Below the pieces are notes generated by a model. It ran no database searches. It worked only from the letters and a program-made list of their open reading frames with translations, and was not told where the DNA came from. A stretch of DNA of 53,253 nucleotides, taken from Candidatus Omnitrophota bacterium (GTDB lineage: Bacteria > Hinthialibacterota > Hinthialibacteria > Hinthialibacterales > JAKPRU01). How positions within the stretch are numbered: the stretch's first letter is position 1; every line of letters starts with the position of its first letter. The position numbers and the translations under genes were made by a program. Shown piece after piece: positions 1 to 53,253 of this stretch. The stretch lies in contig JAKQSI010000070.1 in NCBI GenBank assembly GCA_029570205.1, positions 1 through 53,253 on the forward strand, in the 5' to 3' direction.

Positions 1-180
1 GGCCAGGCGTCCCTGCCTGGCAGCTAAGTAGGCCAGGCGTCTCTGCCTGGCAGCTAAGTAGGCCAGGCGTCCCTGCCTGGCAGCTAAGTAGGCCAGGCGT
101 CCCTGCCTGGCAGCTAAGTAGGCCAGGCGTCCCTGCCTGGAAGCTAAGTAGGCCAGGCGTCCCTGCCTGGAAGCGACCGG
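1..180. repeat. Six-copy 30-bp tandem hairpin repeat
   Basis: Six head-to-tail copies of a 30-base unit start at 1, 31, 61, 91, 121 and 151. The unit contains CCAGGCGTCCCTGCCTGG, a 6-bp stem (CCAGGC/GCCTGG) around a 6-base loop, followed by cAGCTAAGTA. Copies differ by one or two bases: copy 2 has T at base 12, copies 5 and 6 have A at base 21, and copy 6 diverges at its end. The array is cut by the window edge, so more copies may lie upstream. Related hairpins recur elsewhere in the window. There are no variable spacers, so it is not a CRISPR array. Confidence 0.95.
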
Positions 181-381
181 AAGGGAGAAATCTCATCAGA
201 AAGTCGGATTTCATCGCCGGTTCAAATTTCAGCCGGACGGAACTGAAGACAAGAAGAAGGCGTCTAAATAACTCTCTTTGCGGTATTTCGGTATAATAAA
301 TCTGTTGAGTGGACCGAGACATCATTGGATATCCAACTTTCAGGCCCGTTTGGACACATCCAATAGAGGAGGACGGTCAGG

Positions 382-990
382 ATGGATCCGTCACGATGGT
401 TGACTCCGGAGCCGGCGCAAACGGAAGACGAGAGTCCCAAATCGAGCGACGAAGTTGATCTGGTTTTGCGGGTTTTGTCGGGAGATCGAGCGGCATACGG
501 GGTTCTGGTGAGCCGTTACCAGCACCGGGTATATCACTTGGCGTATTCGATTTTGGGCAGTTGGCAGGATGCCCAGGATGTATCGCAGGAGGCGTTCTTT
601 GCGGCATACCGACGTTTGCCGAAGCTGAAGGACCCTGGAAAGTTCGGAGGGTGGCTGTTCGGGACTGTGCGCCACATTTGCTATGTGACCCTGCGGAAGC
701 GGAGGGTGATCGGCGAGCAAGTCCCGATTGAAGAGGTCGAGTTTCTTGCCACCCGGCCGGTGGAAGACATCCCGGACGACCGAGAGGCTCTGATGCTCCA
801 GGGAATCCAGGACCTTCCGGAGAAGTACCAGGTTTTGCTTCGGCTGAAATATCTCGGCGGGTATTCCTATCAGCGGGTGGCGGAGATGTTGGACTTGCCG
901 GAGGTTACTGTGAAATCGAGACTGTTTGAGGGGCGGCGAATGCTTCGGGAACGAATCGCATATCTGGTGAGGACACGTGATGATTTCTGA
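382..990 (+). CDS. ECF-family RNA polymerase sigma factor
   Basis: An alternative sigma factor that would direct RNA polymerase to a small regulon once released by its anti-sigma factor. Region 2 covers about residues 25-95 and includes the core-binding stretch DAQDVSQEAFFAAYRRL. Region 4 covers about 130-190, with LPEKYQVLLRLKYLGGYSY leading into a helix-turn-helix (VAEMLDLPEVTVKSRL). At 202 aa it has the usual ECF length. The ATG follows AGAGGAGG (365-372) at nine bases. Its stop lies inside the start of the next gene, which encodes a zinc-finger anti-sigma factor, so the two are co-translated. A TATAAT at 292-297 could be a -10 element, but no good -35 is visible. The ECF subgroup was not determined. 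Confidence 0.95.
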   Translation: MDPSRWLTPEPAQTEDESPKSSDEVDLVLRVLSGDRAAYGVLVSRYQHRVYHLAYSILGSWQDAQDVSQEAFFAAYRRLPKLKDPGKFGGWLFGTVRHICYVTLRKRRVIGEQVPIEEVEFLATRPVEDIPDDREALMLQGIQDLPEKYQVLLRLKYLGGYSYQRVAEMLDLPEVTVKSRLFEGRRMLRERIAYLVRTRDDF

Positions 991-1897
991 AGGCTGTTTC
1001 CAGGAATGGGAAGCCGAAATCCTGCAATACCTGGACGGAGAGCTCGGCGAGTCGGATCGGCTTCGAGTGGAACGTCATGTTCAGACCTGCCGACGATGCC
1101 GGGCATTCCTGGCGGATATGGGTCCGATTGAGCGCTCCATCGACCGGCATTTCCGGGCCACGGCATCGGAGAATCCGCTGCCGGAGGATTTCACCCAAAA
1201 GGTGATGTCCAGCCTTCCCAGTATGATTTCGCTTCCGTGGCATTGGAAGTTCCGCCTTGCCATCCGAGAGTTTTCCAGCCGCGAAGGTCTGAAACGGTTG
1301 ATTCGTCAGCACCCCGTTACGGCAGGCGCATTGGTTCTGTTTGTAATCGGAACTCTTTCTTCCATCTGGCTGAACCACCTGGAATACGATTACCGGGTGA
1401 AGATCAACGCCTGGGGAAATAAAACCTTCGAGGTAAGCCTTTCGCAAAGCGTGATTTGTGAGAATCCGAACGGGCAAATGTACGAGTTGCCGGACGGGAG
1501 CCTTATTTTTGCGCAACCTGGAGCGGTGTTCTCTGTGGAAGCATACCAGAAACACGGCGATGACCGATGGGTCAGGCTTCGGCGGGGAGAGGTGTGGCTC
1601 GATGTGCGGGGGGATGTCCGCGAGGGATTCACGGTCACCACGCCGGAGGCCCGATTGAAAGTAACGGGAACCTGTTTCGCCGTGAAGCTGGAGCCGGATG
1701 TCAGTACGGTCGAAGTCGCTCGTGGCAATGTGCTTGTAGAGAATGTCGGGCGCGGACATCCGAAGAGTTGTTATCTTAAGCCGAAAAAGAAGATTTGCGC
1801 AAACAGGGGCGGGCGATTGGGGGAATTCGGCGATGTTAATTCGGACCGGATCGGGTCGATTGAGGGACAGTTCCCGAAGACACCCTCCAAGCAGTGA
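977..1897 (+). CDS. Zinc-finger anti-sigma factor with periplasmic FecR-like domain
   Basis: The likely membrane anti-sigma factor for the preceding ECF sigma. The N-terminus is an anti-sigma zinc finger (ZAS) with the H-x3-C-x2-C motif at His34, Cys38 and Cys41. One membrane helix lies at about residues 113-132 (VTAGALVLFVIGTLSSIWL). The outer part contains a FecR-like domain at about 150-265 (LPDGSLIFAQPGAVFSV, VRLRRGEVWLDV, TPEARLKVTGTCFAVKL, VEVARGNVLVEN). In this family the finger sequesters the sigma factor inside the cell and the outer domain senses the signal. The GTG at 977 and ATG at 980 both work and overlap the sigma stop by about a dozen bases. No TonB receptor lies next door, so the signal is unknown. 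Confidence 0.93.
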   Translation: MMISEGCFQEWEAEILQYLDGELGESDRLRVERHVQTCRRCRAFLADMGPIERSIDRHFRATASENPLPEDFTQKVMSSLPSMISLPWHWKFRLAIREFSSREGLKRLIRQHPVTAGALVLFVIGTLSSIWLNHLEYDYRVKINAWGNKTFEVSLSQSVICENPNGQMYELPDGSLIFAQPGAVFSVEAYQKHGDDRWVRLRRGEVWLDVRGDVREGFTVTTPEARLKVTGTCFAVKLEPDVSTVEVARGNVLVENVGRGHPKSCYLKPKKKICANRGGRLGEFGDVNSDRIGSIEGQFPKTPSKQ

Positions 1898-1935
1898 AGA
1901 GATCGCGGAGCAGGCGAAGGAGTGAAGATACGCAC

Positions 1936-2013
1936 AACCTCCTCTCTGTCTCCCCCGGACTTTGGGGGAGAGGTTCCTCCCCCGAAGATCGGGGGAGGTC
2001 AGGTGGGGGTTGA
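1936..2013. repeat. Composite intergenic palindromes (CTCCCCCG type)
   Basis: The 248-base gap after the anti-sigma gene contains two adjacent hairpins: tcccccggactttggggga at about 1949-1967, then cctcccccgaagatcggggg at about 1976-1995, followed by aggtcaggtgggggttga. The second hairpin with its flank recurs inverted at 35654-35698. The rest of the gap has no recognisable gene. A role as transcription terminator is possible but there is no T-tract. Confidence 0.7.
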
Positions 2014-2145
2014 CCGGATATCGCAAGACTCCTCGGCGTTGTGACCGAGCTTTCTCAGGAGGGCGATGAGGGTTCTTCCATGCGGTATTCAAGCGTAACC
2101 TCGGCGGTGGATCTGAAATAACCCGACGATTGGACATGGTATCCG

Positions 2146-3201
2146 ATGAAGGTGGCGAAGGATGACGAGCGACTAAACGCTGAGCAGGGGCTTCATCTGC
2201 TGACTCGAACACCTGTTCACGATCTGAGTCGCATGGCGACTCGCGCCAAAGAACGTCTTCACAAAACTATCTGCTATTACAATATAAACCGTCATATCGA
2301 TTACAGTAATATCTGCCGGTGCGGTTGCCGTTTTTGCTCGTTCAGCCGGAGAGCCGGAGAGGCAGGCGCATTCGAGCTGACCCTGGACGAAATATTGGAG
2401 AAAGCAGCGGAGGCGGACCGAGAGGGGGCCTCGGAGCTGCACATCGTAGGCGGCGTTCACCCCAGCTTGCCGCTGGAGTTTTTCGAGGAGATGCTTGCCC
2501 GCATCTCCTCGCGATATCCATCCCTGCATTTGAAATGTTTTACGGCTGCCGAGATCGATGGGGTTGCACAGAATGCGGGGTTGAGCGCGGAGTCCGTTCT
2601 TGAGCGTCTGAAGAAGGCAGGATTAGGCTCCATTCCGGGCGGCGGGGCGGAGATTTTCTCAGAGCGAATCCGACAGCGGTTGTTTCCCAATAAGATCTCG
2701 GCGAACCGGTGGCTGGAGATTCATCGTGTTGCGCACCGATGCGGACTGCCATCCAACGCAACAATGCTGTACGGCCACATTGAAACCGATGAAGAGATTA
2801 TCGATCATCTTTGCCGATTGCGCGAGCTCCAGGATGAGACTGGGGGATTTCAAGCGTTTATTCCGCTGGCATATCACCCGGACAACAACTGTCTGGGAGG
2901 AACAAAACCAACCGGACTGAAAAGCCTGCGGGTCATCGCCACCGCTCGCCTGATGCTTGACAACATTCCGCATATCAAAGCGTACTGGGTGATGCTGGAT
3001 GTGAAACTGGCCCAAGTGGCGCTGCATTTCGGAGCGGACGACCTGGATGGGACGGTGATTGAGGAACGGATCTCTCATGCGGCAGGGGCATCCTCTCCAC
3101 AAGCATTGACAGTAGACCGGATTCGTCATTTGATCTCGGAAACCGGCCTGGAGCCGGTGGAACGAACCAGCCTCTACGAGCGGCGCAGCAGTCCAGGCTG
3201 A
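2146..3201 (+). CDS. mqnE: Aminodeoxyfutalosine synthase (radical SAM)
   Basis: A radical SAM enzyme of the futalosine route to menaquinone. It joins the enolpyruvyl product of MqnA with S-adenosylmethionine to give aminodeoxyfutalosine (EC 2.5.1.120). The cluster motif C-x3-C-x2-C is at Cys57, Cys61 and Cys64, preceded by YYNINRHIDYSNIC. Family signatures follow: IVGGVHPSLPLEFF, IPGGGAEIFSERIR, ETGGFQAFIPLAYHP, HIKAYWVMLDVKLAQ and FGADDLDGTVIEE. The 351-aa length is typical. MqnC and CofH are relatives, but the DLDGTV and PGGGAEI blocks favour MqnE. No other mqn gene is in the window. The start at 2146 has only a weak ribosome site. The downstream HAD gene begins 22 bases after the stop. Confidence 0.93.
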   Translation: MKVAKDDERLNAEQGLHLLTRTPVHDLSRMATRAKERLHKTICYYNINRHIDYSNICRCGCRFCSFSRRAGEAGAFELTLDEILEKAAEADREGASELHIVGGVHPSLPLEFFEEMLARISSRYPSLHLKCFTAAEIDGVAQNAGLSAESVLERLKKAGLGSIPGGGAEIFSERIRQRLFPNKISANRWLEIHRVAHRCGLPSNATMLYGHIETDEEIIDHLCRLRELQDETGGFQAFIPLAYHPDNNCLGGTKPTGLKSLRVIATARLMLDNIPHIKAYWVMLDVKLAQVALHFGADDLDGTVIEERISHAAGASSPQALTVDRIRHLISETGLEPVERTSLYERRSSPG

Positions 3202-3223
3202 TCACGAATCGGGAGCGCGGCTT

Positions 3224-4579
3224 TTGACCCCACATCGAAACCCGGAATTGCCGGAGTGTTTTTGGAATGTGAACACCCTGATTCTCGATATGGACGGGGT
3301 AGTCACATCCGAGGAAAGTTATTTTGACGCGGCGGGGCTGACGATCCGCGAGGTCCTGGAAAGCCCGCTGTATCTGGGACTGAGTCCGCCGAATTACACT
3401 TCCATCCCGGAAGTGTTTTATCGTCAGATGGCCGCCGCCTCGCGCATGGAATGGCGCAAGTACCTGCCGACGGAGCTGATTATCCGCTGCAAGGGCCGCG
3501 GAATCAGCACGAATTGGGATTTGGCGTACCTGGCGGCGGGTCTCTATATGGCGCCATTGTTTGTGGAATCGCTCACGGCGATTTCGGAACGGAAAGGGGA
3601 AGAGGAATCGACAGAGGAGCCGGTTGAATGGGAACGAGCGGAGGGATTCGATCTTCCGGCAAAGCAGCGGTTTATGGAAAAGGAGATTCGGGAGAGCCTG
3701 GGGGGGTTGGCGGAAGGCTATCGGCGGGTGATCCGGCGCAAAGACTGGTCAACTCTTCTGCGCGTGTCGGATTTTGCGGAATGGGGTCGATTTTTCCGCT
3801 CACGCGGTATTGAAATGGCTCCTCAAAAGGGTATCGAACTTAAGCTATTCGACGACTTTCATCCGCAAACCCGTGGGCTGGATCTCCTGGACAAAATCCA
3901 TGAATCAGTTCCGGGGTACAGCAAGGAATTCGCGGGTCTGTTCGGTCGAAATACGCTTCTCTGGAACGACCTGCAGAATCTCTTTCAGGAATGGTACCTG
4001 GGAGAGGATCTGTATGCGAAACAGACAGGGAAATCGGTCAACGCCTGGCCGAAACCGGGCCTGATTCACCAGGAAGAACCGCTTCTTCCGGAAGACCGAA
4101 CCCGCGCCGCTTTGTCCTCTCTGCGGGACAGCGGATTCACCCTGGGAATCGCTACAGGACGACCGTACCTGGAAATCCTGTCACCACTTCAGCGATGGGG
4201 ATTCGATCGGTTCTTCGATCGGGAACGGATTGCGACACACGATGAAATCGAAAAGGCAGAACGTGTGTTGAGGACCAACCGAATCACGGACTCTCTTTCC
4301 AAGCCGCATCCATATCTGTTTCTTCGCGCGATTCATCCTCATCTACCGCCCATGGTTTTGCACAATGGAAAATACGATGCCGGTGTGCATACTCGGTTTG
4401 CGGTTGTCGGGGACAGCGTGGCGGATATCTGGGCGGGGAAGAAGATCGGCTGCCCCACGGTGGCGGTTTTATCGGGAGCAGCGGGGGTACTGGGACGTCG
4501 GAATCTTGAGGAGGCCGGAGCGGACTATATTGTTGAGAATCTGGAGCATCTGGCGGGAACGTTTGGGAAGAGAAATTGA
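3224..4579 (+). CDS. HAD-superfamily hydrolase with large cap insert
   Basis: A predicted phosphatase of the haloacid dehalogenase superfamily. Motif I is LILDMDGVV (nucleophile Asp22, acid Asp24). Motif II is GFTLGIATGRPYLEIL near residue 310. Motif IV is VVGDSVADIWAGKKIG near 400. The roughly 280 residues between motifs I and II form an unusually large cap with no recognised relative, and the protein is about twice the length of a simple HAD phosphatase. Translation appears to start at TTG (3224) after GGGAGCG, since no ATG precedes motif I. It probably shares a transcript with mqnE, but nothing shows that it works in the same pathway. Substrate unknown. Confidence 0.85.
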   Translation: MTPHRNPELPECFWNVNTLILDMDGVVTSEESYFDAAGLTIREVLESPLYLGLSPPNYTSIPEVFYRQMAAASRMEWRKYLPTELIIRCKGRGISTNWDLAYLAAGLYMAPLFVESLTAISERKGEEESTEEPVEWERAEGFDLPAKQRFMEKEIRESLGGLAEGYRRVIRRKDWSTLLRVSDFAEWGRFFRSRGIEMAPQKGIELKLFDDFHPQTRGLDLLDKIHESVPGYSKEFAGLFGRNTLLWNDLQNLFQEWYLGEDLYAKQTGKSVNAWPKPGLIHQEEPLLPEDRTRAALSSLRDSGFTLGIATGRPYLEILSPLQRWGFDRFFDRERIATHDEIEKAERVLRTNRITDSLSKPHPYLFLRAIHPHLPPMVLHNGKYDAGVHTRFAVVGDSVADIWAGKKIGCPTVAVLSGAAGVLGRRNLEEAGADYIVENLEHLAGTFGKRN

Positions 4580-4583
4580 AGAA

Positions 4584-4675
4584 GTCAGAACCTTGATTCG
4601 CATGATTATGGGATGAACAGGATGAAGAAAAAGGAATCAGGGTAATCCGTTAATCAGGCGAATCAGGGTTCAAAC
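4584..4675. repeat. Long palindromic intergenic element (GTCAGAACC ends)
   Basis: An element of about 92 bases with inverted ends: gtcagaaccttgattcg on the left and cgaatcagggttcaaac on the right. The interior carries further partly inverted blocks (gattatgggatgaacagg and aatcagggtaatccgtta). A second member lies at 26327-26411. It sits between the converging HAD and lipoprotein genes. It carries no coding capacity and resembles a non-autonomous mobile element or REP-like hairpin. Confidence 0.75.
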
Positions 4676-4677
4676 AA

Positions 4678-5478
4678 TCAGGGGTGGGTTGACACGCGAA
4701 TTTTCCACGGGCCATCCGGCACATAGTCCTCATCTACAAAACGCCAATTGACCAAGCCTTGCCCGTCGATATTCAGGATTTTGCAGAGATCGGGAGAGAG
4801 GTCGATTCCGGCCCCGTTTTTAATTCGACGGATGGGGCGCCGATAGGTTCCATTTGTGCTGCGGAAAACGTTGAGTCGCTTTCCTTCCTGGAGTTCCGCA
4901 TGGGGACGCACCGTACCGGTCTCATCAAATACATACTCGGCATCATTGGCAAACCAGGGTCCGACATCCTCCCATTGTGCGAAAGCCCGTTCCCCGGTTG
5001 TTGTATTGACTATTTCCACCCAGCGATTCTTGCAGGGACCGTATTCTTCGAATCCGGGGACCCGGTCATTGAAGGGCAGTGCGACGTGAAAGGGGTTTTC
5101 CATAAGGGGGTCAATTGAGTTCCAGGCTGTGCGGGGTCGGCGGGAATCGGACAGATCGAAGCAGGTTGCCAGGATATTGACATGCCATGCGCCGAGTTCG
5201 GGTTCAGGCGGGGGAGCAGTAATAGATGGCTCCGGCAGAGGAACAACCGGCACGGGCAATTCCGGCATGGGAACCATAGAAGGTGGCGGCGGGGCAGTCT
5301 CCACCGGCCGGGAGGGAAGGCGCGAGACGGCAACAGATTCCTTCGGGACCCGGATTTTCGGACGTGGGAGAGATTCCGCCGTGCCGGGCATCTCCCGTTT
5401 CGGCTGCGCACAGCCGACCAGAGCAAGAACCACGGCAAGAACCAGCAACACTCCGCTTGATGCCGAAGGATTCCTCAT
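4678..5478 (-). CDS. Proline-linker lipoprotein with RlpA-like domain
   Basis: A predicted lipoprotein of unknown function. The chosen ATG (5478) starts a signal peptide with the lipobox ALVGC, so the mature protein would begin at that cysteine and be lipid-anchored. A long proline-rich linker follows (about residues 30-100, repeats such as MPELPVPVVPLPEPS). The C-terminal half resembles a double-psi beta barrel of the RlpA/expansin type: WVEIVNTTTGERAFAQWEDV, DVGPW and GAGIDLSPDLCKILNIDGQG parallel the family's strand and DRGP/IDLS segments. The catalytic aspartate region is altered, so peptidoglycan cleavage is uncertain. A reading frame extends 28 codons upstream but lacks a signal-like start. 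Transcribed toward the HAD gene. Confidence 0.7.
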   Translation of the reverse strand: MRNPSASSGVLLVLAVVLALVGCAQPKREMPGTAESLPRPKIRVPKESVAVSRLPSRPVETAPPPPSMVPMPELPVPVVPLPEPSITAPPPEPELGAWHVNILATCFDLSDSRRPRTAWNSIDPLMENPFHVALPFNDRVPGFEEYGPCKNRWVEIVNTTTGERAFAQWEDVGPWFANDAEYVFDETGTVRPHAELQEGKRLNVFRSTNGTYRRPIRRIKNGAGIDLSPDLCKILNIDGQGLVNWRFVDEDYVPDGPWKIRVSTHP

Positions 5479-5679
5479 CCGTATCGTACCTTTGTGCGAT
5501 ATCTCGACCCACACTTCGCACATTCCCCAAACCAGAGCGGCGGGTAAATCCGCTCCTCCCATTGGGAATTGCCCAATTCAATCACGGATTTCACGACTTG
5601 CCAACGGGATTTATACCAAAAGATTTGACCTCCCGTGGTGGCCCTTGATCCTCACCGCCAGAGATACAAGGTGTCCTAT

Positions 5680-7155
5680 TCATCCCCCAGTGGCTCCCCC
5701 GATCTCCGGGGACAGTGTTCTCGATTCATCATCGCCTTGTAAGGCAATCTTGTCTGTTTTGCCGGACAGGTTTCTGACGGTCGATCCTTCAATGACATTG
5801 GCAGCGGCAACTGCAAAAGCGAAAAAGCACCAGAGAAACAGCTGGGTCCAGAAATGATAGAAAAGGTTGCAGACGCCCAAGCCGACTGTGGCCGCCAGTA
5901 TCCCTCGCAACAGCAAACCATCGGGGTCATGGACTGCCAACCCCCGTTGAGCGGTCCACAGGCGATGCAGAACCACCAGGTAAGTAAATACGAAAATCAC
6001 ACCGCCGATGAGTCCCATTTCCGCGAAAATCGACAGGAATCCGGAATGGGCCGTTGCGCCGGGAAGGTTCGGATTAAATTGCGCCTGATAAACCGAAGAG
6101 TAATTATGGATTCCGACACCGGTCAGGGGATGGTTCCGAAGCATCTCCAGCGCGGCCAGGCCGTAATAAGCATGTTCCACCACAGAGCGTTCTCCGGTAA
6201 GGCTCTGCTTCACCCGCCGCGCCACCATGCCGATCGGATTGATTTGCGCAACGATACAGATTACCGCGACAACCCCAATAAAAACAAGATATTTGCGGGC
6301 CAATCGGCCGATCGGGAATCCAAACCCGACCAGCGCCACCACGGCCGCGACTCCTCCGAGCCAACCGCTTCTGGAAAAAGTAAGCAGCCAGATCGCTACC
6401 AGCCCGATCCATCCCCAATACACCTTGCCGGACAGATTTCCGCGCAACAAACCACGCCAGGCATAAACCAGAAACAACGACAGAACAATCACCAGATAGG
6501 CGGAAAAGATATTCCAGTCGAAGAATGTGCCGGAGACCCGGACCACACTCATGCCCTGGGAAAAAACGATGGCTCCCGGCTCGACCAGCATCCGTGGAAG
6601 AGTCGGATTCCGCCGGGCAAGCGCGAGCAGGGGCTGGGAGGGAAACCCCAGGAAATACCCCGCGGCCTGCCAGAACGCATAGCCGCAGACCGCCACAGCG
6701 GACCACGTGAAAAACTTCAGGTATCGCTCCAGTTCCTTGCGATCCGAAATCAGGCGGGTTGTGCCGATACACACGGCAAAGACAATACCGAGTTGGACAG
6801 TCATCCGGACAGCCTGCATCGGGCTGTAGGCAAACAGGCACGAAAGGACCATCGCGCCCATGCAGGACAAGATGCACCAGTCCCAGGATGTCCATTCAGG
6901 TCGGCGAAGAAGGCGATCCCGGTCATGCCAGGCAATCCCGGCAACAACGGCAGGAAAAAGAAGGAGAAACGGCTTGAGGGTGATGCCTTTGTAGACGGAG
7001 ATAACCTCCAACGGGGCCACGGCCATCATGAGCGACATGGCATCGGCGGGTCGGCGGGCGAACCACCATGCGCATAATGCCAGAATCGCGAGGTAGACAA
7101 GTCCTCCAGTCACGATCAGCACAGACTTGACCAGGGGGGAAGAAAAAATCTCCAT
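5680..7155 (-). CDS. O-antigen ligase (Wzy_C) family membrane protein
   Basis: A polytopic inner-membrane protein of about 491 aa with roughly 11-12 hydrophobic helices. The large periplasmic loop and flanks carry family signatures: LLTFSRSGWLGG before the loop, then HPLTGVGIHNYSS and AHSGFLSIFAEMGLIGG. Members join polysaccharide chains to lipid A, other lipids or proteins using undecaprenyl-linked donors. Which glycan this one handles cannot be told, as no glycosyltransferases are adjacent. The frame is open 27 codons upstream, but the ATG at 7155 (MEIFSSPLVKS) immediately precedes the first membrane helix and is preferred. It may share a transcript with the downstream lipoprotein, about 200 bases away. 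Confidence 0.9.
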   Translation of the reverse strand: MEIFSSPLVKSVLIVTGGLVYLAILALCAWWFARRPADAMSLMMAVAPLEVISVYKGITLKPFLLLFPAVVAGIAWHDRDRLLRRPEWTSWDWCILSCMGAMVLSCLFAYSPMQAVRMTVQLGIVFAVCIGTTRLISDRKELERYLKFFTWSAVAVCGYAFWQAAGYFLGFPSQPLLALARRNPTLPRMLVEPGAIVFSQGMSVVRVSGTFFDWNIFSAYLVIVLSLFLVYAWRGLLRGNLSGKVYWGWIGLVAIWLLTFSRSGWLGGVAAVVALVGFGFPIGRLARKYLVFIGVVAVICIVAQINPIGMVARRVKQSLTGERSVVEHAYYGLAALEMLRNHPLTGVGIHNYSSVYQAQFNPNLPGATAHSGFLSIFAEMGLIGGVIFVFTYLVVLHRLWTAQRGLAVHDPDGLLLRGILAATVGLGVCNLFYHFWTQLFLWCFFAFAVAAANVIEGSTVRNLSGKTDKIALQGDDESRTLSPEIGGATGG

Positions 7156-7294
7156 GGACGAGATCCTACCTGGAGCATGGGATGTTTCAAAAGGATGTGG
7201 AGGGGAGGATTCGGGGTCGGAACGACCTCCTCCCATAACGCTTGCCGCCGGGAATGGGGAGAGTTAGACTTGTTGAAGCGTCCAAACGAAGGCG

Positions 7295-7939
7295 ATGGAG
7301 TACGCAATGGAAGATTATGTCGGTCTACTTATATTCTTTGTGATCATCCTCGTGAATTTCCTGGTCAGCCTGTCGCAGAAAGCGAAAGCGCAACAGAAAC
7401 GTGATCGTCGCATTGCGAAGACACCTCCAAAGACACCGGAAGCGCCCACGGGGAAGCCGGTCCTGGAAACGGCAAAGCCCAAGCCGACAATCCGACCGAA
7501 ACGCCCTGTACAGCCCCGATGGATGGAAGCGAGCCGACCGATTTCTGATGAAACAGCGCAGCCGGCCGAAGAGAGCACAAGGCGGACAAAGGATATCATT
7601 CGGGAATGGAGCAAACGCCTGGAAGAGGCTTTTGATTTGGAGACGATGGAAACGCCATGGGAGGAAATGGCCCCCGAATCGCCGGCGACTCCCAAGTTTG
7701 CATCAGCCGAAAAACAACCGGCCGAGATCCCCAAGACACCCCAAGCCACCCCGCAGAAGCCTTCCCATCCCCCGGCGGTTTCCGTAACCTCCCCGCAGTA
7801 TGCCGTGACGGTGCGGAAATCATCGGTCGAATTCCTGGGGAAGATACATCCCAACCCGATTGTCAACGGGATTATTCTTTGTGAGATTCTCTCAAAGCCT
7901 GTGTGGATGCGAGAGGAAAAGCCCCTTTACGTTCCCTGA
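7295..7939 (+). CDS. Single-pass membrane protein, function unknown
   Basis: An unrecognised 214-aa protein. One N-terminal membrane helix (about residues 9-27, VGLLIFFVIILVNFLVSL) is followed by a basic stretch (KAKAQQKRDRR), which suggests N-out/C-in. The rest is a long, low-complexity region rich in Pro, Lys and Thr (residues 40-165) with a short helical part (DIIREWSKRLEEAF). The last 45 residues (FLGKIHPNPIVNGIILCEIL) look folded and may be the functional end. The ATG at 7295 and the one at 7307 (with GGAG upstream) are both plausible starts. The layout is that of a membrane-tethered scaffold. It lies between a divergent O-antigen ligase gene and the epimerase gene, with no proof of joint function. 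Confidence 0.7.
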   Translation: MEYAMEDYVGLLIFFVIILVNFLVSLSQKAKAQQKRDRRIAKTPPKTPEAPTGKPVLETAKPKPTIRPKRPVQPRWMEASRPISDETAQPAEESTRRTKDIIREWSKRLEEAFDLETMETPWEEMAPESPATPKFASAEKQPAEIPKTPQATPQKPSHPPAVSVTSPQYAVTVRKSSVEFLGKIHPNPIVNGIILCEILSKPVWMREEKPLYVP

Positions 7940-8098
7940 GATGCCATCTGGGGTTCACAAAGACTCTCTTGATTCCGCCATCTGCGTCTTCTATCGTTCT
8001 GGGCGTTGGGTGATTGCGTGGTTACCGGAATCGGGACCAGAGACCGCAAAGACCTTCATCTATCCGAAGGATCATTGCACTGTTTATGGAGGCAAAGG

Positions 8099-9211
8099 AT
8101 GAAAGCGCTGGTTACGGGAGGAGCCGGGTTCATCGGCTCCCATCTTACGGATGCGCTTCTCGCGGCGGGCCACCAGGTTCGGGTTTTCGACGTCCTCGAT
8201 CCGCAGGTCCACCCGGATGGAAGTAAGCCCAAATATCTCAGCAAAGACGTCGAGTTTGTGAAAGGCGACATTCGGGATATCGATGCGCTTCGGCGCGCTC
8301 TCAAGGGTCAGGAGGCTGTGTTCCACTACGCCGCTGCGGTCGGAGTGGCTCAATCACAATACAAGATCAAACATTATGTGGATGTCAACATCGGGGGAAC
8401 GGCGAACCTGTTGGACTTGCTGGTCAATGAGAAGACCTCTGTCAAGAAGGTGATTGTGGCGGTTTCGCAAACGGGGTACGGCGAAGGATGTTATCACTGT
8501 CCGAATCATGGCAATGTGCGCTCGTGGTCCCGTTCCGAAGAACAGTTGGCGAAAGGTATCTGGGAACACCTGTGCCCCGAATGCGGCGCGGAACTGTCAC
8601 CGATTCCGACGCCGGAAACGGCGGCGATGAAATGTTCGACGATCTATGCCCAGACAAAACGTCAGCAGGAAGACATGGCGCTGACCATCGGGACAACCTA
8701 TAACATACCGGCTGTCGCTCTACGGTTCTTCAATGTGTTCGGCCCCCGTCAGAGCCTGTCCAATCCGTATACCGGTGTGATGGCGATATTCCTGAGTCGC
8801 CTGGCAAACGGAAAGCCGCCGGTGATCTATGAAGATGGGCTGCAAACGCGGGATTTTGTTTCCGTCCACAATGTGGTTCAGGCCAGTATGCTGGCGCTTG
8901 AGAACCCGGCGGCAAACTACCAGGCCTACAATGTCGGTTCCGGCAAACCCACAACAATTCTGGAGGTCGCGCGGACTCTCGCCAGACTTACCTCCAATCC
9001 CATTGAGCCGGAAATTCTTTACAAGTACCGCAAAGGAGATACCCGTCATTGCACAGCGGATATCACCAAGATTCGCACGGAATTGGGATATGAACCGAAG
9101 GTGACATTTGAAGAAGGGCTGCGTGAGTTTATCGAATGGGCAAAAGATACGACACCGGAAGATAAATTCGAGCAGGCTGCAAAGGAATTGGCCGAGCGGG
9201 GATTAGTCTGA
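8099..9211 (+). CDS. NAD-dependent epimerase/dehydratase with zinc-ribbon insert
   Basis: An extended short-chain dehydrogenase probably acting on a nucleotide sugar (UDP-glucose 4-epimerase or dTDP-glucose dehydratase type). The Rossmann motif VTGGAGFIG is at residues 5-13. The catalytic Tyr183 and Lys187 sit in YAQTK, and Ser123 lies in [11 protein letters not shown]. Between Ser and Tyr is an insert of about 40 residues with two Cys pairs, Cys131/Cys134 and Cys159/Cys162, forming a likely zinc ribbon over the active site. The C-terminal half has the usual [23 protein letters not shown] and [11 protein letters not shown] blocks. The ATG at 8099 is fixed by GGAGG at 8088-8092; upstream in-frame codons precede the Rossmann start. 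The exact sugar is unknown. Confidence 0.92.
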
Positions 9212-9227
9212 TCGCGGGGGTCATCGG

Positions 9228-11105
<1,878 letters not shown>

Positions 11106-11160
11106 GATTTATCCCATCCAAGATCATCAAACAATGAACGTCGTGCTTCCGACTTTTCGA

Positions 11161-11266
11161 CGAGATTTCTCCCTTCGGTCGAAATGACAACAGGACCGCT
11201 GTCATTCCGAACGAACGTGAGGAATCTCAGGAGGTTAATCGGCTCGGCAGGAGCCTCGCCCTCCCT
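11161..11266. repeat. Palindromic element (GTCATTCCGAACGAA type) plus GGCTCGGCAGGAG motif
   Basis: Two inverted arms face each other: gagatttctcccttcggtcg...aaatgaca at about 11161-11189 and tgtcattccgaacgaacgtg...aggaatctc at about 11199-11230. A further short palindrome, ggctcggcaggagcctcgcc, lies at about 11241-11260. Together they fill the gap between the convergent DUF4091-like and UroD-like genes. They contain no coding signal. Confidence 0.65.
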
Positions 11267-11274
11267 TCACACAA

Positions 11275-12360
11275 TTACCGCCGCGCTTCTTCTAAGAGCG
11301 CCATGTAATTCTCCATCGGAATATAGCTGGGAATGGAGTTGCCGGAGCCGACTGCAAAGCGCCCCCTGGGAGCACAATGCTCGATCAGTTTCCGGGTGGC
11401 CGAACGAACGTCTTCCGATGTCCCCGCCGCCAAGATATTGATATCCACACCGCCCATGGTCGCGATTCGATCCCCATACAGGTCGTGGAATCGACTCGCA
11501 GGAAGGATGACATCCTCAAAAGAATGTTTCCCATCAATACCGACATCGTCTATAAAGGCGGGCATCAGCTGAAACATGCAGCCGCAGGAATGCAGACAAT
11601 ACGGCAGGCCGCGAGCGTGGGTCATTTCGGCGAACCGTTTGTGCCACGGCAGAAAGTACTGTTTCAAATGTCCCTCGGAGATCAGTAGCCCCGTACGGTG
11701 TCCGAGGTCTTCCCCCTGCAATACCATGCAGAGGCCATCCAGTTCCAGGAACGCTTCGTAATACTTTTCAATGCACCGTCCGGCACGTTCGGTGACCGCC
11801 GCAACCAGATCCGGGCTATCGTGAAGAGCGAAGCAAAGCCCCTCGTAGGACATCAGGTTGCTGACCGTTTCATAGATCCCGCCCGCATGACAGGTAATCA
11901 TTCCCATGCCCTCCGGCAGGTGTTCCGCAACATAAACCAGCGCCTCCAGGTGCGCCTCGGATGGAGTATCGGGCCAGGGGTAAGACTCAAATTCCTGCCA
12001 TGTCCCGATTTCGCCCTTGTGGAGGTTCACCCAGTTTCGCATGGTGCGGCCCTTCGTTCCGGTATCCGGCGCGGAAAGCCCCGTTCCGGTGAATCCGGCC
12101 GTGAGTTCCAAGCGGACATAGTCATACCCGGCGGCACGCCAGAACGCGGCAAGGTTGTCGAGATACAACGTAGAAATAGAAAGCTCTTCCCAACCCGCCT
12201 CAGCCCATGGCCGCCCCAGGATGTCGGTCACGACCTCACGCATGAGGACCTCATCCACCAGGTATTCCACCATCGGAGGACGGTCTGGGATGATCTCCCC
12301 GCGAATCGTTTGGATGAATCGTTCGATATCGGGTGTCGGGTGTTGTTGAAAGATGTTCAT
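11275..12360 (-). CDS. Uroporphyrinogen decarboxylase-fold protein (methyltransferase-like)
   Basis: A 361-aa protein of the URO-D superfamily. The sequence keeps the late metal-site motif LHSCGCMFQLMPAFID (H-x-C-G) and IATMGGVDINILAAG, both usual in MtaA/CmuA-type corrinoid methyltransferases. The haem-enzyme N-terminal arginine motif of true HemE is not evident. Members with the HxCG site usually bind zinc and move methyl groups between corrinoid proteins and thiols; many related proteins in this type of genome lack a tested function. No corrinoid-binding protein or activase is adjacent. The ATG at 12360 begins MNIFQQHPTPDIERF, a normal start for the family. Convergent with the DUF4091-like gene. 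Confidence 0.82.
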   Translation of the reverse strand: MNIFQQHPTPDIERFIQTIRGEIIPDRPPMVEYLVDEVLMREVVTDILGRPWAEAGWEELSISTLYLDNLAAFWRAAGYDYVRLELTAGFTGTGLSAPDTGTKGRTMRNWVNLHKGEIGTWQEFESYPWPDTPSEAHLEALVYVAEHLPEGMGMITCHAGGIYETVSNLMSYEGLCFALHDSPDLVAAVTERAGRCIEKYYEAFLELDGLCMVLQGEDLGHRTGLLISEGHLKQYFLPWHKRFAEMTHARGLPYCLHSCGCMFQLMPAFIDDVGIDGKHSFEDVILPASRFHDLYGDRIATMGGVDINILAAGTSEDVRSATRKLIEHCAPRGRFAVGSGNSIPSYIPMENYMALLEEARR

Positions 12361-12439
12361 GGAATGAAGTCCGTTCGTTCTATGTCTTGTCGATTGCAGA
12401 TTCTCTCATCCTTTTCTCTTGCAGGAAGGAAGCGGGTAT

Positions 12440-12468
12440 TTGGATCTTCGACCGGTTTGAACTATAAT
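12440..12468 (+). promoter_or_regulatory. Sigma-70-type promoter for the antitoxin-like gene
   Basis: TTGGAT (12440-12445) and TATAAT (12463-12468) are separated by 17 bases, 45 bases ahead of the ATG at 12513. The perfect -10 and ideal spacing make this one of the clearer promoters in the window. Confidence 0.6.
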
Positions 12469-12512
12469 CCCAGCAGAGCCACGTCCGGGCAAGAACGGAG
12501 GGTCGTTCGGTC

Positions 12513-12857
12513 ATGTCCATCTCTCATCTTCCTGCGAAAGAGTATATCACCGACGCCAACGGGCGAATTATCAAGGTCGTTCTGGATTGGGAGGAATACA
12601 AGAAAATGATTGCCATTCTGGAGGATGAGGGACTTTATCGCGCGATGATGGAGGTGAAAGACGAGGTCCCGCTGCGAGTGGAGGAAGCCTCACTTGAGCT
12701 CGGTCACACCACCCGGTGTCCTGTGAGTTATCAATCAACAGACAGAGATGCCTGTCCCACTAGGGTGGACCCTCACCCGAATCTTCCCACAGACAGAGGG
12801 AGAAGAACGCTCTCCCAAGGTTTCCCTGTCAACGGGCGACCGATGGGTGATGTTTGA
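12513..12857 (+). CDS. Antitoxin-like protein with repeat-derived C-terminal tail
   Basis: The first 63 residues resemble small antitoxins of the Phd/YefM-related or RelB-like kind: EYITDANGRIIKVVLDWEEY followed by a helical acidic part (KKMIAILEDEGLYRAMMEV). Typical members are 70-90 aa. Here the frame runs on for about 50 more residues (HTTRCPVSYQSTDRDACPTR onward) encoded by two intergenic hairpin elements, so the native C-terminus seems to have been replaced. No RelE/ParE-type toxin follows; the next gene encodes a membrane protein. It is either a solitary antitoxin or a remnant. The ATG at 12513 lies downstream of a good promoter. The stop overlaps the next start by eight bases. Confidence 0.6.
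   Translation: MSISHLPAKEYITDANGRIIKVVLDWEEYKKMIAILEDEGLYRAMMEVKDEVPLRVEEASLELGHTTRCPVSYQSTDRDACPTRVDPHPNLPTDRGRRTLSQGFPVNGRPMGDV
12739..12828. repeat. Two adjacent hairpin elements inside a reading frame
   Basis: gacagagatgcctgtcccac (12741-12760) belongs to the ACAGGC...GCCTGT family. The following ccctcacccgaatcttccc... with gggagaagaacgctctccc belongs to the CCCTCACCC/CTCTCCC family also seen at 13763, 37743 and 40111. Both lie within the 3' part of the antitoxin-like frame. Confidence 0.65.
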
Positions 12858-13227
12858 GCTGGAGATTGTGCTGATTCTGCGGCTGGCGCTTTCTGTGGGC
12901 GCGATTGCGCTGATCACAGCGGGGTTGTCGCTGTTTTCGGGGGCGGCCACGGAACGCGGCCTGTTTGATCGTCGCTGCCTGGTGGGGACATCGGTCGCCT
13001 GGGTAATGATCGAAACAGTGGTTTTCTTTCAGCGCCTCTTGCCGCCGGTTCCGTGGGCGCTGTTCTGTGGCCTGGAGTTTTTTCTGCATACCGGAATGCT
13101 GTCTCGTCTGCTTGGACGGTCCATGATATCCACTCTTCCGATATCGCTGCTTCACGCCGGAATGATTGCGTTTGTTTTGATGACGATTATACTGATGCTG
13201 GAGGGAATGGCGGTTGGAAATGTCTGA
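12850..13227 (+). CDS. Small four-helix membrane protein, unknown
   Basis: An unrecognised hydrophobic protein of 125 aa with about four membrane helices: residues 3-28 (LEIVLILRLALSVGAIALIT), 40-58, 62-82 and 92-118 (ISLLHAGMIAFVLMTIILML). A frame is open upstream to 12748, but that part is repeat-derived and hydrophilic, so the ATG at 12850 (MFELEIVLIL) is preferred despite a weak ribosome site. It sits 12 bases before hicB and after the antitoxin-like gene. It could be an ordinary accessory membrane protein or a membrane-acting partner of a neighbouring antitoxin; the sequence does not decide. Confidence 0.6.
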   Translation: MFELEIVLILRLALSVGAIALITAGLSLFSGAATERGLFDRRCLVGTSVAWVMIETVVFFQRLLPPVPWALFCGLEFFLHTGMLSRLLGRSMISTLPISLLHAGMIAFVLMTIILMLEGMAVGNV

Positions 13228-13239
13228 AAGGAGATCATT

Positions 13240-13530
13240 GTGAATCCTGTGCCTCCCATGCCCAGTCCGGAATATACGGCCGAAATACGGAAGGAAGGCG
13301 ACCAATTCATTGCCCACGCCGTTCCGCTGGATGTGATGAGTTCCGGCCTCACACCGGAGGAGGCAAAAGAAGCCCTGGATGAAGCTCTGCACCTGTTTCT
13401 TCGGACGGCGATGGAGATGGGAACATTGGACGAGATTCTCCAGGAAGCGGGATACGAATTCCGGGATGGAATTTGGGTGGAGCCTGCATTGGTTACGGTT
13501 GAGAGGCGCTCGACCGCTGTTGGCGCCTGA
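13240..13530 (+). CDS. hicB: HicB-family antitoxin
   Basis: The antitoxin of a HicAB type II toxin-antitoxin pair. The partial RNase-H-like HicB fold is visible: YTAEIRKEGDQFIAHAVPL, then the helix TPEEAKEALDEALHLFL and a C-terminal segment (EILQEAGYEFRDGIWVEP). At 96 aa it is within the normal range for versions without a separate DNA-binding domain. GTG is the start, fixed by AAAGGAG (13227-13233) seven bases ahead. It normally binds HicA and covers its catalytic histidine. The hicA reading frame starts two bases after this stop but is frameshifted, so the antitoxin may now have no active partner. Confidence 0.85.
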   Translation: MNPVPPMPSPEYTAEIRKEGDQFIAHAVPLDVMSSGLTPEEAKEALDEALHLFLRTAMEMGTLDEILQEAGYEFRDGIWVEPALVTVERRSTAVGA

Positions 13531-13532
13531 GT

Positions 13533-13756
13533 ATGCCGAAAATTGCCCCGGTCCATTGGAGGGTTCTTGAAAGGGTATTCCTGAATGCCGGATTTCGATT
13601 CGTTCGACAGGAGGGAAGTCACCCAGCCTGCACGAAGCAGGGTATAATCAGACTATCATTCCTGTCTATACGGAAGTACCGGTGGCGATCATTCGCAATA
13701 ATTTGAAAGCCGCCGGCATCTCCAGAGACGAGTATTTCCGGTTGTTGGAAGGATGA
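13533..13756 (+). pseudogene. hicA: hicA toxin gene with a one-base frameshift
   Basis: Translation from the ATG at 13533 gives MPKIAPVHWRVLERVFLNAG and continues as a clear HicA mRNA interferase through the catalytic histidine (His30 in QEGSHP) to Arg40. It then leaves the family. In the other frame, from 13652, the HicA sequence resumes as TIIPVYTEVPVAIIRNNLKA then GISRDEYFRLLEG, ending at TGA 13754-13756. One base is missing between 13651 and 13652. As read, the product is a 58-residue peptide ending in an unrelated tail, which should not fold as HicA. Either the toxin was inactivated or the base was lost in assembly. It starts two bases after hicB. Confidence 0.85.
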
Positions 13757-13762
13757 GAAGAA

Positions 13763-13797
13763 CCCTCACCCCGGCTCTCTCCCGGGGGAGAGAGGAC
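13763..13797. repeat. CCCTCACCCC/CTCTCCC hairpin element
   Basis: ccctcaccccggctctctcc followed by cgggggagagaggac. The stem is CTCTCTCCC/GGGAGAGAG. It lies just after the hicA end; the same family occurs at 37743-37773 and 40111-40146. Confidence 0.7.
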
Positions 13798-13931
13798 TTT
13801 GAGATCCTGCGAAGAATAGGGGGGCCTGAAGACTACCGCCCGCATCGGCCACACCCCTACTTGATCCCTGCGCCGTCCCGTATCAGAATCATACGGTTCA
13901 TGCCGAGGACTATCGGACACAAGGTGTGTTC

Positions 13932-15854
13932 ATGAAGATCAGTATTCGAAGACGATTGGCGGTGGGTATCCTGGGCGGCACACTCCTGATAGTGGCCATC
14001 ATTATGGGGATCACGTATTATTACGGGCGCATCGAGACCTTGCGTGAGGTGGAATCCGGAGCGAAGAATTTGGCGCGCAGTTACGCGGAATTGTTCGAGG
14101 TCACCTTTCAGAAAACGGCCAAGGTTCCCACCATGCTGGGCGTCTACCTGGAGACGCATCCCAACATAACCGACGACGATCTTCGAAGCCTGATGCAGGA
14201 AACTCTTCGGCGGAATCCCGAAGTTTACGGGTCCGCTGTCGCATTCGAGCCGAACAGTTTTATTCCGGAACGGTACTATCACTCGCCCTATTATTATCAA
14301 AACGGGGAAAAACTGACATTTGTGCAGCTGGGCAATGAGGAATACGACTATTTCAAGTGGGACTGGTACCGCCTGCCGAAAGAAGCGGATGAACCGTACT
14401 GGACCGAGCCGTATCGCGACATCGGCGGCGGCGAAGTGATCATGACCACTTATTCGGTTCCATTCCATAAGAACGGTCGTTTCTGGGGAATCGCCACGAT
14501 TGATATTTCCCTGGGGGATCTCATGGAGAAGGTTCGCAGATTGCAGGTTGGGCAAACCGGCTATGCGTTTATCCTGAGCCGGGAAGGTAAATTTGTCACG
14601 TTCCCCAAGCCGGAAAAGGTCATGCAGAGCGGGTTAGAGGAATACGATAAGCGGATTGCCGCTCGAATGACCTCCGGCCAGGAAGGGATTGAACCATTTG
14701 ACGACCCGGTTACCGGCCAGGAAGCCTGGATTCTTTTCACCCCGATTCGATCCAGCGGCTGGTCGTTCGCGGTGGTCTATCCTGTCAAAGAAATCCTTTC
14801 CAGTGTTATTGCCCTGCAACGACGCATGTTTGGGATCGGGGCGTTGGGGCTGTTGGTGATTTTCGGAATCATCACGGTCCTGGCCCGGACGATCACCCGG
14901 CCTCTCGAAGCGTTTGTCGGCACGGCCAGACGGATTGCGGATGGCGATCTGGACCAGCCGCTACCCGCGACCCGGTTTGAGGATGAAATCCATGATCTTT
15001 CCATGGCCTTCGGAAAAATGATGCGGGATCTCAAGCAGTACATGAACGATCTTGCGCGCACCGTCTCCGAAAAGGAGCGTATCGAGAGCGAGCTGAAAAT
15101 TGCGCGGGATATTCAGCGTTCCATTCTTCCGAGAACCTTCCCACCGTTCCCCGAACAGAACGAGTTCGATGTTTATGCGGTCAATATCTCCGCAAAAGAG
15201 GTTGGCGGAGATTTTTACGATTTCTTTTATGTAGATGACCGGACCCTTGGTTTTGTGATTGCCGATGTTTCGGGGAAAGGAGTTCCGGCAGCGCTTTATA
15301 TGGCGGTAAGCCGGACCCTGTTGAAAGCGACCGCTCTTCGCGGCTTTCCGCCCGGCGAATGTCTTGAGAAAGTCAATCACCTGTTGATTGCCGACAATGA
15401 ATCCACCATGTTTGTCACGCTTTTCTATGGGACTATCAATGTACACACGGGCGATCTCCAGTATGCGAATGGAGGACACAATCTCCCGTACATCAAGAGG
15501 AAGAACGGCGATTTGGAATGTCTGAGTGATGCGCACGGTTTGATTTTAGGCATTATGGATGACACGACCTATGGGACCAGTTCGTTGAAATTGAAGAAAG
15601 GGGATGCGGTTTTTCTATACACGGATGGGGTAAATGAAGCCGAGGACGGTTCGGGTTCGTTTTTCGGCATGAACCGTCTGGAAACCTGTCTGAAGGAGAT
15701 GGATTTCTGTTCTGTGGAGGAGGCCGTCGCAAAAGTGAAAGCGGAAGTGAGCCGGTTTACCGGGGATGCCGTTCAATCGGACGATATCACCATGATGGCG
15801 CTGCAATACATGGGTCCGGACGGTGAGGAATCCCTGCCGCCACAGACAATGTAA
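13932..15854 (+). CDS. Cache-HAMP-PP2C (RsbU/SpoIIE-type) signalling phosphatase
   Basis: A membrane sensor phosphatase, 640 aa. A first membrane helix (residues about 10-30) and a second (about 290-312, IGALGLLVIFGIITVLA) flank a periplasmic double Cache sensor domain (WYRLPKEADEPYWTEPYRD, VQLGNEEYDYFKWDW are typical). HAMP (315-367) and a short coiled coil (EKERIESELKIARDIQRSIL) lead to the PP2C domain (410-625) with metal-binding motifs GGDFYDFFYV, IADVSGKGVPAALYM, LYTDGVNEAED and DDITMMAL. It should dephosphorylate a STAS-domain antagonist, and one is encoded 128 bases downstream. The ATG at 13932 follows AAGG at 13921. No RsbW-type kinase is present nearby. Confidence 0.94.
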   Translation: MKISIRRRLAVGILGGTLLIVAIIMGITYYYGRIETLREVESGAKNLARSYAELFEVTFQKTAKVPTMLGVYLETHPNITDDDLRSLMQETLRRNPEVYGSAVAFEPNSFIPERYYHSPYYYQNGEKLTFVQLGNEEYDYFKWDWYRLPKEADEPYWTEPYRDIGGGEVIMTTYSVPFHKNGRFWGIATIDISLGDLMEKVRRLQVGQTGYAFILSREGKFVTFPKPEKVMQSGLEEYDKRIAARMTSGQEGIEPFDDPVTGQEAWILFTPIRSSGWSFAVVYPVKEILSSVIALQRRMFGIGALGLLVIFGIITVLARTITRPLEAFVGTARRIADGDLDQPLPATRFEDEIHDLSMAFGKMMRDLKQYMNDLARTVSEKERIESELKIARDIQRSILPRTFPPFPEQNEFDVYAVNISAKEVGGDFYDFFYVDDRTLGFVIADVSGKGVPAALYMAVSRTLLKATALRGFPPGECLEKVNHLLIADNESTMFVTLFYGTINVHTGDLQYANGGHNLPYIKRKNGDLECLSDAHGLILGIMDDTTYGTSSLKLKKGDAVFLYTDGVNEAEDGSGSFFGMNRLETCLKEMDFCSVEEAVAKVKAEVSRFTGDAVQSDDITMMALQYMGPDGEESLPPQTM

Positions 15855-15982
15855 AAAGCAGACATGGCGGACGGTGTGGACAGGATGGACGGAGCAGGGG
15901 GAAGAAGGGTCCCGTTCGAGGAGGGAAGATCAGTTCGGCAACAGGGTATCCGGTTCGCCTCGCGCAGAAGGAGTTTCCCGAA

Positions 15983-16324
15983 ATGAACATTGTCGGATAT
16001 AACGATCGAGATGTGCTGGTTTTCCGTATCGAGGGGCGGCTGGATTCCGACACCTGCGAACGTGTCTCCAGTCAGCTGGATTCCTGGGTGGACAGCGGGG
16101 AGATGTGGCTGGTGGGAGATCTGTCGGATTTGGAATATATCAACACATTCGGCATCCGGGTTTTCCTGTCGGCGCACAGGAAACTTCTGATTCGCGGGGG
16201 AAGCCTGGTCTTGTTCGGCTTGAAAGAAACCGCCAAAGAGATTTTTGGAATCACCGGCGTGGGCGATATGATTCCGGTGGTCGCGTCGAAAGCCGATGCC
16301 CTCGCGATGATTCAACGTGGCTGA
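15983..16324 (+). CDS. STAS-domain anti-sigma factor antagonist
   Basis: A 113-aa single STAS domain (RsbV/SpoIIAA type), probably the substrate of the adjacent PP2C phosphatase. Recognisable blocks are LVFRIEGRLDSDTC, LVGDLSDLEYINTFGIRVFL and RGGSLVLFGLKETAKEIFGI. The loop before the conserved Gly-[IL]-[RG]-V helix, which normally reads D/S-S-[SA]-G and holds the phosphorylated serine, reads Asn-Thr-Phe-Gly here. The usual serines are absent; threonine is the only hydroxyl residue. It may be phosphorylated on threonine or not at all. The ATG at 15983 follows AAGGAG (15968-15973). No kinase partner is visible in the window. Confidence 0.9.
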   Translation: MNIVGYNDRDVLVFRIEGRLDSDTCERVSSQLDSWVDSGEMWLVGDLSDLEYINTFGIRVFLSAHRKLLIRGGSLVLFGLKETAKEIFGITGVGDMIPVVASKADALAMIQRG

Positions 16325-16413
16325 GGCGCACCCCATCTCCATGGCAGGCGCGGTTCCACGATTCCCTTCCCCCGTGTTACCATCCGCTGTCATATCTTCA
16401 CAGGAGACCTGCT

Positions 16414-17232
16414 ATGAATGTCATACAATTGAAGAACGCGATTCGCGACGGCCGGAAGGTGTTTGGGACACTGGTGGAATCCACATCGGCGCACTGGCCA
16501 AATCATTTGAAGAATACCGGATTGGATTTTGTCTTTCTTGACACGGAGCATATTGTTCTTGACCGGGAAAGCCTTTCCTGGATGTGCCGAACCTATGAGG
16601 CGGTGGGCCTTGCGCCGATTGTACGAATCCCCTCACCGGACCCGTTTGCCGCATGTCAGGCTCTCGATGGCGGCGCGGCAGGGATTCTCGCTCCTTATGT
16701 GGAGACAGTCGAGCAGGTAAAAAGCCTTCGTGGCGCGGTGAAACTCAAACCGATCAAAGGCCGCCGCCTGGAACGTATCCTGAACGGCCAGGAAGAAATG
16801 GAACCGGAGCTTGAGCGATATATCACGGAGCGCAACCGGAACAACCTGCTCCTGGTGAATATCGAGAGCATTCCGGCGATGGAGAATCTGGATGCGATCC
16901 TGTCCGTTCCCGACCTGGACGGCATTGTGATCGGCCCGCATGATCTCTCATGCAGCCTTGCCATCCCGGAACAATACCAGCACCCGCACTTTATCGCGGC
17001 CATTCGAACCATCGTTACCAAAACCCGTGAACATGGCCGGATTGCGGGTATTCATTTCATGGGATGCGGCCCGGTTTCCCTTGCGATCGACTGGCTGAAC
17101 ATGGGAATCAATCTGCATATTCAACATGCCGATATCGCTTTTGTTACACGCGGAATTGTCGAGGATATCGAAGCGATGCGTGCCGCGCTCGGGGAAAAGG
17201 CTGCCGGGAAATCCGAGCAGATTATTGTCTAG
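16414..17232 (+). CDS. HpcH/HpaI-family aldolase
   Basis: A class II pyruvate-dependent aldolase family member (relatives cleave 2-keto-3-deoxy-glucarate or 4-hydroxy-2-oxo-heptanedioate). Signatures are FGTLVESTSAHWPNHLKNTG, FVFLDTEH (metal/substrate site), ALDGGAAGILAPYVETVEQV, LLVNIESIPAMENLD (metal-binding Glu) and DGIVIGPHDLSCSLAIPEQY. Length 272 aa is slightly over the usual 250-260. The start at 16414 is set by AGGAGA at 16402-16407. It is followed 38 bases later by a glycoside-hydrolase-like gene, so a role in breaking down a sugar acid released from polymers is reasonable but inferred. Confidence 0.9.
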   Translation: MNVIQLKNAIRDGRKVFGTLVESTSAHWPNHLKNTGLDFVFLDTEHIVLDRESLSWMCRTYEAVGLAPIVRIPSPDPFAACQALDGGAAGILAPYVETVEQVKSLRGAVKLKPIKGRRLERILNGQEEMEPELERYITERNRNNLLLVNIESIPAMENLDAILSVPDLDGIVIGPHDLSCSLAIPEQYQHPHFIAAIRTIVTKTREHGRIAGIHFMGCGPVSLAIDWLNMGINLHIQHADIAFVTRGIVEDIEAMRAALGEKAAGKSEQIIV

Positions 17233-17270
17233 GGAACAAAGAGAAAGTTTTTACGAATCAGGAGTTGTCC

Positions 17271-19382
17271 ATGTCTACCCACAGTTTTTTTGTTGTTTCA
17301 TTTTTGCTGACCGGACTTGCCGCGCCGGACTTGCGAGATCAATGGAACGGACCGGCAACCGAAGAACATCGTTATGTCACGACAGTTCCGTTTACTTATG
17401 TCATCGGCTACCATGATTGGCTGTCGGATAAAGCCTCCATGCAATCCTTGAAGGAAGCGCCGCCGGATTTGCTCCATATCAATCAGCCCGTTCCGGTCAA
17501 TTGCAATCTGATCTTTACTAAGGGCTTTTGGGGAAGAGACAATTTTGAGAACACATTTCTTTCGCAAGAGGAATACAAAGAACGAGTCGAGCAAACCAAG
17601 GCGTATGTAAAGGAATTGCGGACCTGTGGTGTCCGGTGGATTATTCCCTACGTTAATTCCTGCATTATGCTTGGCGATCCGGAGCGCCGAAGCGGATTCT
17701 GGGACATGTACGATCACTGGGATCGGGTGGAATGGCTACTCGGCCCGAAACCTGCACGGGATCCGGTTCTCTGGTGCGGTGTCCCCCGGCGGTCGCTCGA
17801 TCCATGGAAACCATATCCCGAATACCCGGAATGGCGATATGAACCCAGCGCCGCGGACCCCGACTGGCGGCATTTTTTAGAGCGGTGTGTCGAGGAGCTT
17901 GCCGCCTGCGGTTATGACGGCACATTCGTGGATGACTGCATTATGGAAAGCCGGTCCCAAGTGGATCAGGAGCGTTTCGCCAACTACGTGGCGGCCCGAC
18001 CTTCCTCGCAAGTCCTGACAGGGCCGCTCCAGCTCGGCTACCCGGGTCAGGGACTGCTTTATGCCGAAACCGTTCGCTATTGGCATGACAGTGTAACCGA
18101 ACTCCTCGATCTTCTTCGCGATGCGGGACGGAAACACGAACCGAACTTTTTTGTGCTGCCCAACTGGGGATCCATTTCGCGACCGCTGGGTTTGATCGGT
18201 AGAGAAACTACAGGGAAGTCGCTCGAATCCTGGAGCCGCGTGGCACGGCTGATTATGCTGGAGGAGAATTTCGGCCCCGGTCGCATGGCCCCCGACTCCA
18301 TTGCCGGCTATGCCCTTCAATACAAGCAATGTCTTGCCCTGGGCGTCCAGCCCGGCCTTCTGCCGTACGTGCGGGGACGATACCCGGCGGAGTTAGCCTA
18401 CGCGGAGGTGACAGCGGGCGGCGGCGGCGCGTTTATTGAATCCACACTTGGCCTGGAGGATTTACGGAAAGCCTACGGCTCCTTTTTTCGAACGAATGTA
18501 GAGTTCCTTTCGGCCATGCGGCCCTGGAGCCAGGTGGGACTTCTGTACGATACCGACGAATGCCATTACGGACACGACGCGCATATTTCCGACGCCATGC
18601 GGATGGGACGCGCCCTGTTGGACGCCCATGTGCAATTCGATGTTCTTCTCAAGAAAGATCTGCCGACCGACCGCGTCCGGCAATATGACACCATTATTCT
18701 TCCGAATGTCAGCCGGTTATCGGACGCCGCCTGCGCGGCAGTTAAGCAGTATGTAGAAGATGGCGGACGCATACTCGCCACGGGCGAAACGGCGACCCAC
18801 GACGAACTGAACCGCGAACGCAAACGTCAAGCCTGGGGACTCCATCCCTGGATCATTCGCGGGATGACCGAAAATGACTGCGCCGTCGGTAAAGGTCGGA
18901 TCACCTACGTAAAGGACCTGGCACGGCTTGTTAAACCGACCTCCATGGATGTTGAAATGTTCACCGATATTCTCGAGGATGTCGAACCGACCGTTGAACA
19001 GCTCCAAAAGCAATCGGCTGCAACCGATTCCTATATGCACCCGTATTGGTCGGCATTTATCGAACGTTATGAGCGCATGTATCTCACAACCGACCTGCCG
19101 CCGGAGGTTCGCATTCATGTTTATTACAGGCCCGACGGTCTCATGACGATTCATTTTGTAAATTACTGCGTTTCCCCCTGGGAGCCGAACGAAAGCGCGC
19201 CGCCGGAACCGATTACACAATGCACGGTTCGGTTGAATCTGGGCGAACAGCGCAACCCGCAGGATGTGTACACTATGGATGTGTTCGAGGGAAGAGGCCA
19301 GGCCAAGATAGCACGCGACGATGACTGGAGTGCATTTGCAGTAGACAACTTGAGATTTCATCGGATGATTGTCATCCGCTAG
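17271..19382 (+). CDS. Glycoside-hydrolase-like protein (TIM barrel plus GATase1-like domain)
   Basis: A 703-aa protein with a weak N-terminal signal-like segment (FFVVSFLLTGLAAP). Residues about 30-400 look like a sugar-hydrolase TIM barrel (CGVRWIIPYVNSCIML, CGYDGTFVDDCIM, NFFVLPNWGS). Residues about 410-560 resemble the GH42 trimerisation/GATase1-like domain (QVGLLYDTDECHYGHD, MGRALLDAHVQFDVL, YDTIILPNVSRLSDAA, VEDGGRILATGETA). A beta domain closes the protein (YYRPDGLMTIHFVNYC). Candidate catalytic acids cannot be assigned with certainty. The start at 17271 follows AGGAG (17260-17264). Likely co-transcribed with the aldolase. Substrate unknown. Confidence 0.75.
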   Translation: MSTHSFFVVSFLLTGLAAPDLRDQWNGPATEEHRYVTTVPFTYVIGYHDWLSDKASMQSLKEAPPDLLHINQPVPVNCNLIFTKGFWGRDNFENTFLSQEEYKERVEQTKAYVKELRTCGVRWIIPYVNSCIMLGDPERRSGFWDMYDHWDRVEWLLGPKPARDPVLWCGVPRRSLDPWKPYPEYPEWRYEPSAADPDWRHFLERCVEELAACGYDGTFVDDCIMESRSQVDQERFANYVAARPSSQVLTGPLQLGYPGQGLLYAETVRYWHDSVTELLDLLRDAGRKHEPNFFVLPNWGSISRPLGLIGRETTGKSLESWSRVARLIMLEENFGPGRMAPDSIAGYALQYKQCLALGVQPGLLPYVRGRYPAELAYAEVTAGGGGAFIESTLGLEDLRKAYGSFFRTNVEFLSAMRPWSQVGLLYDTDECHYGHDAHISDAMRMGRALLDAHVQFDVLLKKDLPTDRVRQYDTIILPNVSRLSDAACAAVKQYVEDGGRILATGETATHDELNRERKRQAWGLHPWIIRGMTENDCAVGKGRITYVKDLARLVKPTSMDVEMFTDILEDVEPTVEQLQKQSAATDSYMHPYWSAFIERYERMYLTTDLPPEVRIHVYYRPDGLMTIHFVNYCVSPWEPNESAPPEPITQCTVRLNLGEQRNPQDVYTMDVFEGRGQAKIARDDDWSAFAVDNLRFHRMIVIR

Positions 19383-19393
19383 TGGTAATCATT

Positions 19394-19425
19394 CATGCCG
19401 GGTTCCGGCTTTCGCCGGAATGACG
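19394..19425. repeat. Short palindrome (CCGGCTTTCGCCGG type)
   Basis: ggttccggctttcgccggaa with flanking atgacg: a hairpin with stem TTCCGGC/GCCGGAA around tttc. The same element occurs inverted at 23324-23352 and directly at 29501-29530, always between genes. Confidence 0.8.
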
Positions 19426-19533
19426 AGTGTGGCGCGATTCATGTTCGGCGCGGGCTACGGACGTAAGGACATGGTGCGGCTGATGCGCGCCGGCGAACTT
19501 CATGCCCGTTGCCGGATTCGAAAGCCTGAAGCG

Positions 19534-19635
19534 TTACCCAGCGCCGCGGGGATGGGACTCCGCGATGAGGTTTTTCGGGAACAAAGGGACAGCCAGGAAC
19601 AATAACAGGATAGCCGAACGCCACATCGGAACCAT
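19534..19635 (-). pseudogene. Orphan signal-peptide 5' gene fragment
   Basis: A 33-codon frame begins with ATG at 19635 behind AAGGGAG at eight bases, directly after the DUF1080 gene on the same strand. It encodes MWRSAILLLFLAVPLFPKNL followed by IAESHPRGAG and a stop. This is a convincing export signal with nothing mature behind it. The following 150 bases contain no continuation in any frame that I recognise, plus a dispersed palindrome. The simplest reading is the 5' end of a secreted-protein gene whose body was lost. It is too short to name a family. Confidence 0.5.
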
Positions 19636-19657
19636 TTTATTCGCTCCCTTGTAAAGG

Positions 19658-20806
19658 TCAGTCGAATGAAATAATTCGTATATCCTTCCATTCAGTAATC
19701 ATCAAGATACCGGCGTGAACCTGAAACGCGAATACGCCCTTCCTCAAACGCTCCGTGTCCTTATGATCGATGGATTGAATACCGTTAATAAAGAGCTGGA
19801 TTCGGGGACCGATCGCGGTAATTTCGTAAGTGTTCCAGCCGTTCCAGTCGATGAGATTCGTGAAGTCTTTATCCGTTTTGACATAGACTCCGCGCTCATT
19901 CTGATCGTACAGATGGCCGCTGATCCAGTCACTGTCGGAGGCCAAGTCAGCCTGGTAGCCGTGAATCATGTTGTCAACCTGCCAACTGCGGAACTGAATT
20001 CCGGAATTGCCTTTAGGCATCCGAAATCGTAACGCGAGGTGGAAATCCCGGTACTCTGTGTCGGAAACGAGCCAGCCGTAGCCGGCCTTGTCGGAGGGAG
20101 ATCGTCCGATAATGGCCCCATCCTGTACGGTCCATTGGGCATCGCCGAGCGCGTGCCAACCGGTCAGATCCTTGCCGTTAAACATGGGTTGCCAGGGGCG
20201 CTGGTCGGGTATCTCGAGGATGCGGATGTCGGTCCACTCAATGGTGGCCTCGCCGGGATCCCCCATCTGCAGGGCGATGAATCCTTTTTTCGGGCCTTCC
20301 GGGTCATCGAGGTCTACGGTTTTCCAGCCGTTCACACGGATTTCGATATGATTACCAATGGCGGATATCTCATACTCGGTCCATTTTCCACGTTCGACAA
20401 GACGGGCAACATCATATAGCGAATCCCGGACGACCTGCCTGCCCTCAAGCTCCAGCAGAGAGCCGGTGGCAAACATGCGATTGGCGTCGAGATTGCCCTG
20501 GTAACCGGCCATGTTACCGTCCTCCAGACGGCTACGGAATTGAATGCCGCTGTCGCCGCCATCCCATCGAAACCGGAGACGAAGGATAAAATCGGTGAAC
20601 TCCCCTTCGGTAATCAGCCAACCGGAATCGTCTTCCTTCGCCTTGGCTATAATGCTTCCATCCCGGACACTCCAGTCCTGGTTTCCTATCTGTTTCCAGC
20701 CTTGCAGGTCCTTGCCGTTAAACAAGTATCGCCAACCGGGTTCCTCGCTTAGTGCGGGAAACGCAAGCGAAATCACAGCCGCACAGAATAGTAGTCGTTC
20801 CATCAT
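19658..20806 (-). CDS. Secreted tandem DUF1080 (3-keto-disaccharide hydrolase-like) protein
   Basis: A 382-aa exported protein: signal peptide MERLLFCAAVISLAFPALSE, then two copies of the concanavalin-like DUF1080 domain. Copy 1 (about 25-205) starts WRYLFNGKDLQGWKQIG and copy 2 (about 210-380) starts WQPMFNGKDLTGWHALG. Each has the paired GDSGIQFRS / GNSGIQFRS strand and the ending TIEWTDIRIL / ITEWKDIRII. The domain occurs in secreted glycoside hydrolases and 3-keto-glycoside hydrolases. Most members have one copy, so this is an internal duplication. TAGGAG lies eight bases before the first of two ATGs. The neighbouring sialidase gene on the same strand suggests a shared role in extracellular sugar processing. 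Confidence 0.88.
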   Translation of the reverse strand: MMERLLFCAAVISLAFPALSEEPGWRYLFNGKDLQGWKQIGNQDWSVRDGSIIAKAKEDDSGWLITEGEFTDFILRLRFRWDGGDSGIQFRSRLEDGNMAGYQGNLDANRMFATGSLLELEGRQVVRDSLYDVARLVERGKWTEYEISAIGNHIEIRVNGWKTVDLDDPEGPKKGFIALQMGDPGEATIEWTDIRILEIPDQRPWQPMFNGKDLTGWHALGDAQWTVQDGAIIGRSPSDKAGYGWLVSDTEYRDFHLALRFRMPKGNSGIQFRSWQVDNMIHGYQADLASDSDWISGHLYDQNERGVYVKTDKDFTNLIDWNGWNTYEITAIGPRIQLFINGIQSIDHKDTERLRKGVFAFQVHAGILMITEWKDIRIISFD

Positions 20807-20854
20807 GGTCGATTCTCCTATGTGAGATGTAATAGATTCGGTTCCTATTTCCGT

Positions 20855-21125
20855 TTATCGTTTAATCCTGCGCCGATTTCGGACAATCTGTCGTGCGATT
20901 TGATCTCTCCGATCCAGAATATCCGGGGATATTCCGTGTGTTTTGTCAAGTCCCAGACAATCGGCGCTCCGATATTCAACAATAATTTGGGCGGTTCCGG
21001 CAGGGCGATGTCCCTCACCGAATCGCGTATTTTGCAGGTGTCGCAAGGGTTGCGAGGTGGTCGTAATCCTCGATGGCGTCGCGGAGAACCTCCAGGCGGG
21101 CGCCGCTCCAGAATCGGCCGTTGGG
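20855..21125 (-). pseudogene. Decayed C-terminal end of a DUF4091-like gene
   Basis: Directly after the sialidase stop, the minus strand encodes NGRFWSGARLEVLRDAIEDY then DHLATLATPAKYAIR and a stop. The SGARLEVLRDAIEDYDHL block is the hallmark C-terminal helix of DUF4091 proteins. Beyond it, two other frames give LLNIGAPIVWDLTKHTEY and DILDRRDQIARQIVRNRR, which match the last strand and helix of the same family. The family's end is thus present but spread over three frames with no start. An upstream in-frame stop at 21126-21128 cuts it off from the sialidase gene. It is a degraded remnant, unlikely to be expressed as protein. Confidence 0.55.
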
Positions 21126-21134
21126 TTACGATTT

Positions 21135-23189
21135 TCATTCTTCCGGCAGATCCTTCTCCCGAAAGGCCAGCCGCAGATCGCCTTGTATGGTCGTCAACCA
21201 CAGTTCACCAGGTTCCCGTTCAAACACGTAAGAATAGGCGAATGAGGCTCCGGGTGAATCTGGGCGACGGGCAACAACAACCGGTTTCGACCAAGTCTTT
21301 CCATCATCCGAAGACAGAGCGACCGACAACTCCGCGCGGAAATTGCTGACCCGTTCATCGGACCACTGCCTGTCGCCACCCTCCATGGCCTCAGCGGGAA
21401 CTTCCGTTGCTCCTTCCGGCAGAGGACGGTTCCATGTAAGCATTAAGCGCCCGCTTGCAAGGCGTGTGAATGTGCCGGGTGCGCTGCTCGCCGGGATATC
21501 CGAGGGCTGAAGAATTCGCCAGTCCTCGCCATCATTGTCCGAAAAGGCCGACCAGAAACGCCCCAAGTTGGTTCGGCACAACATCCACAACCGTCCGTCC
21601 GGGAGTTGCGCGATGGTCGGTTCGATCAATCCATCATGGTGCCCCCGTCCACCGATATCGAGGAGGTTGGACCGCCGCCATGTCTTGCCCTCATCGTCGG
21701 AATAACGGGCGCGGATCGCGTGACGCCCGTCCTCGTACATCAGTTCCTGCACCGGCGCGACAACGCGGCCGTTTCGTGTCTGAATGAAATGGTGGATATC
21801 GCCGCTGTATCCCTCATAGATGATTTGTGCATCGGTCCATGTCTGCCCATCATCCGTGCCTCGAATGGACCAGACAGGCAGGCGCGTCCCCGGTTTGGGC
21901 AGACTGCGCTCCGCATCCCATCCCCATACCGCCTCCGCCATATTCAGAAATAAAAGGATGATCGTGCCGCTCTTCGTCCGCAGAAGCGCGCGTTCCCCGG
22001 AAGCCTCAAGTTTCCGGTCCGGCCCGAATAGAGGATGGGACTCCCATGTGACACCCTCATCGCGGCTCACCAGTGTCTCGGTATCACTCAGACCGAGGAC
22101 GCCGCCATCGGGGAGCCGCACAAATGGTCCCAACGGCAGACTTTTCATCCATCGGACCCGCTTCTCCACCTGGATCCACCCGGCGCGAGTGGCAACGGGT
22201 TTCCAGCCGTCCGGGGCTGTGGGAACCACCGCCGAGGCGACGGGCCGTCGCTCTTTCGGGAAATCCTGGGCAACCTTTTCCAGCAGAGCCTTCGGATCGT
22301 TCTCCATGGCATAGATCGCCAAACGCCAACGTTGCTCCTCCATAGGAACCTTCTCCGGCAGCCACTTGGGATTATTGTGCATACAGTCATGCCAAGCCTG
22401 GCACATTGTATCCGCTGAATCATTGGCCAACGCCGCCAAGTAGCGCCCATCGCGCGATACCGCTCCAATCACCGGCGTGAGATACCGATCCGGGCTGTAG
22501 CCCGCCCAGGAATTCGGGGGCGTTACCGGAATTGCCCGCGACGATTTGACATACATTTGCACCCACGGTGGATTGTTGTATTCATGCTCAGGCTTTTGCA
22601 CGGGAATTTTTGTTCGTTCCGTATCCAGGAGAAATGTCGGGCCGCGATCCGTGAAAATAAAACAGCGCCGTATAAATTCGGGATACGGATCCGGGGCGCT
22701 TGCGAAACCGGGGGCGTGGCGCAGCTGCCAGCAGAGATTCAGGCCGGGCGGTGTACCGGGCAAAGTCGAATCGGGATACCCATCGCGGTCCAGCGCCAAA
22801 CGCGCCTCAATATGAACCGCGCCGGGTTTGGGGGTGATTGTGGTAAGAATCAGCGCCTGCGGATTGTTCTGATCGCGGTGACGTACTTCCACCGCGCCTT
22901 CGGCTATTGCGCGGGCATCCAGAAAATCCACCGCCGATTCATAGCACCAGGCATCGCATTGGAAACCCGGCACATTCGGAAATGTCATCGAAACCATGGG
23001 ATAGTATTTACCCCAAAGTTTTTCTTTGACGACACGGATCGTCGGCAGAGTTTCCGGCTGAGGATTCTCCGCCTCGGCGACAACGACAACATCCGGCCCG
23101 CCTTCCTCACCGGTTGCATACGGGCAAACCACCCACACCGGGAACAGGACACTCAGCAATATGTTTAAAAGCCTGGCTCGTTTGCGCAT
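21135..23189 (-). CDS. Secreted sialidase/BNR-repeat family protein
   Basis: A 684-aa exported protein. The ATG at 23189 lies behind GAGGAG at eight bases and starts a signal peptide (LLNILLSVLFPVWVVCPYAT). The first 330 residues have no recognised family. From about 360 on, the sequence forms a six-bladed sialidase-type propeller with several Asp-box-like turns (SRDEGVTWESH, TDDGQTWTDA, SDDEGKTWRRS, SDNDGEDWRI, SSDDGKTWSKP). These enzymes remove sialic acid or other sugars outside the cell, but many propeller relatives are inactive binders and I cannot verify the arginine triad. It reads toward a degraded DUF4091 end and the DUF1080 gene. Confidence 0.85.
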   Translation of the reverse strand: MRKRARLLNILLSVLFPVWVVCPYATGEEGGPDVVVVAEAENPQPETLPTIRVVKEKLWGKYYPMVSMTFPNVPGFQCDAWCYESAVDFLDARAIAEGAVEVRHRDQNNPQALILTTITPKPGAVHIEARLALDRDGYPDSTLPGTPPGLNLCWQLRHAPGFASAPDPYPEFIRRCFIFTDRGPTFLLDTERTKIPVQKPEHEYNNPPWVQMYVKSSRAIPVTPPNSWAGYSPDRYLTPVIGAVSRDGRYLAALANDSADTMCQAWHDCMHNNPKWLPEKVPMEEQRWRLAIYAMENDPKALLEKVAQDFPKERRPVASAVVPTAPDGWKPVATRAGWIQVEKRVRWMKSLPLGPFVRLPDGGVLGLSDTETLVSRDEGVTWESHPLFGPDRKLEASGERALLRTKSGTIILLFLNMAEAVWGWDAERSLPKPGTRLPVWSIRGTDDGQTWTDAQIIYEGYSGDIHHFIQTRNGRVVAPVQELMYEDGRHAIRARYSDDEGKTWRRSNLLDIGGRGHHDGLIEPTIAQLPDGRLWMLCRTNLGRFWSAFSDNDGEDWRILQPSDIPASSAPGTFTRLASGRLMLTWNRPLPEGATEVPAEAMEGGDRQWSDERVSNFRAELSVALSSDDGKTWSKPVVVARRPDSPGASFAYSYVFEREPGELWLTTIQGDLRLAFREKDLPEE

Positions 23190-23323
23190 TTGGATTCTCC
23201 TCGTGTTTGACATGGAATGAATGAACTGACTGGAGTTGAATCTATGCCATGCCGGGACGAAGGTCAATATCTTCCGATTTGGGATTGCGGATTGGGGATT
23301 GCGGATGCGAAACGCACAGGCCC

Positions 23324-23352
23324 CGTCATTCCGGCGAAAGCCGGAATCCAGG
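23324..23352. repeat. Short palindrome (CCGGCGAAAGCCGG type)
   Basis: cgtcattccggcgaaagccg continuing gaatccagg. An inverted copy of the elements at 19394 and 29501, placed just upstream of the blaI promoter region. Confidence 0.8.
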
Positions 23353-23368
23353 CATTTTGAAAAAATGT

Positions 23369-23419
23369 AGACTCCCGTCTATATTTGTTCTTGACAAAAT
23401 AGACGGGAGTCTATATACT
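23369..23419 (+). promoter_or_regulatory. BlaI-type operator pair over a near-ideal sigma-70 promoter
   Basis: TTGACA (23391-23396) and TATACT (23414-23419) are 17 bases apart, close to the sigma-70 ideal. Two 14-base dyads, TAGACTCCCGTCTA (23369-23382) and TAGACGGGAGTCTA (23400-23413), each have perfect TAGAC/GTCTA arms around four bases. They are inverted copies of each other, with centres 31 bases (three helical turns) apart. One lies just upstream of the -35 and the other fills the spacer up to the -10. BlaI/MecI repressors bind this kind of dyad, so the downstream blaI-like gene should repress itself. Confidence 0.85.
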
Positions 23420-23459
23420 TTGGTTGAAGTCAATCGTTCTACATGCGAGGTAAGTCATC

Positions 23460-23879
23460 GTGAACACCAATGAAGAAACCATCCCGGAGCTGCCGGATGC
23501 GGAATTGGAAGTCCTGGCGTGCCTGTGGCGGCAGGGGAAATGCACTGCGCGGGAGATCCGGGAGATGATGATCGGATACCGTCCCATGGCGCATGGGTCC
23601 GTCGCCACGCTTCTGAAACGCCTTGAATCCAAGTCCCTGGTGACCAAGAAGAAAGCCCCGGTTGGGAAGGCGTTTCTATACCAGGCAACTCATGGTCCAG
23701 GGCCGACTTATCGCAGTTTGCTTAAGAACATTTCCCAACGTATTTTCGGTGGTGACCGTGTGGCGCTGGCGGCTTCGTTATTCGAGACAAGGCCGCCATC
23801 CGCAGAGGAATTACGGCAGCTCCAGAAGCTATTCGAGCAGCTCCGTCAGCAAAAGAATCGGAAAGGGGCCGAGAAATGA
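23460..23879 (+). CDS. BlaI/MecI-family transcriptional repressor
   Basis: A 139-aa winged-helix repressor. The family N-terminus LPDAELEVLACLWRQGKCTA is clear, followed by the recognition helix region (GSVATLLKRLESKSLVTKKK) and the wing (AFLYQAT). A helical C-terminal part for dimerisation follows (AEELRQLQKLFEQLRQQ). These dimers bind dyad operators and are cleaved or released when the partner M56 (BlaR1-like) sensor fires. Two matching operators lie upstream. GTG is the start, with GAGGT nine bases ahead. The stop overlaps the next ATG as ATGA, the standard blaI-blaR arrangement. The partner gene is damaged, so repression may be permanent or controlled otherwise. Confidence 0.94.
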   Translation: MNTNEETIPELPDAELEVLACLWRQGKCTAREIREMMIGYRPMAHGSVATLLKRLESKSLVTKKKAPVGKAFLYQATHGPGPTYRSLLKNISQRIFGGDRVALAASLFETRPPSAEELRQLQKLFEQLRQQKNRKGAEK

Positions 23880-26096
23880 ACGAGTGGGTATTGGGAGTCG
23901 ATCAGGTAGCATCGGTGTGATGGACCTACGTGTTTCATGCGACCTGGCAGGGCGCACTGGTGGGGCTGCTGGCGCTGGCCGCCGTATACCTGGGGAAACG
24001 TCTGCCCGCACCGCTGCGGTATTGGCTGCTTCTGGTAGCGCTGGCAAAGTTTTTATTTCCGCCGTTTCTGTCGCTGCCGGTCGGGGTCTTTCGTTTCGCC
24101 GGTCCGGTGGTTCCAGCCACTCCACCGACAATATCCATAATGTTGCCTGTCATCCCTGAGCAGATGTCATTGGAGCCGCCCGTTATTGTTGAGCCGTCTA
24201 TTTCCCTGCAGGCGGATCTCTCGTCGGCTCCCGCTGCTGAAGATCCTAATGATGATCTCGTGACAAGCCAGATAGAGACGCCTGCCCCGTCTCAACCGGC
24301 GCTGATTCTGCCCGGCTGGAGAACCTGGCTGCTTGCGGCTCATGCAGCGGGATTTCTGCTGCTTGTTGCGTGGATTGCTATGCAGTGGATTCTGTTGATG
24401 AAAGCGGCGCGTCGAGCGCAGACGGTTACAGAAGGCGATCTCTACGAACGATTTCTCTCCCTGTGCAGGCAGATCGGATTGCGGCAAAGGATACGACCTG
24501 CTGATTTCAGCGGAGCAGCAGGCTCCCATGGCATTCGGCCTGTTCCGTCCGACCGTGATGGTTCCGAAATCGGTCGCGGAGGAACTTGCACCCGCGCAGG
24601 CGGATACCATATTGACACATGAGTTGGCGCACCACCGGCGCGGGGATATCTAGGTGAACTGGACACAGCTCGTTCTGATCGCCGTATGGTGGTTCAACCC
24701 GGTGGTGTGGCTGTTGAGCCGCGCGCTGCGGCGGACACGCGAAGATTGCTGCGACGACCTGGTGTTGTCGCGGAAATTGACCACGCCGGATGCGTACTGT
24801 GAGACCCTGCTTCGTGCCGCCGCGGAGTTGTCGGCCCCCATGCCGCTGAGTGCGGTGCTGGGATTTGCGGAGCGTCTTCACCCATTGGCGAACCGCCTTC
24901 GCCGGATCATGGACGGAACCATTCGGCGGTCGGGCAGGCTGTCGTTTGTGGGATTGTTAGCGGTGGTGGCAGTGGCAATCTTCCTGCTTCCGGGCTTGCC
25001 GAATGCACAGCGGGAAGAGGAGAAGGGTACGGCAGAGAAATCTGTGGAAGCAGTTGATCCGCAAGCAATACTCGATAAAAATCTTGCTCAATACACCCGG
25101 TTATCCAACGGTGTTATCCGCTGCATAGAGACGAGCCATCATCGAGCCGATATGTACCCGGAAGAAAGCGCAAGGGTTGATATCAGTTCTTCCGTGCGCC
25201 GTTATCGTGTTCCCTATACCGCGGAAGCGATTCAGGAATGGATCGAGTCTCGGCGGAAACCGTATTCGCAGACGTACGAAACAACTCTATCGTTCTGTGG
25301 TGATGTATATCGCTGTGACACAAAAACCGACCCCGGGTTGTTCTATCCTCACGGATGCGATTTTTCCCAGATCTGGGATGCGAATAAATATATTCTCATC
25401 GACCGTCTGGCAAAAGGCGTATCCATTTACGATCTACAATCTTTCAAGTCGTTACTCTACGATGTGTATCCCCATCCCAAATTGCTCATGAATGTGCCTG
25501 CGTTTTTCCTGACCTCAAGCGATTGGGATGGGGCAAGCCATGAATTCGTATCCTCGCCTGTCGATGCCTCAAAACACGCAGTTCGAATCCTGCGCGAAGG
25601 GCGTTTTGTTGCGCAAGCGGACCTTTTTTCTGAAGGTTTCATCGGTTTCCGAAATGCACAGTATTCAGACGACGGCCGATCGATTGCCAACATTCACAGC
25701 GAGGGGTCCTTTCAGGACATTTCAGGCGTGCCTTTGTTTCCGAAACGGATTCGGATTTTTCGTTCGGCTCGTTCTGAGGAGGAAAGGGAGAATCCGAATA
25801 TCGGTCCCGACTTGCTATGGCAATTCATTCAGAGTCCGTCCCATGGGGATGATTATACCGATTTCGTTGTAGAATCCGCTGTTCTCAATATCGCGGACAT
25901 GACCGAGCGCGATCTCTATCCCACTATTCCAAAGGGATGGAACTACTGGGATAATCGGGCTGGTATACGAGCGAAACGCACGCGGGAGGGCATGGATCCT
26001 TACGTTTATGGAGAAACCCAAGATGAAATCCCATTAGCCGAATCCCCCACCGCCATCCCCGAAACACCGGTTGCCGTACCGACTCCGCGGGGCTAA
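23876..26096 (+). pseudogene. M56-family (BlaR1/MecR1-like) sensor gene with two stops and a frameshift
   Basis: The frame begins MNEWVLGVDQVASV and is stopped by TGA at 23918-23920, then resumes in frame as WTYVFHATWQGALVGLLALA. An extra C at 24497-24498 shifts the frame after LCRQIGLRQRIR; the correct sequence continues LLISAEQQAPMAFGLFRPTV. The zinc-protease motif HELAHHRRGDI is followed by TAG (24651-24653) where relatives have Trp, then VNWTQLVLIAVWWFNPVVWL. Both stops are one G-to-A change from TGG. The last 480 codons are open: the remaining membrane helices plus an outer domain of about 350 residues with no recognised family. A GTG directly after the TAG might restart translation of that part. 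Confidence 0.85.
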
Positions 26097-26526
26097 GAAT
26101 TAAACATTACAAATTAAGCAATAACAATCTCAAAAAAAAGATTTGCAGACAGGGAGAGCGGGGCGTATACCCCTTTGATTTCCCCCATGGATGCAGAGGG
26201 GGAGAAAAGCCGCGCGGCAATGGGGCCGTCGTGGATCCGGCGGACAAAGGGAGGGGGTAAACGCAGCGCACAGGTCGATATATGGTGGGATTCTTTCGGG
26301 CGACACCGCTACGTTGCGGGTGAATTGTCTGAACCGCGATTCGCTTGATTCAAGGAATATCTTGATTCTCCATCAAGGTTATCCCGTAATCCCGCGAACC
26401 GTCGTTTGGACCTCTTTCGGCAATATTTCCGGCCATACCCCCGATCCCATCAATTGACCTTCACACATGATCCGTTATGATTCAATATCTCGGAAGACTC
26501 ACATCCCGAAAGCACGGAGGATGACT
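26097..26526. other. Non-coding gap with a palindromic element
   Basis: About 430 bases between the M56 gene and the FG-GAP gene. The first part is A-rich, then holds a weak gggg-rich hairpin near 26175-26205. Nothing else apart from the palindrome at 26327-26411 is recognisable. A short frame across it (26191-26457) has no family or ribosome site support. Confidence 0.5.
26327..26411. repeat. Long palindromic intergenic element (GTCTGAACC ends)
   Basis: Left end gtctgaaccgcgattcgctt and right end cgcgaaccgtcgtttggac are inverted; the middle has the paired blocks gaatatcttgattctc and catcaaggttatccc. It is a second copy of the element at 4584-4675, differing in sequence but not in layout. 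Confidence 0.75.
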
Positions 26527-28527
26527 GTGAAGGCAGCGCACGACCCTTTCAACCCTGGAATTTCGATTGCCTGCAGCGTCGTAATGATCGTTACACTCCT
26601 GATCGGAGTTCTTCCGCCCTGTTCCACAGAAGCGGCAGAGGCCCCCGGAACACAGAAAGTCCGACTCGCCTACAACAATCCCGGCCTCGTAGTCGACCTG
26701 GGAGTGGGCCTGTGGGCAAATCCGTTTCCCATGGACTGGGACGGGGATGGCGACAATGATCTTCTGGCCGCCTCCGCAGACACACCCTACAACGGAGTTT
26801 ACTTCTTTGAGAATGACGGGTCCGGCGTGTTTCGGCCCGGCAAACGTCTTTCGGAAGCCAAACCCAACGCCACTATTTCCTATCCCAACGGCCAGCCGAC
26901 TTTCTGCACCCCCGGAAAAGTATATCCCGACTACCGGAATACGTTTTATGCAAATCCGGTAGAGATTCCATACAAGCAGGAGTTCTTCGCAGGCCGAGAT
27001 AACCAATGGAAATTCGCCGATTATGACGGCGACGGGATCATTGATTTACTGATCGGCGTCAGTGACTGGCGCGAGTATGGCTGGGACAACGCATTCGATT
27101 CCGAGGGCAATTGGACACATGGACCCCTGCACGGATATGTCTACTGGGTAAAGAATAACGGTTCCGATGAGAAGCCCGAGTACGGCTCGGCGGTACAGAT
27201 TCAGGCCGGTGGGAAACCGCTGGATGTCTACGGCTGCCCCTCTCCCAACCTGGTCGATTGGGATGGCGACGGCGATCTCGACCTGATCTGCGGAGAGTTT
27301 CTGGATCGTATCTCTTTCTTTGAGAACGTCGGATCGCGCACGAAACCCGAATACGCCGAAGGGAGATTTCTTGAAATCAACGGGGAGACCCTTCACCTCG
27401 AACTGGAAATGCTGCAGGTCGTCGTATTCGATTGGGATAAGGATGGGGACCCCGACATCATTGTCGGCAAAGAAGACGGCCGTGTCGTACTGATTGAGAA
27501 CACCGGCAGCATGGAGAATAACCTCCCCGTGCTTGCCCCGCCCCGCTATTTTCGGCAGCAGGCCCAGGACGTCAAGTGCGGCGCGCTGACAACACCGTGC
27601 AGCGTGGATTGGGACGGCGATGGAGATGAGGATATCCTTTGCGGGAATACGGCAGGATTTCTTGAATACATCGAGAATCTCGATAATGGAAATCCCCCCA
27701 AGTGGGCGGCGCCCCAACGTCTAACTGCGGACGGCCAGGTGATCCGGATTATGGCCGGGCCACATCTCTCCATCCAGGGACCCTGCGAAGCCAAATGGGG
27801 ATACACAGTCCCCTATGTAGCCGATTGGGATATGGACGGCCTTCCCGACATTGTAATGAATACCATTGTGGGCAAAATTGTCTGGTTCCACAACATCGGT
27901 ACGCGAACCGCACCCCGCCTGGCCGCCATGCCGCCGGTCGAAGTGGAGTGGAACGGAACACCGCCGAAGCCCGCCTGGAACTGGTGGAATCCCGCCCCGA
28001 AAGAATTGGTCGTTCAGTGGCGCTCACGGCCGATCGTATGGGATCTCCAGCACGATGGCCTGAACGACCTGATTTCCATCGACCACGAGGGCTATCTCTG
28101 TTTCTTTGAACGACAGCGTAAAGGAGACAAACTGATTCTTCTACCGGGCCGGAGGATGTTTTTGAACGAAGACCTTTCTCCTCTCCGCCTGACTGACGGC
28201 AAGGCCGGGGCCAGCGGACGGCGCAAGATCGACCTGGTCGATTGGGACAACGACGGCGACCTCGATCTGTTGATTAACAGCCCCAAGGAATCCCCCAAGG
28301 AGACCCGGAATATCGCGCTTTACGAAAATCTCGGTAAAGAAGATGCATTTGTGTTCCGCTACAACGGCGACATTACCTCCGTCCAGCTCCAGGGCCACGA
28401 CACGTGTCCGACAACGGTCGATTGGAATCGAGACGGGATTCGCGATTTGCTGGTCGGCGCCGAAGATGGATTCTTCTATTATTTTCCCAGAAAGTCCGCG
28501 CAGGAAATGCTCGGTAAAAGGCCGTGA
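26527..28527 (+). CDS. Secreted FG-GAP/VCBS-repeat beta-propeller protein
   Basis: A large exported protein, about 666 aa. An N-terminal hydrophobic segment (ISIACSVVMIVTLLIGVLPP) is followed by at least seven calcium-binding turns of the form D-x-D-x-D-G-x-x-D: DWDGDGDNDLL, DYDGDGIIDLL, DWDGDGDLDLI, DWDKDGDPDII, DWDGDGDEDIL, DWDMDGLPDIV, DWDNDGDLDLL and a last variant DWNRDGIRDLL. These are blades of an integrin-alpha-like propeller used for binding or display at the surface. GTG at 26527 is chosen because GGAGG at 26516-26520 is correctly spaced. ATG codons at 26521 and 26467 are in the same frame. Its ligand is unknown. It converges with the next gene. Confidence 0.85.
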   Translation: MKAAHDPFNPGISIACSVVMIVTLLIGVLPPCSTEAAEAPGTQKVRLAYNNPGLVVDLGVGLWANPFPMDWDGDGDNDLLAASADTPYNGVYFFENDGSGVFRPGKRLSEAKPNATISYPNGQPTFCTPGKVYPDYRNTFYANPVEIPYKQEFFAGRDNQWKFADYDGDGIIDLLIGVSDWREYGWDNAFDSEGNWTHGPLHGYVYWVKNNGSDEKPEYGSAVQIQAGGKPLDVYGCPSPNLVDWDGDGDLDLICGEFLDRISFFENVGSRTKPEYAEGRFLEINGETLHLELEMLQVVVFDWDKDGDPDIIVGKEDGRVVLIENTGSMENNLPVLAPPRYFRQQAQDVKCGALTTPCSVDWDGDGDEDILCGNTAGFLEYIENLDNGNPPKWAAPQRLTADGQVIRIMAGPHLSIQGPCEAKWGYTVPYVADWDMDGLPDIVMNTIVGKIVWFHNIGTRTAPRLAAMPPVEVEWNGTPPKPAWNWWNPAPKELVVQWRSRPIVWDLQHDGLNDLISIDHEGYLCFFERQRKGDKLILLPGRRMFLNEDLSPLRLTDGKAGASGRRKIDLVDWDNDGDLDLLINSPKESPKETRNIALYENLGKEDAFVFRYNGDITSVQLQGHDTCPTTVDWNRDGIRDLLVGAEDGFFYYFPRKSAQEMLGKRP

Positions 28528-28570
28528 ATATAACCATCTACCACTGGCTGGAAGCCCGGGCCGCCCGGTA

Positions 28571-29404
28571 CTAGACTTCGACACCCATGACGCCTTTCAG
28601 AGCGAATCCGAATACAATCGAGAGTACGAAGAAGAGAATCAGCCAATGGATATGCCATCCGAATACGGCTAATTCCAGCGGCCTGTATTTCACCCGAATC
28701 GATTCGACTGGGGAAGACGCAGGGATGGAAGGTTCCCCCGGATACAGCAGCATATCCAGGACGCTCGAACCGACTCGGATTTCCGAAACCCGTCCCCAAT
28801 CCATGCCGACACGAATTTCCTTTTCAACTACCTCATCCCCCACCCGCACTCGTAAAGGATATTTCCCGTCCCTTGCGCAAATAATTCGCCAGGATATCTC
28901 CCGCGCCGATTCCACACGCACACCTGGCGTTTCCACTCGAATTGCTTCCGGCGCCTCCATCACAGGATTCCGCTTTAATGCCGCCGGATCCCGCATAGTC
29001 GCCGTGACAATCGCCCGCTCGCCGACCCTCATCGGACGCACGGAGAAATGAAGATTTAATTGAATAATAATGAAGGTCACCGGGACAATCAGAATCAGCA
29101 TCGGAACCAACGAATACTGCATATAAGTCAACGTATCCCTCAGGATTCTTCCTTGAAGAGAAAAGACCACTCCCAAATCATATTGGAATAGCCGAACGGC
29201 AATCAGATTGCCGCGAATACGGTTTCTGATTTCCCTGACCCGGTCCTGATTCGAAACCTTACCGAATATCCACACCATAATCGCCCCTGTCAGTAAAGAA
29301 ATAAAGATTATGCCCCATATCGGATCAACCGAATAGAACGGCCAGAGGACCATTTCAAACACTGTTGTCAGAATCCCGTTCAATAAACCGATTGCAACGA
29401 CCAT
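28571..29404 (-). CDS. Multi-pass membrane protein, tentatively Oxa1/EMC3-like
   Basis: An unnamed 277-aa protein at the end of the phosphodiesterase cluster. Hydrophobic helices lie at about residues 4-22, 28-46, 97-117 and 252-272. Between the second and third is a basic, helical cytoplasmic stretch (KVSNQDRVREIRNRIRGNLI, ending DTLTYMQYSLVP). Between the third and last is a beta-rich outer domain of about 130 residues (GERAIVTATM, RIICARDGKYPLRVRVGDEV). One helix, a charged helical hairpin and further helices recall archaeal DUF106 and the EMC3/TMCO1/YidC insertase family. The similarity is by layout only and should be tested. It lies about 140 bases after the small RHH-like gene on the same strand. 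Confidence 0.65.
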   Translation of the reverse strand: MVVAIGLLNGILTTVFEMVLWPFYSVDPIWGIIFISLLTGAIMVWIFGKVSNQDRVREIRNRIRGNLIAVRLFQYDLGVVFSLQGRILRDTLTYMQYSLVPMLILIVPVTFIIIQLNLHFSVRPMRVGERAIVTATMRDPAALKRNPVMEAPEAIRVETPGVRVESAREISWRIICARDGKYPLRVRVGDEVVEKEIRVGMDWGRVSEIRVGSSVLDMLLYPGEPSIPASSPVESIRVKYRPLELAVFGWHIHWLILFFVLSIVFGFALKGVMGVEV

Positions 29405-29500
29405 TCCAGTCCGTCCATGATCATCTATTTGCTGTTGTCAATACCGATGGCTCCCTCGTCTCTTACCCACAGGCTCGAAGCCTGTGCCTCCCTTCTTTTT

Positions 29501-29530
29501 CCCGGATTCCGGCTTTCGCCGGAATGACGG
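29501..29530. repeat. Short palindrome (CCGGCTTTCGCCGG type)
   Basis: cccggattccggctttcgcc then ggaatgacgg, same family as at 19394 and 23324. A second perfect hairpin, cacaggctcgaagcctgtg (8-bp stem, 3-base loop), lies at about 29468-29486. Confidence 0.8.
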
Positions 29531-29543
29531 AAGCCGGCCCAAT

Positions 29544-29735
29544 TCATGAGATATATCCAAGCCCCTGGAGTTTCTTCCGGACATCCTCTTCGCTGTCGGC
29601 CTCCTCCAGCTGCGCCATTTCCCTCTCCAGCGCGTGAGTCACGAATTCGTCTACAGAAGAATACCCGGCCATCTCGCTGTATTGCTTTACTTTCCGGTAC
29701 AGATCGTTATCCAATTTCACCTTGTGTCCGAACAT
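29544..29735 (-). CDS. Small RHH-like protein with LGY tail
   Basis: A 63-aa protein: a beta strand (HKVKLDNDLYRKVKQYSE) then two helices (SSVDEFVTHALEREMAQLEE), the outline of a ribbon-helix-helix (CopG/Arc-type) fold. It continues into an acidic helix ending DVRKKLQGLGYIS. The same terminal pattern (charged helix, Leu-x-x-Leu-Gly-Tyr) closes the CysC protein and the small protein at 37977-38195. The ATG at 29735 follows GAGAGG; a GTG six codons upstream is also in frame. It lies just after the first phosphodiesterase gene. RHH proteins usually bind DNA, so it could regulate the cluster, but the tail suggests a protein partner too. Confidence 0.72.
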   Translation of the reverse strand: MFGHKVKLDNDLYRKVKQYSEMAGYSSVDEFVTHALEREMAQLEEADSEEDVRKKLQGLGYIS

Positions 29736-29759
29736 GTTTCTTTCCTCTCTCACGGCGAC

Positions 29760-31910
29760 TCAGCCGTTTTCCATCGTGACGTGGGTCGCTGCGTTTGTCG
29801 TCGGCTCCAGGCAGTTTTTCCCGATCATCTCCGGCAGCGGTTCAACTCCGAATTCGGCCAATACGGCGACGGTCAAATCATACAACGCCGGGGTCTCTAA
29901 TATAATCTTCCGATTCGTCAGCAGCACTCCCGGGATGACACGGTGATCCATGCAATGATCCCCGCTCCATGGGTCCTCGTTGACCGGAAACAATTCCAAC
30001 GGAAACTGGCCGAGCGGACTCTCCCAGGAACAGCGATAACCGCGGTTGTAGCCGATAATCAGATCCGGCCCCCACTCTGTGCAGGGACCATGGAAATCCC
30101 GATGCGTCCGGGTCACCAGGCTGATCGGGCGCTGCCCGTTCCGCGGGTCCTCCATCGCGAGCAGATCGGCCTCCAGCTCGTTCAACAGTTCCTCGTACTC
30201 GGCGCCGGGCAGCACAATTCCCTGCTTTTCCCTTCCCTTTACATTGAGGTACAAACCGTTAATTCCGAGGCCGTATGCTTTCGTTTCCGGCCAATCGATA
30301 TTCCCAAAATAGCGGTGCATGGCCTGCTCCGCCGGTCGAATCAATTTCAAGTAGCCCATCTCTACCAGCCATGAATTGAGATTGACTCCGTAGTAAAAAG
30401 GGCAGAATCCATGGTCCGACATGACAATCAGGGTTGTATTGTCGTCTATAGTGTTTTGTACCCTCCCCAGGGCTTCGTCCATTTCCAGGTAAATCCTCCG
30501 AATCCCGTCCGAGAGGAACTCATCGTGTACATGACAGGGATGCTCCGGGTCCATGTACCGCCACAGCATGTGCGAGCCCTGGTCCAGACTGGAAAAATAG
30601 AAGAATAACAATCCATCGTCAAATGTTTCCATGAAGTAATCCAGCGCCTTCCGCGTCTCCTGGAAAATCATTTCCGACTGATCCCAGAAATCGCGTCCGG
30701 TGAATACGCCCTCGCTGAACGCTTTTGTATCCGCCGGCAGCCCCTTTGTGTAAAAATACCCCAGTGATTCGAACAATTCCCGCGACCAATCCTCCGGCGT
30801 AGAAATCGGCAAGGCGGGATCTTCGGGGTTAATCTGTAGCGGTGTCATATACAATTCAAATGCGGGCCGGACTTTCTTCAGGTAAAAGCGCGCGATCGCG
30901 CTGATATTCACCAGGTACGGAACCGCCTCAAAATCCAGCCGAATCCAGTCGCTCCACTCGCCTTCCTGAAGGATGAACTCATCGTCCTGCATGACGAATT
31001 TCGCAACGGGTATCTCCGGGTCGATCAATATCTCGAAATCAATACTGCATTTCGGGGTCAGGTACTCCTGTTTTTTCTTTTTCGCGCTCCGACGCGAGGC
31101 GGCTTTCTTGATACGCTGAAAGGTATTGTCCGGGCCGTTAATCCGGGCCTTAATTCGATGATTCTGTATCTGTACCTTATGGACCTCGCCGCCGCCTCGG
31201 TCAATGTCGTCGGCGTTGGGCGGGATGATTTCCGTATAATACGAATACTTCCCCATCGTGCCGCGCATGTCCGGTGTGCCCAGGCCGGAGAGCGACCTCC
31301 CCGAGGATGGGACCGGCGGATAATTTGCCGGCATTTTGTAAATCGTTGTGGGAATGCCATGTTCTTCCAATATCTGCCAGAATGCTTTACCCCGGCGCAG
31401 CTGCTCAATCTTCCCTCCGGATAGCGGAATAACCCACTTTCCCACGGCGACAGTCTTCTCCGGACCTTCACTGCGCGACATGGAAGAATACACGCCGGCC
31501 TCTCCGGGAACCTGAAAAGCGCTCAGATCCCGATGAATAAAATCATAGATGCCGTGGCCGCCGGGATCCATGCCGGTAATAAATGTCGACCAGGCCACCG
31601 GACTTTGCGGCGGCTGAGTGGTTTGAAGCGGTTTGAAGTCTCCCTCGGAGATCAGGCGCTGGAAATTCGGCATAACGCCTTCATCTACATATTTCTTTAA
31701 CAAATTCGGGTCCATGCCGTCGATGCCCAGGATAATAACTTTTTTTCCACTCTTTCCCCGGGCGGAATAACGGCGATAATTTCCCGCCACGGCCTTTCCC
31801 TGGGCCGCCATGGGTGACCCCCCCGACAAGCCTACCGAGGCCCCACCGATGGCACAGGAAATCAGCCCAAGACATTCTCTTCTATCCACGGTATTTCTCC
31901 ATTTCTGCAT
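29760..31910 (-). CDS. AlkP-superfamily phosphodiesterase, probably exported
   Basis: A 716-aa protein of the alkaline phosphatase/nucleotide pyrophosphatase superfamily. Metal and nucleophile motifs are VIILGIDGMDPNLLKKYV (Asp64), SPVAWSTFITGMDPGGHGIY (Ser/Thr nucleophile at 108-109), LIVMSDHGF and WSGDHCMDHRVIPGVLL. The N-terminus (DRRECLGLISCAIGGASVG) has a twin arginine and a hydrophobic stretch, so Tat export is plausible. A beta insert at about 225-370 (EGEWSDWIRLDFEAV, PAFELYMTPLQINPEDP) is shared with the next gene. The ATG at 31910 or a GTG at 31889 behind GGAG could be the start. First of four paralogues here; the substrate, presumably a phosphodiester or pyrophosphate, is unknown. 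Confidence 0.88.
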   Translation of the reverse strand: MQKWRNTVDRRECLGLISCAIGGASVGLSGGSPMAAQGKAVAGNYRRYSARGKSGKKVIILGIDGMDPNLLKKYVDEGVMPNFQRLISEGDFKPLQTTQPPQSPVAWSTFITGMDPGGHGIYDFIHRDLSAFQVPGEAGVYSSMSRSEGPEKTVAVGKWVIPLSGGKIEQLRRGKAFWQILEEHGIPTTIYKMPANYPPVPSSGRSLSGLGTPDMRGTMGKYSYYTEIIPPNADDIDRGGGEVHKVQIQNHRIKARINGPDNTFQRIKKAASRRSAKKKKQEYLTPKCSIDFEILIDPEIPVAKFVMQDDEFILQEGEWSDWIRLDFEAVPYLVNISAIARFYLKKVRPAFELYMTPLQINPEDPALPISTPEDWSRELFESLGYFYTKGLPADTKAFSEGVFTGRDFWDQSEMIFQETRKALDYFMETFDDGLLFFYFSSLDQGSHMLWRYMDPEHPCHVHDEFLSDGIRRIYLEMDEALGRVQNTIDDNTTLIVMSDHGFCPFYYGVNLNSWLVEMGYLKLIRPAEQAMHRYFGNIDWPETKAYGLGINGLYLNVKGREKQGIVLPGAEYEELLNELEADLLAMEDPRNGQRPISLVTRTHRDFHGPCTEWGPDLIIGYNRGYRCSWESPLGQFPLELFPVNEDPWSGDHCMDHRVIPGVLLTNRKIILETPALYDLTVAVLAEFGVEPLPEMIGKNCLEPTTNAATHVTMENG

Positions 31911-31949
31911 GTCCGAGCAATCCCGAGCCTATTACGATAGCGGTTCTCC

Positions 31950-34058
31950 TCATGACGTTGTCTGCCCCCATTTCCTATTCTGCGGCAGCAGGGATTTCCC
32001 GTCGCAATAGGCGGGAATGGGCACACCGAACAGGTCCATAGCCGTCGCGCCGATGTCCATGATGCTCGGGTGCGGATTCTCGATCTTTCGGTTACAGAAA
32101 AAGATACCGGGGACATCGACCGGATTTACGCAGTGGTCACCGCTCCAGTTTTTCTCATTGTCCTCAATCTTATCGTTCGAAATGACACCCGTGGCGCAGC
32201 TCCAGGAGGTGCGATATCCGGGTTGGAACCCCACGATCAGATCCGGCGCCTCGTTCACATAAGGCCCCTGGTAGAGTTCGTTCGACAAATATACCTCGCG
32301 CACAGCCGGGCTATTTTCACTCTCGTCGCGCAATTGTTTCAGCTTCTCTGAAATCTCTTGTTTCAACTGCTCGGCGTCCGCTTTCTCCACGATCCCTCGC
32401 GATTCACGACCCCGCAGGTTCAGGTAGATCCCGCCCAAGCCCACGGCATACGCCTTCGTACGTTCCCAGTCCACATCCTGAAGCCATTCCGCGGCGGTCG
32501 GCTGAGATTTCAAGGAAAGGTAGCCATTCTGATAAAGCCACGTATTGAGATTGACACCGCGTTTGAATTCTTTAAATCCATGGTCGGACAGGATCATTAG
32601 AACCGTATCTTCGTCGATATTCAAAAGGATGCGACCCAGCAAGTCATCTATTCTTCGGTACAAGTCCTTAATGGTGTTGCGGTATTGTTCGATATCCTTC
32701 CCACGGTTAGCCGGATGGTCGGCATTCAAATATCGCCAGAACATGTGCTGGATTCGGTCGGTGGCATCGAACACACAGGCCACAACACCGCGACGGGTTT
32801 TCTCGAGCGCATCAAAAAACATCTTCTCGCGCTCCTCGTGAATCAGATAGACCTGCTTCAGAAAAGCGTCCTCATTGAGTACCCGTTCGTTGAGTCCCCA
32901 GGTGTCCTCTGCAAGGCCGAGGGTAGCATAAGACCCCAGAGTTTTCGCAAGGTAGATTGCGTAGGTAAAGGGATGAGAGATCGGGAGGGACGGTTTATCC
33001 GGATCGATATGGATGGGAGTCACATACAGTTTGAAGTGCGGAGACGTCTCGAGCAGGTAGAATCGGCAAATCCCGCGCGCTTTCATTCCCAATGCGGCTG
33101 GGAACTCTACAGAAATCCAGGGCGTATATTCATTTAGTTTCAACGGATATTTTTTCTTCGCCAGAATCATCTCCGCTGTTCCATTACCATTGAGCCGCAC
33201 CTCGAACGGGACACAAATCTCGCCGCCGTTTTTCTTGAGCGAATTCATCGGGCCGGAGAGATAACTTCGCACAACGCCATTCGATATCTCAACCGGAATC
33301 TGCATCCCACCGGTGTATCTACTGCATTCTTCGGGGGCGCTGCTGTAATAAGAGAATGTTCCCTGGCTTCCTTTCAGGTCCGGTACACACATCGCCGATA
33401 ACGACACGCCGTGAAATTTCTCAGGCGGAAAGGAAATCGGCACGCGCAGGATGGTACTGAACACACCATGGTCGCCGAGGACTTTCCAGAACGGCTGACT
33501 TTTTCGACGGAGCTGCATAAGCGGTTTTCCGATCGGGATTCTGTACTTTCCGATAGAAATCCCGCGTGTCGATGTGCCGATCTGGGCCGAGGAGAGCTGC
33601 GGCAAATACGATTTGCGGTTCGGTTCGAGAAAATCGAATATCCGGTGTTTGCCGGGATTACAGCATGTTTGAAAGGAAGACCAGGCGACCGGCGATACCG
33701 CCGGGAATGTGGTCCGCAGACGGCTGAACGTTCCCTGATCCCGCAATTTCGCATAATTGGGAAGGATACCCTCCTGCATCCACTGTTCGGTCAGGTCCGG
33801 GTCCTGGCCATCAAACCCGACAATGACTACTCGTTTGATCCGACTCCCGGCCAGCGCCTTTCGTCCGCGAAACAGGCGAAACATCCAGCGAATCGGCCAG
33901 GTAATTAACGTGAGAAATGCCAGGAAAAAAGTAATAAAGAGAATAAAAAAAGAAGAGACAAACGCGAATCCGGCTCCGGGGCCGATGTACGCGAAGGCCA
34001 TGCCGGGGAACAGTATCCCGGAAAGTAAGAAAACAGTTAAGAATGTTACAAATATCAT
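31950..34058 (-). CDS. AlkP-superfamily phosphodiesterase, membrane-anchored
   Basis: Closest paralogue of its downstream neighbour. The N-terminus has two membrane helices (MIFVTFLTVFLLSGILFPGM and FFILFITFFLAFLTLITWPI) separated by AYIGPGAG, then a basic stretch (RWMFRLFRGRKALAGSRIKR), so the enzyme domain should face the cytoplasm. Active-site motifs are VVIVGFDGQDPDL, SPVAWSSFQTCCNPGKHRIF, LMILSDHGFKEF and WSGDHCVNPVDVPGIFF. It contains the same beta insert as its neighbour (EYTPWISVEFPAALG, PHFKLYVTPIHIDPDKP). The frame is open 48 codons upstream, but that part is encoded by two intergenic repeats, so the ATG at 34058 is preferred. Length 702 aa. Stop-to-start gap to the next gene is 39 bases. 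Confidence 0.88.
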   Translation of the reverse strand: MIFVTFLTVFLLSGILFPGMAFAYIGPGAGFAFVSSFFILFITFFLAFLTLITWPIRWMFRLFRGRKALAGSRIKRVVIVGFDGQDPDLTEQWMQEGILPNYAKLRDQGTFSRLRTTFPAVSPVAWSSFQTCCNPGKHRIFDFLEPNRKSYLPQLSSAQIGTSTRGISIGKYRIPIGKPLMQLRRKSQPFWKVLGDHGVFSTILRVPISFPPEKFHGVSLSAMCVPDLKGSQGTFSYYSSAPEECSRYTGGMQIPVEISNGVVRSYLSGPMNSLKKNGGEICVPFEVRLNGNGTAEMILAKKKYPLKLNEYTPWISVEFPAALGMKARGICRFYLLETSPHFKLYVTPIHIDPDKPSLPISHPFTYAIYLAKTLGSYATLGLAEDTWGLNERVLNEDAFLKQVYLIHEEREKMFFDALEKTRRGVVACVFDATDRIQHMFWRYLNADHPANRGKDIEQYRNTIKDLYRRIDDLLGRILLNIDEDTVLMILSDHGFKEFKRGVNLNTWLYQNGYLSLKSQPTAAEWLQDVDWERTKAYAVGLGGIYLNLRGRESRGIVEKADAEQLKQEISEKLKQLRDESENSPAVREVYLSNELYQGPYVNEAPDLIVGFQPGYRTSWSCATGVISNDKIEDNEKNWSGDHCVNPVDVPGIFFCNRKIENPHPSIMDIGATAMDLFGVPIPAYCDGKSLLPQNRKWGQTTS

Positions 34059-34085
34059 CGATCCATCAATCTGTCCGGTGGCCAT

Positions 34086-34204
34086 CAGGGCAGGCACAGG
34101 GGCCTGCCCCCATAATGTCGTGGCCGGGTAGCTGGGGCAGCCCTGAACTAATCGCCCGCCCCCCTCGATGGAGAAGGCGGGAGCTGCGCTCCCGCACTCC
34201 AAGG
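34086..34204. repeat. Two hairpin elements at the junction of two phosphodiesterase genes
   Basis: gggcaggcacaggggcctgcccc (34088-34110) is a hairpin of the CAGGC...GCCTG family. gcgggagctgcgctcccgc (about 34177-34195, stem GCGGGAGC/GCTCCCGC) belongs to another common palindrome. They separate the end of the third AlkP gene from the start of the second. Confidence 0.7.
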
Positions 34205-34209
34205 GACTC

Positions 34210-35517
34210 CTACGACAGAAATCGCTCGAATCGGGTCGCGAGATCGGTAATCATCAGATCGCCATCAACCGATTCACCGGCCCAGAAGAACGCATCATCC
34301 CATGTGTGCATTCCCTGTAAGTCGGTTTCTGTGAATAGGTCATTCTTCACCAGATTTCCTTTTGTATCATAGCCGGAATAGGTCAAAACAATCAGGTCCG
34401 GTCCGTGGGGAACACACGGTCCCGAATAAATGTCTGCGCATCGAAACACTTCTCGAACGACCGGCTCGCCCTCATTCCGTAATGCAAGCAACTGACTCGA
34501 CATTTCCTCGGTCAGATTCCCGACCTCCGCTGTTTCCACACATCCATCCCGGAAGCGGTCTTTCCGGTTGAAATAAATCCGGCTGGGATCCAACGCAAAG
34601 GCCCTTGAGTCAGGCGAAAGGTTCTGCAATGTCGGTTCCGTCGCCTGTTCCAACCGTTGATATCCCTCCTGCCGAAGCCAAGCATTCAGGTTAAATTCGC
34701 GCTTGATTGCAGTAAACCCATGATCGGAAAGAAGAAACAGGCCGGTCAGGCCCTGCTCCCTGCCTGCCTTCTGCCGATATCGTTCCACAATCTCTGCAAT
34801 AAAACGGTCCACCGCCCGATAGTATTGCCGGACCACGGTGTGATACGGGTGAGTTGTGTCCGCAATCGCGTTCCATAAATAATGCTGAACGCGATCTGTT
34901 CCGGTAGTCACAACCTGGAAATAATCCCATTCCTCCCTGTCCCATAAAAGATCCACAAGGGAACGCTGTCCCTCAAGGGTCGAATGAAGAGATTGTATCA
35001 GATAATCATGGTCCTCCCGCGCGCGCTGGGTGTCGATATCGGTTTCATAGTTTAACCGTTTCAGATCGGGAAGAAGGCGCGCGGGAAACACCGCTTTGCG
35101 CAGGTCCAGAGCCACAAAGCCCGAAACAAGTACCCCCTGAATGGGTCGCGCGGGGTAAGTCGAAGGCTGGTTGATCACAACGGATTTTTTGGACTTCTGC
35201 CCCAGCCGATCCCACAGGGTCGGAACTTGCACATCCCGAAACGAGGGGAACCGCGTCTCTTTGGAGCCGGGCTTGAGGTCGATGAATCCGAATATCCCAT
35301 GTGTCCCCGGTCCGGCGCCGGTCATGAAACTGGTCCAACTGACTGCCGAGATTTCCGGCAGGGTGACTTTCATCGGTTGAAGATGCCCCTGGGCGCAGAG
35401 TTCCGCCATGGCGGGCATTGTGCCGTCTGCGGCCAACACCCGCAAAAGGCTGTATGGAACACCATCCAGCCCGATTACGCATATCCGCTTTTTCGGTTTT
35501 CTGAGAAATCCCAGCAT
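34210..35517 (-). CDS. AlkP-superfamily phosphodiesterase, soluble, short C-terminus
   Basis: A 435-aa paralogue without signal peptide or membrane helix, so presumably cytoplasmic. Motifs are ICVIGLDGVPYSLLRVLA, SAVSWTSFMTGAGPGTHGIF (nucleophile), GLFLLSDHGFTAIKREFNLN and MHTWDDAFFWAGESVDGDLM. It lacks the beta insert of the two larger paralogues. The C-terminus stops at ITDLATRFERFLS, whereas relatives continue through a further strand and a G-x-P-x-P-x-x-M-x-G-x-S segment. The stop lies only eight bases from an intergenic palindrome, which suggests the end was lost when that element arrived. The final metal-binding histidine region is atypical (DDAFFWAG), so activity may be altered. Confidence 0.85.
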   Translation of the reverse strand: MLGFLRKPKKRICVIGLDGVPYSLLRVLAADGTMPAMAELCAQGHLQPMKVTLPEISAVSWTSFMTGAGPGTHGIFGFIDLKPGSKETRFPSFRDVQVPTLWDRLGQKSKKSVVINQPSTYPARPIQGVLVSGFVALDLRKAVFPARLLPDLKRLNYETDIDTQRAREDHDYLIQSLHSTLEGQRSLVDLLWDREEWDYFQVVTTGTDRVQHYLWNAIADTTHPYHTVVRQYYRAVDRFIAEIVERYRQKAGREQGLTGLFLLSDHGFTAIKREFNLNAWLRQEGYQRLEQATEPTLQNLSPDSRAFALDPSRIYFNRKDRFRDGCVETAEVGNLTEEMSSQLLALRNEGEPVVREVFRCADIYSGPCVPHGPDLIVLTYSGYDTKGNLVKNDLFTETDLQGMHTWDDAFFWAGESVDGDLMITDLATRFERFLS

Positions 35518-35653
35518 CCGACCGCCCTCATTTTGGTGAAATTAACGACTGAACTTCGTAGAGTCTTGTCGGCTTTTGGCCCCCAGTCAAGAAGGACTCG
35601 GTTTTGGGGCGGTTGTGTGCTGTTCGGTCAAACCCCGCCCGACCTTTCGGAGT

Positions 35654-35698
35654 AATCAACCCCCACCTCACCTCCCCCGAGATTCGGGGTAGGGATCA
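35654..35698. repeat. CTCCCCCG-type palindrome, inverted copy
   Basis: tcaacccccacctcacctcc then cccgagattcggggtagg, the inverted counterpart of the element at 1976-2013, between cysC and the third AlkP gene. Confidence 0.7.
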
Positions 35699-35701
35699 TG
35701 T

Positions 35702-36310
35702 TCAGATATAGCCCAGAGCCTTGAGTCGCCTCTTGATTTCCTCTTCCTCTTCGGCAGAATATTCGGCCCCATTGCCGATTACCGGGATATAGCCCAGCAG
35801 CTCCAGCGTCCGGGTGATCTTCGCCACACATTGCTCAACCGTCTCTTTATCTGTCTCGACAATCACTTCCGGGTTCGAGGGTTCCTCGTATGGATCGGAG
35901 ACCCCTGTGAAATTCTTGATTTCACCAAGGCGGGCTTTCTTGTATAAGCCTTTCACATCGCGCTCCTCCAGGATATCGAGCGGGCATTTGCAGTACACCT
36001 CCACATACCGTCCGATCAGTTGACGATTCTTCTGACGGATTTCCTCATAAGGAGAAATGGCCGCCGCTATCGCCACCACATCATTTCGGGTCAGCAGGTT
36101 GCAGACAAAACCGATCCGAAGAATGTTGGTATCCCGATCCCCTTTTGAGAATCCGAGACCCTTGCTCAGGTTCGTGCGAACCACATCGCCATCAAGCAGT
36201 TCCACTTTCATTCCCCGCTCCAGCAGGACCCCTTCCATTTCCCTGGACAATGTTGTCTTGCCGGAACCGGACAAGCCGGTAAACCACAGCGTAAATCCTT
36301 GTGTCATCAT
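35702..36310 (-). CDS. cysC: Adenylylsulfate kinase with LGY tail
   Basis: Phosphorylates APS to PAPS with ATP (EC 2.7.1.25). The P-loop [16 protein letters not shown] starts the protein. [20 protein letters not shown], the lid region ([16 protein letters not shown]) and [12 protein letters not shown] identify CysC. The core normally ends near residue 180; here a tail of about 20 residues follows ([20 protein letters not shown] then Ile), matching the endings of two small proteins in the cluster. The ATG at 36310 overlaps the stop of the upstream AlkP gene as ATGA, with GAGGAG ahead, so the two are translationally coupled. No ATP sulfurylase or sulfotransferase gene is in the window, so this CysC appears specialised to the cluster. 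Confidence 0.95.
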
Positions 36311-37704
36311 TCCATCTCCTCGGATGTAAGTATCGAATGGCCGATCATTTCTTGCGCAGGAGGAATCCCGAACACGGTCAGGATCGTGGGCGCAATATCG
36401 TAGATCGAGTAAGTCTCCGCCTTGCGGACCGCACAGTCCCTTGGCGGCCTCATAATAAAAATCCCGTTCTGGGCATGGTTGGCATCATCGGGACCGGTGT
36501 CGTTTTCATACAGATAAATCGAGCCGACACCGACCGATCCTGCCGAGCGCCAGTTCAAATCACCGAAATAAACAATCAGGTCCGGCGGGATACCATTGCA
36601 TTCGCGATAAATCTCTTGCGGTTTGAAAACGCGTGTGCCGATATTCGTTCCGTTCTCATCGGCAATGGCCTCGAGTTTGGCTTTCACCTCGTCCCGGAAG
36701 GATTCGTACCGGTCTGCCGGAATTTGCCCTTCCGGTTCCCGTCCGGCGACATTGAAAAAAATGCGGGAGTAATAGCCGCCCTCTCCCCACACTTTTGTTT
36801 TGGACCAGTCGATCATCTCCATATCCAGGCGGGTCCGCTTTTCCGGTTGTTGTTTTAGAGTCAGGTAGCCCTCGCGCTGAAGAAACTCATTCACACAAAT
36901 CGCGCCGATCATGCCCTTCGCGCCATGGTCGGAGACTACCATCACCGAGGTATCATCATCGAGAGTTTCCAGCGTGCGGCCGACCTCCCGGTCCAGTTCG
37001 ACATAGTAATCATGGATCGCGTGTTCGTAGGGATTTCCGGGTTCGTAGAGACGATGGGTTTTATCGTGAAATCGCCAGAAACCGTGGTGGATACGGTCCG
37101 GCCCCATTTCGACCATCATGGCGAAATCGAAATGGTCGTGACAGATCAGGTGACGGAACACCTTGAACCGACGTTCGGTCATGACATAGATTGCTTTCAG
37201 CAGTTCATCCTTATTGTCGGTTCGAAAATCTTTGACATCAATGATGTAATCCCCATCGGCGATGCGGTCCAGTTCGGCTTTGATTTCATCCGGGCAGGTG
37301 TATTGGACCGACTTGTCCGGCGTGAGAAAACAGGCGACCAGCACGCCGTTCAGCGGTTTCGGCGGGTAAGTTTGAGGAACGCCGAGAACGAGCGACCGAA
37401 GGCGGTTACGTGACAAGTGATTCCAGACTGTTTTCGCTTTGACATAGCCGGCATTGGCGAAATACAGCTTATCGTAGGAATAGTCCTGACGGTTTCGGAA
37501 TCCGTAGAAGCCCAGCATACCGGGGTCCTGCGAGGTCATCATCGAGGTCCAGGCCGGAACAGTGATCGGGGGGATGGTGGATACCAGGGGGGCGTGAATT
37601 CCCTGTTCCATGAGGCTGCGGAGGTTTGGGAGGTCCGCTTTCCAGGCATCGAAAACGAGTTCCGGCGGCGCGCAATCAAGACCAAGGACAACGAGTTTCG
37701 GCAT
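36307..37704 (-). CDS. AlkP-superfamily phosphodiesterase, soluble, coupled to cysC
   Basis: A 465-aa paralogue with no export signal. Motifs are [18 protein letters not shown] (metal Asp), [20 protein letters not shown] (nucleophile), [38 protein letters not shown] and [20 protein letters not shown], a complete active-site set. The usual Gly in G-L-D-G is Cys. The ATG at 37704 begins exactly at the first strand ([10 protein letters not shown]). The frame is open a further 84 codons upstream, but that sequence is two intergenic palindromes and has no coding character. The end overlaps cysC (ATGA), which makes this the enzyme most closely tied to APS/PAPS chemistry. Actual substrate unknown. 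Confidence 0.9.
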
Positions 37705-37742
37705 GTTTCGGCATTGGAAGCGATCCGGGGGTCTGCGGATTT

Positions 37743-37773
37743 CCCTCACCCCAACCCTCTCCCGGAGAGGGAC
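37743..37773. repeat. CCCTCACCCC/CTCTCCC hairpin element
   Basis: ccctcaccccaaccctctcc followed by cggagaggg; stem CCCTCTCC/GGAGAGGG. Same family as 13763 and 40111. Confidence 0.7.
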
Positions 37774-37842
37774 AAGATTACTCTCCAGGCAGGAAATGAA
37801 GACCTGGTGTCGTGTAGCCGAATTGCCTTTGCAGGGCCGACC

Positions 37843-37946
37843 CGTCATCGCGAGGAGCCGCCCGGAGTCTGCGGAGAGCGGCGACGTGGCGATCTCAGGC
37901 TTGCGTGTTCGAACGGCGAGATTGCCACGCTTCGCTCGCAATGACG
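37843..37946. repeat. 104-base element with inverted ends (GTCATCGCGAGGAG type)
   Basis: Left end cgtcatcgcgaggagccgcc and right end cgcttcgctcgcaatgacg are inverted. Inside are a second inverted pair, gacgtggcgatctcag and gcgagattgccacgc. The nested layout is that of a non-autonomous miniature mobile element. It lies between an AlkP gene and the RHH-like gene. Confidence 0.75.
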
Positions 37947-37976
37947 ATATGGTCAAGACTATTCATTTACACAATA

Positions 37977-38195
37977 CTAGAGATACCCCAGGCTTTTTAG
38001 TCTCCGGCGGATCGCATCTATCTCCTTTTCGCTGAATGGGGTTTCCGACTGCCCGATTTCGCACGTGCCGACCAGATCCCGAAGGACATAGACGATGAAA
38101 TCCGTTGGGGAGTCAAATCCGGCGCCTTCAATAACTTTCCGGATTTTCTCATAGAGCGGACGGGGGATTTTGATGGTGACTTTGTCCACCGGCAT
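37977..38195 (-). CDS. Small RHH-like protein with LGY tail
   Basis: A 72-aa protein whose start (VDKVTIKIPRPLYEKIRKVI) and following helix (SPTDFIVYVLRDLVGTCE) fit a ribbon-helix-helix fold. The C-terminus SEKEIDAIRRRLKSLGYL ends in the Leu-x-x-Leu-Gly-Tyr pattern also seen on CysC and the small protein at 29544. The ATG at 38195 follows GGAG at nine bases; a TTG five codons upstream is in frame. It would be the first gene of the minus-strand phosphodiesterase cluster. RHH proteins at the head of an operon often autoregulate; no operator dyad is evident. Confidence 0.75.
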   Translation of the reverse strand: MPVDKVTIKIPRPLYEKIRKVIEGAGFDSPTDFIVYVLRDLVGTCEIGQSETPFSEKEIDAIRRRLKSLGYL

Positions 38196-38552
38196 CGGCT
38201 TGCACTCCAATCAGGCTCTTGTTGGATTCCAGCAATACTCTTCCAGGAGTCTATGTGAGTTCGGGCAGAGGGGCAAGGAAGGTTGAAGAGCGGAATGGAG
38301 GTGATCGCAGAAAGAATGAATATTCGCTATCGTGCCGGCGTAGATAGGAAGGAAAATTCCGGTGAGTGGATCTGACAGTTTTTCCCGACCTCCTGACAGG
38401 AGAACACAAAGTACGGCCCGCGTCGGGCAGGCTCTCAGATGGCGTTCGCGGTTCCTTCCTTCTGCATTGCAGATATACATCTACAAGTATTGCGGCCGAA
38501 ATAAAAAAAGAAACATCTCACCCCGCTTCATAACGCAGACTCTCTCTATCGC
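38196..38552. other. Gap without recognisable gene
   Basis: About 357 bases upstream of the RHH-like gene and downstream of the S41 protease gene. A short gcccgcgtcgggc hairpin occurs at about 38409-38421. An A-rich tract near 38500-38515 would read as a T-tract on the minus strand behind the protease gene, but no good stem precedes it. The region must hold the promoter of the minus-strand cluster, though I cannot place it. Confidence 0.4.
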
Positions 38553-40079
38553 CTATTTTGTGGAGATGGCGTTGCGGTTCAGGAGCTGGTAGGCAGCGCG
38601 AAGTTGGTTGTCGGTGGCAAGTTGTTTTTCCAGCAGACTGGAAGCGGTGACGGGTTTTGGGCCGGTATCCTTGCGAGACTCCGAATTCTCATCGGGCAAG
38701 GCGATTTGAGGCGGCTCGTATTCTACGGCAACATCCGGCTCGATGCCCTGATTATGAATGCACCTTCCGTTGGGAGTGTAGTACTTGGCGACGGTGAGAC
38801 GCAGCCCGGCATCCCCTTCCAGGGGAAACAGTTCCTGAACCGAGCCTTTCCCGAATGTCTTCACGCCGACAACTTGGGCACGTCCCTGGTCTTTCAACGC
38901 TCCGGTAACCACCTCGGAAGCGCTGGCGGAACGTGAATCCACGAGAATCACAATGGGGATTTGCGTGAAATTCTCATCGCCGGTCCGCTGATCGAAGAAG
39001 TCCTTGCGGGTGTCCTCGGTTCGGCCCTGGGTGTAAGTGATGAGGGTTCCCTGCGGGAGAAAGATATCCGCAACCTTGATGGCCTCATCCAGGAATCCGC
39101 CGGGATTGGAGCGAAGATCGAGAATCAGTTTTTTCATTCCCTGTTGCCGGAGTTTCAGGAGGTTTTTTTCGACATCCTCAGAGCAGCGCTGATAGAAACT
39201 CAACAAGGTGAGATGCCCCGTTTCTTCACCGAGCATCTCGGCCCAGATCAACTGATCGGTGCGCATGGGTTCCCGGGTCAATTCGAAGTGGAGGGGGAAC
39301 GGTCCGGAGCCGGGACGGATAACCGTCAGTTTGACTTTGGTTCCTTCGGGGCCTTTGATCCGCTCGACGGCGGCATTAAGGTTTTCCACAGGTGTTCCGG
39401 TAGCGCTGAGCGGAATCCCGTCCACGGCGACGATGATATCGCCGGTCTTGATCCCACTGATGGCCGCCGGGGTCCCCGGAATGGGGGAGCGAACAAACAG
39501 TCCCGCATTGTTTGTGACATCCCATTCGATTCGAATGCCGACACCAAAAAATCGATTCTCGGGAATTCCTTCGCCGGACAGGAATTGCTGGAGATCGCCA
39601 TAACTCTGCGGGGGAAGATATTGTGAATAAGGATCCTCCAGGGCATTGACCATCGAGGTCAAGGCGGCATTCCACAGCTGGGTCACACTGGCCACCGTTG
39701 CGGACGCGCTCCGGATTCGTCCGGCAATCAGATTCCCGAGGCGCTGAACGTATTCCAATTCCTGGAGAGAATAAGGAGGCTCGGATGTGGCCAAGACAAT
39801 GACGGCGCCGGCCCCCTCCACCTCACGAACGACCTGCTCGGCGGAGTAGAGCGCGTGAGCAAAAACCTTCTTAAGATCGACCTGTTCGCTTTCATAGCGA
39901 TCCCGGATGCAATGGACGATCCGGTTGAAGTTTTTTTGGCCGATGTCATATTCCCGAAGATTGATTTGGAATCGGGGGTCTTCTGTGCTGCCGTCCACCG
40001 CCCAAGTCGATTGGATGAACAGAAGCAAAAAGCAAGCGCCTGTAAATGTCAATCGTCGGAACGGATGTCTTGTCATCAT
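38553..40079 (-). CDS. S41-family carboxy-terminal processing protease
   Basis: A secreted serine protease of the CtpA/Prc type, 508 aa. The signal peptide (FRRLTFTGACFLLLFIQSTW) precedes an N-terminal helical region containing DPYSQYLPPQSYGDLQQFL. A PDZ domain follows (VRSPIPGTPAAISGIKTGDI, VAVDGIPLSA), and then the protease core with LILDLRSNPGGFLDEA, the catalytic serine in VDSRSASASEVVTGALKD and lysine in GVKTFGKGSVQELFPL. It should cleave C-terminal tails of periplasmic proteins. The ATG at 40079 follows GGAAGG. A repeat upstream of it keeps the frame open for about 50 non-coding codons. It is in line with the khpB-yidC operon but 245 bases away. Confidence 0.93.
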   Translation of the reverse strand: MMTRHPFRRLTFTGACFLLLFIQSTWAVDGSTEDPRFQINLREYDIGQKNFNRIVHCIRDRYESEQVDLKKVFAHALYSAEQVVREVEGAGAVIVLATSEPPYSLQELEYVQRLGNLIAGRIRSASATVASVTQLWNAALTSMVNALEDPYSQYLPPQSYGDLQQFLSGEGIPENRFFGVGIRIEWDVTNNAGLFVRSPIPGTPAAISGIKTGDIIVAVDGIPLSATGTPVENLNAAVERIKGPEGTKVKLTVIRPGSGPFPLHFELTREPMRTDQLIWAEMLGEETGHLTLLSFYQRCSEDVEKNLLKLRQQGMKKLILDLRSNPGGFLDEAIKVADIFLPQGTLITYTQGRTEDTRKDFFDQRTGDENFTQIPIVILVDSRSASASEVVTGALKDQGRAQVVGVKTFGKGSVQELFPLEGDAGLRLTVAKYYTPNGRCIHNQGIEPDVAVEYEPPQIALPDENSESRKDTGPKPVTASSLLEKQLATDNQLRAAYQLLNRNAISTK

Positions 40080-40110
40080 TGACTGCCTTCCAAGAATTTC
40101 CTCTTCTATC

Positions 40111-40146
40111 CTCTCACCCCGCCCTTCTCCCAGCGGGAGAGGGAGA
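40111..40146. repeat. CTCACCCC/CTTCTCCC hairpin element
   Basis: ctctcaccccgcccttctcc followed by cagcgggagagggaga; imperfect stem. Upstream of the S41 protease start. Confidence 0.6.
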
Positions 40147-40324
40147 ACGGAACATTTCCCACGGGGAGAAGTGTTTGCCGCCATTCGGTGAAGACCGGAA
40201 TTCGGTGTCCACCGACAAGACGGCGGGCACACTCTTGCAGCCTGTGGTTGTTCCTCATGATGGTTAGTATATCACAGAGGCGTGTTCTCGACGGCGCTGG
40301 GGCGGATGTGGGCCGATGCGGTGT

Positions 40325-41215
40325 TCAGGCCTGTTCGTGTTTGGCCTCGCCGGAGGGACTTGGTCGTCGTCCGCCTCCGCCCCCGCGTCCTTTGCGCTGA
40401 AATCGTTGTCGGTTGTTACCGGAACGCGGCCCCTGTCCGCCTCCGCCACGCCCACTCCCGCCGCTTCTGCCGCGTCCGCCTCCACCGCCCTGTCCGCTGC
40501 CGCCATTTCCCGCACCGCCTTCTCGTCGATCCCGTCCGCGCTGTGACTCACGCGGGGGGCGGGATTCGCGCGCCGGTCGCTCCCGTCGCTCGGCAATCCC
40601 TTCCCGGAGCGCGACAATCACACGGCGATAGCTTCCCTCCCCCACGCTGAACGTGGTGACCTTGGGATGATCGCGAAGCGCCATGTGAATGATGCGGCGT
40701 TCTGGAGCGCTGAGGGGATCGGTTCGCTGGTCGCGGCCTTCCGCGATGGCCTGGTTGGCCAATTGTTCCGAGAGGCTGTGCAGATTTTCCTCCCGCTTGT
40801 CGCGGTAATTGTTGACGTCGATAACGATTTTCTTCCATTTCTCCCGGTCGTTGTTAATGATCCGGGAGGCCAGATACTGCAAGGCGTCAAGAGTCTGGCC
40901 GTGTTGGCCGACCAGCACAGAGGCCTCATTGCCGAGCGAGACAAGGATTTCCCCGTCCTCCTCCTGGACATCAGGCGTGGCTTCCACGCCGAGATGTCGA
41001 AGGATATTCCGCATGAGAACACGTGTGCGGATTCGGTCGTCCTGACGAATCAGGACACGAACCCTGGCATTTCTTCGTCCGAAAAGGCCGAGAAATCCCC
41101 GCCTTCCGGTGTCCAGCGGTTCCACTTCGACCTCATCCCGTTCAGCGCCGAGAGAGCGCAGGCCGTTTTCGATGGCCTCTTCAATGGTTTTTCCTGTTCC
41201 GATTGTCTCTTCCAT
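40325..41215 (-). CDS. khpB: RNA-binding protein KhpB/Jag with Gly/Arg-rich tail
   Basis: An RNA-binding protein of 296 aa, last gene of the rpmH operon. The Jag_N domain covers residues 1-50 (ETIGTGKTIEEAIENGLRSL, RRGFLGLFGRR). The KH domain (about 80-155) has the loop VGQHGQTLDALQYLASRIIN. The R3H domain (about 160-215) has LSAPERRIIHMALRDHPKV (R-x3-H) and EGSYRRVIVALRE. Beyond residue 205 is a tail of about 90 residues dominated by Gly and Arg (GGAGNGGSGQGGGGGRGR, KGRGGGGGRRP), which typical members of about 200-210 aa lack. Its ATG overlaps the yidC stop (TAATG). Confidence 0.95.
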   Translation of the reverse strand: MEETIGTGKTIEEAIENGLRSLGAERDEVEVEPLDTGRRGFLGLFGRRNARVRVLIRQDDRIRTRVLMRNILRHLGVEATPDVQEEDGEILVSLGNEASVLVGQHGQTLDALQYLASRIINNDREKWKKIVIDVNNYRDKREENLHSLSEQLANQAIAEGRDQRTDPLSAPERRIIHMALRDHPKVTTFSVGEGSYRRVIVALREGIAERRERPARESRPPRESQRGRDRREGGAGNGGSGQGGGGGRGRSGGSGRGGGGQGPRSGNNRQRFQRKGRGGGGGRRPSPSGEAKHEQA

Positions 41216-43311
41216 TACCGTTGTTTCCTCCGAGACTGGCTTCGTCCGCCTGATGCGCGGACCCGTTCGAGCGCCGGGACCTCCGATACCCGCGTCGCCG
41301 TCTCCTTCTCTCCGAACTTATCTATAATAATTCGCTGACACGTATCCACGGTCATGCTGACGACGAAATAAAGAATCACGCCTGACGCGATCGACCAGAA
41401 CAAAAAAGTGAACACGACCGGAAGAATCTTCATCATGGCGGCATTCGGCGCTTCGATTTTCTGTCGCGCTTGACTCCACAACATGAGAACGCAATACATG
41501 ATCGGCAGGATATTGATTGGAATGATGTATCCGGCCAGAGGTAGAAAAAATGCCTGATCCGGCTGGGACAGGTCCTGAATCCACCAGACGAACGGCGCTC
41601 CCCGCAATTCGATGGCCTGATTGAACGTTCCCCACAAAGCAATGAAAATCGGGATGGTGGGGAGCATGGTCAGGCAGCCCGCCATGGGGTTGACTTTATG
41701 TTCGCGATAGAACTCCATGGTTTTGCGCTGAAGTTCCTGGGGATTATCTTTATATCGTTCTCGGAGCGCGGCGACCTGTGGTTGCAGCTGCTGCATTTTC
41801 TTCATGGAAGCCATTTGTTTGTGATACAGAGGATACATCAGCAGGCGCACCAGGAATGTCAGCAGGATGATCCCGACGCCGTAATTTGGGACGATCCGAT
41901 AAAAGATCTGAAGCAGGCGCAGAAGCAACTTGGCGATTGGGGAGACGATGGACGAAAGCCAGTAATTCTCAATCAGATCTTCCAGGGTTTCATCGACAGC
42001 GGTAAGGCGGGGACCTTCTTTCGGACCGACATACAGGTCGAAGACATCTTCGCGGATCTGTCCCGGATTCAAGTCTTGCAGTGTGATCTCTATTCCCATG
42101 GCGGGTCGGATGTAGTCCACGGAATCGCCCGGGATTCTCGACAGCCCGACCAGGGCGACTTCAACCGGCATGTGGGGGCGGATCGCGCCGAGGAAATACT
42201 TGGTGTCGATTCCGACCCACCGAACGCCGTTCTTCGGAACATGGTTCATCCATAGCGTCTCAAATCCATCGATCGGTATCGGGGTACTGCCTTTTTTTAT
42301 CGCTGTCTTGGCGATGGAAGCGTACTGGGCGGTTTTGCGGGGCATTTGTGGATAGCTTTCCATGTCGCCATCCGTGCCGGCCACGTGGGCGGAATTCAGG
42401 CGTTGTGGCTGAGTGGAAGGACGCGCAATTCCTCCCTGCCAAGTAAGGCCGTATTGATTTTCCTTGCCCCACTGGAGGGGAGCCTTCCCGATGTTCTCGA
42501 TGCGGATAGAGAAGTCCACACGATATTCGCCCGGTGTGAACCGGTAAATCTTGGAGACACGCAGATCGCCCTGCTCGACCGTATAGACCACATCCACGGG
42601 CTGATCGTCCACTCGGAGAACTCCCTGCGGACCTGAGTAAGTGACGGAGGTATCCCAAGTGTCGTAACCCCAGCGGCAAAGCATGGGAGAAGCGGGATAC
42701 ATCAAATTGCCGGGTACCAGTTCATCCGCGCAGAGCAGCCGGTTGTCCTCATTAAGGTCCGGATTCTTGCGGAGGAACGGTTCCATTTCGCGATATATTT
42801 CCAGTTCCTGCCGGTCCAGGTAAAGGTCGGCGAGCGGGAGAAAGGCCTCCAGGTAACGGTCATCATCGAGTCTTGCGGAAACCGCAGGTGGAGCCGGTTT
42901 GGAGGCGCGAAGAGCCAGGTAACGGGGATCCGAGAATACTTCCCGGTATTTCAGCAACCGCCAGGAGATGGGGACGGCTCCCTGATTGGTCAGGACGACG
43001 TGCCAGAGGTCGCCGGTCACGACACAGGTGGCCGGGGCGGTCTGTTGTGCGGTCTGTGTCAAAAGGCTCCAGGGACGGCTATCGACAGGCGGGGGTTGTG
43101 CGGCATTCTGTGTCGCCGATCGGACATCGGTTGGCGCTTCGGCAATGGTGGGTGTGGAAGTGGCTGAAAACGGAACAGGCTGCGTAGACTCGGCGACCGG
43201 TTGGGCCGCGCGTCGACGCTGGGTTTCCCGCAGTCGTTGGCTGTTGCGCCAACTGAATATGAAAATCAGAGCCATCGAGAGAACGATGGCCAACACCATT
43301 CGTTTTTCCAT
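41215..43311 (-). CDS. yidC: Membrane protein insertase YidC
   Basis: The inner-membrane insertase that helps Sec and also works alone. The Gram-negative form, 698 aa: N-terminal helix (MVLAIVLSMALIFIFSW), a long periplasmic beta domain (about 90-430; TYSGPQGVLRVDDQPVDVVY, RVDFSIRIENIGKAPLQWG), and the conserved five-helix core starting NYGVGIILLTFLVRLLMYPL. The cytoplasmic hairpin (KKMQQLQPQVAALRERYKDN) and the GCLTMLPTIPIFIALWGTFN helix are clear. The C-terminus is basic (ASGGRSQSRRKQR). The start at 43311 begins at the first helix; upstream codons overlap yidD. Order rnpA-yidD-yidC-khpB is the standard one. Confidence 0.97.
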   Translation of the reverse strand: MEKRMVLAIVLSMALIFIFSWRNSQRLRETQRRRAAQPVAESTQPVPFSATSTPTIAEAPTDVRSATQNAAQPPPVDSRPWSLLTQTAQQTAPATCVVTGDLWHVVLTNQGAVPISWRLLKYREVFSDPRYLALRASKPAPPAVSARLDDDRYLEAFLPLADLYLDRQELEIYREMEPFLRKNPDLNEDNRLLCADELVPGNLMYPASPMLCRWGYDTWDTSVTYSGPQGVLRVDDQPVDVVYTVEQGDLRVSKIYRFTPGEYRVDFSIRIENIGKAPLQWGKENQYGLTWQGGIARPSTQPQRLNSAHVAGTDGDMESYPQMPRKTAQYASIAKTAIKKGSTPIPIDGFETLWMNHVPKNGVRWVGIDTKYFLGAIRPHMPVEVALVGLSRIPGDSVDYIRPAMGIEITLQDLNPGQIREDVFDLYVGPKEGPRLTAVDETLEDLIENYWLSSIVSPIAKLLLRLLQIFYRIVPNYGVGIILLTFLVRLLMYPLYHKQMASMKKMQQLQPQVAALRERYKDNPQELQRKTMEFYREHKVNPMAGCLTMLPTIPIFIALWGTFNQAIELRGAPFVWWIQDLSQPDQAFFLPLAGYIIPINILPIMYCVLMLWSQARQKIEAPNAAMMKILPVVFTFLFWSIASGVILYFVVSMTVDTCQRIIIDKFGEKETATRVSEVPALERVRASGGRSQSRRKQR

Positions 43312-43340
43312 TCCGTCTTGTCTCACACCGTGCAGGCTTC

Positions 43341-43556
43341 CTATCGCTCGGGCGGCAGATCGATGCCTCCGGGATGCCACGGATGGCATCGCAGAATCCG
43401 AACGAATGCAAGACGGAGACCGCGCCCGAGACCGAATCGTTCGATAACCTCGTGCGCATACACGGAACAGGTCGGATGGAAGCGGCAGAGGGGAGGCAGA
43501 CAGGGAGACACAACCTGTTTGTACACCCGCAGGCACATCAAAACGATTGTTCGCAT
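43341..43556 (-). CDS. yidD: Membrane protein insertion efficiency factor YidD
   Basis: A small membrane-associated protein that assists YidC. The whole family signature is present: LRVYKQVVSPCLPPLCRFHP then TCSVYAHEVIERFGLGRG and RILRCHPWHPGGID, with the three conserved cysteines. The ATG at 43556 gives 71 aa and the usual start (MRTIVLMCLRVYKQ). An in-frame GTG at 43577 overlaps the rnpA stop as GTGA and could also be used by coupling. It lies 29 bases before yidC. Confidence 0.95.
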   Translation of the reverse strand: MRTIVLMCLRVYKQVVSPCLPPLCRFHPTCSVYAHEVIERFGLGRGLRLAFVRILRCHPWHPGGIDLPPER

Positions 43557-43573
43557 TCCACTTGTCATGCAGG

Positions 43574-43978
43574 TCACGGGATCGGCTGGTCTACTGGGTT
43601 GACCGGGGGGATGAGCAGGTCCGCTCGGAGCAGTGCGGACTCCAATTCTTTTCGAATCAAAGCCGAGGAAGCCGCCGCACTTTCAGGAAAGGCCCACACC
43701 AGGATGTCCGTCGGCTCTTTGATCCGGTGTTTCAGTTGTCGAAATTGTTCCCTCAGTCGTCTTTTTACTCTGTTTCGTACTACCGCCGATCCGACCTTTC
43801 TTCCGACCTGGACTCCGAGACGGGAAACAGAAGCGGGGCTTGGCATACACCGTATAGCCAGAACAGCCCCATCGATTCTCCGTCCAGCCCGCAATCGTTC
43901 AAAATCACGTCGCCCCCGCAATCGTTCATGCCGCCGGAAGGTTTGCCGAGTCTGGGGAGATTTCACCGGTTCGGTCAT
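43574..43978 (-). CDS. rnpA: Ribonuclease P protein component
   Basis: The protein subunit of RNase P, which binds the catalytic RNA and the 5' leader of pre-tRNA. The signature RNRVKRRLREQFRQL follows LGVQVGRKVGSAVV; the N-terminal substrate cleft reads RRHERLRGRRDFERLRAGRR. At 134 aa it is of usual length, with a slightly extended C-terminus (LIPPVNPVDQPIP). It lies downstream of rpmH on the same strand. AAGGAG occurs about 45 bases ahead of the ATG, too far to serve it, so ribosome entry here is unclear. Confidence 0.95.
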   Translation of the reverse strand: MTEPVKSPQTRQTFRRHERLRGRRDFERLRAGRRIDGAVLAIRCMPSPASVSRLGVQVGRKVGSAVVRNRVKRRLREQFRQLKHRIKEPTDILVWAFPESAAASSALIRKELESALLRADLLIPPVNPVDQPIP

Positions 43979-44168
43979 CAGGGCATACCGGGTTCCGATT
44001 CGGTCCGATAATGGGATAGGCGCTCCTTAAAAACGGAGTTGTCGCAGACCCGCAAAAGGCCATCCTAACTCCGACATCCGACACCAGCGTCATCAAAAAT
44101 CGTGGCGACGTCGTTTTTATTATTCTATTCTTCTGAAACAGGATTCCAGCCGGATCCGTCGAGACAGA

Positions 44169-44303
44169 TCACACGGTGAGGCGATATCGTCCTTTTTTTC
44201 GCCTGCGGCGGATTACCTCACGGCCTCCCTGCGTGCGCATCCGCGCCCGAAATCCATGAGTTCTTTTTTTCTTGATTACACTTGGTTGATACGTCTGTTT
44301 CAT
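44169..44303 (-). CDS. rpmH: 50S ribosomal protein L34
   Basis: Forty-four residues beginning [20 protein letters not shown] and continuing [20 protein letters not shown] to RLTV, a complete L34. It is part of the large ribosomal subunit. It is the first gene of the rpmH-rnpA-yidD-yidC-khpB group, with a promoter about 50 bases upstream. No dnaA gene, the frequent divergent neighbour, is present; rubredoxin occupies that place. Confidence 0.97.
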
Positions 44304-44351
44304 GACTTTTAATCGGTCCGTAGCCCACTTATGCGAATGTTACAAGACATT

Positions 44352-44379
44352 ACTATAACATAAGTTCGGATTGAATCAA
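44352..44379 (-). promoter_or_regulatory. Promoter of the rpmH operon
   Basis: On the minus strand, TTGATT (44379-44374) and TATAGT (44357-44352) are 16 bases apart, 49 bases upstream of the rpmH ATG. The surrounding stretch is AT-rich compared with its neighbours. Confidence 0.6.
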
Positions 44380-44411
44380 GGAAGACCGGGGTTGAGAAAC
44401 CATTTGATCTA

Positions 44412-44439
44412 TTGACGCAGGTCGTGCAACGGTTAGACT
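44412..44439 (+). promoter_or_regulatory. Promoter of the rubredoxin gene
   Basis: TTGACG (44412-44417) and TAGACT (44434-44439) with a 16-base spacer, 77 bases before the rubredoxin ATG. Divergent from the rpmH promoter. Confidence 0.5.
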
Positions 44440-44515
44440 ACTCCGGATCGCGCCCATATCCGGAATCACCGTCTCCGGTGAAAGGGAGGAAGGGCGCATC
44501 GGAGGGATTTCGCCA

Positions 44516-44692
44516 ATGAACGATTATCTATGCAGCGTTTGTGGGTATGTATACGACCCGGACACTGGGGATTCGGAGTCCGGCATTCCGGGTGGAACCG
44601 ATTTTGAGGAACTGCCGCAGGACTGGGTTTGTCCGGTGTGCGGTGTCGATAAAGCGCAATTCAAGAAGTTGGGTCTGACCGCACGAGCCTGA
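44516..44692 (+). CDS. Rubredoxin
   Basis: A 58-aa electron carrier with one iron held by four cysteines. The two knuckles are [15 protein letters not shown] and [13 protein letters not shown] (C-x2-C-G-Y and C-P-x-C-G). The region between them ([14 protein letters not shown]) is canonical. It passes single electrons in the cytoplasm, often to oxygen- or superoxide-detoxifying enzymes in anaerobes. GGAGGG (44501-44506) lies nine bases ahead of the ATG. Partner enzymes are not next to it; the following gene encodes an unrelated exported protein. Confidence 0.97.
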
Positions 44693-44726
44693 CCTCCATG
44701 GTTTGAAAGGAAAGCCCCGTTTTCCC

Positions 44727-45812
44727 ATGATGAAGATATTCCGTGAACGGTCGGCAAGCCGGATGGCCGGTTGGGTCATGTGGGTTGCGGTTTGTCTGCC
44801 CCTATGGGCGGCCCCGTTGTACGAATCGGATTTCCTTTTTGAAGCGAACGAACAATACCCGGAGTCTCACGGGTCCACCATCACCGTGCTTCCCAGCGGG
44901 GACCTTCTGGCAGCCTGGTACGCCGGATCGGCAGAGAAAGCCTCGGATGTGGCTATCCTGGGGGTTCGTCGTTCCCCGAAAGACCGGCAGTGGTCTGCGC
45001 CGTTTGTGCTGACCGACGATCCCACTCGGTCCGATGGAAATCCAGTCCTGTTTGTGGATCGCGAACAGACGGTATGGCTGTTTTACAATGTGATGTACGG
45101 CAAGGCGGAAGGCCGTACCCGTCAGGGAACCGGCTGGACCAGTTGCAAGATCCACTATCGGATATCCGCAGATGACGGCCGAACCTGGAGTCTTCCCCGC
45201 ACACTCACCGAGGAATGGGGCTACTTGACCCGCTCCAAACCGATCCAGCTGGAAAACGGCGATATCCTGCTTCCGGCGCATGACGAGCGGGACGGGTCTT
45301 CGCTGTTTTTGATTGCGGAAGAGGGCAAACCAACTTGGACGACGGGGCAGCGCATCGACTGCGGCGGCGGATTTCACTGGGGGAATATCGAGCCGACTGT
45401 GATTCAGAGGACAGATAAAAGCCTTCTGTGTTTTATGCGGGCGGGCGGGCCAAAAACCCGTCGGACCTGGCAATCGGAATCGTTTGACCTGGGACGGACC
45501 TGGACCCATCCGGTTACGGTTTCTCTGCCGAATCCGGATGCGGCTGTGGACCTGTTAAAACTGAAGAGCGGAAATGTCGTGCTGGCGTTCAATAACAGCA
45601 CGGTGGAGCGATGTCCGCTTACCCTGGCTCTTTCAAACGACGACGGAAAAACATGGGTCAATTTTCGGGATCTGGAGACAGAAGGCGGGGCCTATTCTTA
45701 CCCCAGCCTGACCGAGGCGCAGGATGGGACGATTCATGTGACGTATACCTACCGGCGGAAAACCATCAAGCATGTGCGTCTGAATGTGGATTGGATTCTT
45801 GAAGAGAAGTGA
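44727..45812 (+). CDS. Secreted sialidase-family (BNR) protein
   Basis: A 361-aa exported protein, all propeller. The signal peptide is AGWVMWVAVCLPLWAAPLY. The domain opens with SHGSTITVLPSGDLLAAWYA and contains Asp-box turns (SADDGRTWSLP, SNDDGKTWVNF), plus FHWGNIEPTVIQ and an ending AYSYPSLTEAQDGTIHVTYT typical of a compact family of bacterial sialidase-like proteins. It lacks the extra N-terminal half of the sialidase at 21135-23189. ATG at 44727 is preferred; a TTG at 44703 is in frame. Activity could be on sialic acid or another sugar. Not obviously in an operon with its neighbours. Confidence 0.85.
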   Translation: MMKIFRERSASRMAGWVMWVAVCLPLWAAPLYESDFLFEANEQYPESHGSTITVLPSGDLLAAWYAGSAEKASDVAILGVRRSPKDRQWSAPFVLTDDPTRSDGNPVLFVDREQTVWLFYNVMYGKAEGRTRQGTGWTSCKIHYRISADDGRTWSLPRTLTEEWGYLTRSKPIQLENGDILLPAHDERDGSSLFLIAEEGKPTWTTGQRIDCGGGFHWGNIEPTVIQRTDKSLLCFMRAGGPKTRRTWQSESFDLGRTWTHPVTVSLPNPDAAVDLLKLKSGNVVLAFNNSTVERCPLTLALSNDDGKTWVNFRDLETEGGAYSYPSLTEAQDGTIHVTYTYRRKTIKHVRLNVDWILEEK

Positions 45813-45904
45813 CGGAATCCAAATGAAATTGAATAGCCACCTGTGTTATACTGAGGGCGATATCTTGCCCATGCGGACCGAAGAATCATCCTGGAAGAGC
45901 CACG

Positions 45905-47005
45905 ATGGACCTGAAAAAGTCGGGAATTCGAGTTTTGGCCGTATCGGCAGCCTTGTTCCTGCTGCCGGGGTGTGAGGACAAGGATCTCCTGGAGACGAAC
46001 AGACTGGCGGTTGCCGCACTGGAAGGTGGTCACCCCGATGAGGCTATCCGACTTTTACAGCCCCTGATGGATTCCACTCGAACATCCCCGATTGTAATAG
46101 TCAACCTGGGACGGGCCTATCTGGAAACGGAGGACATCGATAAAGGCCTGGAGGTTCTCCGAGAAGCGATTCCCCTGCTGGATAAGAACGATCCCCTGAT
46201 TTTTCTGATTGCACGGATTTTTCTGGTCTATGGTGAGGTGGCCGATGTCGATCAGCTGATGGAGCGTTGCGGTTCCAAACTGCGCCGGACTGCGGAGTAT
46301 CATTTGATCCTGGGCAATTTACTGTTCGATGTCGGGTCGGAGGACGCGGAGGTTCTCCGCGAGTTTCGAGAGGCGCTGCGGATCGAGCCGGGGAACCGGG
46401 ATGCGGCCGAGTCTTTTTTCCGGGTGGTTCGCAGAATGGCGGACTTGACAAATGCCGATCAGATTCTCTCCGGACTGCCTGAAGAAGTCCTGAACAGTTC
46501 GGGGGCGAAGCTGGCCATGGCCCGGATTTGTGCGCAGCGGGAACAGTGGGCAGACTGCATTCAATATGCCGGCGAAGCGACAAAAATGGATCGAGGCAAC
46601 GAGGATGCCTGGCGGCTGCTCGCGCGGGCATATCAGGCGACGGGAGACATGCGGTCGGCAGAACGTACGCTGAAAAGCGCCATGAGTTCGTGCGACAGAT
46701 CGCCCACGATTGCGCTGGAGTACGCAAAAACCCTTGTGCAAAAAGAAAGGGAAGACCTGGCGGTCCGAATTCTTTCCCTGGTTGCGCAAGAGCAAAAACA
46801 GAAACCGCTGCCGGAACAGGCGCCTGCGCTGCATAATTTCCTGGCGGCATTGTATGCGCGGAAAGGGCGTTTCTCATTGGCGGAAACAGAACTCCAAAAC
46901 TCCCTCGCCATCAAGCCGGACCAGCCGAAAATTCGGGAGGTTCTGGACCTTGTTGCGCAGCGACAACAATTCAATGAACTCGCCGGCGGTTCCGGGTATG
47001 AATGA
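45905..47005 (+). CDS. TPR-repeat lipoprotein
   Basis: A 366-aa lipoprotein. The signal peptide ends in the lipobox FLLPGC, so it should be anchored by its cysteine (about residue 23). The mature part is helical with about seven to eight tetratricopeptide-like repeats, e.g. NRLAVAALEGGHPDEAIRLL, VNLGRAYLETEDIDKGLEVL, WRLLARAYQATGDMRSAERT and LHNFLAALYARKGRFSLAET. Such proteins scaffold envelope complexes. TATACT at 45847-45852 may be part of its promoter. The stop overlaps hpt by eight bases, so the two are translated together, an odd pairing of an envelope scaffold with purine salvage. Confidence 0.88.
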   Translation: MDLKKSGIRVLAVSAALFLLPGCEDKDLLETNRLAVAALEGGHPDEAIRLLQPLMDSTRTSPIVIVNLGRAYLETEDIDKGLEVLREAIPLLDKNDPLIFLIARIFLVYGEVADVDQLMERCGSKLRRTAEYHLILGNLLFDVGSEDAEVLREFREALRIEPGNRDAAESFFRVVRRMADLTNADQILSGLPEEVLNSSGAKLAMARICAQREQWADCIQYAGEATKMDRGNEDAWRLLARAYQATGDMRSAERTLKSAMSSCDRSPTIALEYAKTLVQKEREDLAVRILSLVAQEQKQKPLPEQAPALHNFLAALYARKGRFSLAETELQNSLAIKPDQPKIREVLDLVAQRQQFNELAGGSGYE

Positions 47006-47528
47006 TCCCCTGAGATCGGTGTTGCTGAGTCAAGAACGAATCCGGCAGCGAGTGAGCGAACTGGCACGCGAGATCCGCTTGCAGTACGCAGACACGCGGC
47101 TGATTCTGATTTCCATTCTGAAAGGTTCAGTGATTTTTCTGTCCGATCTGGTTCGGCAGTTGCCGCCCAGCACGGAGTTTTATTTTTTGCAGCTATCCAG
47201 CTATCGCGACGGGACAGTTCCCCACGGAAAGCCGGGTTTCTACACGCTGCCTGTGCCGGATCTTCGCGGGCAGCATGTGCTTCTGGTGGAGGACATTCTG
47301 GATACGGGCCAGAGCCTGGAATATGCGCGAAGGCATTTCCTGAAAATGAAACCCGCGTCTCTCCGAATCTGTGTCCTGTTGGCCAAAGAGGGATACGAAT
47401 CATCACCGATGCCGAAGCCGGATTTCCTCGGATTTGTGATTCCACGGGAGTTTGTGGTGGGGTATGGGCTGGATTACCGGGAGCGGTATCGGGGATTGTC
47501 GGAGATTGGGATTCCGGCGGATTTGTGA
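46998..47528 (+). CDS. hpt: Hypoxanthine phosphoribosyltransferase
   Basis: A purine-salvage enzyme, 176 aa, converting hypoxanthine or guanine and PRPP to IMP or GMP. The PRPP-binding motif is VLLVEDILDTGQSLEYARRH. Other blocks are LILISILKGSVIFLSDLVRQ (pyrophosphate loop) and PREFVVGYGLDYRERYRGLS (base-binding Asp and C-terminal signature). The ATG lies within the last codons of the TPR gene. In the family the motif reads E-D-I-[IV]-D-T-G; Leu here is conservative. It converges with ruvA. Confidence 0.93.
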   Translation: MNDPLRSVLLSQERIRQRVSELAREIRLQYADTRLILISILKGSVIFLSDLVRQLPPSTEFYFLQLSSYRDGTVPHGKPGFYTLPVPDLRGQHVLLVEDILDTGQSLEYARRHFLKMKPASLRICVLLAKEGYESSPMPKPDFLGFVIPREFVVGYGLDYRERYRGLSEIGIPADL

Positions 47529-47570
47529 ATAGATGGGATGGATCGGGGAGAAAGCGGCTTATCTCGGCCC

Positions 47571-48182
47571 TCAGCGGTGCTTGAGCGCTTCCTTGATGAG
47601 AGGCTCGACAGGGCTGTCTTTGCCGACAATTTCCACGGCTTCACTGACCGCGCGATGGGCCACCGAGGGTTTGCAGCCAAGCGCGATCAATGCCTGCACG
47701 GCTTCCTCAAATGCCCCCCCGGAGATCGGTGGAGGTCCCTCGGCGATTTCTTTACGGACAGCCGCTTTTCCCAGCGCCGACAACGACTCTTTATCTTTCA
47801 GATCGAAAATCAGGCGTTCCGCCCGTTTCTTGCCGATGCCCGGCACACGGCACAAGCCACGCTGATCCCCCGCCTGAATTACGGCTACAAATGCCTCCGG
47901 CGAGAAGGTGGAAAGAATGTCCAACGGTGTCTTGAATCCGATCCCCGGAACCTGTGTCAGGATCTGGAACAATTCTTTTTCCTGGGAAGTGGCAAATCCG
48001 AACAGGCGGACATCATCCTCTCGGAACACCAGAGTTGTATAGACGAAAACTTTTTCCCCCGTTGTGGGCAGCTTCCCAAACGTCGAATAGGGAATGGCAA
48101 CCTCGAATCCCACACCCCCGATGTCGATGACGGCGCGATCCGGGCTTTTTTCACGCAGTACCCCGTTGAGAAATGCGATCAT
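47571..48182 (-). CDS. ruvA: Holliday junction DNA helicase subunit RuvA
   Basis: The junction-binding subunit that loads RuvB, 203 aa. An N-terminal OB fold (MIAFLNGVLREKSPDRAVID, VEVAIPYSTF-like strand) precedes two helix-hairpin-helix motifs (LTQVPGIGFKTPLDIL and LCRVPGIGKKRAERLIFDLK). The C-terminal RuvB-contacting helix bundle (EEAVQALIALGCKPSVAHRA) is present. In relatives the first hairpin normally reads V-x-G-[IV]-G-P-K; here Pro-Lys is replaced by Phe-Lys. The ATG overlaps the ruvC stop (ATGA). No ruvB follows; hpt converges 42 bases away. Confidence 0.96.
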   Translation of the reverse strand: MIAFLNGVLREKSPDRAVIDIGGVGFEVAIPYSTFGKLPTTGEKVFVYTTLVFREDDVRLFGFATSQEKELFQILTQVPGIGFKTPLDILSTFSPEAFVAVIQAGDQRGLCRVPGIGKKRAERLIFDLKDKESLSALGKAAVRKEIAEGPPPISGGAFEEAVQALIALGCKPSVAHRAVSEAVEIVGKDSPVEPLIKEALKHR

Positions 48183-48697
48183 TGTCTCCCTCGCAACCGG
48201 ATTTCTTTCATGATTCGGCTGTGTACATAAGTCAGCGCGGCTGCCAGCGCATCCGCCGCGTGTTCCGATTCAGGCGGTTCGGGAAGTCCGAGCAACAGCT
48301 GCACCATTTTCTGGACCTGGTTCTTGCTCGCACGGCCTTTTCCCACGACGGCATTCTTGATTTCAGTGGGGCTGAATTCGTCCATCGGCAAATCGGCCTG
48401 CGCTCCCGCGACAATGGCCGCACCCCGCGCCTGGCTCATCGCCAGGGCTATCGAGACATTTCGGTGATAAACCAGTTTCTCACAGGCCATGCGCTGGGGC
48501 TTGTACTTCGCAATGATTTCTTCGATCCCGCGATAGATGGTCAGGAGCCGCTGTGGAAAGGAATCGTTCGAATCGGTTTCGATGGTCCCGGATGCCACCA
48601 GCCGAGAATCCCGGCCCTGCGCGTCAATCACGCCATATCCGACAGCGCGCACGCCCGGATCGATCCCTAATACACGCACGGTTTCTCTGCTGTTCAT
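48179..48697 (-). CDS. ruvC: Crossover junction endodeoxyribonuclease RuvC
   Basis: The resolvase that cuts Holliday junctions, 172 aa. The acidic residues sit in VLGIDPGVRAVGYGVI (Asp), ACEKLVYHRNVSIALAMSQA (Glu) and ESEHAADALAAALTY (His/Asp). The DEFSPTEIKNAVVGKGRASK block is also typical. The ATG at 48697 starts just before the first strand; the frame is open 18 codons further but without support. ruvA follows with a four-base overlap, so the pair is one unit. Confidence 0.96.
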   Translation of the reverse strand: MNSRETVRVLGIDPGVRAVGYGVIDAQGRDSRLVASGTIETDSNDSFPQRLLTIYRGIEEIIAKYKPQRMACEKLVYHRNVSIALAMSQARGAAIVAGAQADLPMDEFSPTEIKNAVVGKGRASKNQVQKMVQLLLGLPEPPESEHAADALAAALTYVHSRIMKEIRLRGRQ

Positions 48698-48815
48698 GAC
48701 ATGCGAACGGTATCCCGTTTCATCCCAGGAGGCAATCCCTCCAACCATCATCCTTTGCAGAGCGCCTTACTTCGATAAAATAGAAATATGATCCAATTGA
48801 GAAAGGAGGAGGCTG

Positions 48816-49403
48816 ATGTCTCAAGCAGGAAAACGATTTCAATGGGGAACGGCGGTGGGGGGGATACTGATTGCTGTCTCGCTTCTGGGACTTTCTGCGT
48901 CGGGGCTGGCGGTTGAAAAGGGCGATCAGGCCATCCCCTTTGAGGCAAAGGACACCGATGGGAAAAAAATATCTCTCAAACAGTATGAAGGAAAACTGGT
49001 TCTTTTGGAGTTCTGGGCGAGCTGGTGCCCGCCGTGCAAGGCCGAGATGCCGATCATTTTGAAAGTCCACGAAAAATACCGGAAACAGGGTTTCGAGGTC
49101 ATCGGCTTTGTCCAGGATGATGAAGCCGAGGGAGCATTGGATCATATCAAAGAAAACAAAATTCCGTGGCGGCAGATTCTGGATGACGCCGAATACCAAG
49201 GCAAATTCGGCGACCTGTATAAGGTCCGTGCCGTTCCGACTTGTATCCTGATCGGACCCGATGGGAAAGTGATCGACACACTGGCACGGGGTTCCAGGCT
49301 GGAGCCGCTTGTCCGGGAGCATATCGGTTCTGTTACAAACAAAGAACCGATCAAGATAGAGAAAGATATTCCGAAGGAACAGGAATCGGCCAAAACAGAG
49401 TGA
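48816..49403 (+). CDS. TlpA-like exported thioredoxin
   Basis: An envelope thiol-disulfide protein, 195 aa. The signal segment is GTAVGGILIAVSLLGLSASG. The thioredoxin fold has the redox pair in LLEFWASWCPPCKAEMP, the strand GFEVIGFVQDDEAEG and cis-Pro in VRAVPTCILIGPDGK. The WCPPC motif is typical of TlpA/ResA, which reduce cytochrome c precursors or other exported proteins. The C-terminus is Lys/Glu-rich (IKIEKDIPKEQESAKTE). AAAGGAGGAGG lies just ahead of the ATG, an unusually strong ribosome site. TTTGCA and TAAAAT (about 48754-48781) may be its promoter. Confidence 0.93.
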   Translation: MSQAGKRFQWGTAVGGILIAVSLLGLSASGLAVEKGDQAIPFEAKDTDGKKISLKQYEGKLVLLEFWASWCPPCKAEMPIILKVHEKYRKQGFEVIGFVQDDEAEGALDHIKENKIPWRQILDDAEYQGKFGDLYKVRAVPTCILIGPDGKVIDTLARGSRLEPLVREHIGSVTNKEPIKIEKDIPKEQESAKTE

Positions 49404-49569
49404 ACGGCTGCATTCGTAAGGATGTGTGCCCTCTACATCGGGGAACTTTCCGGCAGGAATCCCCAAGCGCATATTTTCTTGCGTCACTCCGGTTGAACTA
49501 TGCAAGTGGATTCTCAGTATGTCTCGAATGCGCTTGTTCCCCGGCCCGCCGGCAACATCAATTTGATTC

Positions 49570-49995
49570 CTACAGACGACTCAGCAGGCTGTTCCAGCTG
49601 TGACGGGAAGCGCTTTCCGCCGCGGTCACATTCATATCCCGCAGGGAAATTTTGAATTTAATGTTCTGGAGATCTTCATAGGTAATCTTTGCAGGATCGA
49701 TCTTCCCCGTCTGATCGTACACCACCATGCCGATCAGCGCTTTCGCTTTCTTTTTCAATTCAGAGACCGGGACATACGCTTGGGTCTCATGGTCGAAACC
49801 GGCGTGGATTCTGCCCGCCACTTTTCGCCCGCTTTTGTCGATCTGAATGGTGAACAGAAGGCATTTTTCGTTGTCATCCCAATAAGATTCGATGATCTCC
49901 CCGATGCGGACCTTTTTCGGCACAGCGCCATCGCCTTTACGGACAGCGACCGGCTTGCCGCCGAAAACTTGTTTTCTGATCTCGTCTCGCTTCAT
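49570..49995 (-). CDS. Conserved-looking protein of unknown function, coupled to the siroheme gene
   Basis: I do not recognise this 141-aa protein. It has no signal or membrane segment. The middle is beta-rich (KVRIGEIIESYWDDNEKCLL, FTIQIDKSGRKVAGRIHAGF), followed by a helix (VSELKKKAKALIGMVVYD) and strands. The C-terminus ends ASRHSWNSLLSRL. The outline could fit a small barrel such as a PRC- or PilZ-like fold, but no signature supports that. Its ATG overlaps the stop of the upstream precorrin-2 dehydrogenase-like gene (ATGA), so the two are co-translated and may act together. Confidence 0.7.
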   Translation of the reverse strand: MKRDEIRKQVFGGKPVAVRKGDGAVPKKVRIGEIIESYWDDNEKCLLFTIQIDKSGRKVAGRIHAGFDHETQAYVPVSELKKKAKALIGMVVYDQTGKIDPAKITYEDLQNIKFKISLRDMNVTAAESASRHSWNSLLSRL

Positions 49996-50663
49996 TGGCG
50001 CGTTTCCCGATTATGTTCAGCGGGGCTGATTTCTCTCGCGGCCTGGAGGATGGTCCGGGCGATTCGCTCGGCGACTTCTCTATTTCCGTTCCGCAGAAAA
50101 GCCAGCATGGGCGAATCTACCAGTTCCGCATCCAGGCGTTCCAACAGACTTTTCTCACGAATGGTATCACGAATCTCGGCGGACAGGCCATGAACGATCT
50201 CCAAAAACTGCGCATATTCCGAGCCGAATCCGGCGGCGAGTTCCCTTTGAATCCGGTGTTCCAGCGCGCGGCTGACCCCCGCTGTGGACACTGCCACGGT
50301 CAGATGCCCCCGCTGAATAGACACCGGTATCACATAGTCCAGGCACGAGCAGAGAATCCCGCGTTTGCGCGCCTCTTCAGAAACTTTTTCGTCATCCCCC
50401 GTTTCTCCCGTGGAGACCACGAGGAACATGCCCTCCAGGTCGTTCGCTTCAAAGGACCTTTTGATCCACCGGAACGAGGCAAGCTGAGCCATACCGTCCA
50501 GCGTTTCGGTCAGAGTCTCTGCCACCACAGTTACCGTTGCGCCGCTGCCGAGAAGGCCGGTGACCTGGTTCTCGGCTTTCGGGCCGCCGCCGACCACAAG
50601 GCACGGACGGCCCCGAAGATCCAGCAGCGCCGGATAATAGGGAATCGCTTCCCGCGACATCAT
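49992..50663 (-). CDS. Precorrin-2 dehydrogenase / sirohydrochlorin ferrochelatase-like
   Basis: A siroheme-synthesis enzyme of the Met8/SirC type, 223 aa. The NAD-binding start is YYPALLDLRGRPCLVVGGGP and the dimerisation/active region includes DYVIPVSIQRGHLTVAVSTA and GVSRALEHRIQRELAAGFG. It oxidises precorrin-2 to sirohydrochlorin and, in bifunctional forms, inserts iron. The glycine loop reads GGG-P-KAENQ instead of the usual GGG-x-VA-x-x-K. Two ATGs lie at the start; the second (50660) is better spaced from AAGGAG. No other siroheme or cobalamin gene is nearby; its coupled partner is the unknown protein downstream. Confidence 0.88.
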   Translation of the reverse strand: MMSREAIPYYPALLDLRGRPCLVVGGGPKAENQVTGLLGSGATVTVVAETLTETLDGMAQLASFRWIKRSFEANDLEGMFLVVSTGETGDDEKVSEEARKRGILCSCLDYVIPVSIQRGHLTVAVSTAGVSRALEHRIQRELAAGFGSEYAQFLEIVHGLSAEIRDTIREKSLLERLDAELVDSPMLAFLRNGNREVAERIARTILQAAREISPAEHNRETRQ

Positions 50664-51058
50664 CCTCTCCTTGCGCTTCTATGCCGACCCGCCCATGACA
50701 TCTCATACACATTTCCTTATATAGAATACCATAATCTTCCTTCCCACAACCGACATCCGTCCCCTTCTCTTTTTTTCTTCCTTTCATCCTTCTTCCATGT
50801 CCTTTTCTTCAATTCCTAATCTGTAATCGGAAGTTCCTTTCCGTGAGGTCGGCAGAGTTCGTTTCATGACTTTCTTACCCACACAATAGGATTCGCGCAG
50901 GAGAATGCAGGGTGGAGAGCTCCGGTTGGACGCTGTGTCGGTATACATGACCTCGGCTTTTTTTTCATGGCCGGGAAAAGTGGCAGGACAAACCTCTATG
51001 CCTGTCATGACAGAGTGACAGGCGTAGTCGTCGCGTTCAACAGGCGGGGACGCCTGTC
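50664..51058. other. Gap holding repeat-rich sequence
   Basis: About 395 bases between the GlcF-like gene and the siroheme gene. The lower part is C/T-rich on the plus strand (50740-50815). Hairpins of the ACAGGC family lie at 50998-51066. A minus-strand frame across it (50784-51167) has biased, repeat-derived composition and is not believed. No RNA gene was recognised. Confidence 0.5.
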
Positions 51059-51066
51059 CTACCGGC
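50998..51066. repeat. ACAGGC...GCCTGT hairpins overlapping a gene end
   Basis: gcctgtcatgacagagtgacaggc at about 51003-51025, then acaggcggggacgcctgtcc (51040-51059) with the trailing taccggcc. The second hairpin reaches into the last codons of the GlcF-like gene, and its cta supplies the TAG stop at 51059-51061. The tail tcctac-nGG also follows the minisatellite at 9860. Confidence 0.75.
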
Positions 51067-52423
51067 CGATGGTGTTTCCCTGCGCGGTGGAGAGAAGTTC
51101 CGTAATGTGACACACCCGCGTGTCGAGATTCCGTTTCTTTACTCCGTACTGCAATTGCAAGAGGCATCCGGGATTAGCGGTCACCAGCAAATCCGGCGCG
51201 ACTTTCTCGATATTGTCCATCTTGCGGTCCAGGATCTTCATTGAGGTCTCGTAATGCGTAATGTTGTACACCCCGGCGCTTCCGCAGCACCAGTCGGATT
51301 CCGGCAGGTCTACAAACTCAATGCCCGGAATGGCCTTGAGAAGCGAATGCGGTTGTTTCGAGATTCCCTGCGCGTGCTGAAGGTGGCAGGGCTGGTCATA
51401 GGTGATCCGCAGCGGCCGGTTCAAATTCCGACCGTCGCCCGATCCTCGACCGGCCATTTTCTCCGGCATCTGTCCGCCGACAGGTTTCGGGTAATGCGGC
51501 CATGAAGCGAGAAACTCGGAAATATCCCGAACTTTCGCGCTGAAATGTTCCGCTCGCTCGGCATACTGGGGATTGTCCTTCAGCAGTTCCCTGTATTCTT
51601 TCAGTGAACACCCGCAGGCGGCGCAGTCGGTCACAATGTAGTCCACATTCTGTTTTTCGAACAGGTCGATATTGAAGCGCGCCAAGTCCGGCACACGGTG
51701 ACGATATCCTTCGGAGGCCAGCGGCGCGCCGCAGCAGAGAACCGCTTTCGGGATCACAACCCGGCAGCCACTGCGTGTGAGAAGGTCTATCGTGGCTCGG
51801 CAGCACCTGCCGAAAAAGATGCTCATCATACATCCCAGGAAAAAGCCGACCCGCGCCTTTTCCTCACCCTGAGCCGGAATCTCCTCCGCAACAAGCCGCC
51901 GCAACGGAAGTTCCATGCCATCGGGGGTAAACTCCTCCATAAACCGGAAAACAGCGGGGAACAGGCTCAAAATGCCCGACTTCTGCACCACTTTCCGCAG
52001 TCCGGTTTTCTGATACAGGCGCATCAGGAACGCGATGCGTTCAAGCCGGGGCGTGTATACAAACAGGTAATTGAAAAGCAGGTTCTTGATTGCCCGGTCC
52101 AAAAACGAATGCGGGCGGCACCGCTCTGCCTGGCTTCGGCCCGCTTCGATCAGATACCCGACATGGACCCCGGCGGGACACGCGCTCTCGCAAGCGCGGC
52201 AATCCAGGCAGAAATACAACTCCTTCTCCACCCCTTGCGTAAGTTCCAGCCGCCCGTCCGCCACCGCGCGGATCAGCGCAATCCGTCCACGGGGCGAGGA
52301 CCGCTCAATCCGGGTCAGCGAATACGTGGGACAATGCGGAAGGCACATCCCACATCTCATGCAGTTCAGGACCTTTTCATAGTCCGGAACATCCACACCT
52401 TGAAAATGAACGGCACGATTCAA
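51059..52423 (-). CDS. GlcF/LutA-type iron-sulfur oxidoreductase subunit
   Basis: A 454-aa cytoplasmic electron-transfer subunit. Two 4Fe-4S motifs lie near the N-terminus: CMRCGMCLPHCPTY and CLDCRACESACPAGV. Two CCG domains follow: VVIPKAVLCCGAPL with TDCAACGCSLKEY, and ITYDQPCHLQHAQG with LPESDWCCGSAGVYN. This order is that of glycolate oxidase subunit GlcF and its relatives, which pass electrons from an FAD-bearing partner. GlcD/GlcE-type partners are not in the window. The C-terminus ends GNTIGR, with the stop codon lying in an intergenic repeat, so the last few residues may not be native. Confidence 0.9.
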   Translation of the reverse strand: MNRAVHFQGVDVPDYEKVLNCMRCGMCLPHCPTYSLTRIERSSPRGRIALIRAVADGRLELTQGVEKELYFCLDCRACESACPAGVHVGYLIEAGRSQAERCRPHSFLDRAIKNLLFNYLFVYTPRLERIAFLMRLYQKTGLRKVVQKSGILSLFPAVFRFMEEFTPDGMELPLRRLVAEEIPAQGEEKARVGFFLGCMMSIFFGRCCRATIDLLTRSGCRVVIPKAVLCCGAPLASEGYRHRVPDLARFNIDLFEKQNVDYIVTDCAACGCSLKEYRELLKDNPQYAERAEHFSAKVRDISEFLASWPHYPKPVGGQMPEKMAGRGSGDGRNLNRPLRITYDQPCHLQHAQGISKQPHSLLKAIPGIEFVDLPESDWCCGSAGVYNITHYETSMKILDRKMDNIEKVAPDLLVTANPGCLLQLQYGVKKRNLDTRVCHITELLSTAQGNTIGR

Positions 52424-52715
52424 CAGGAAAACCTCTGGAAAACACTCTTATTGCGATGCAGCTCAAAATTGCATTCTACAACGCAATCCGATCCCCATCC
52501 TACGGGAGCCTTTGCCTCTTACTGCCGATCGCCTGGTTCCGACCTCTTCGCCCGCCCTTGCCCCCAATCTTCTCCCCGCCCCCTGATTTCCTCAATTCTC
52601 AATTCCCCCTCTTGCGCCCTTGACCGAAAACAGTCCGCTGGTGAAACTGAAAGCGTGGTTCAATCTAGGACCACCGCAGGAATGCGCAAGACGCACCCCG
52701 ATGCAGGGATTTACC

Positions 52716-53108
52716 ATGATCGAAATGACCTTTTTCGAGTTGCGCCTGGATGAAACCGGCGCGGACCAGATCATCATCCTCAAAGAAAAGGACGGCGACC
52801 GCCTCATGCCGATCCTGATCGGTTATTACGAGGCTCAATCCATCCATTTGGCAATCAATGACGTGCAGGTCCAGCGGCCCCTCACCCACGATCTGATCGT
52901 GAACATCATTGATGCGCTCAACGCACGAATTATCCGGATTCTTATCAATCAACTCCTCGAATCGACATTTTATGCGCGGATCTTTTTTGAAACACCCACC
53001 GGCCCGGTGGATGTCGATTCGCGTCCGAGCGATGCCATCGCCATCGCCCTTCGCACGAATGTCCCGATCTTTGTCGCGGAGGAAGTGCTGGAACAGGTTG
53101 CTCGATAA
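52716..53108 (+). CDS. Bifunctional nuclease (BFN, DUF151) domain protein
   Basis: A 130-aa single-domain protein of the DUF151/BFN family. The core is clear: DQIIILKEKDGDRLMPILIG, YYEAQSIHLAINDVQVQRPL, THDLIVNIIDALNARIIRIL, YARIFFETPTGPVDVDSRPS and DAIAIALRTNVPIFVAEEVL. Plant and bacterial relatives have been reported with nuclease activity, but most are uncharacterised. The ATG at 52716 follows AGGGA at seven bases; in-frame starts at 52701 and 52620 would add residues outside the domain. It is transcribed away from the GlcF-like gene. Confidence 0.9.
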   Translation: MIEMTFFELRLDETGADQIIILKEKDGDRLMPILIGYYEAQSIHLAINDVQVQRPLTHDLIVNIIDALNARIIRILINQLLESTFYARIFFETPTGPVDVDSRPSDAIAIALRTNVPIFVAEEVLEQVAR

Positions 53109-53151
53109 ATCCCACCGAAGACACTCCGAACCGTCCGCCTCTATCGTGTAC

Positions 53152-53253
53152 TCATTCCACGATCAATACACCGTGGATATGCAGATTCGGGATTGTTGCG
53201 GTGACCATTCCATCCTTCCAGGTCCATCGGATTTTCCCGCCGTCGGGAACCCA
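53152..53253 (-). CDS. C-terminal end of a protein cut by the window edge
   Basis: On the minus strand the last 33 codons of a gene run in from the window edge to TGA at 53152-53154: WVPDGGKIRWTWKDGMVTAT then IPNLHIHGVLIVE. The alternating hydrophobic pattern is that of a terminal beta sandwich strand pair, as at the end of many glycoside hydrolases of this sort of genome. No family can be named from this length. Convergent with the BFN gene. Confidence 0.6.
   Translation of the reverse strand, partial: WVPDGGKIRWTWKDGMVTATIPNLHIHGVLIVE

Follow-up and report, generated by a model that had tools for sequence, protein, structure and literature searches.

In this study, we show how eight genes on the minus strand of a bacterial contig form a cluster that is conserved in many bacterial phyla, and that joins four PF01663 AlkP enzymes to an APS kinase, two small ribbon-helix-helix (RHH)-like proteins and an insertase-like membrane protein. 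As a working name for this eight-gene system we use PAPS-AlkP cluster. Our model as a whole, in which PAPS made by Sat and CysC would be consumed by NPP-type AlkPs that are assembled through a shared C-terminal tail and modify a surface glycan or lipid, is tentative, and we would give it a probability of about 0.4.

A conserved cluster of two modules

All eight genes lie inside positions 28571-38195 of the window, by which we mean the whole stretch of 53,253 nucleotides of Candidatus Omnitrophota DNA that was analysed. The sequence-only reading of this DNA had listed eight same-strand genes of these types, and all of them were found. Comparison with orthologues led to revised start positions for ALP1 (37704), ALP3 (about 34058) and RHH1 (38195), which are included below.

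RHH1, 37977..38195, minus strand: small ribbon-helix-helix-like protein; begins KVTIKIPRPLYEKI, and its C-terminal LGY tail ends EIDAIRRRLKSLGYL
ALP1, 36307..37704, minus strand: cytosolic NPP-type AlkP enzyme
CysC, 35702..36310, minus strand: APS kinase with intact P-loop and an additional C-terminal LGY tail (20 aa, about 35705-35764)
ALP2, 34210..35517, minus strand: AlkP enzyme with Ser at the nucleophile position and a polybasic N-terminus
ALP3, 31950..34058, minus strand: AlkP enzyme with a signal/AYIGPGAG/TM segment followed by an Arg/Lys-rich stretch; the listed ORF starts at 34202
ALP4, 29760..31910, minus strand: predicted exported AlkP enzyme with a Tat-like signal; paralogue of ALP3
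RHH2, 29544..29735, minus strand: small ribbon-helix-helix-like protein with LGY tail SEEDVRKKLQGLGYIS
INS, 28571..29404, minus strand: 3-TM Oxa1-superfamily protein of the DUF106/EMC3 kind; TM2 and TM3 are separated by an extracytoplasmic Ig-like domain

In Pfam, the four AlkP genes match PF01663 with E-values from 1e-31 to 4e-43 and CysC matches PF01583 (E 4e-60), the latter also exceeding the NCBIfam cut-off for adenylyl-sulfate kinase; a weak Pfam match was found in only one of the two small RHH-like ORFs. The ATGA overlap that had been read as coupling an AlkP gene to cysC is real, and joins ALP1 to cysC.

The cluster consists of a cytosolic module, RHH1-(sat)-ALP1-cysC-ALP2, and a membrane module, ALP3-ALP4-RHH2-INS, which in some annotated loci are located on opposite strands. 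A search for INS found it in 10 of 61 genomes, and in the regions around these matches the order RHH1-(sat)-ALP1-cysC-ALP2-ALP3-ALP4-RHH2-INS is repeated in unrelated families. Scanning GTDB genomes with ALP1 gave at least 515 relatives, and the best 80 of these, which were taken for annotation, belong to the Eisenbacteria, Poribacteria, Armatimonadota, Acidobacteriota, Chloroflexota, Verrucomicrobia, Latescibacterota, Methylomirabilota and others. Within the ALP1- and INS-bearing loci, RHH2 directly precedes INS in 18/18 cases, ALP4 precedes RHH2 in 16/20, ALP3 precedes ALP4 in 14/20 and Sat precedes ALP1 in 24/27, while ALP1 and cysC are adjacent in 43 cases; since the loci were picked via ALP1 or INS, these rates apply to homologues of those two genes. 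The median intergenic gaps of adjacent cluster pairs are about 10-25 bp. ALP1 (E<1e-100) was found in 17 of 145 genomes and INS (E<1e-10) likewise in 17, with both present in 10, where 2 would be expected, in a set whose genomes are non-independent, though most are in different families. The linkage of the cluster genes is far beyond chance. The earlier reading had proposed to look in relatives for conserved linkage between cysC, at least two AlkP genes and the RHH genes, and this linkage is indeed conserved across phyla; neither of the two observations that it had named as speaking against a system, scattered AlkP genes and a CysC in a normal cysDNC setting, was made.

A diverged membrane module (ALP4, INS, RHH2, ALP3) was observed in L021 at 7029-13410, with no ALP1 within that stretch. 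An anti-phage defence system was also considered and rejected: PADLOC models gave only weak P-loop-type matches to CysC, none of them meaningful, and no ALP1 homologue was confirmed in viral contigs.

Sat, CysC and activated sulfate

In the clusters of relatives, a canonical ATP sulfurylase (Sat; NF003166, E 4e-167) stands directly before ALP1. The claim that cysC lacks sulfate-assimilation partners is correct locally, the single Sat of the window genome being located on a different contig, but it does not extend to relatives, where sat lies between RHH1 and ALP1. Sat and ALP1 even form a single polypeptide in seven Chloroflexota loci, of 860-869 aa in six of them and cut by the contig end in the seventh. 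In Verrucomicrobia a bifunctional Sat-CysC protein stands upstream of ALP1, and in L063 a sodium/sulfate symporter is located between RHH1 and Sat. The QxRNPxHxxH active-site motif is intact in 31 of the 34 Sat ORFs examined, as is the P-loop in 40 of 46 linked CysCs; judged by motif, both proteins are canonical and for the most part intact. Five linked CysCs have lost the P-loop and a sixth is without much of the kinase core, and all six keep the LGY tail:

L045 6968-7516: CysC-like, P-loop lost, LGY tail kept
L046 11621-12163: CysC-like, P-loop lost, LGY tail kept
L062 11575-11865: CysC-like, P-loop lost, LGY tail kept
L080 11410-11910: CysC-like, P-loop lost, LGY tail kept
L101 5056-5550: CysC-like, P-loop lost, LGY tail kept
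L049 11463-11990: CysC-like, much of the kinase core lost, LGY tail kept

L045 carries a separate Sat-CysC bifunctional protein in addition to its degenerate CysC, and in four loci (L046, L049, L080 and L101) the degenerate CysC has no nearby Sat. In the CysC tree, the linked CysCs, including that of the window, fall outside a strongly supported clade (100/99) of 22 ordinary CysCs, and do not form one clade themselves. In Poribacteria (L060, L064, L052 and L058), ALP1 is found without a nearby cysC, beside a sulfatase and a PhyH-type dioxygenase, and their own CysC is untailed and located elsewhere. Because of these poribacterial loci, and of the four with a degenerate CysC and no Sat, it can be deduced that ALP1 can exist without local PAPS synthesis.

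A shared C-terminal tail

RHH1, RHH2 and CysC share a C-terminal end in which an acidic helix-like segment is followed by LxxLGY(I/L). This tail terminates 125 of the 9491 closed ORFs in the loci, versus 3.65 expected by shuffling. It was counted in 20/20 RHH1 and 18/18 RHH2 proteins, figures that are partly circular as the RHH profiles contain the tail, and in 45/49 CysCs and 4/85 ALP1s, for which this circularity does not apply. All four tailed ALP1s are in loci without CysC, and the same count gave no tail on ALP2, ALP3, ALP4, Sat or INS. Unlinked ordinary CysCs are without the extra tail extension; those that fit the pattern (4 of 28) do so solely through their native last helix, like KLRELGYIEW. 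A natural fusion of CysC, an RHH-like domain and the LGY tail is encoded in a Methylomirabilis genome (L081, 8057-8809), and RHH1 leads the cytosolic module in 20 loci. When three genomes were scanned for LxxLGY[ILVM] before a stop, the true ORF ends were those of cluster members, of AlkP-superfamily proteins outside the cluster and of one KdtA-like protein; the AlkP-superfamily proteins outside the cluster are two sulfatases and one PF01663-like enzyme, and the names of all these outside proteins come from our reading of their sequences. A PDB search with a tailed sulfatase aligned its catalytic part, with the tail outside the alignment. The simplest reading is that the LGY tail is a putative docking peptide for AlkP-superfamily enzymes, provided either in cis or in trans.

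Sulfatases or PF01663-type enzymes with an LGY tail were also seen outside the cluster in L187, L188, L199, L071, L073, L084, L093, L100 and L102, and in Verrucomicrobia a tailed AlkP-superfamily enzyme is located closely downstream of ALP1 inside polysaccharide clusters. In Armatimonadota, ALP2 is followed by a small membrane protein of 98 aa with an LGY tail, which by sequence reading is DUF2061-like:

L028 4587-4883: 98-aa tailed membrane protein
L029 12409-12705: 98-aa tailed membrane protein
L031 13546-13842: 98-aa tailed membrane protein
L036 13435-13731: 98-aa tailed membrane protein

The four AlkP enzymes

ALP1 is the most conserved member of the cluster, with about 70% identity in other phyla. 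Its predicted structure is confident (pLDDT 91), and the solved structures that match it best are NPPs (ENPP1, E 3.7e-16, and Xac NPP) and phosphonoacetate hydrolase. The seven metal and nucleophile positions, D10, T48, D203, H207, D259, H260 and H410, were assigned through motif comparison with NPPs and are invariant in 30 homologues. From the model and these residues, ALP1 is assigned as an NPP-fold AlkP with Asp/His metal ligands and a Thr nucleophile. At the sequence level, ALP1 has no match to PDB entries at E<0.01, and searches of Pfam, NCBIfam and PDB sequences assigned no specific AlkP subfamily to these enzymes. Export signals are found on ALP4, Tat-like in the window and Sec or lipoprotein in relatives, and are absent from ALP1 and ALP2. 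In ALP3, basic residues come after a membrane segment at the N-terminus, and since by the positive-inside rule these would remain inside, its catalytic domain is predicted to be cytosolic. ALP2 is probably peripheral on the inner membrane face, the topologies of ALP2, ALP3 and ALP4 having been read by eye. In Verrucomicrobia and some other phyla, the ALP1 loci sit among glycosyltransferases, Wzx-like flippases and export genes.

The membrane protein INS

The 277-aa INS alone has no significant Pfam match, and EMC3_TMCO1 was matched by 4 of 16 INS members, at best with 2e-5. A profile of INS, however, matches MJ0480 (PDB 5c8j; E 3e-8) over TM1, the hairpin and TM2, with TM3 weak but colinear. 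The INS model (pLDDT 91) has three TM-length helices plus an Ig-like domain, and as the latter dominated the structure search, which returned only Ig-like/filamin domains, the insertase identity is based on sequence profiles. By profile, and with a three-TM core, a cytosolic hairpin and a relation to MJ0480, INS belongs to the archaeal DUF106/EMC3 branch of Oxa1 insertases; the sequence-only reading had recognised an insertase-like protein, in line with this Oxa1-superfamily match, without placing it in that branch. DUF106 has been described as an archaeal family (PMC8887752). The window also carries a normal YidC followed by Jag on the same strand (40325-43536), and thus two kinds of Oxa1-superfamily protein are found within about 15 kb in this genome.

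What uses the PAPS?

So what exactly consumes the PAPS that Sat and CysC would make? No sulfotransferase is present among the eight window genes, nor does one occur as a recurrent neighbour family in the loci. The cytosolic module is present on G146, an Armatimonadota chromosome that encodes Sat and CysC, and neither a Sulfotransfer_1, _2 or _3 match nor a PAPS reductase was found in it. G053 likewise has none of these three sulfotransferase families and no PAPS reductase, and G055 has none of the three sulfotransferase families. PF01507 matches in G146, where the match is weak, and in G000 were rejected as PAPS reductases, as they are TilS-like and GMP-synthase-like ORFs. The window genome has one Sulfotransfer_3 protein and no real PAPS reductase, and a real PAPS reductase is present in G037 and G055, so that PAPS may have ordinary uses in these genomes. 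Nonetheless, because genomes like G146 have no sulfotransferase of the families searched and no reductase, and because ALP1 loci lie in polysaccharide clusters, we infer that the AlkPs are the leading candidates for the use of PAPS in making a surface product.

In our model, APS/PAPS synthesis by Sat and CysC would take place in a complex that includes ALP1, and its consumers would be the NPP-type AlkPs rather than a classical sulfotransferase; the group that they transfer would be sulfuryl, phosphoryl or 3'-phosphoadenylyl. Docking would depend on the LGY tail, which tailed AlkPs carry themselves in cis and which the RHH proteins and CysC would provide in trans to the tailless ALP1-ALP4. ALP2 and ALP3 would act at the inner face and ALP4 outside, while the EMC3-like INS may insert or organise the membrane part, and the end product would likely be a modified surface glycan or lipid. 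To our knowledge, there is no precedent for PAPS-dependent transfer by an AlkP fold. We consider doubtful the bolder claim that NPP-fold AlkPs have taken the place of classical sulfotransferases in many uncultured bacterial phyla as a novel class of transferases dependent on PAPS (or APS), brought together by an LGY tail acting in cis or in trans and served by a bacterial EMC3-like insertase. The sequence-only reading had proposed a pathway around PAPS with enzymes on both sides of the membrane. The conserved linkage, the Sat-ALP1 fusions and the export signals of ALP4 support this proposal in part, the sulfated or phosphorylated compound that it invoked being a putative product. It had overlooked that Sat is a core member, that several of the proteins have a C-terminal tail in common and that the membrane protein is of the DUF106/EMC3 type.

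We must however take into account that NPP-fold enzymes hydrolyse nucleotide anhydrides. ALP1, and perhaps ALP2, could accordingly be clean-up hydrolases for APS, PAP or pyrophosphate, which draw PAPS synthesis forward or keep toxic PAP low, with the transfer itself left to an unrecognised sulfotransferase located elsewhere. This stays a fair rival, even if we hold it to be unlikely: the Sat-ALP1 fusion fits removal of the Sat product and the window genome does have its one Sulfotransfer_3, but four distinct AlkPs, one predicted to be exported and one membrane-anchored, exceed the needs of clean-up, and no sulfotransferase of the three families was found in G055, G053 or G146. AlkP-fold transferases of surface phosphate groups are also known, and it is conceivable, though we find it quite unlikely, that the substrates of the AlkPs are surface polymers or lipids bearing phosphodiesters or phosphate, with no use of PAPS, and that CysC and Sat serve as sulfate- or nucleotide-sensing subunits with a regulatory or scaffold role. 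Degenerate CysCs that retain the tail and poribacterial ALP1s apart from cysC would be expected from such an arrangement; the intact P-loop of most linked CysCs and the motif kept in most Sats would not, nor would the sulfate symporter of L063 or the Sat-CysC protein that accompanies the degenerate CysC of L045, as if the activity were still needed.

That RHH1 and RHH2 are DNA-binding regulators of a sulfate or phosphate regulon, whose genes are co-regulated without forming one pathway, appears highly improbable. Their RHH-like sequence and the position of RHH1 at the head of the cytosolic module would suit such a role, yet protein fusions imply more than co-regulation, and the sharing of the tail with CysC and AlkPs, together with the CysC-RHH-tail fusion, suggests a structural role for the RHH proteins instead. 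In the Campylobacter phosphoramidate pathway, a CysC-like kinase is reported to act on another nucleotide. A comparable activity here, with no involvement of PAPS, would account for the window cysC having no adjoining Sat, and is the least probable of these explanations, given that Sat stands before ALP1 in nearly all Sat-bearing cases or is fused to it, and that CysC scores above the adenylyl-sulfate kinase cut-off.

If our model holds, nature would have another enzymatic route to sulfation besides the sulfotransferase fold, one that is widespread in phyla known mostly from metagenomes alone, and the presence of a short peptide tag would predict which proteins cooperate with AlkP-superfamily enzymes. 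Whatever the chemistry, the cluster provides a testable context for hundreds of PF01663 proteins, as well as a bacterial member for the EMC3/DUF106 branch of insertases, in the papers that we consulted an archaeal and eukaryotic group.

Comparison with known systems

The absence of a named system of this composition, as stated by the sequence-only reading, extends to the families, defence models and open-access papers that we searched, the last of which held nothing relevant on the gene combination, the tail or the Sat-AlkP fusion. While the parts belong to known families, the combination, the Sat-AlkP fusion, the exchange of the tail and the bacterial DUF106-like partner are new to us. Sulfated-capsule clusters pair PAPS synthesis with sulfotransferases, for example through cysNDC in Vibrio sp. 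KMM 8419 (PMC11641403). Like these, the PAPS-AlkP cluster contains genes for PAPS synthesis (cysC in the window, sat and cysC in relatives), and some ALP1 loci lie in surface-polysaccharide clusters. Unlike these, its core has AlkPs, tailed RHH proteins and an insertase-like protein in place of a sulfotransferase, and its Sat is of the monomeric type instead of CysDN. In Chloroflexus aurantiacus, a bifunctional Sat/CysC adjoins a sulfotransferase (Caur_2113-2114, PMC3150298); the Chloroflexota loci described here similarly present a second PAPS synthesis gene besides the assimilatory one, but with Sat fused to an AlkP enzyme and not to CysC. ALP1 resembles ENPP1 and Xac NPP in its fold and catalytic residues, and differs from them in being cytosolic, linked or fused to Sat and CysC, and distant in sequence. 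INS likewise has the core of three TM segments and a cytosolic hairpin of MJ0480, EMC3 and TMCO1, whereas it is bacterial, carries an Ig-like domain between TM2 and TM3, and shares an operon with AlkPs.

Elsewhere in the window, an O-antigen ligase-type (Wzy_C) protein is encoded at 5680-7236 and a protein with collagen-like repeats at 9228-11105. An FG-GAP repeat protein (26467-28527) is convergent with INS, and its location is conserved in the two other genomes of the genus (L013 and L014).
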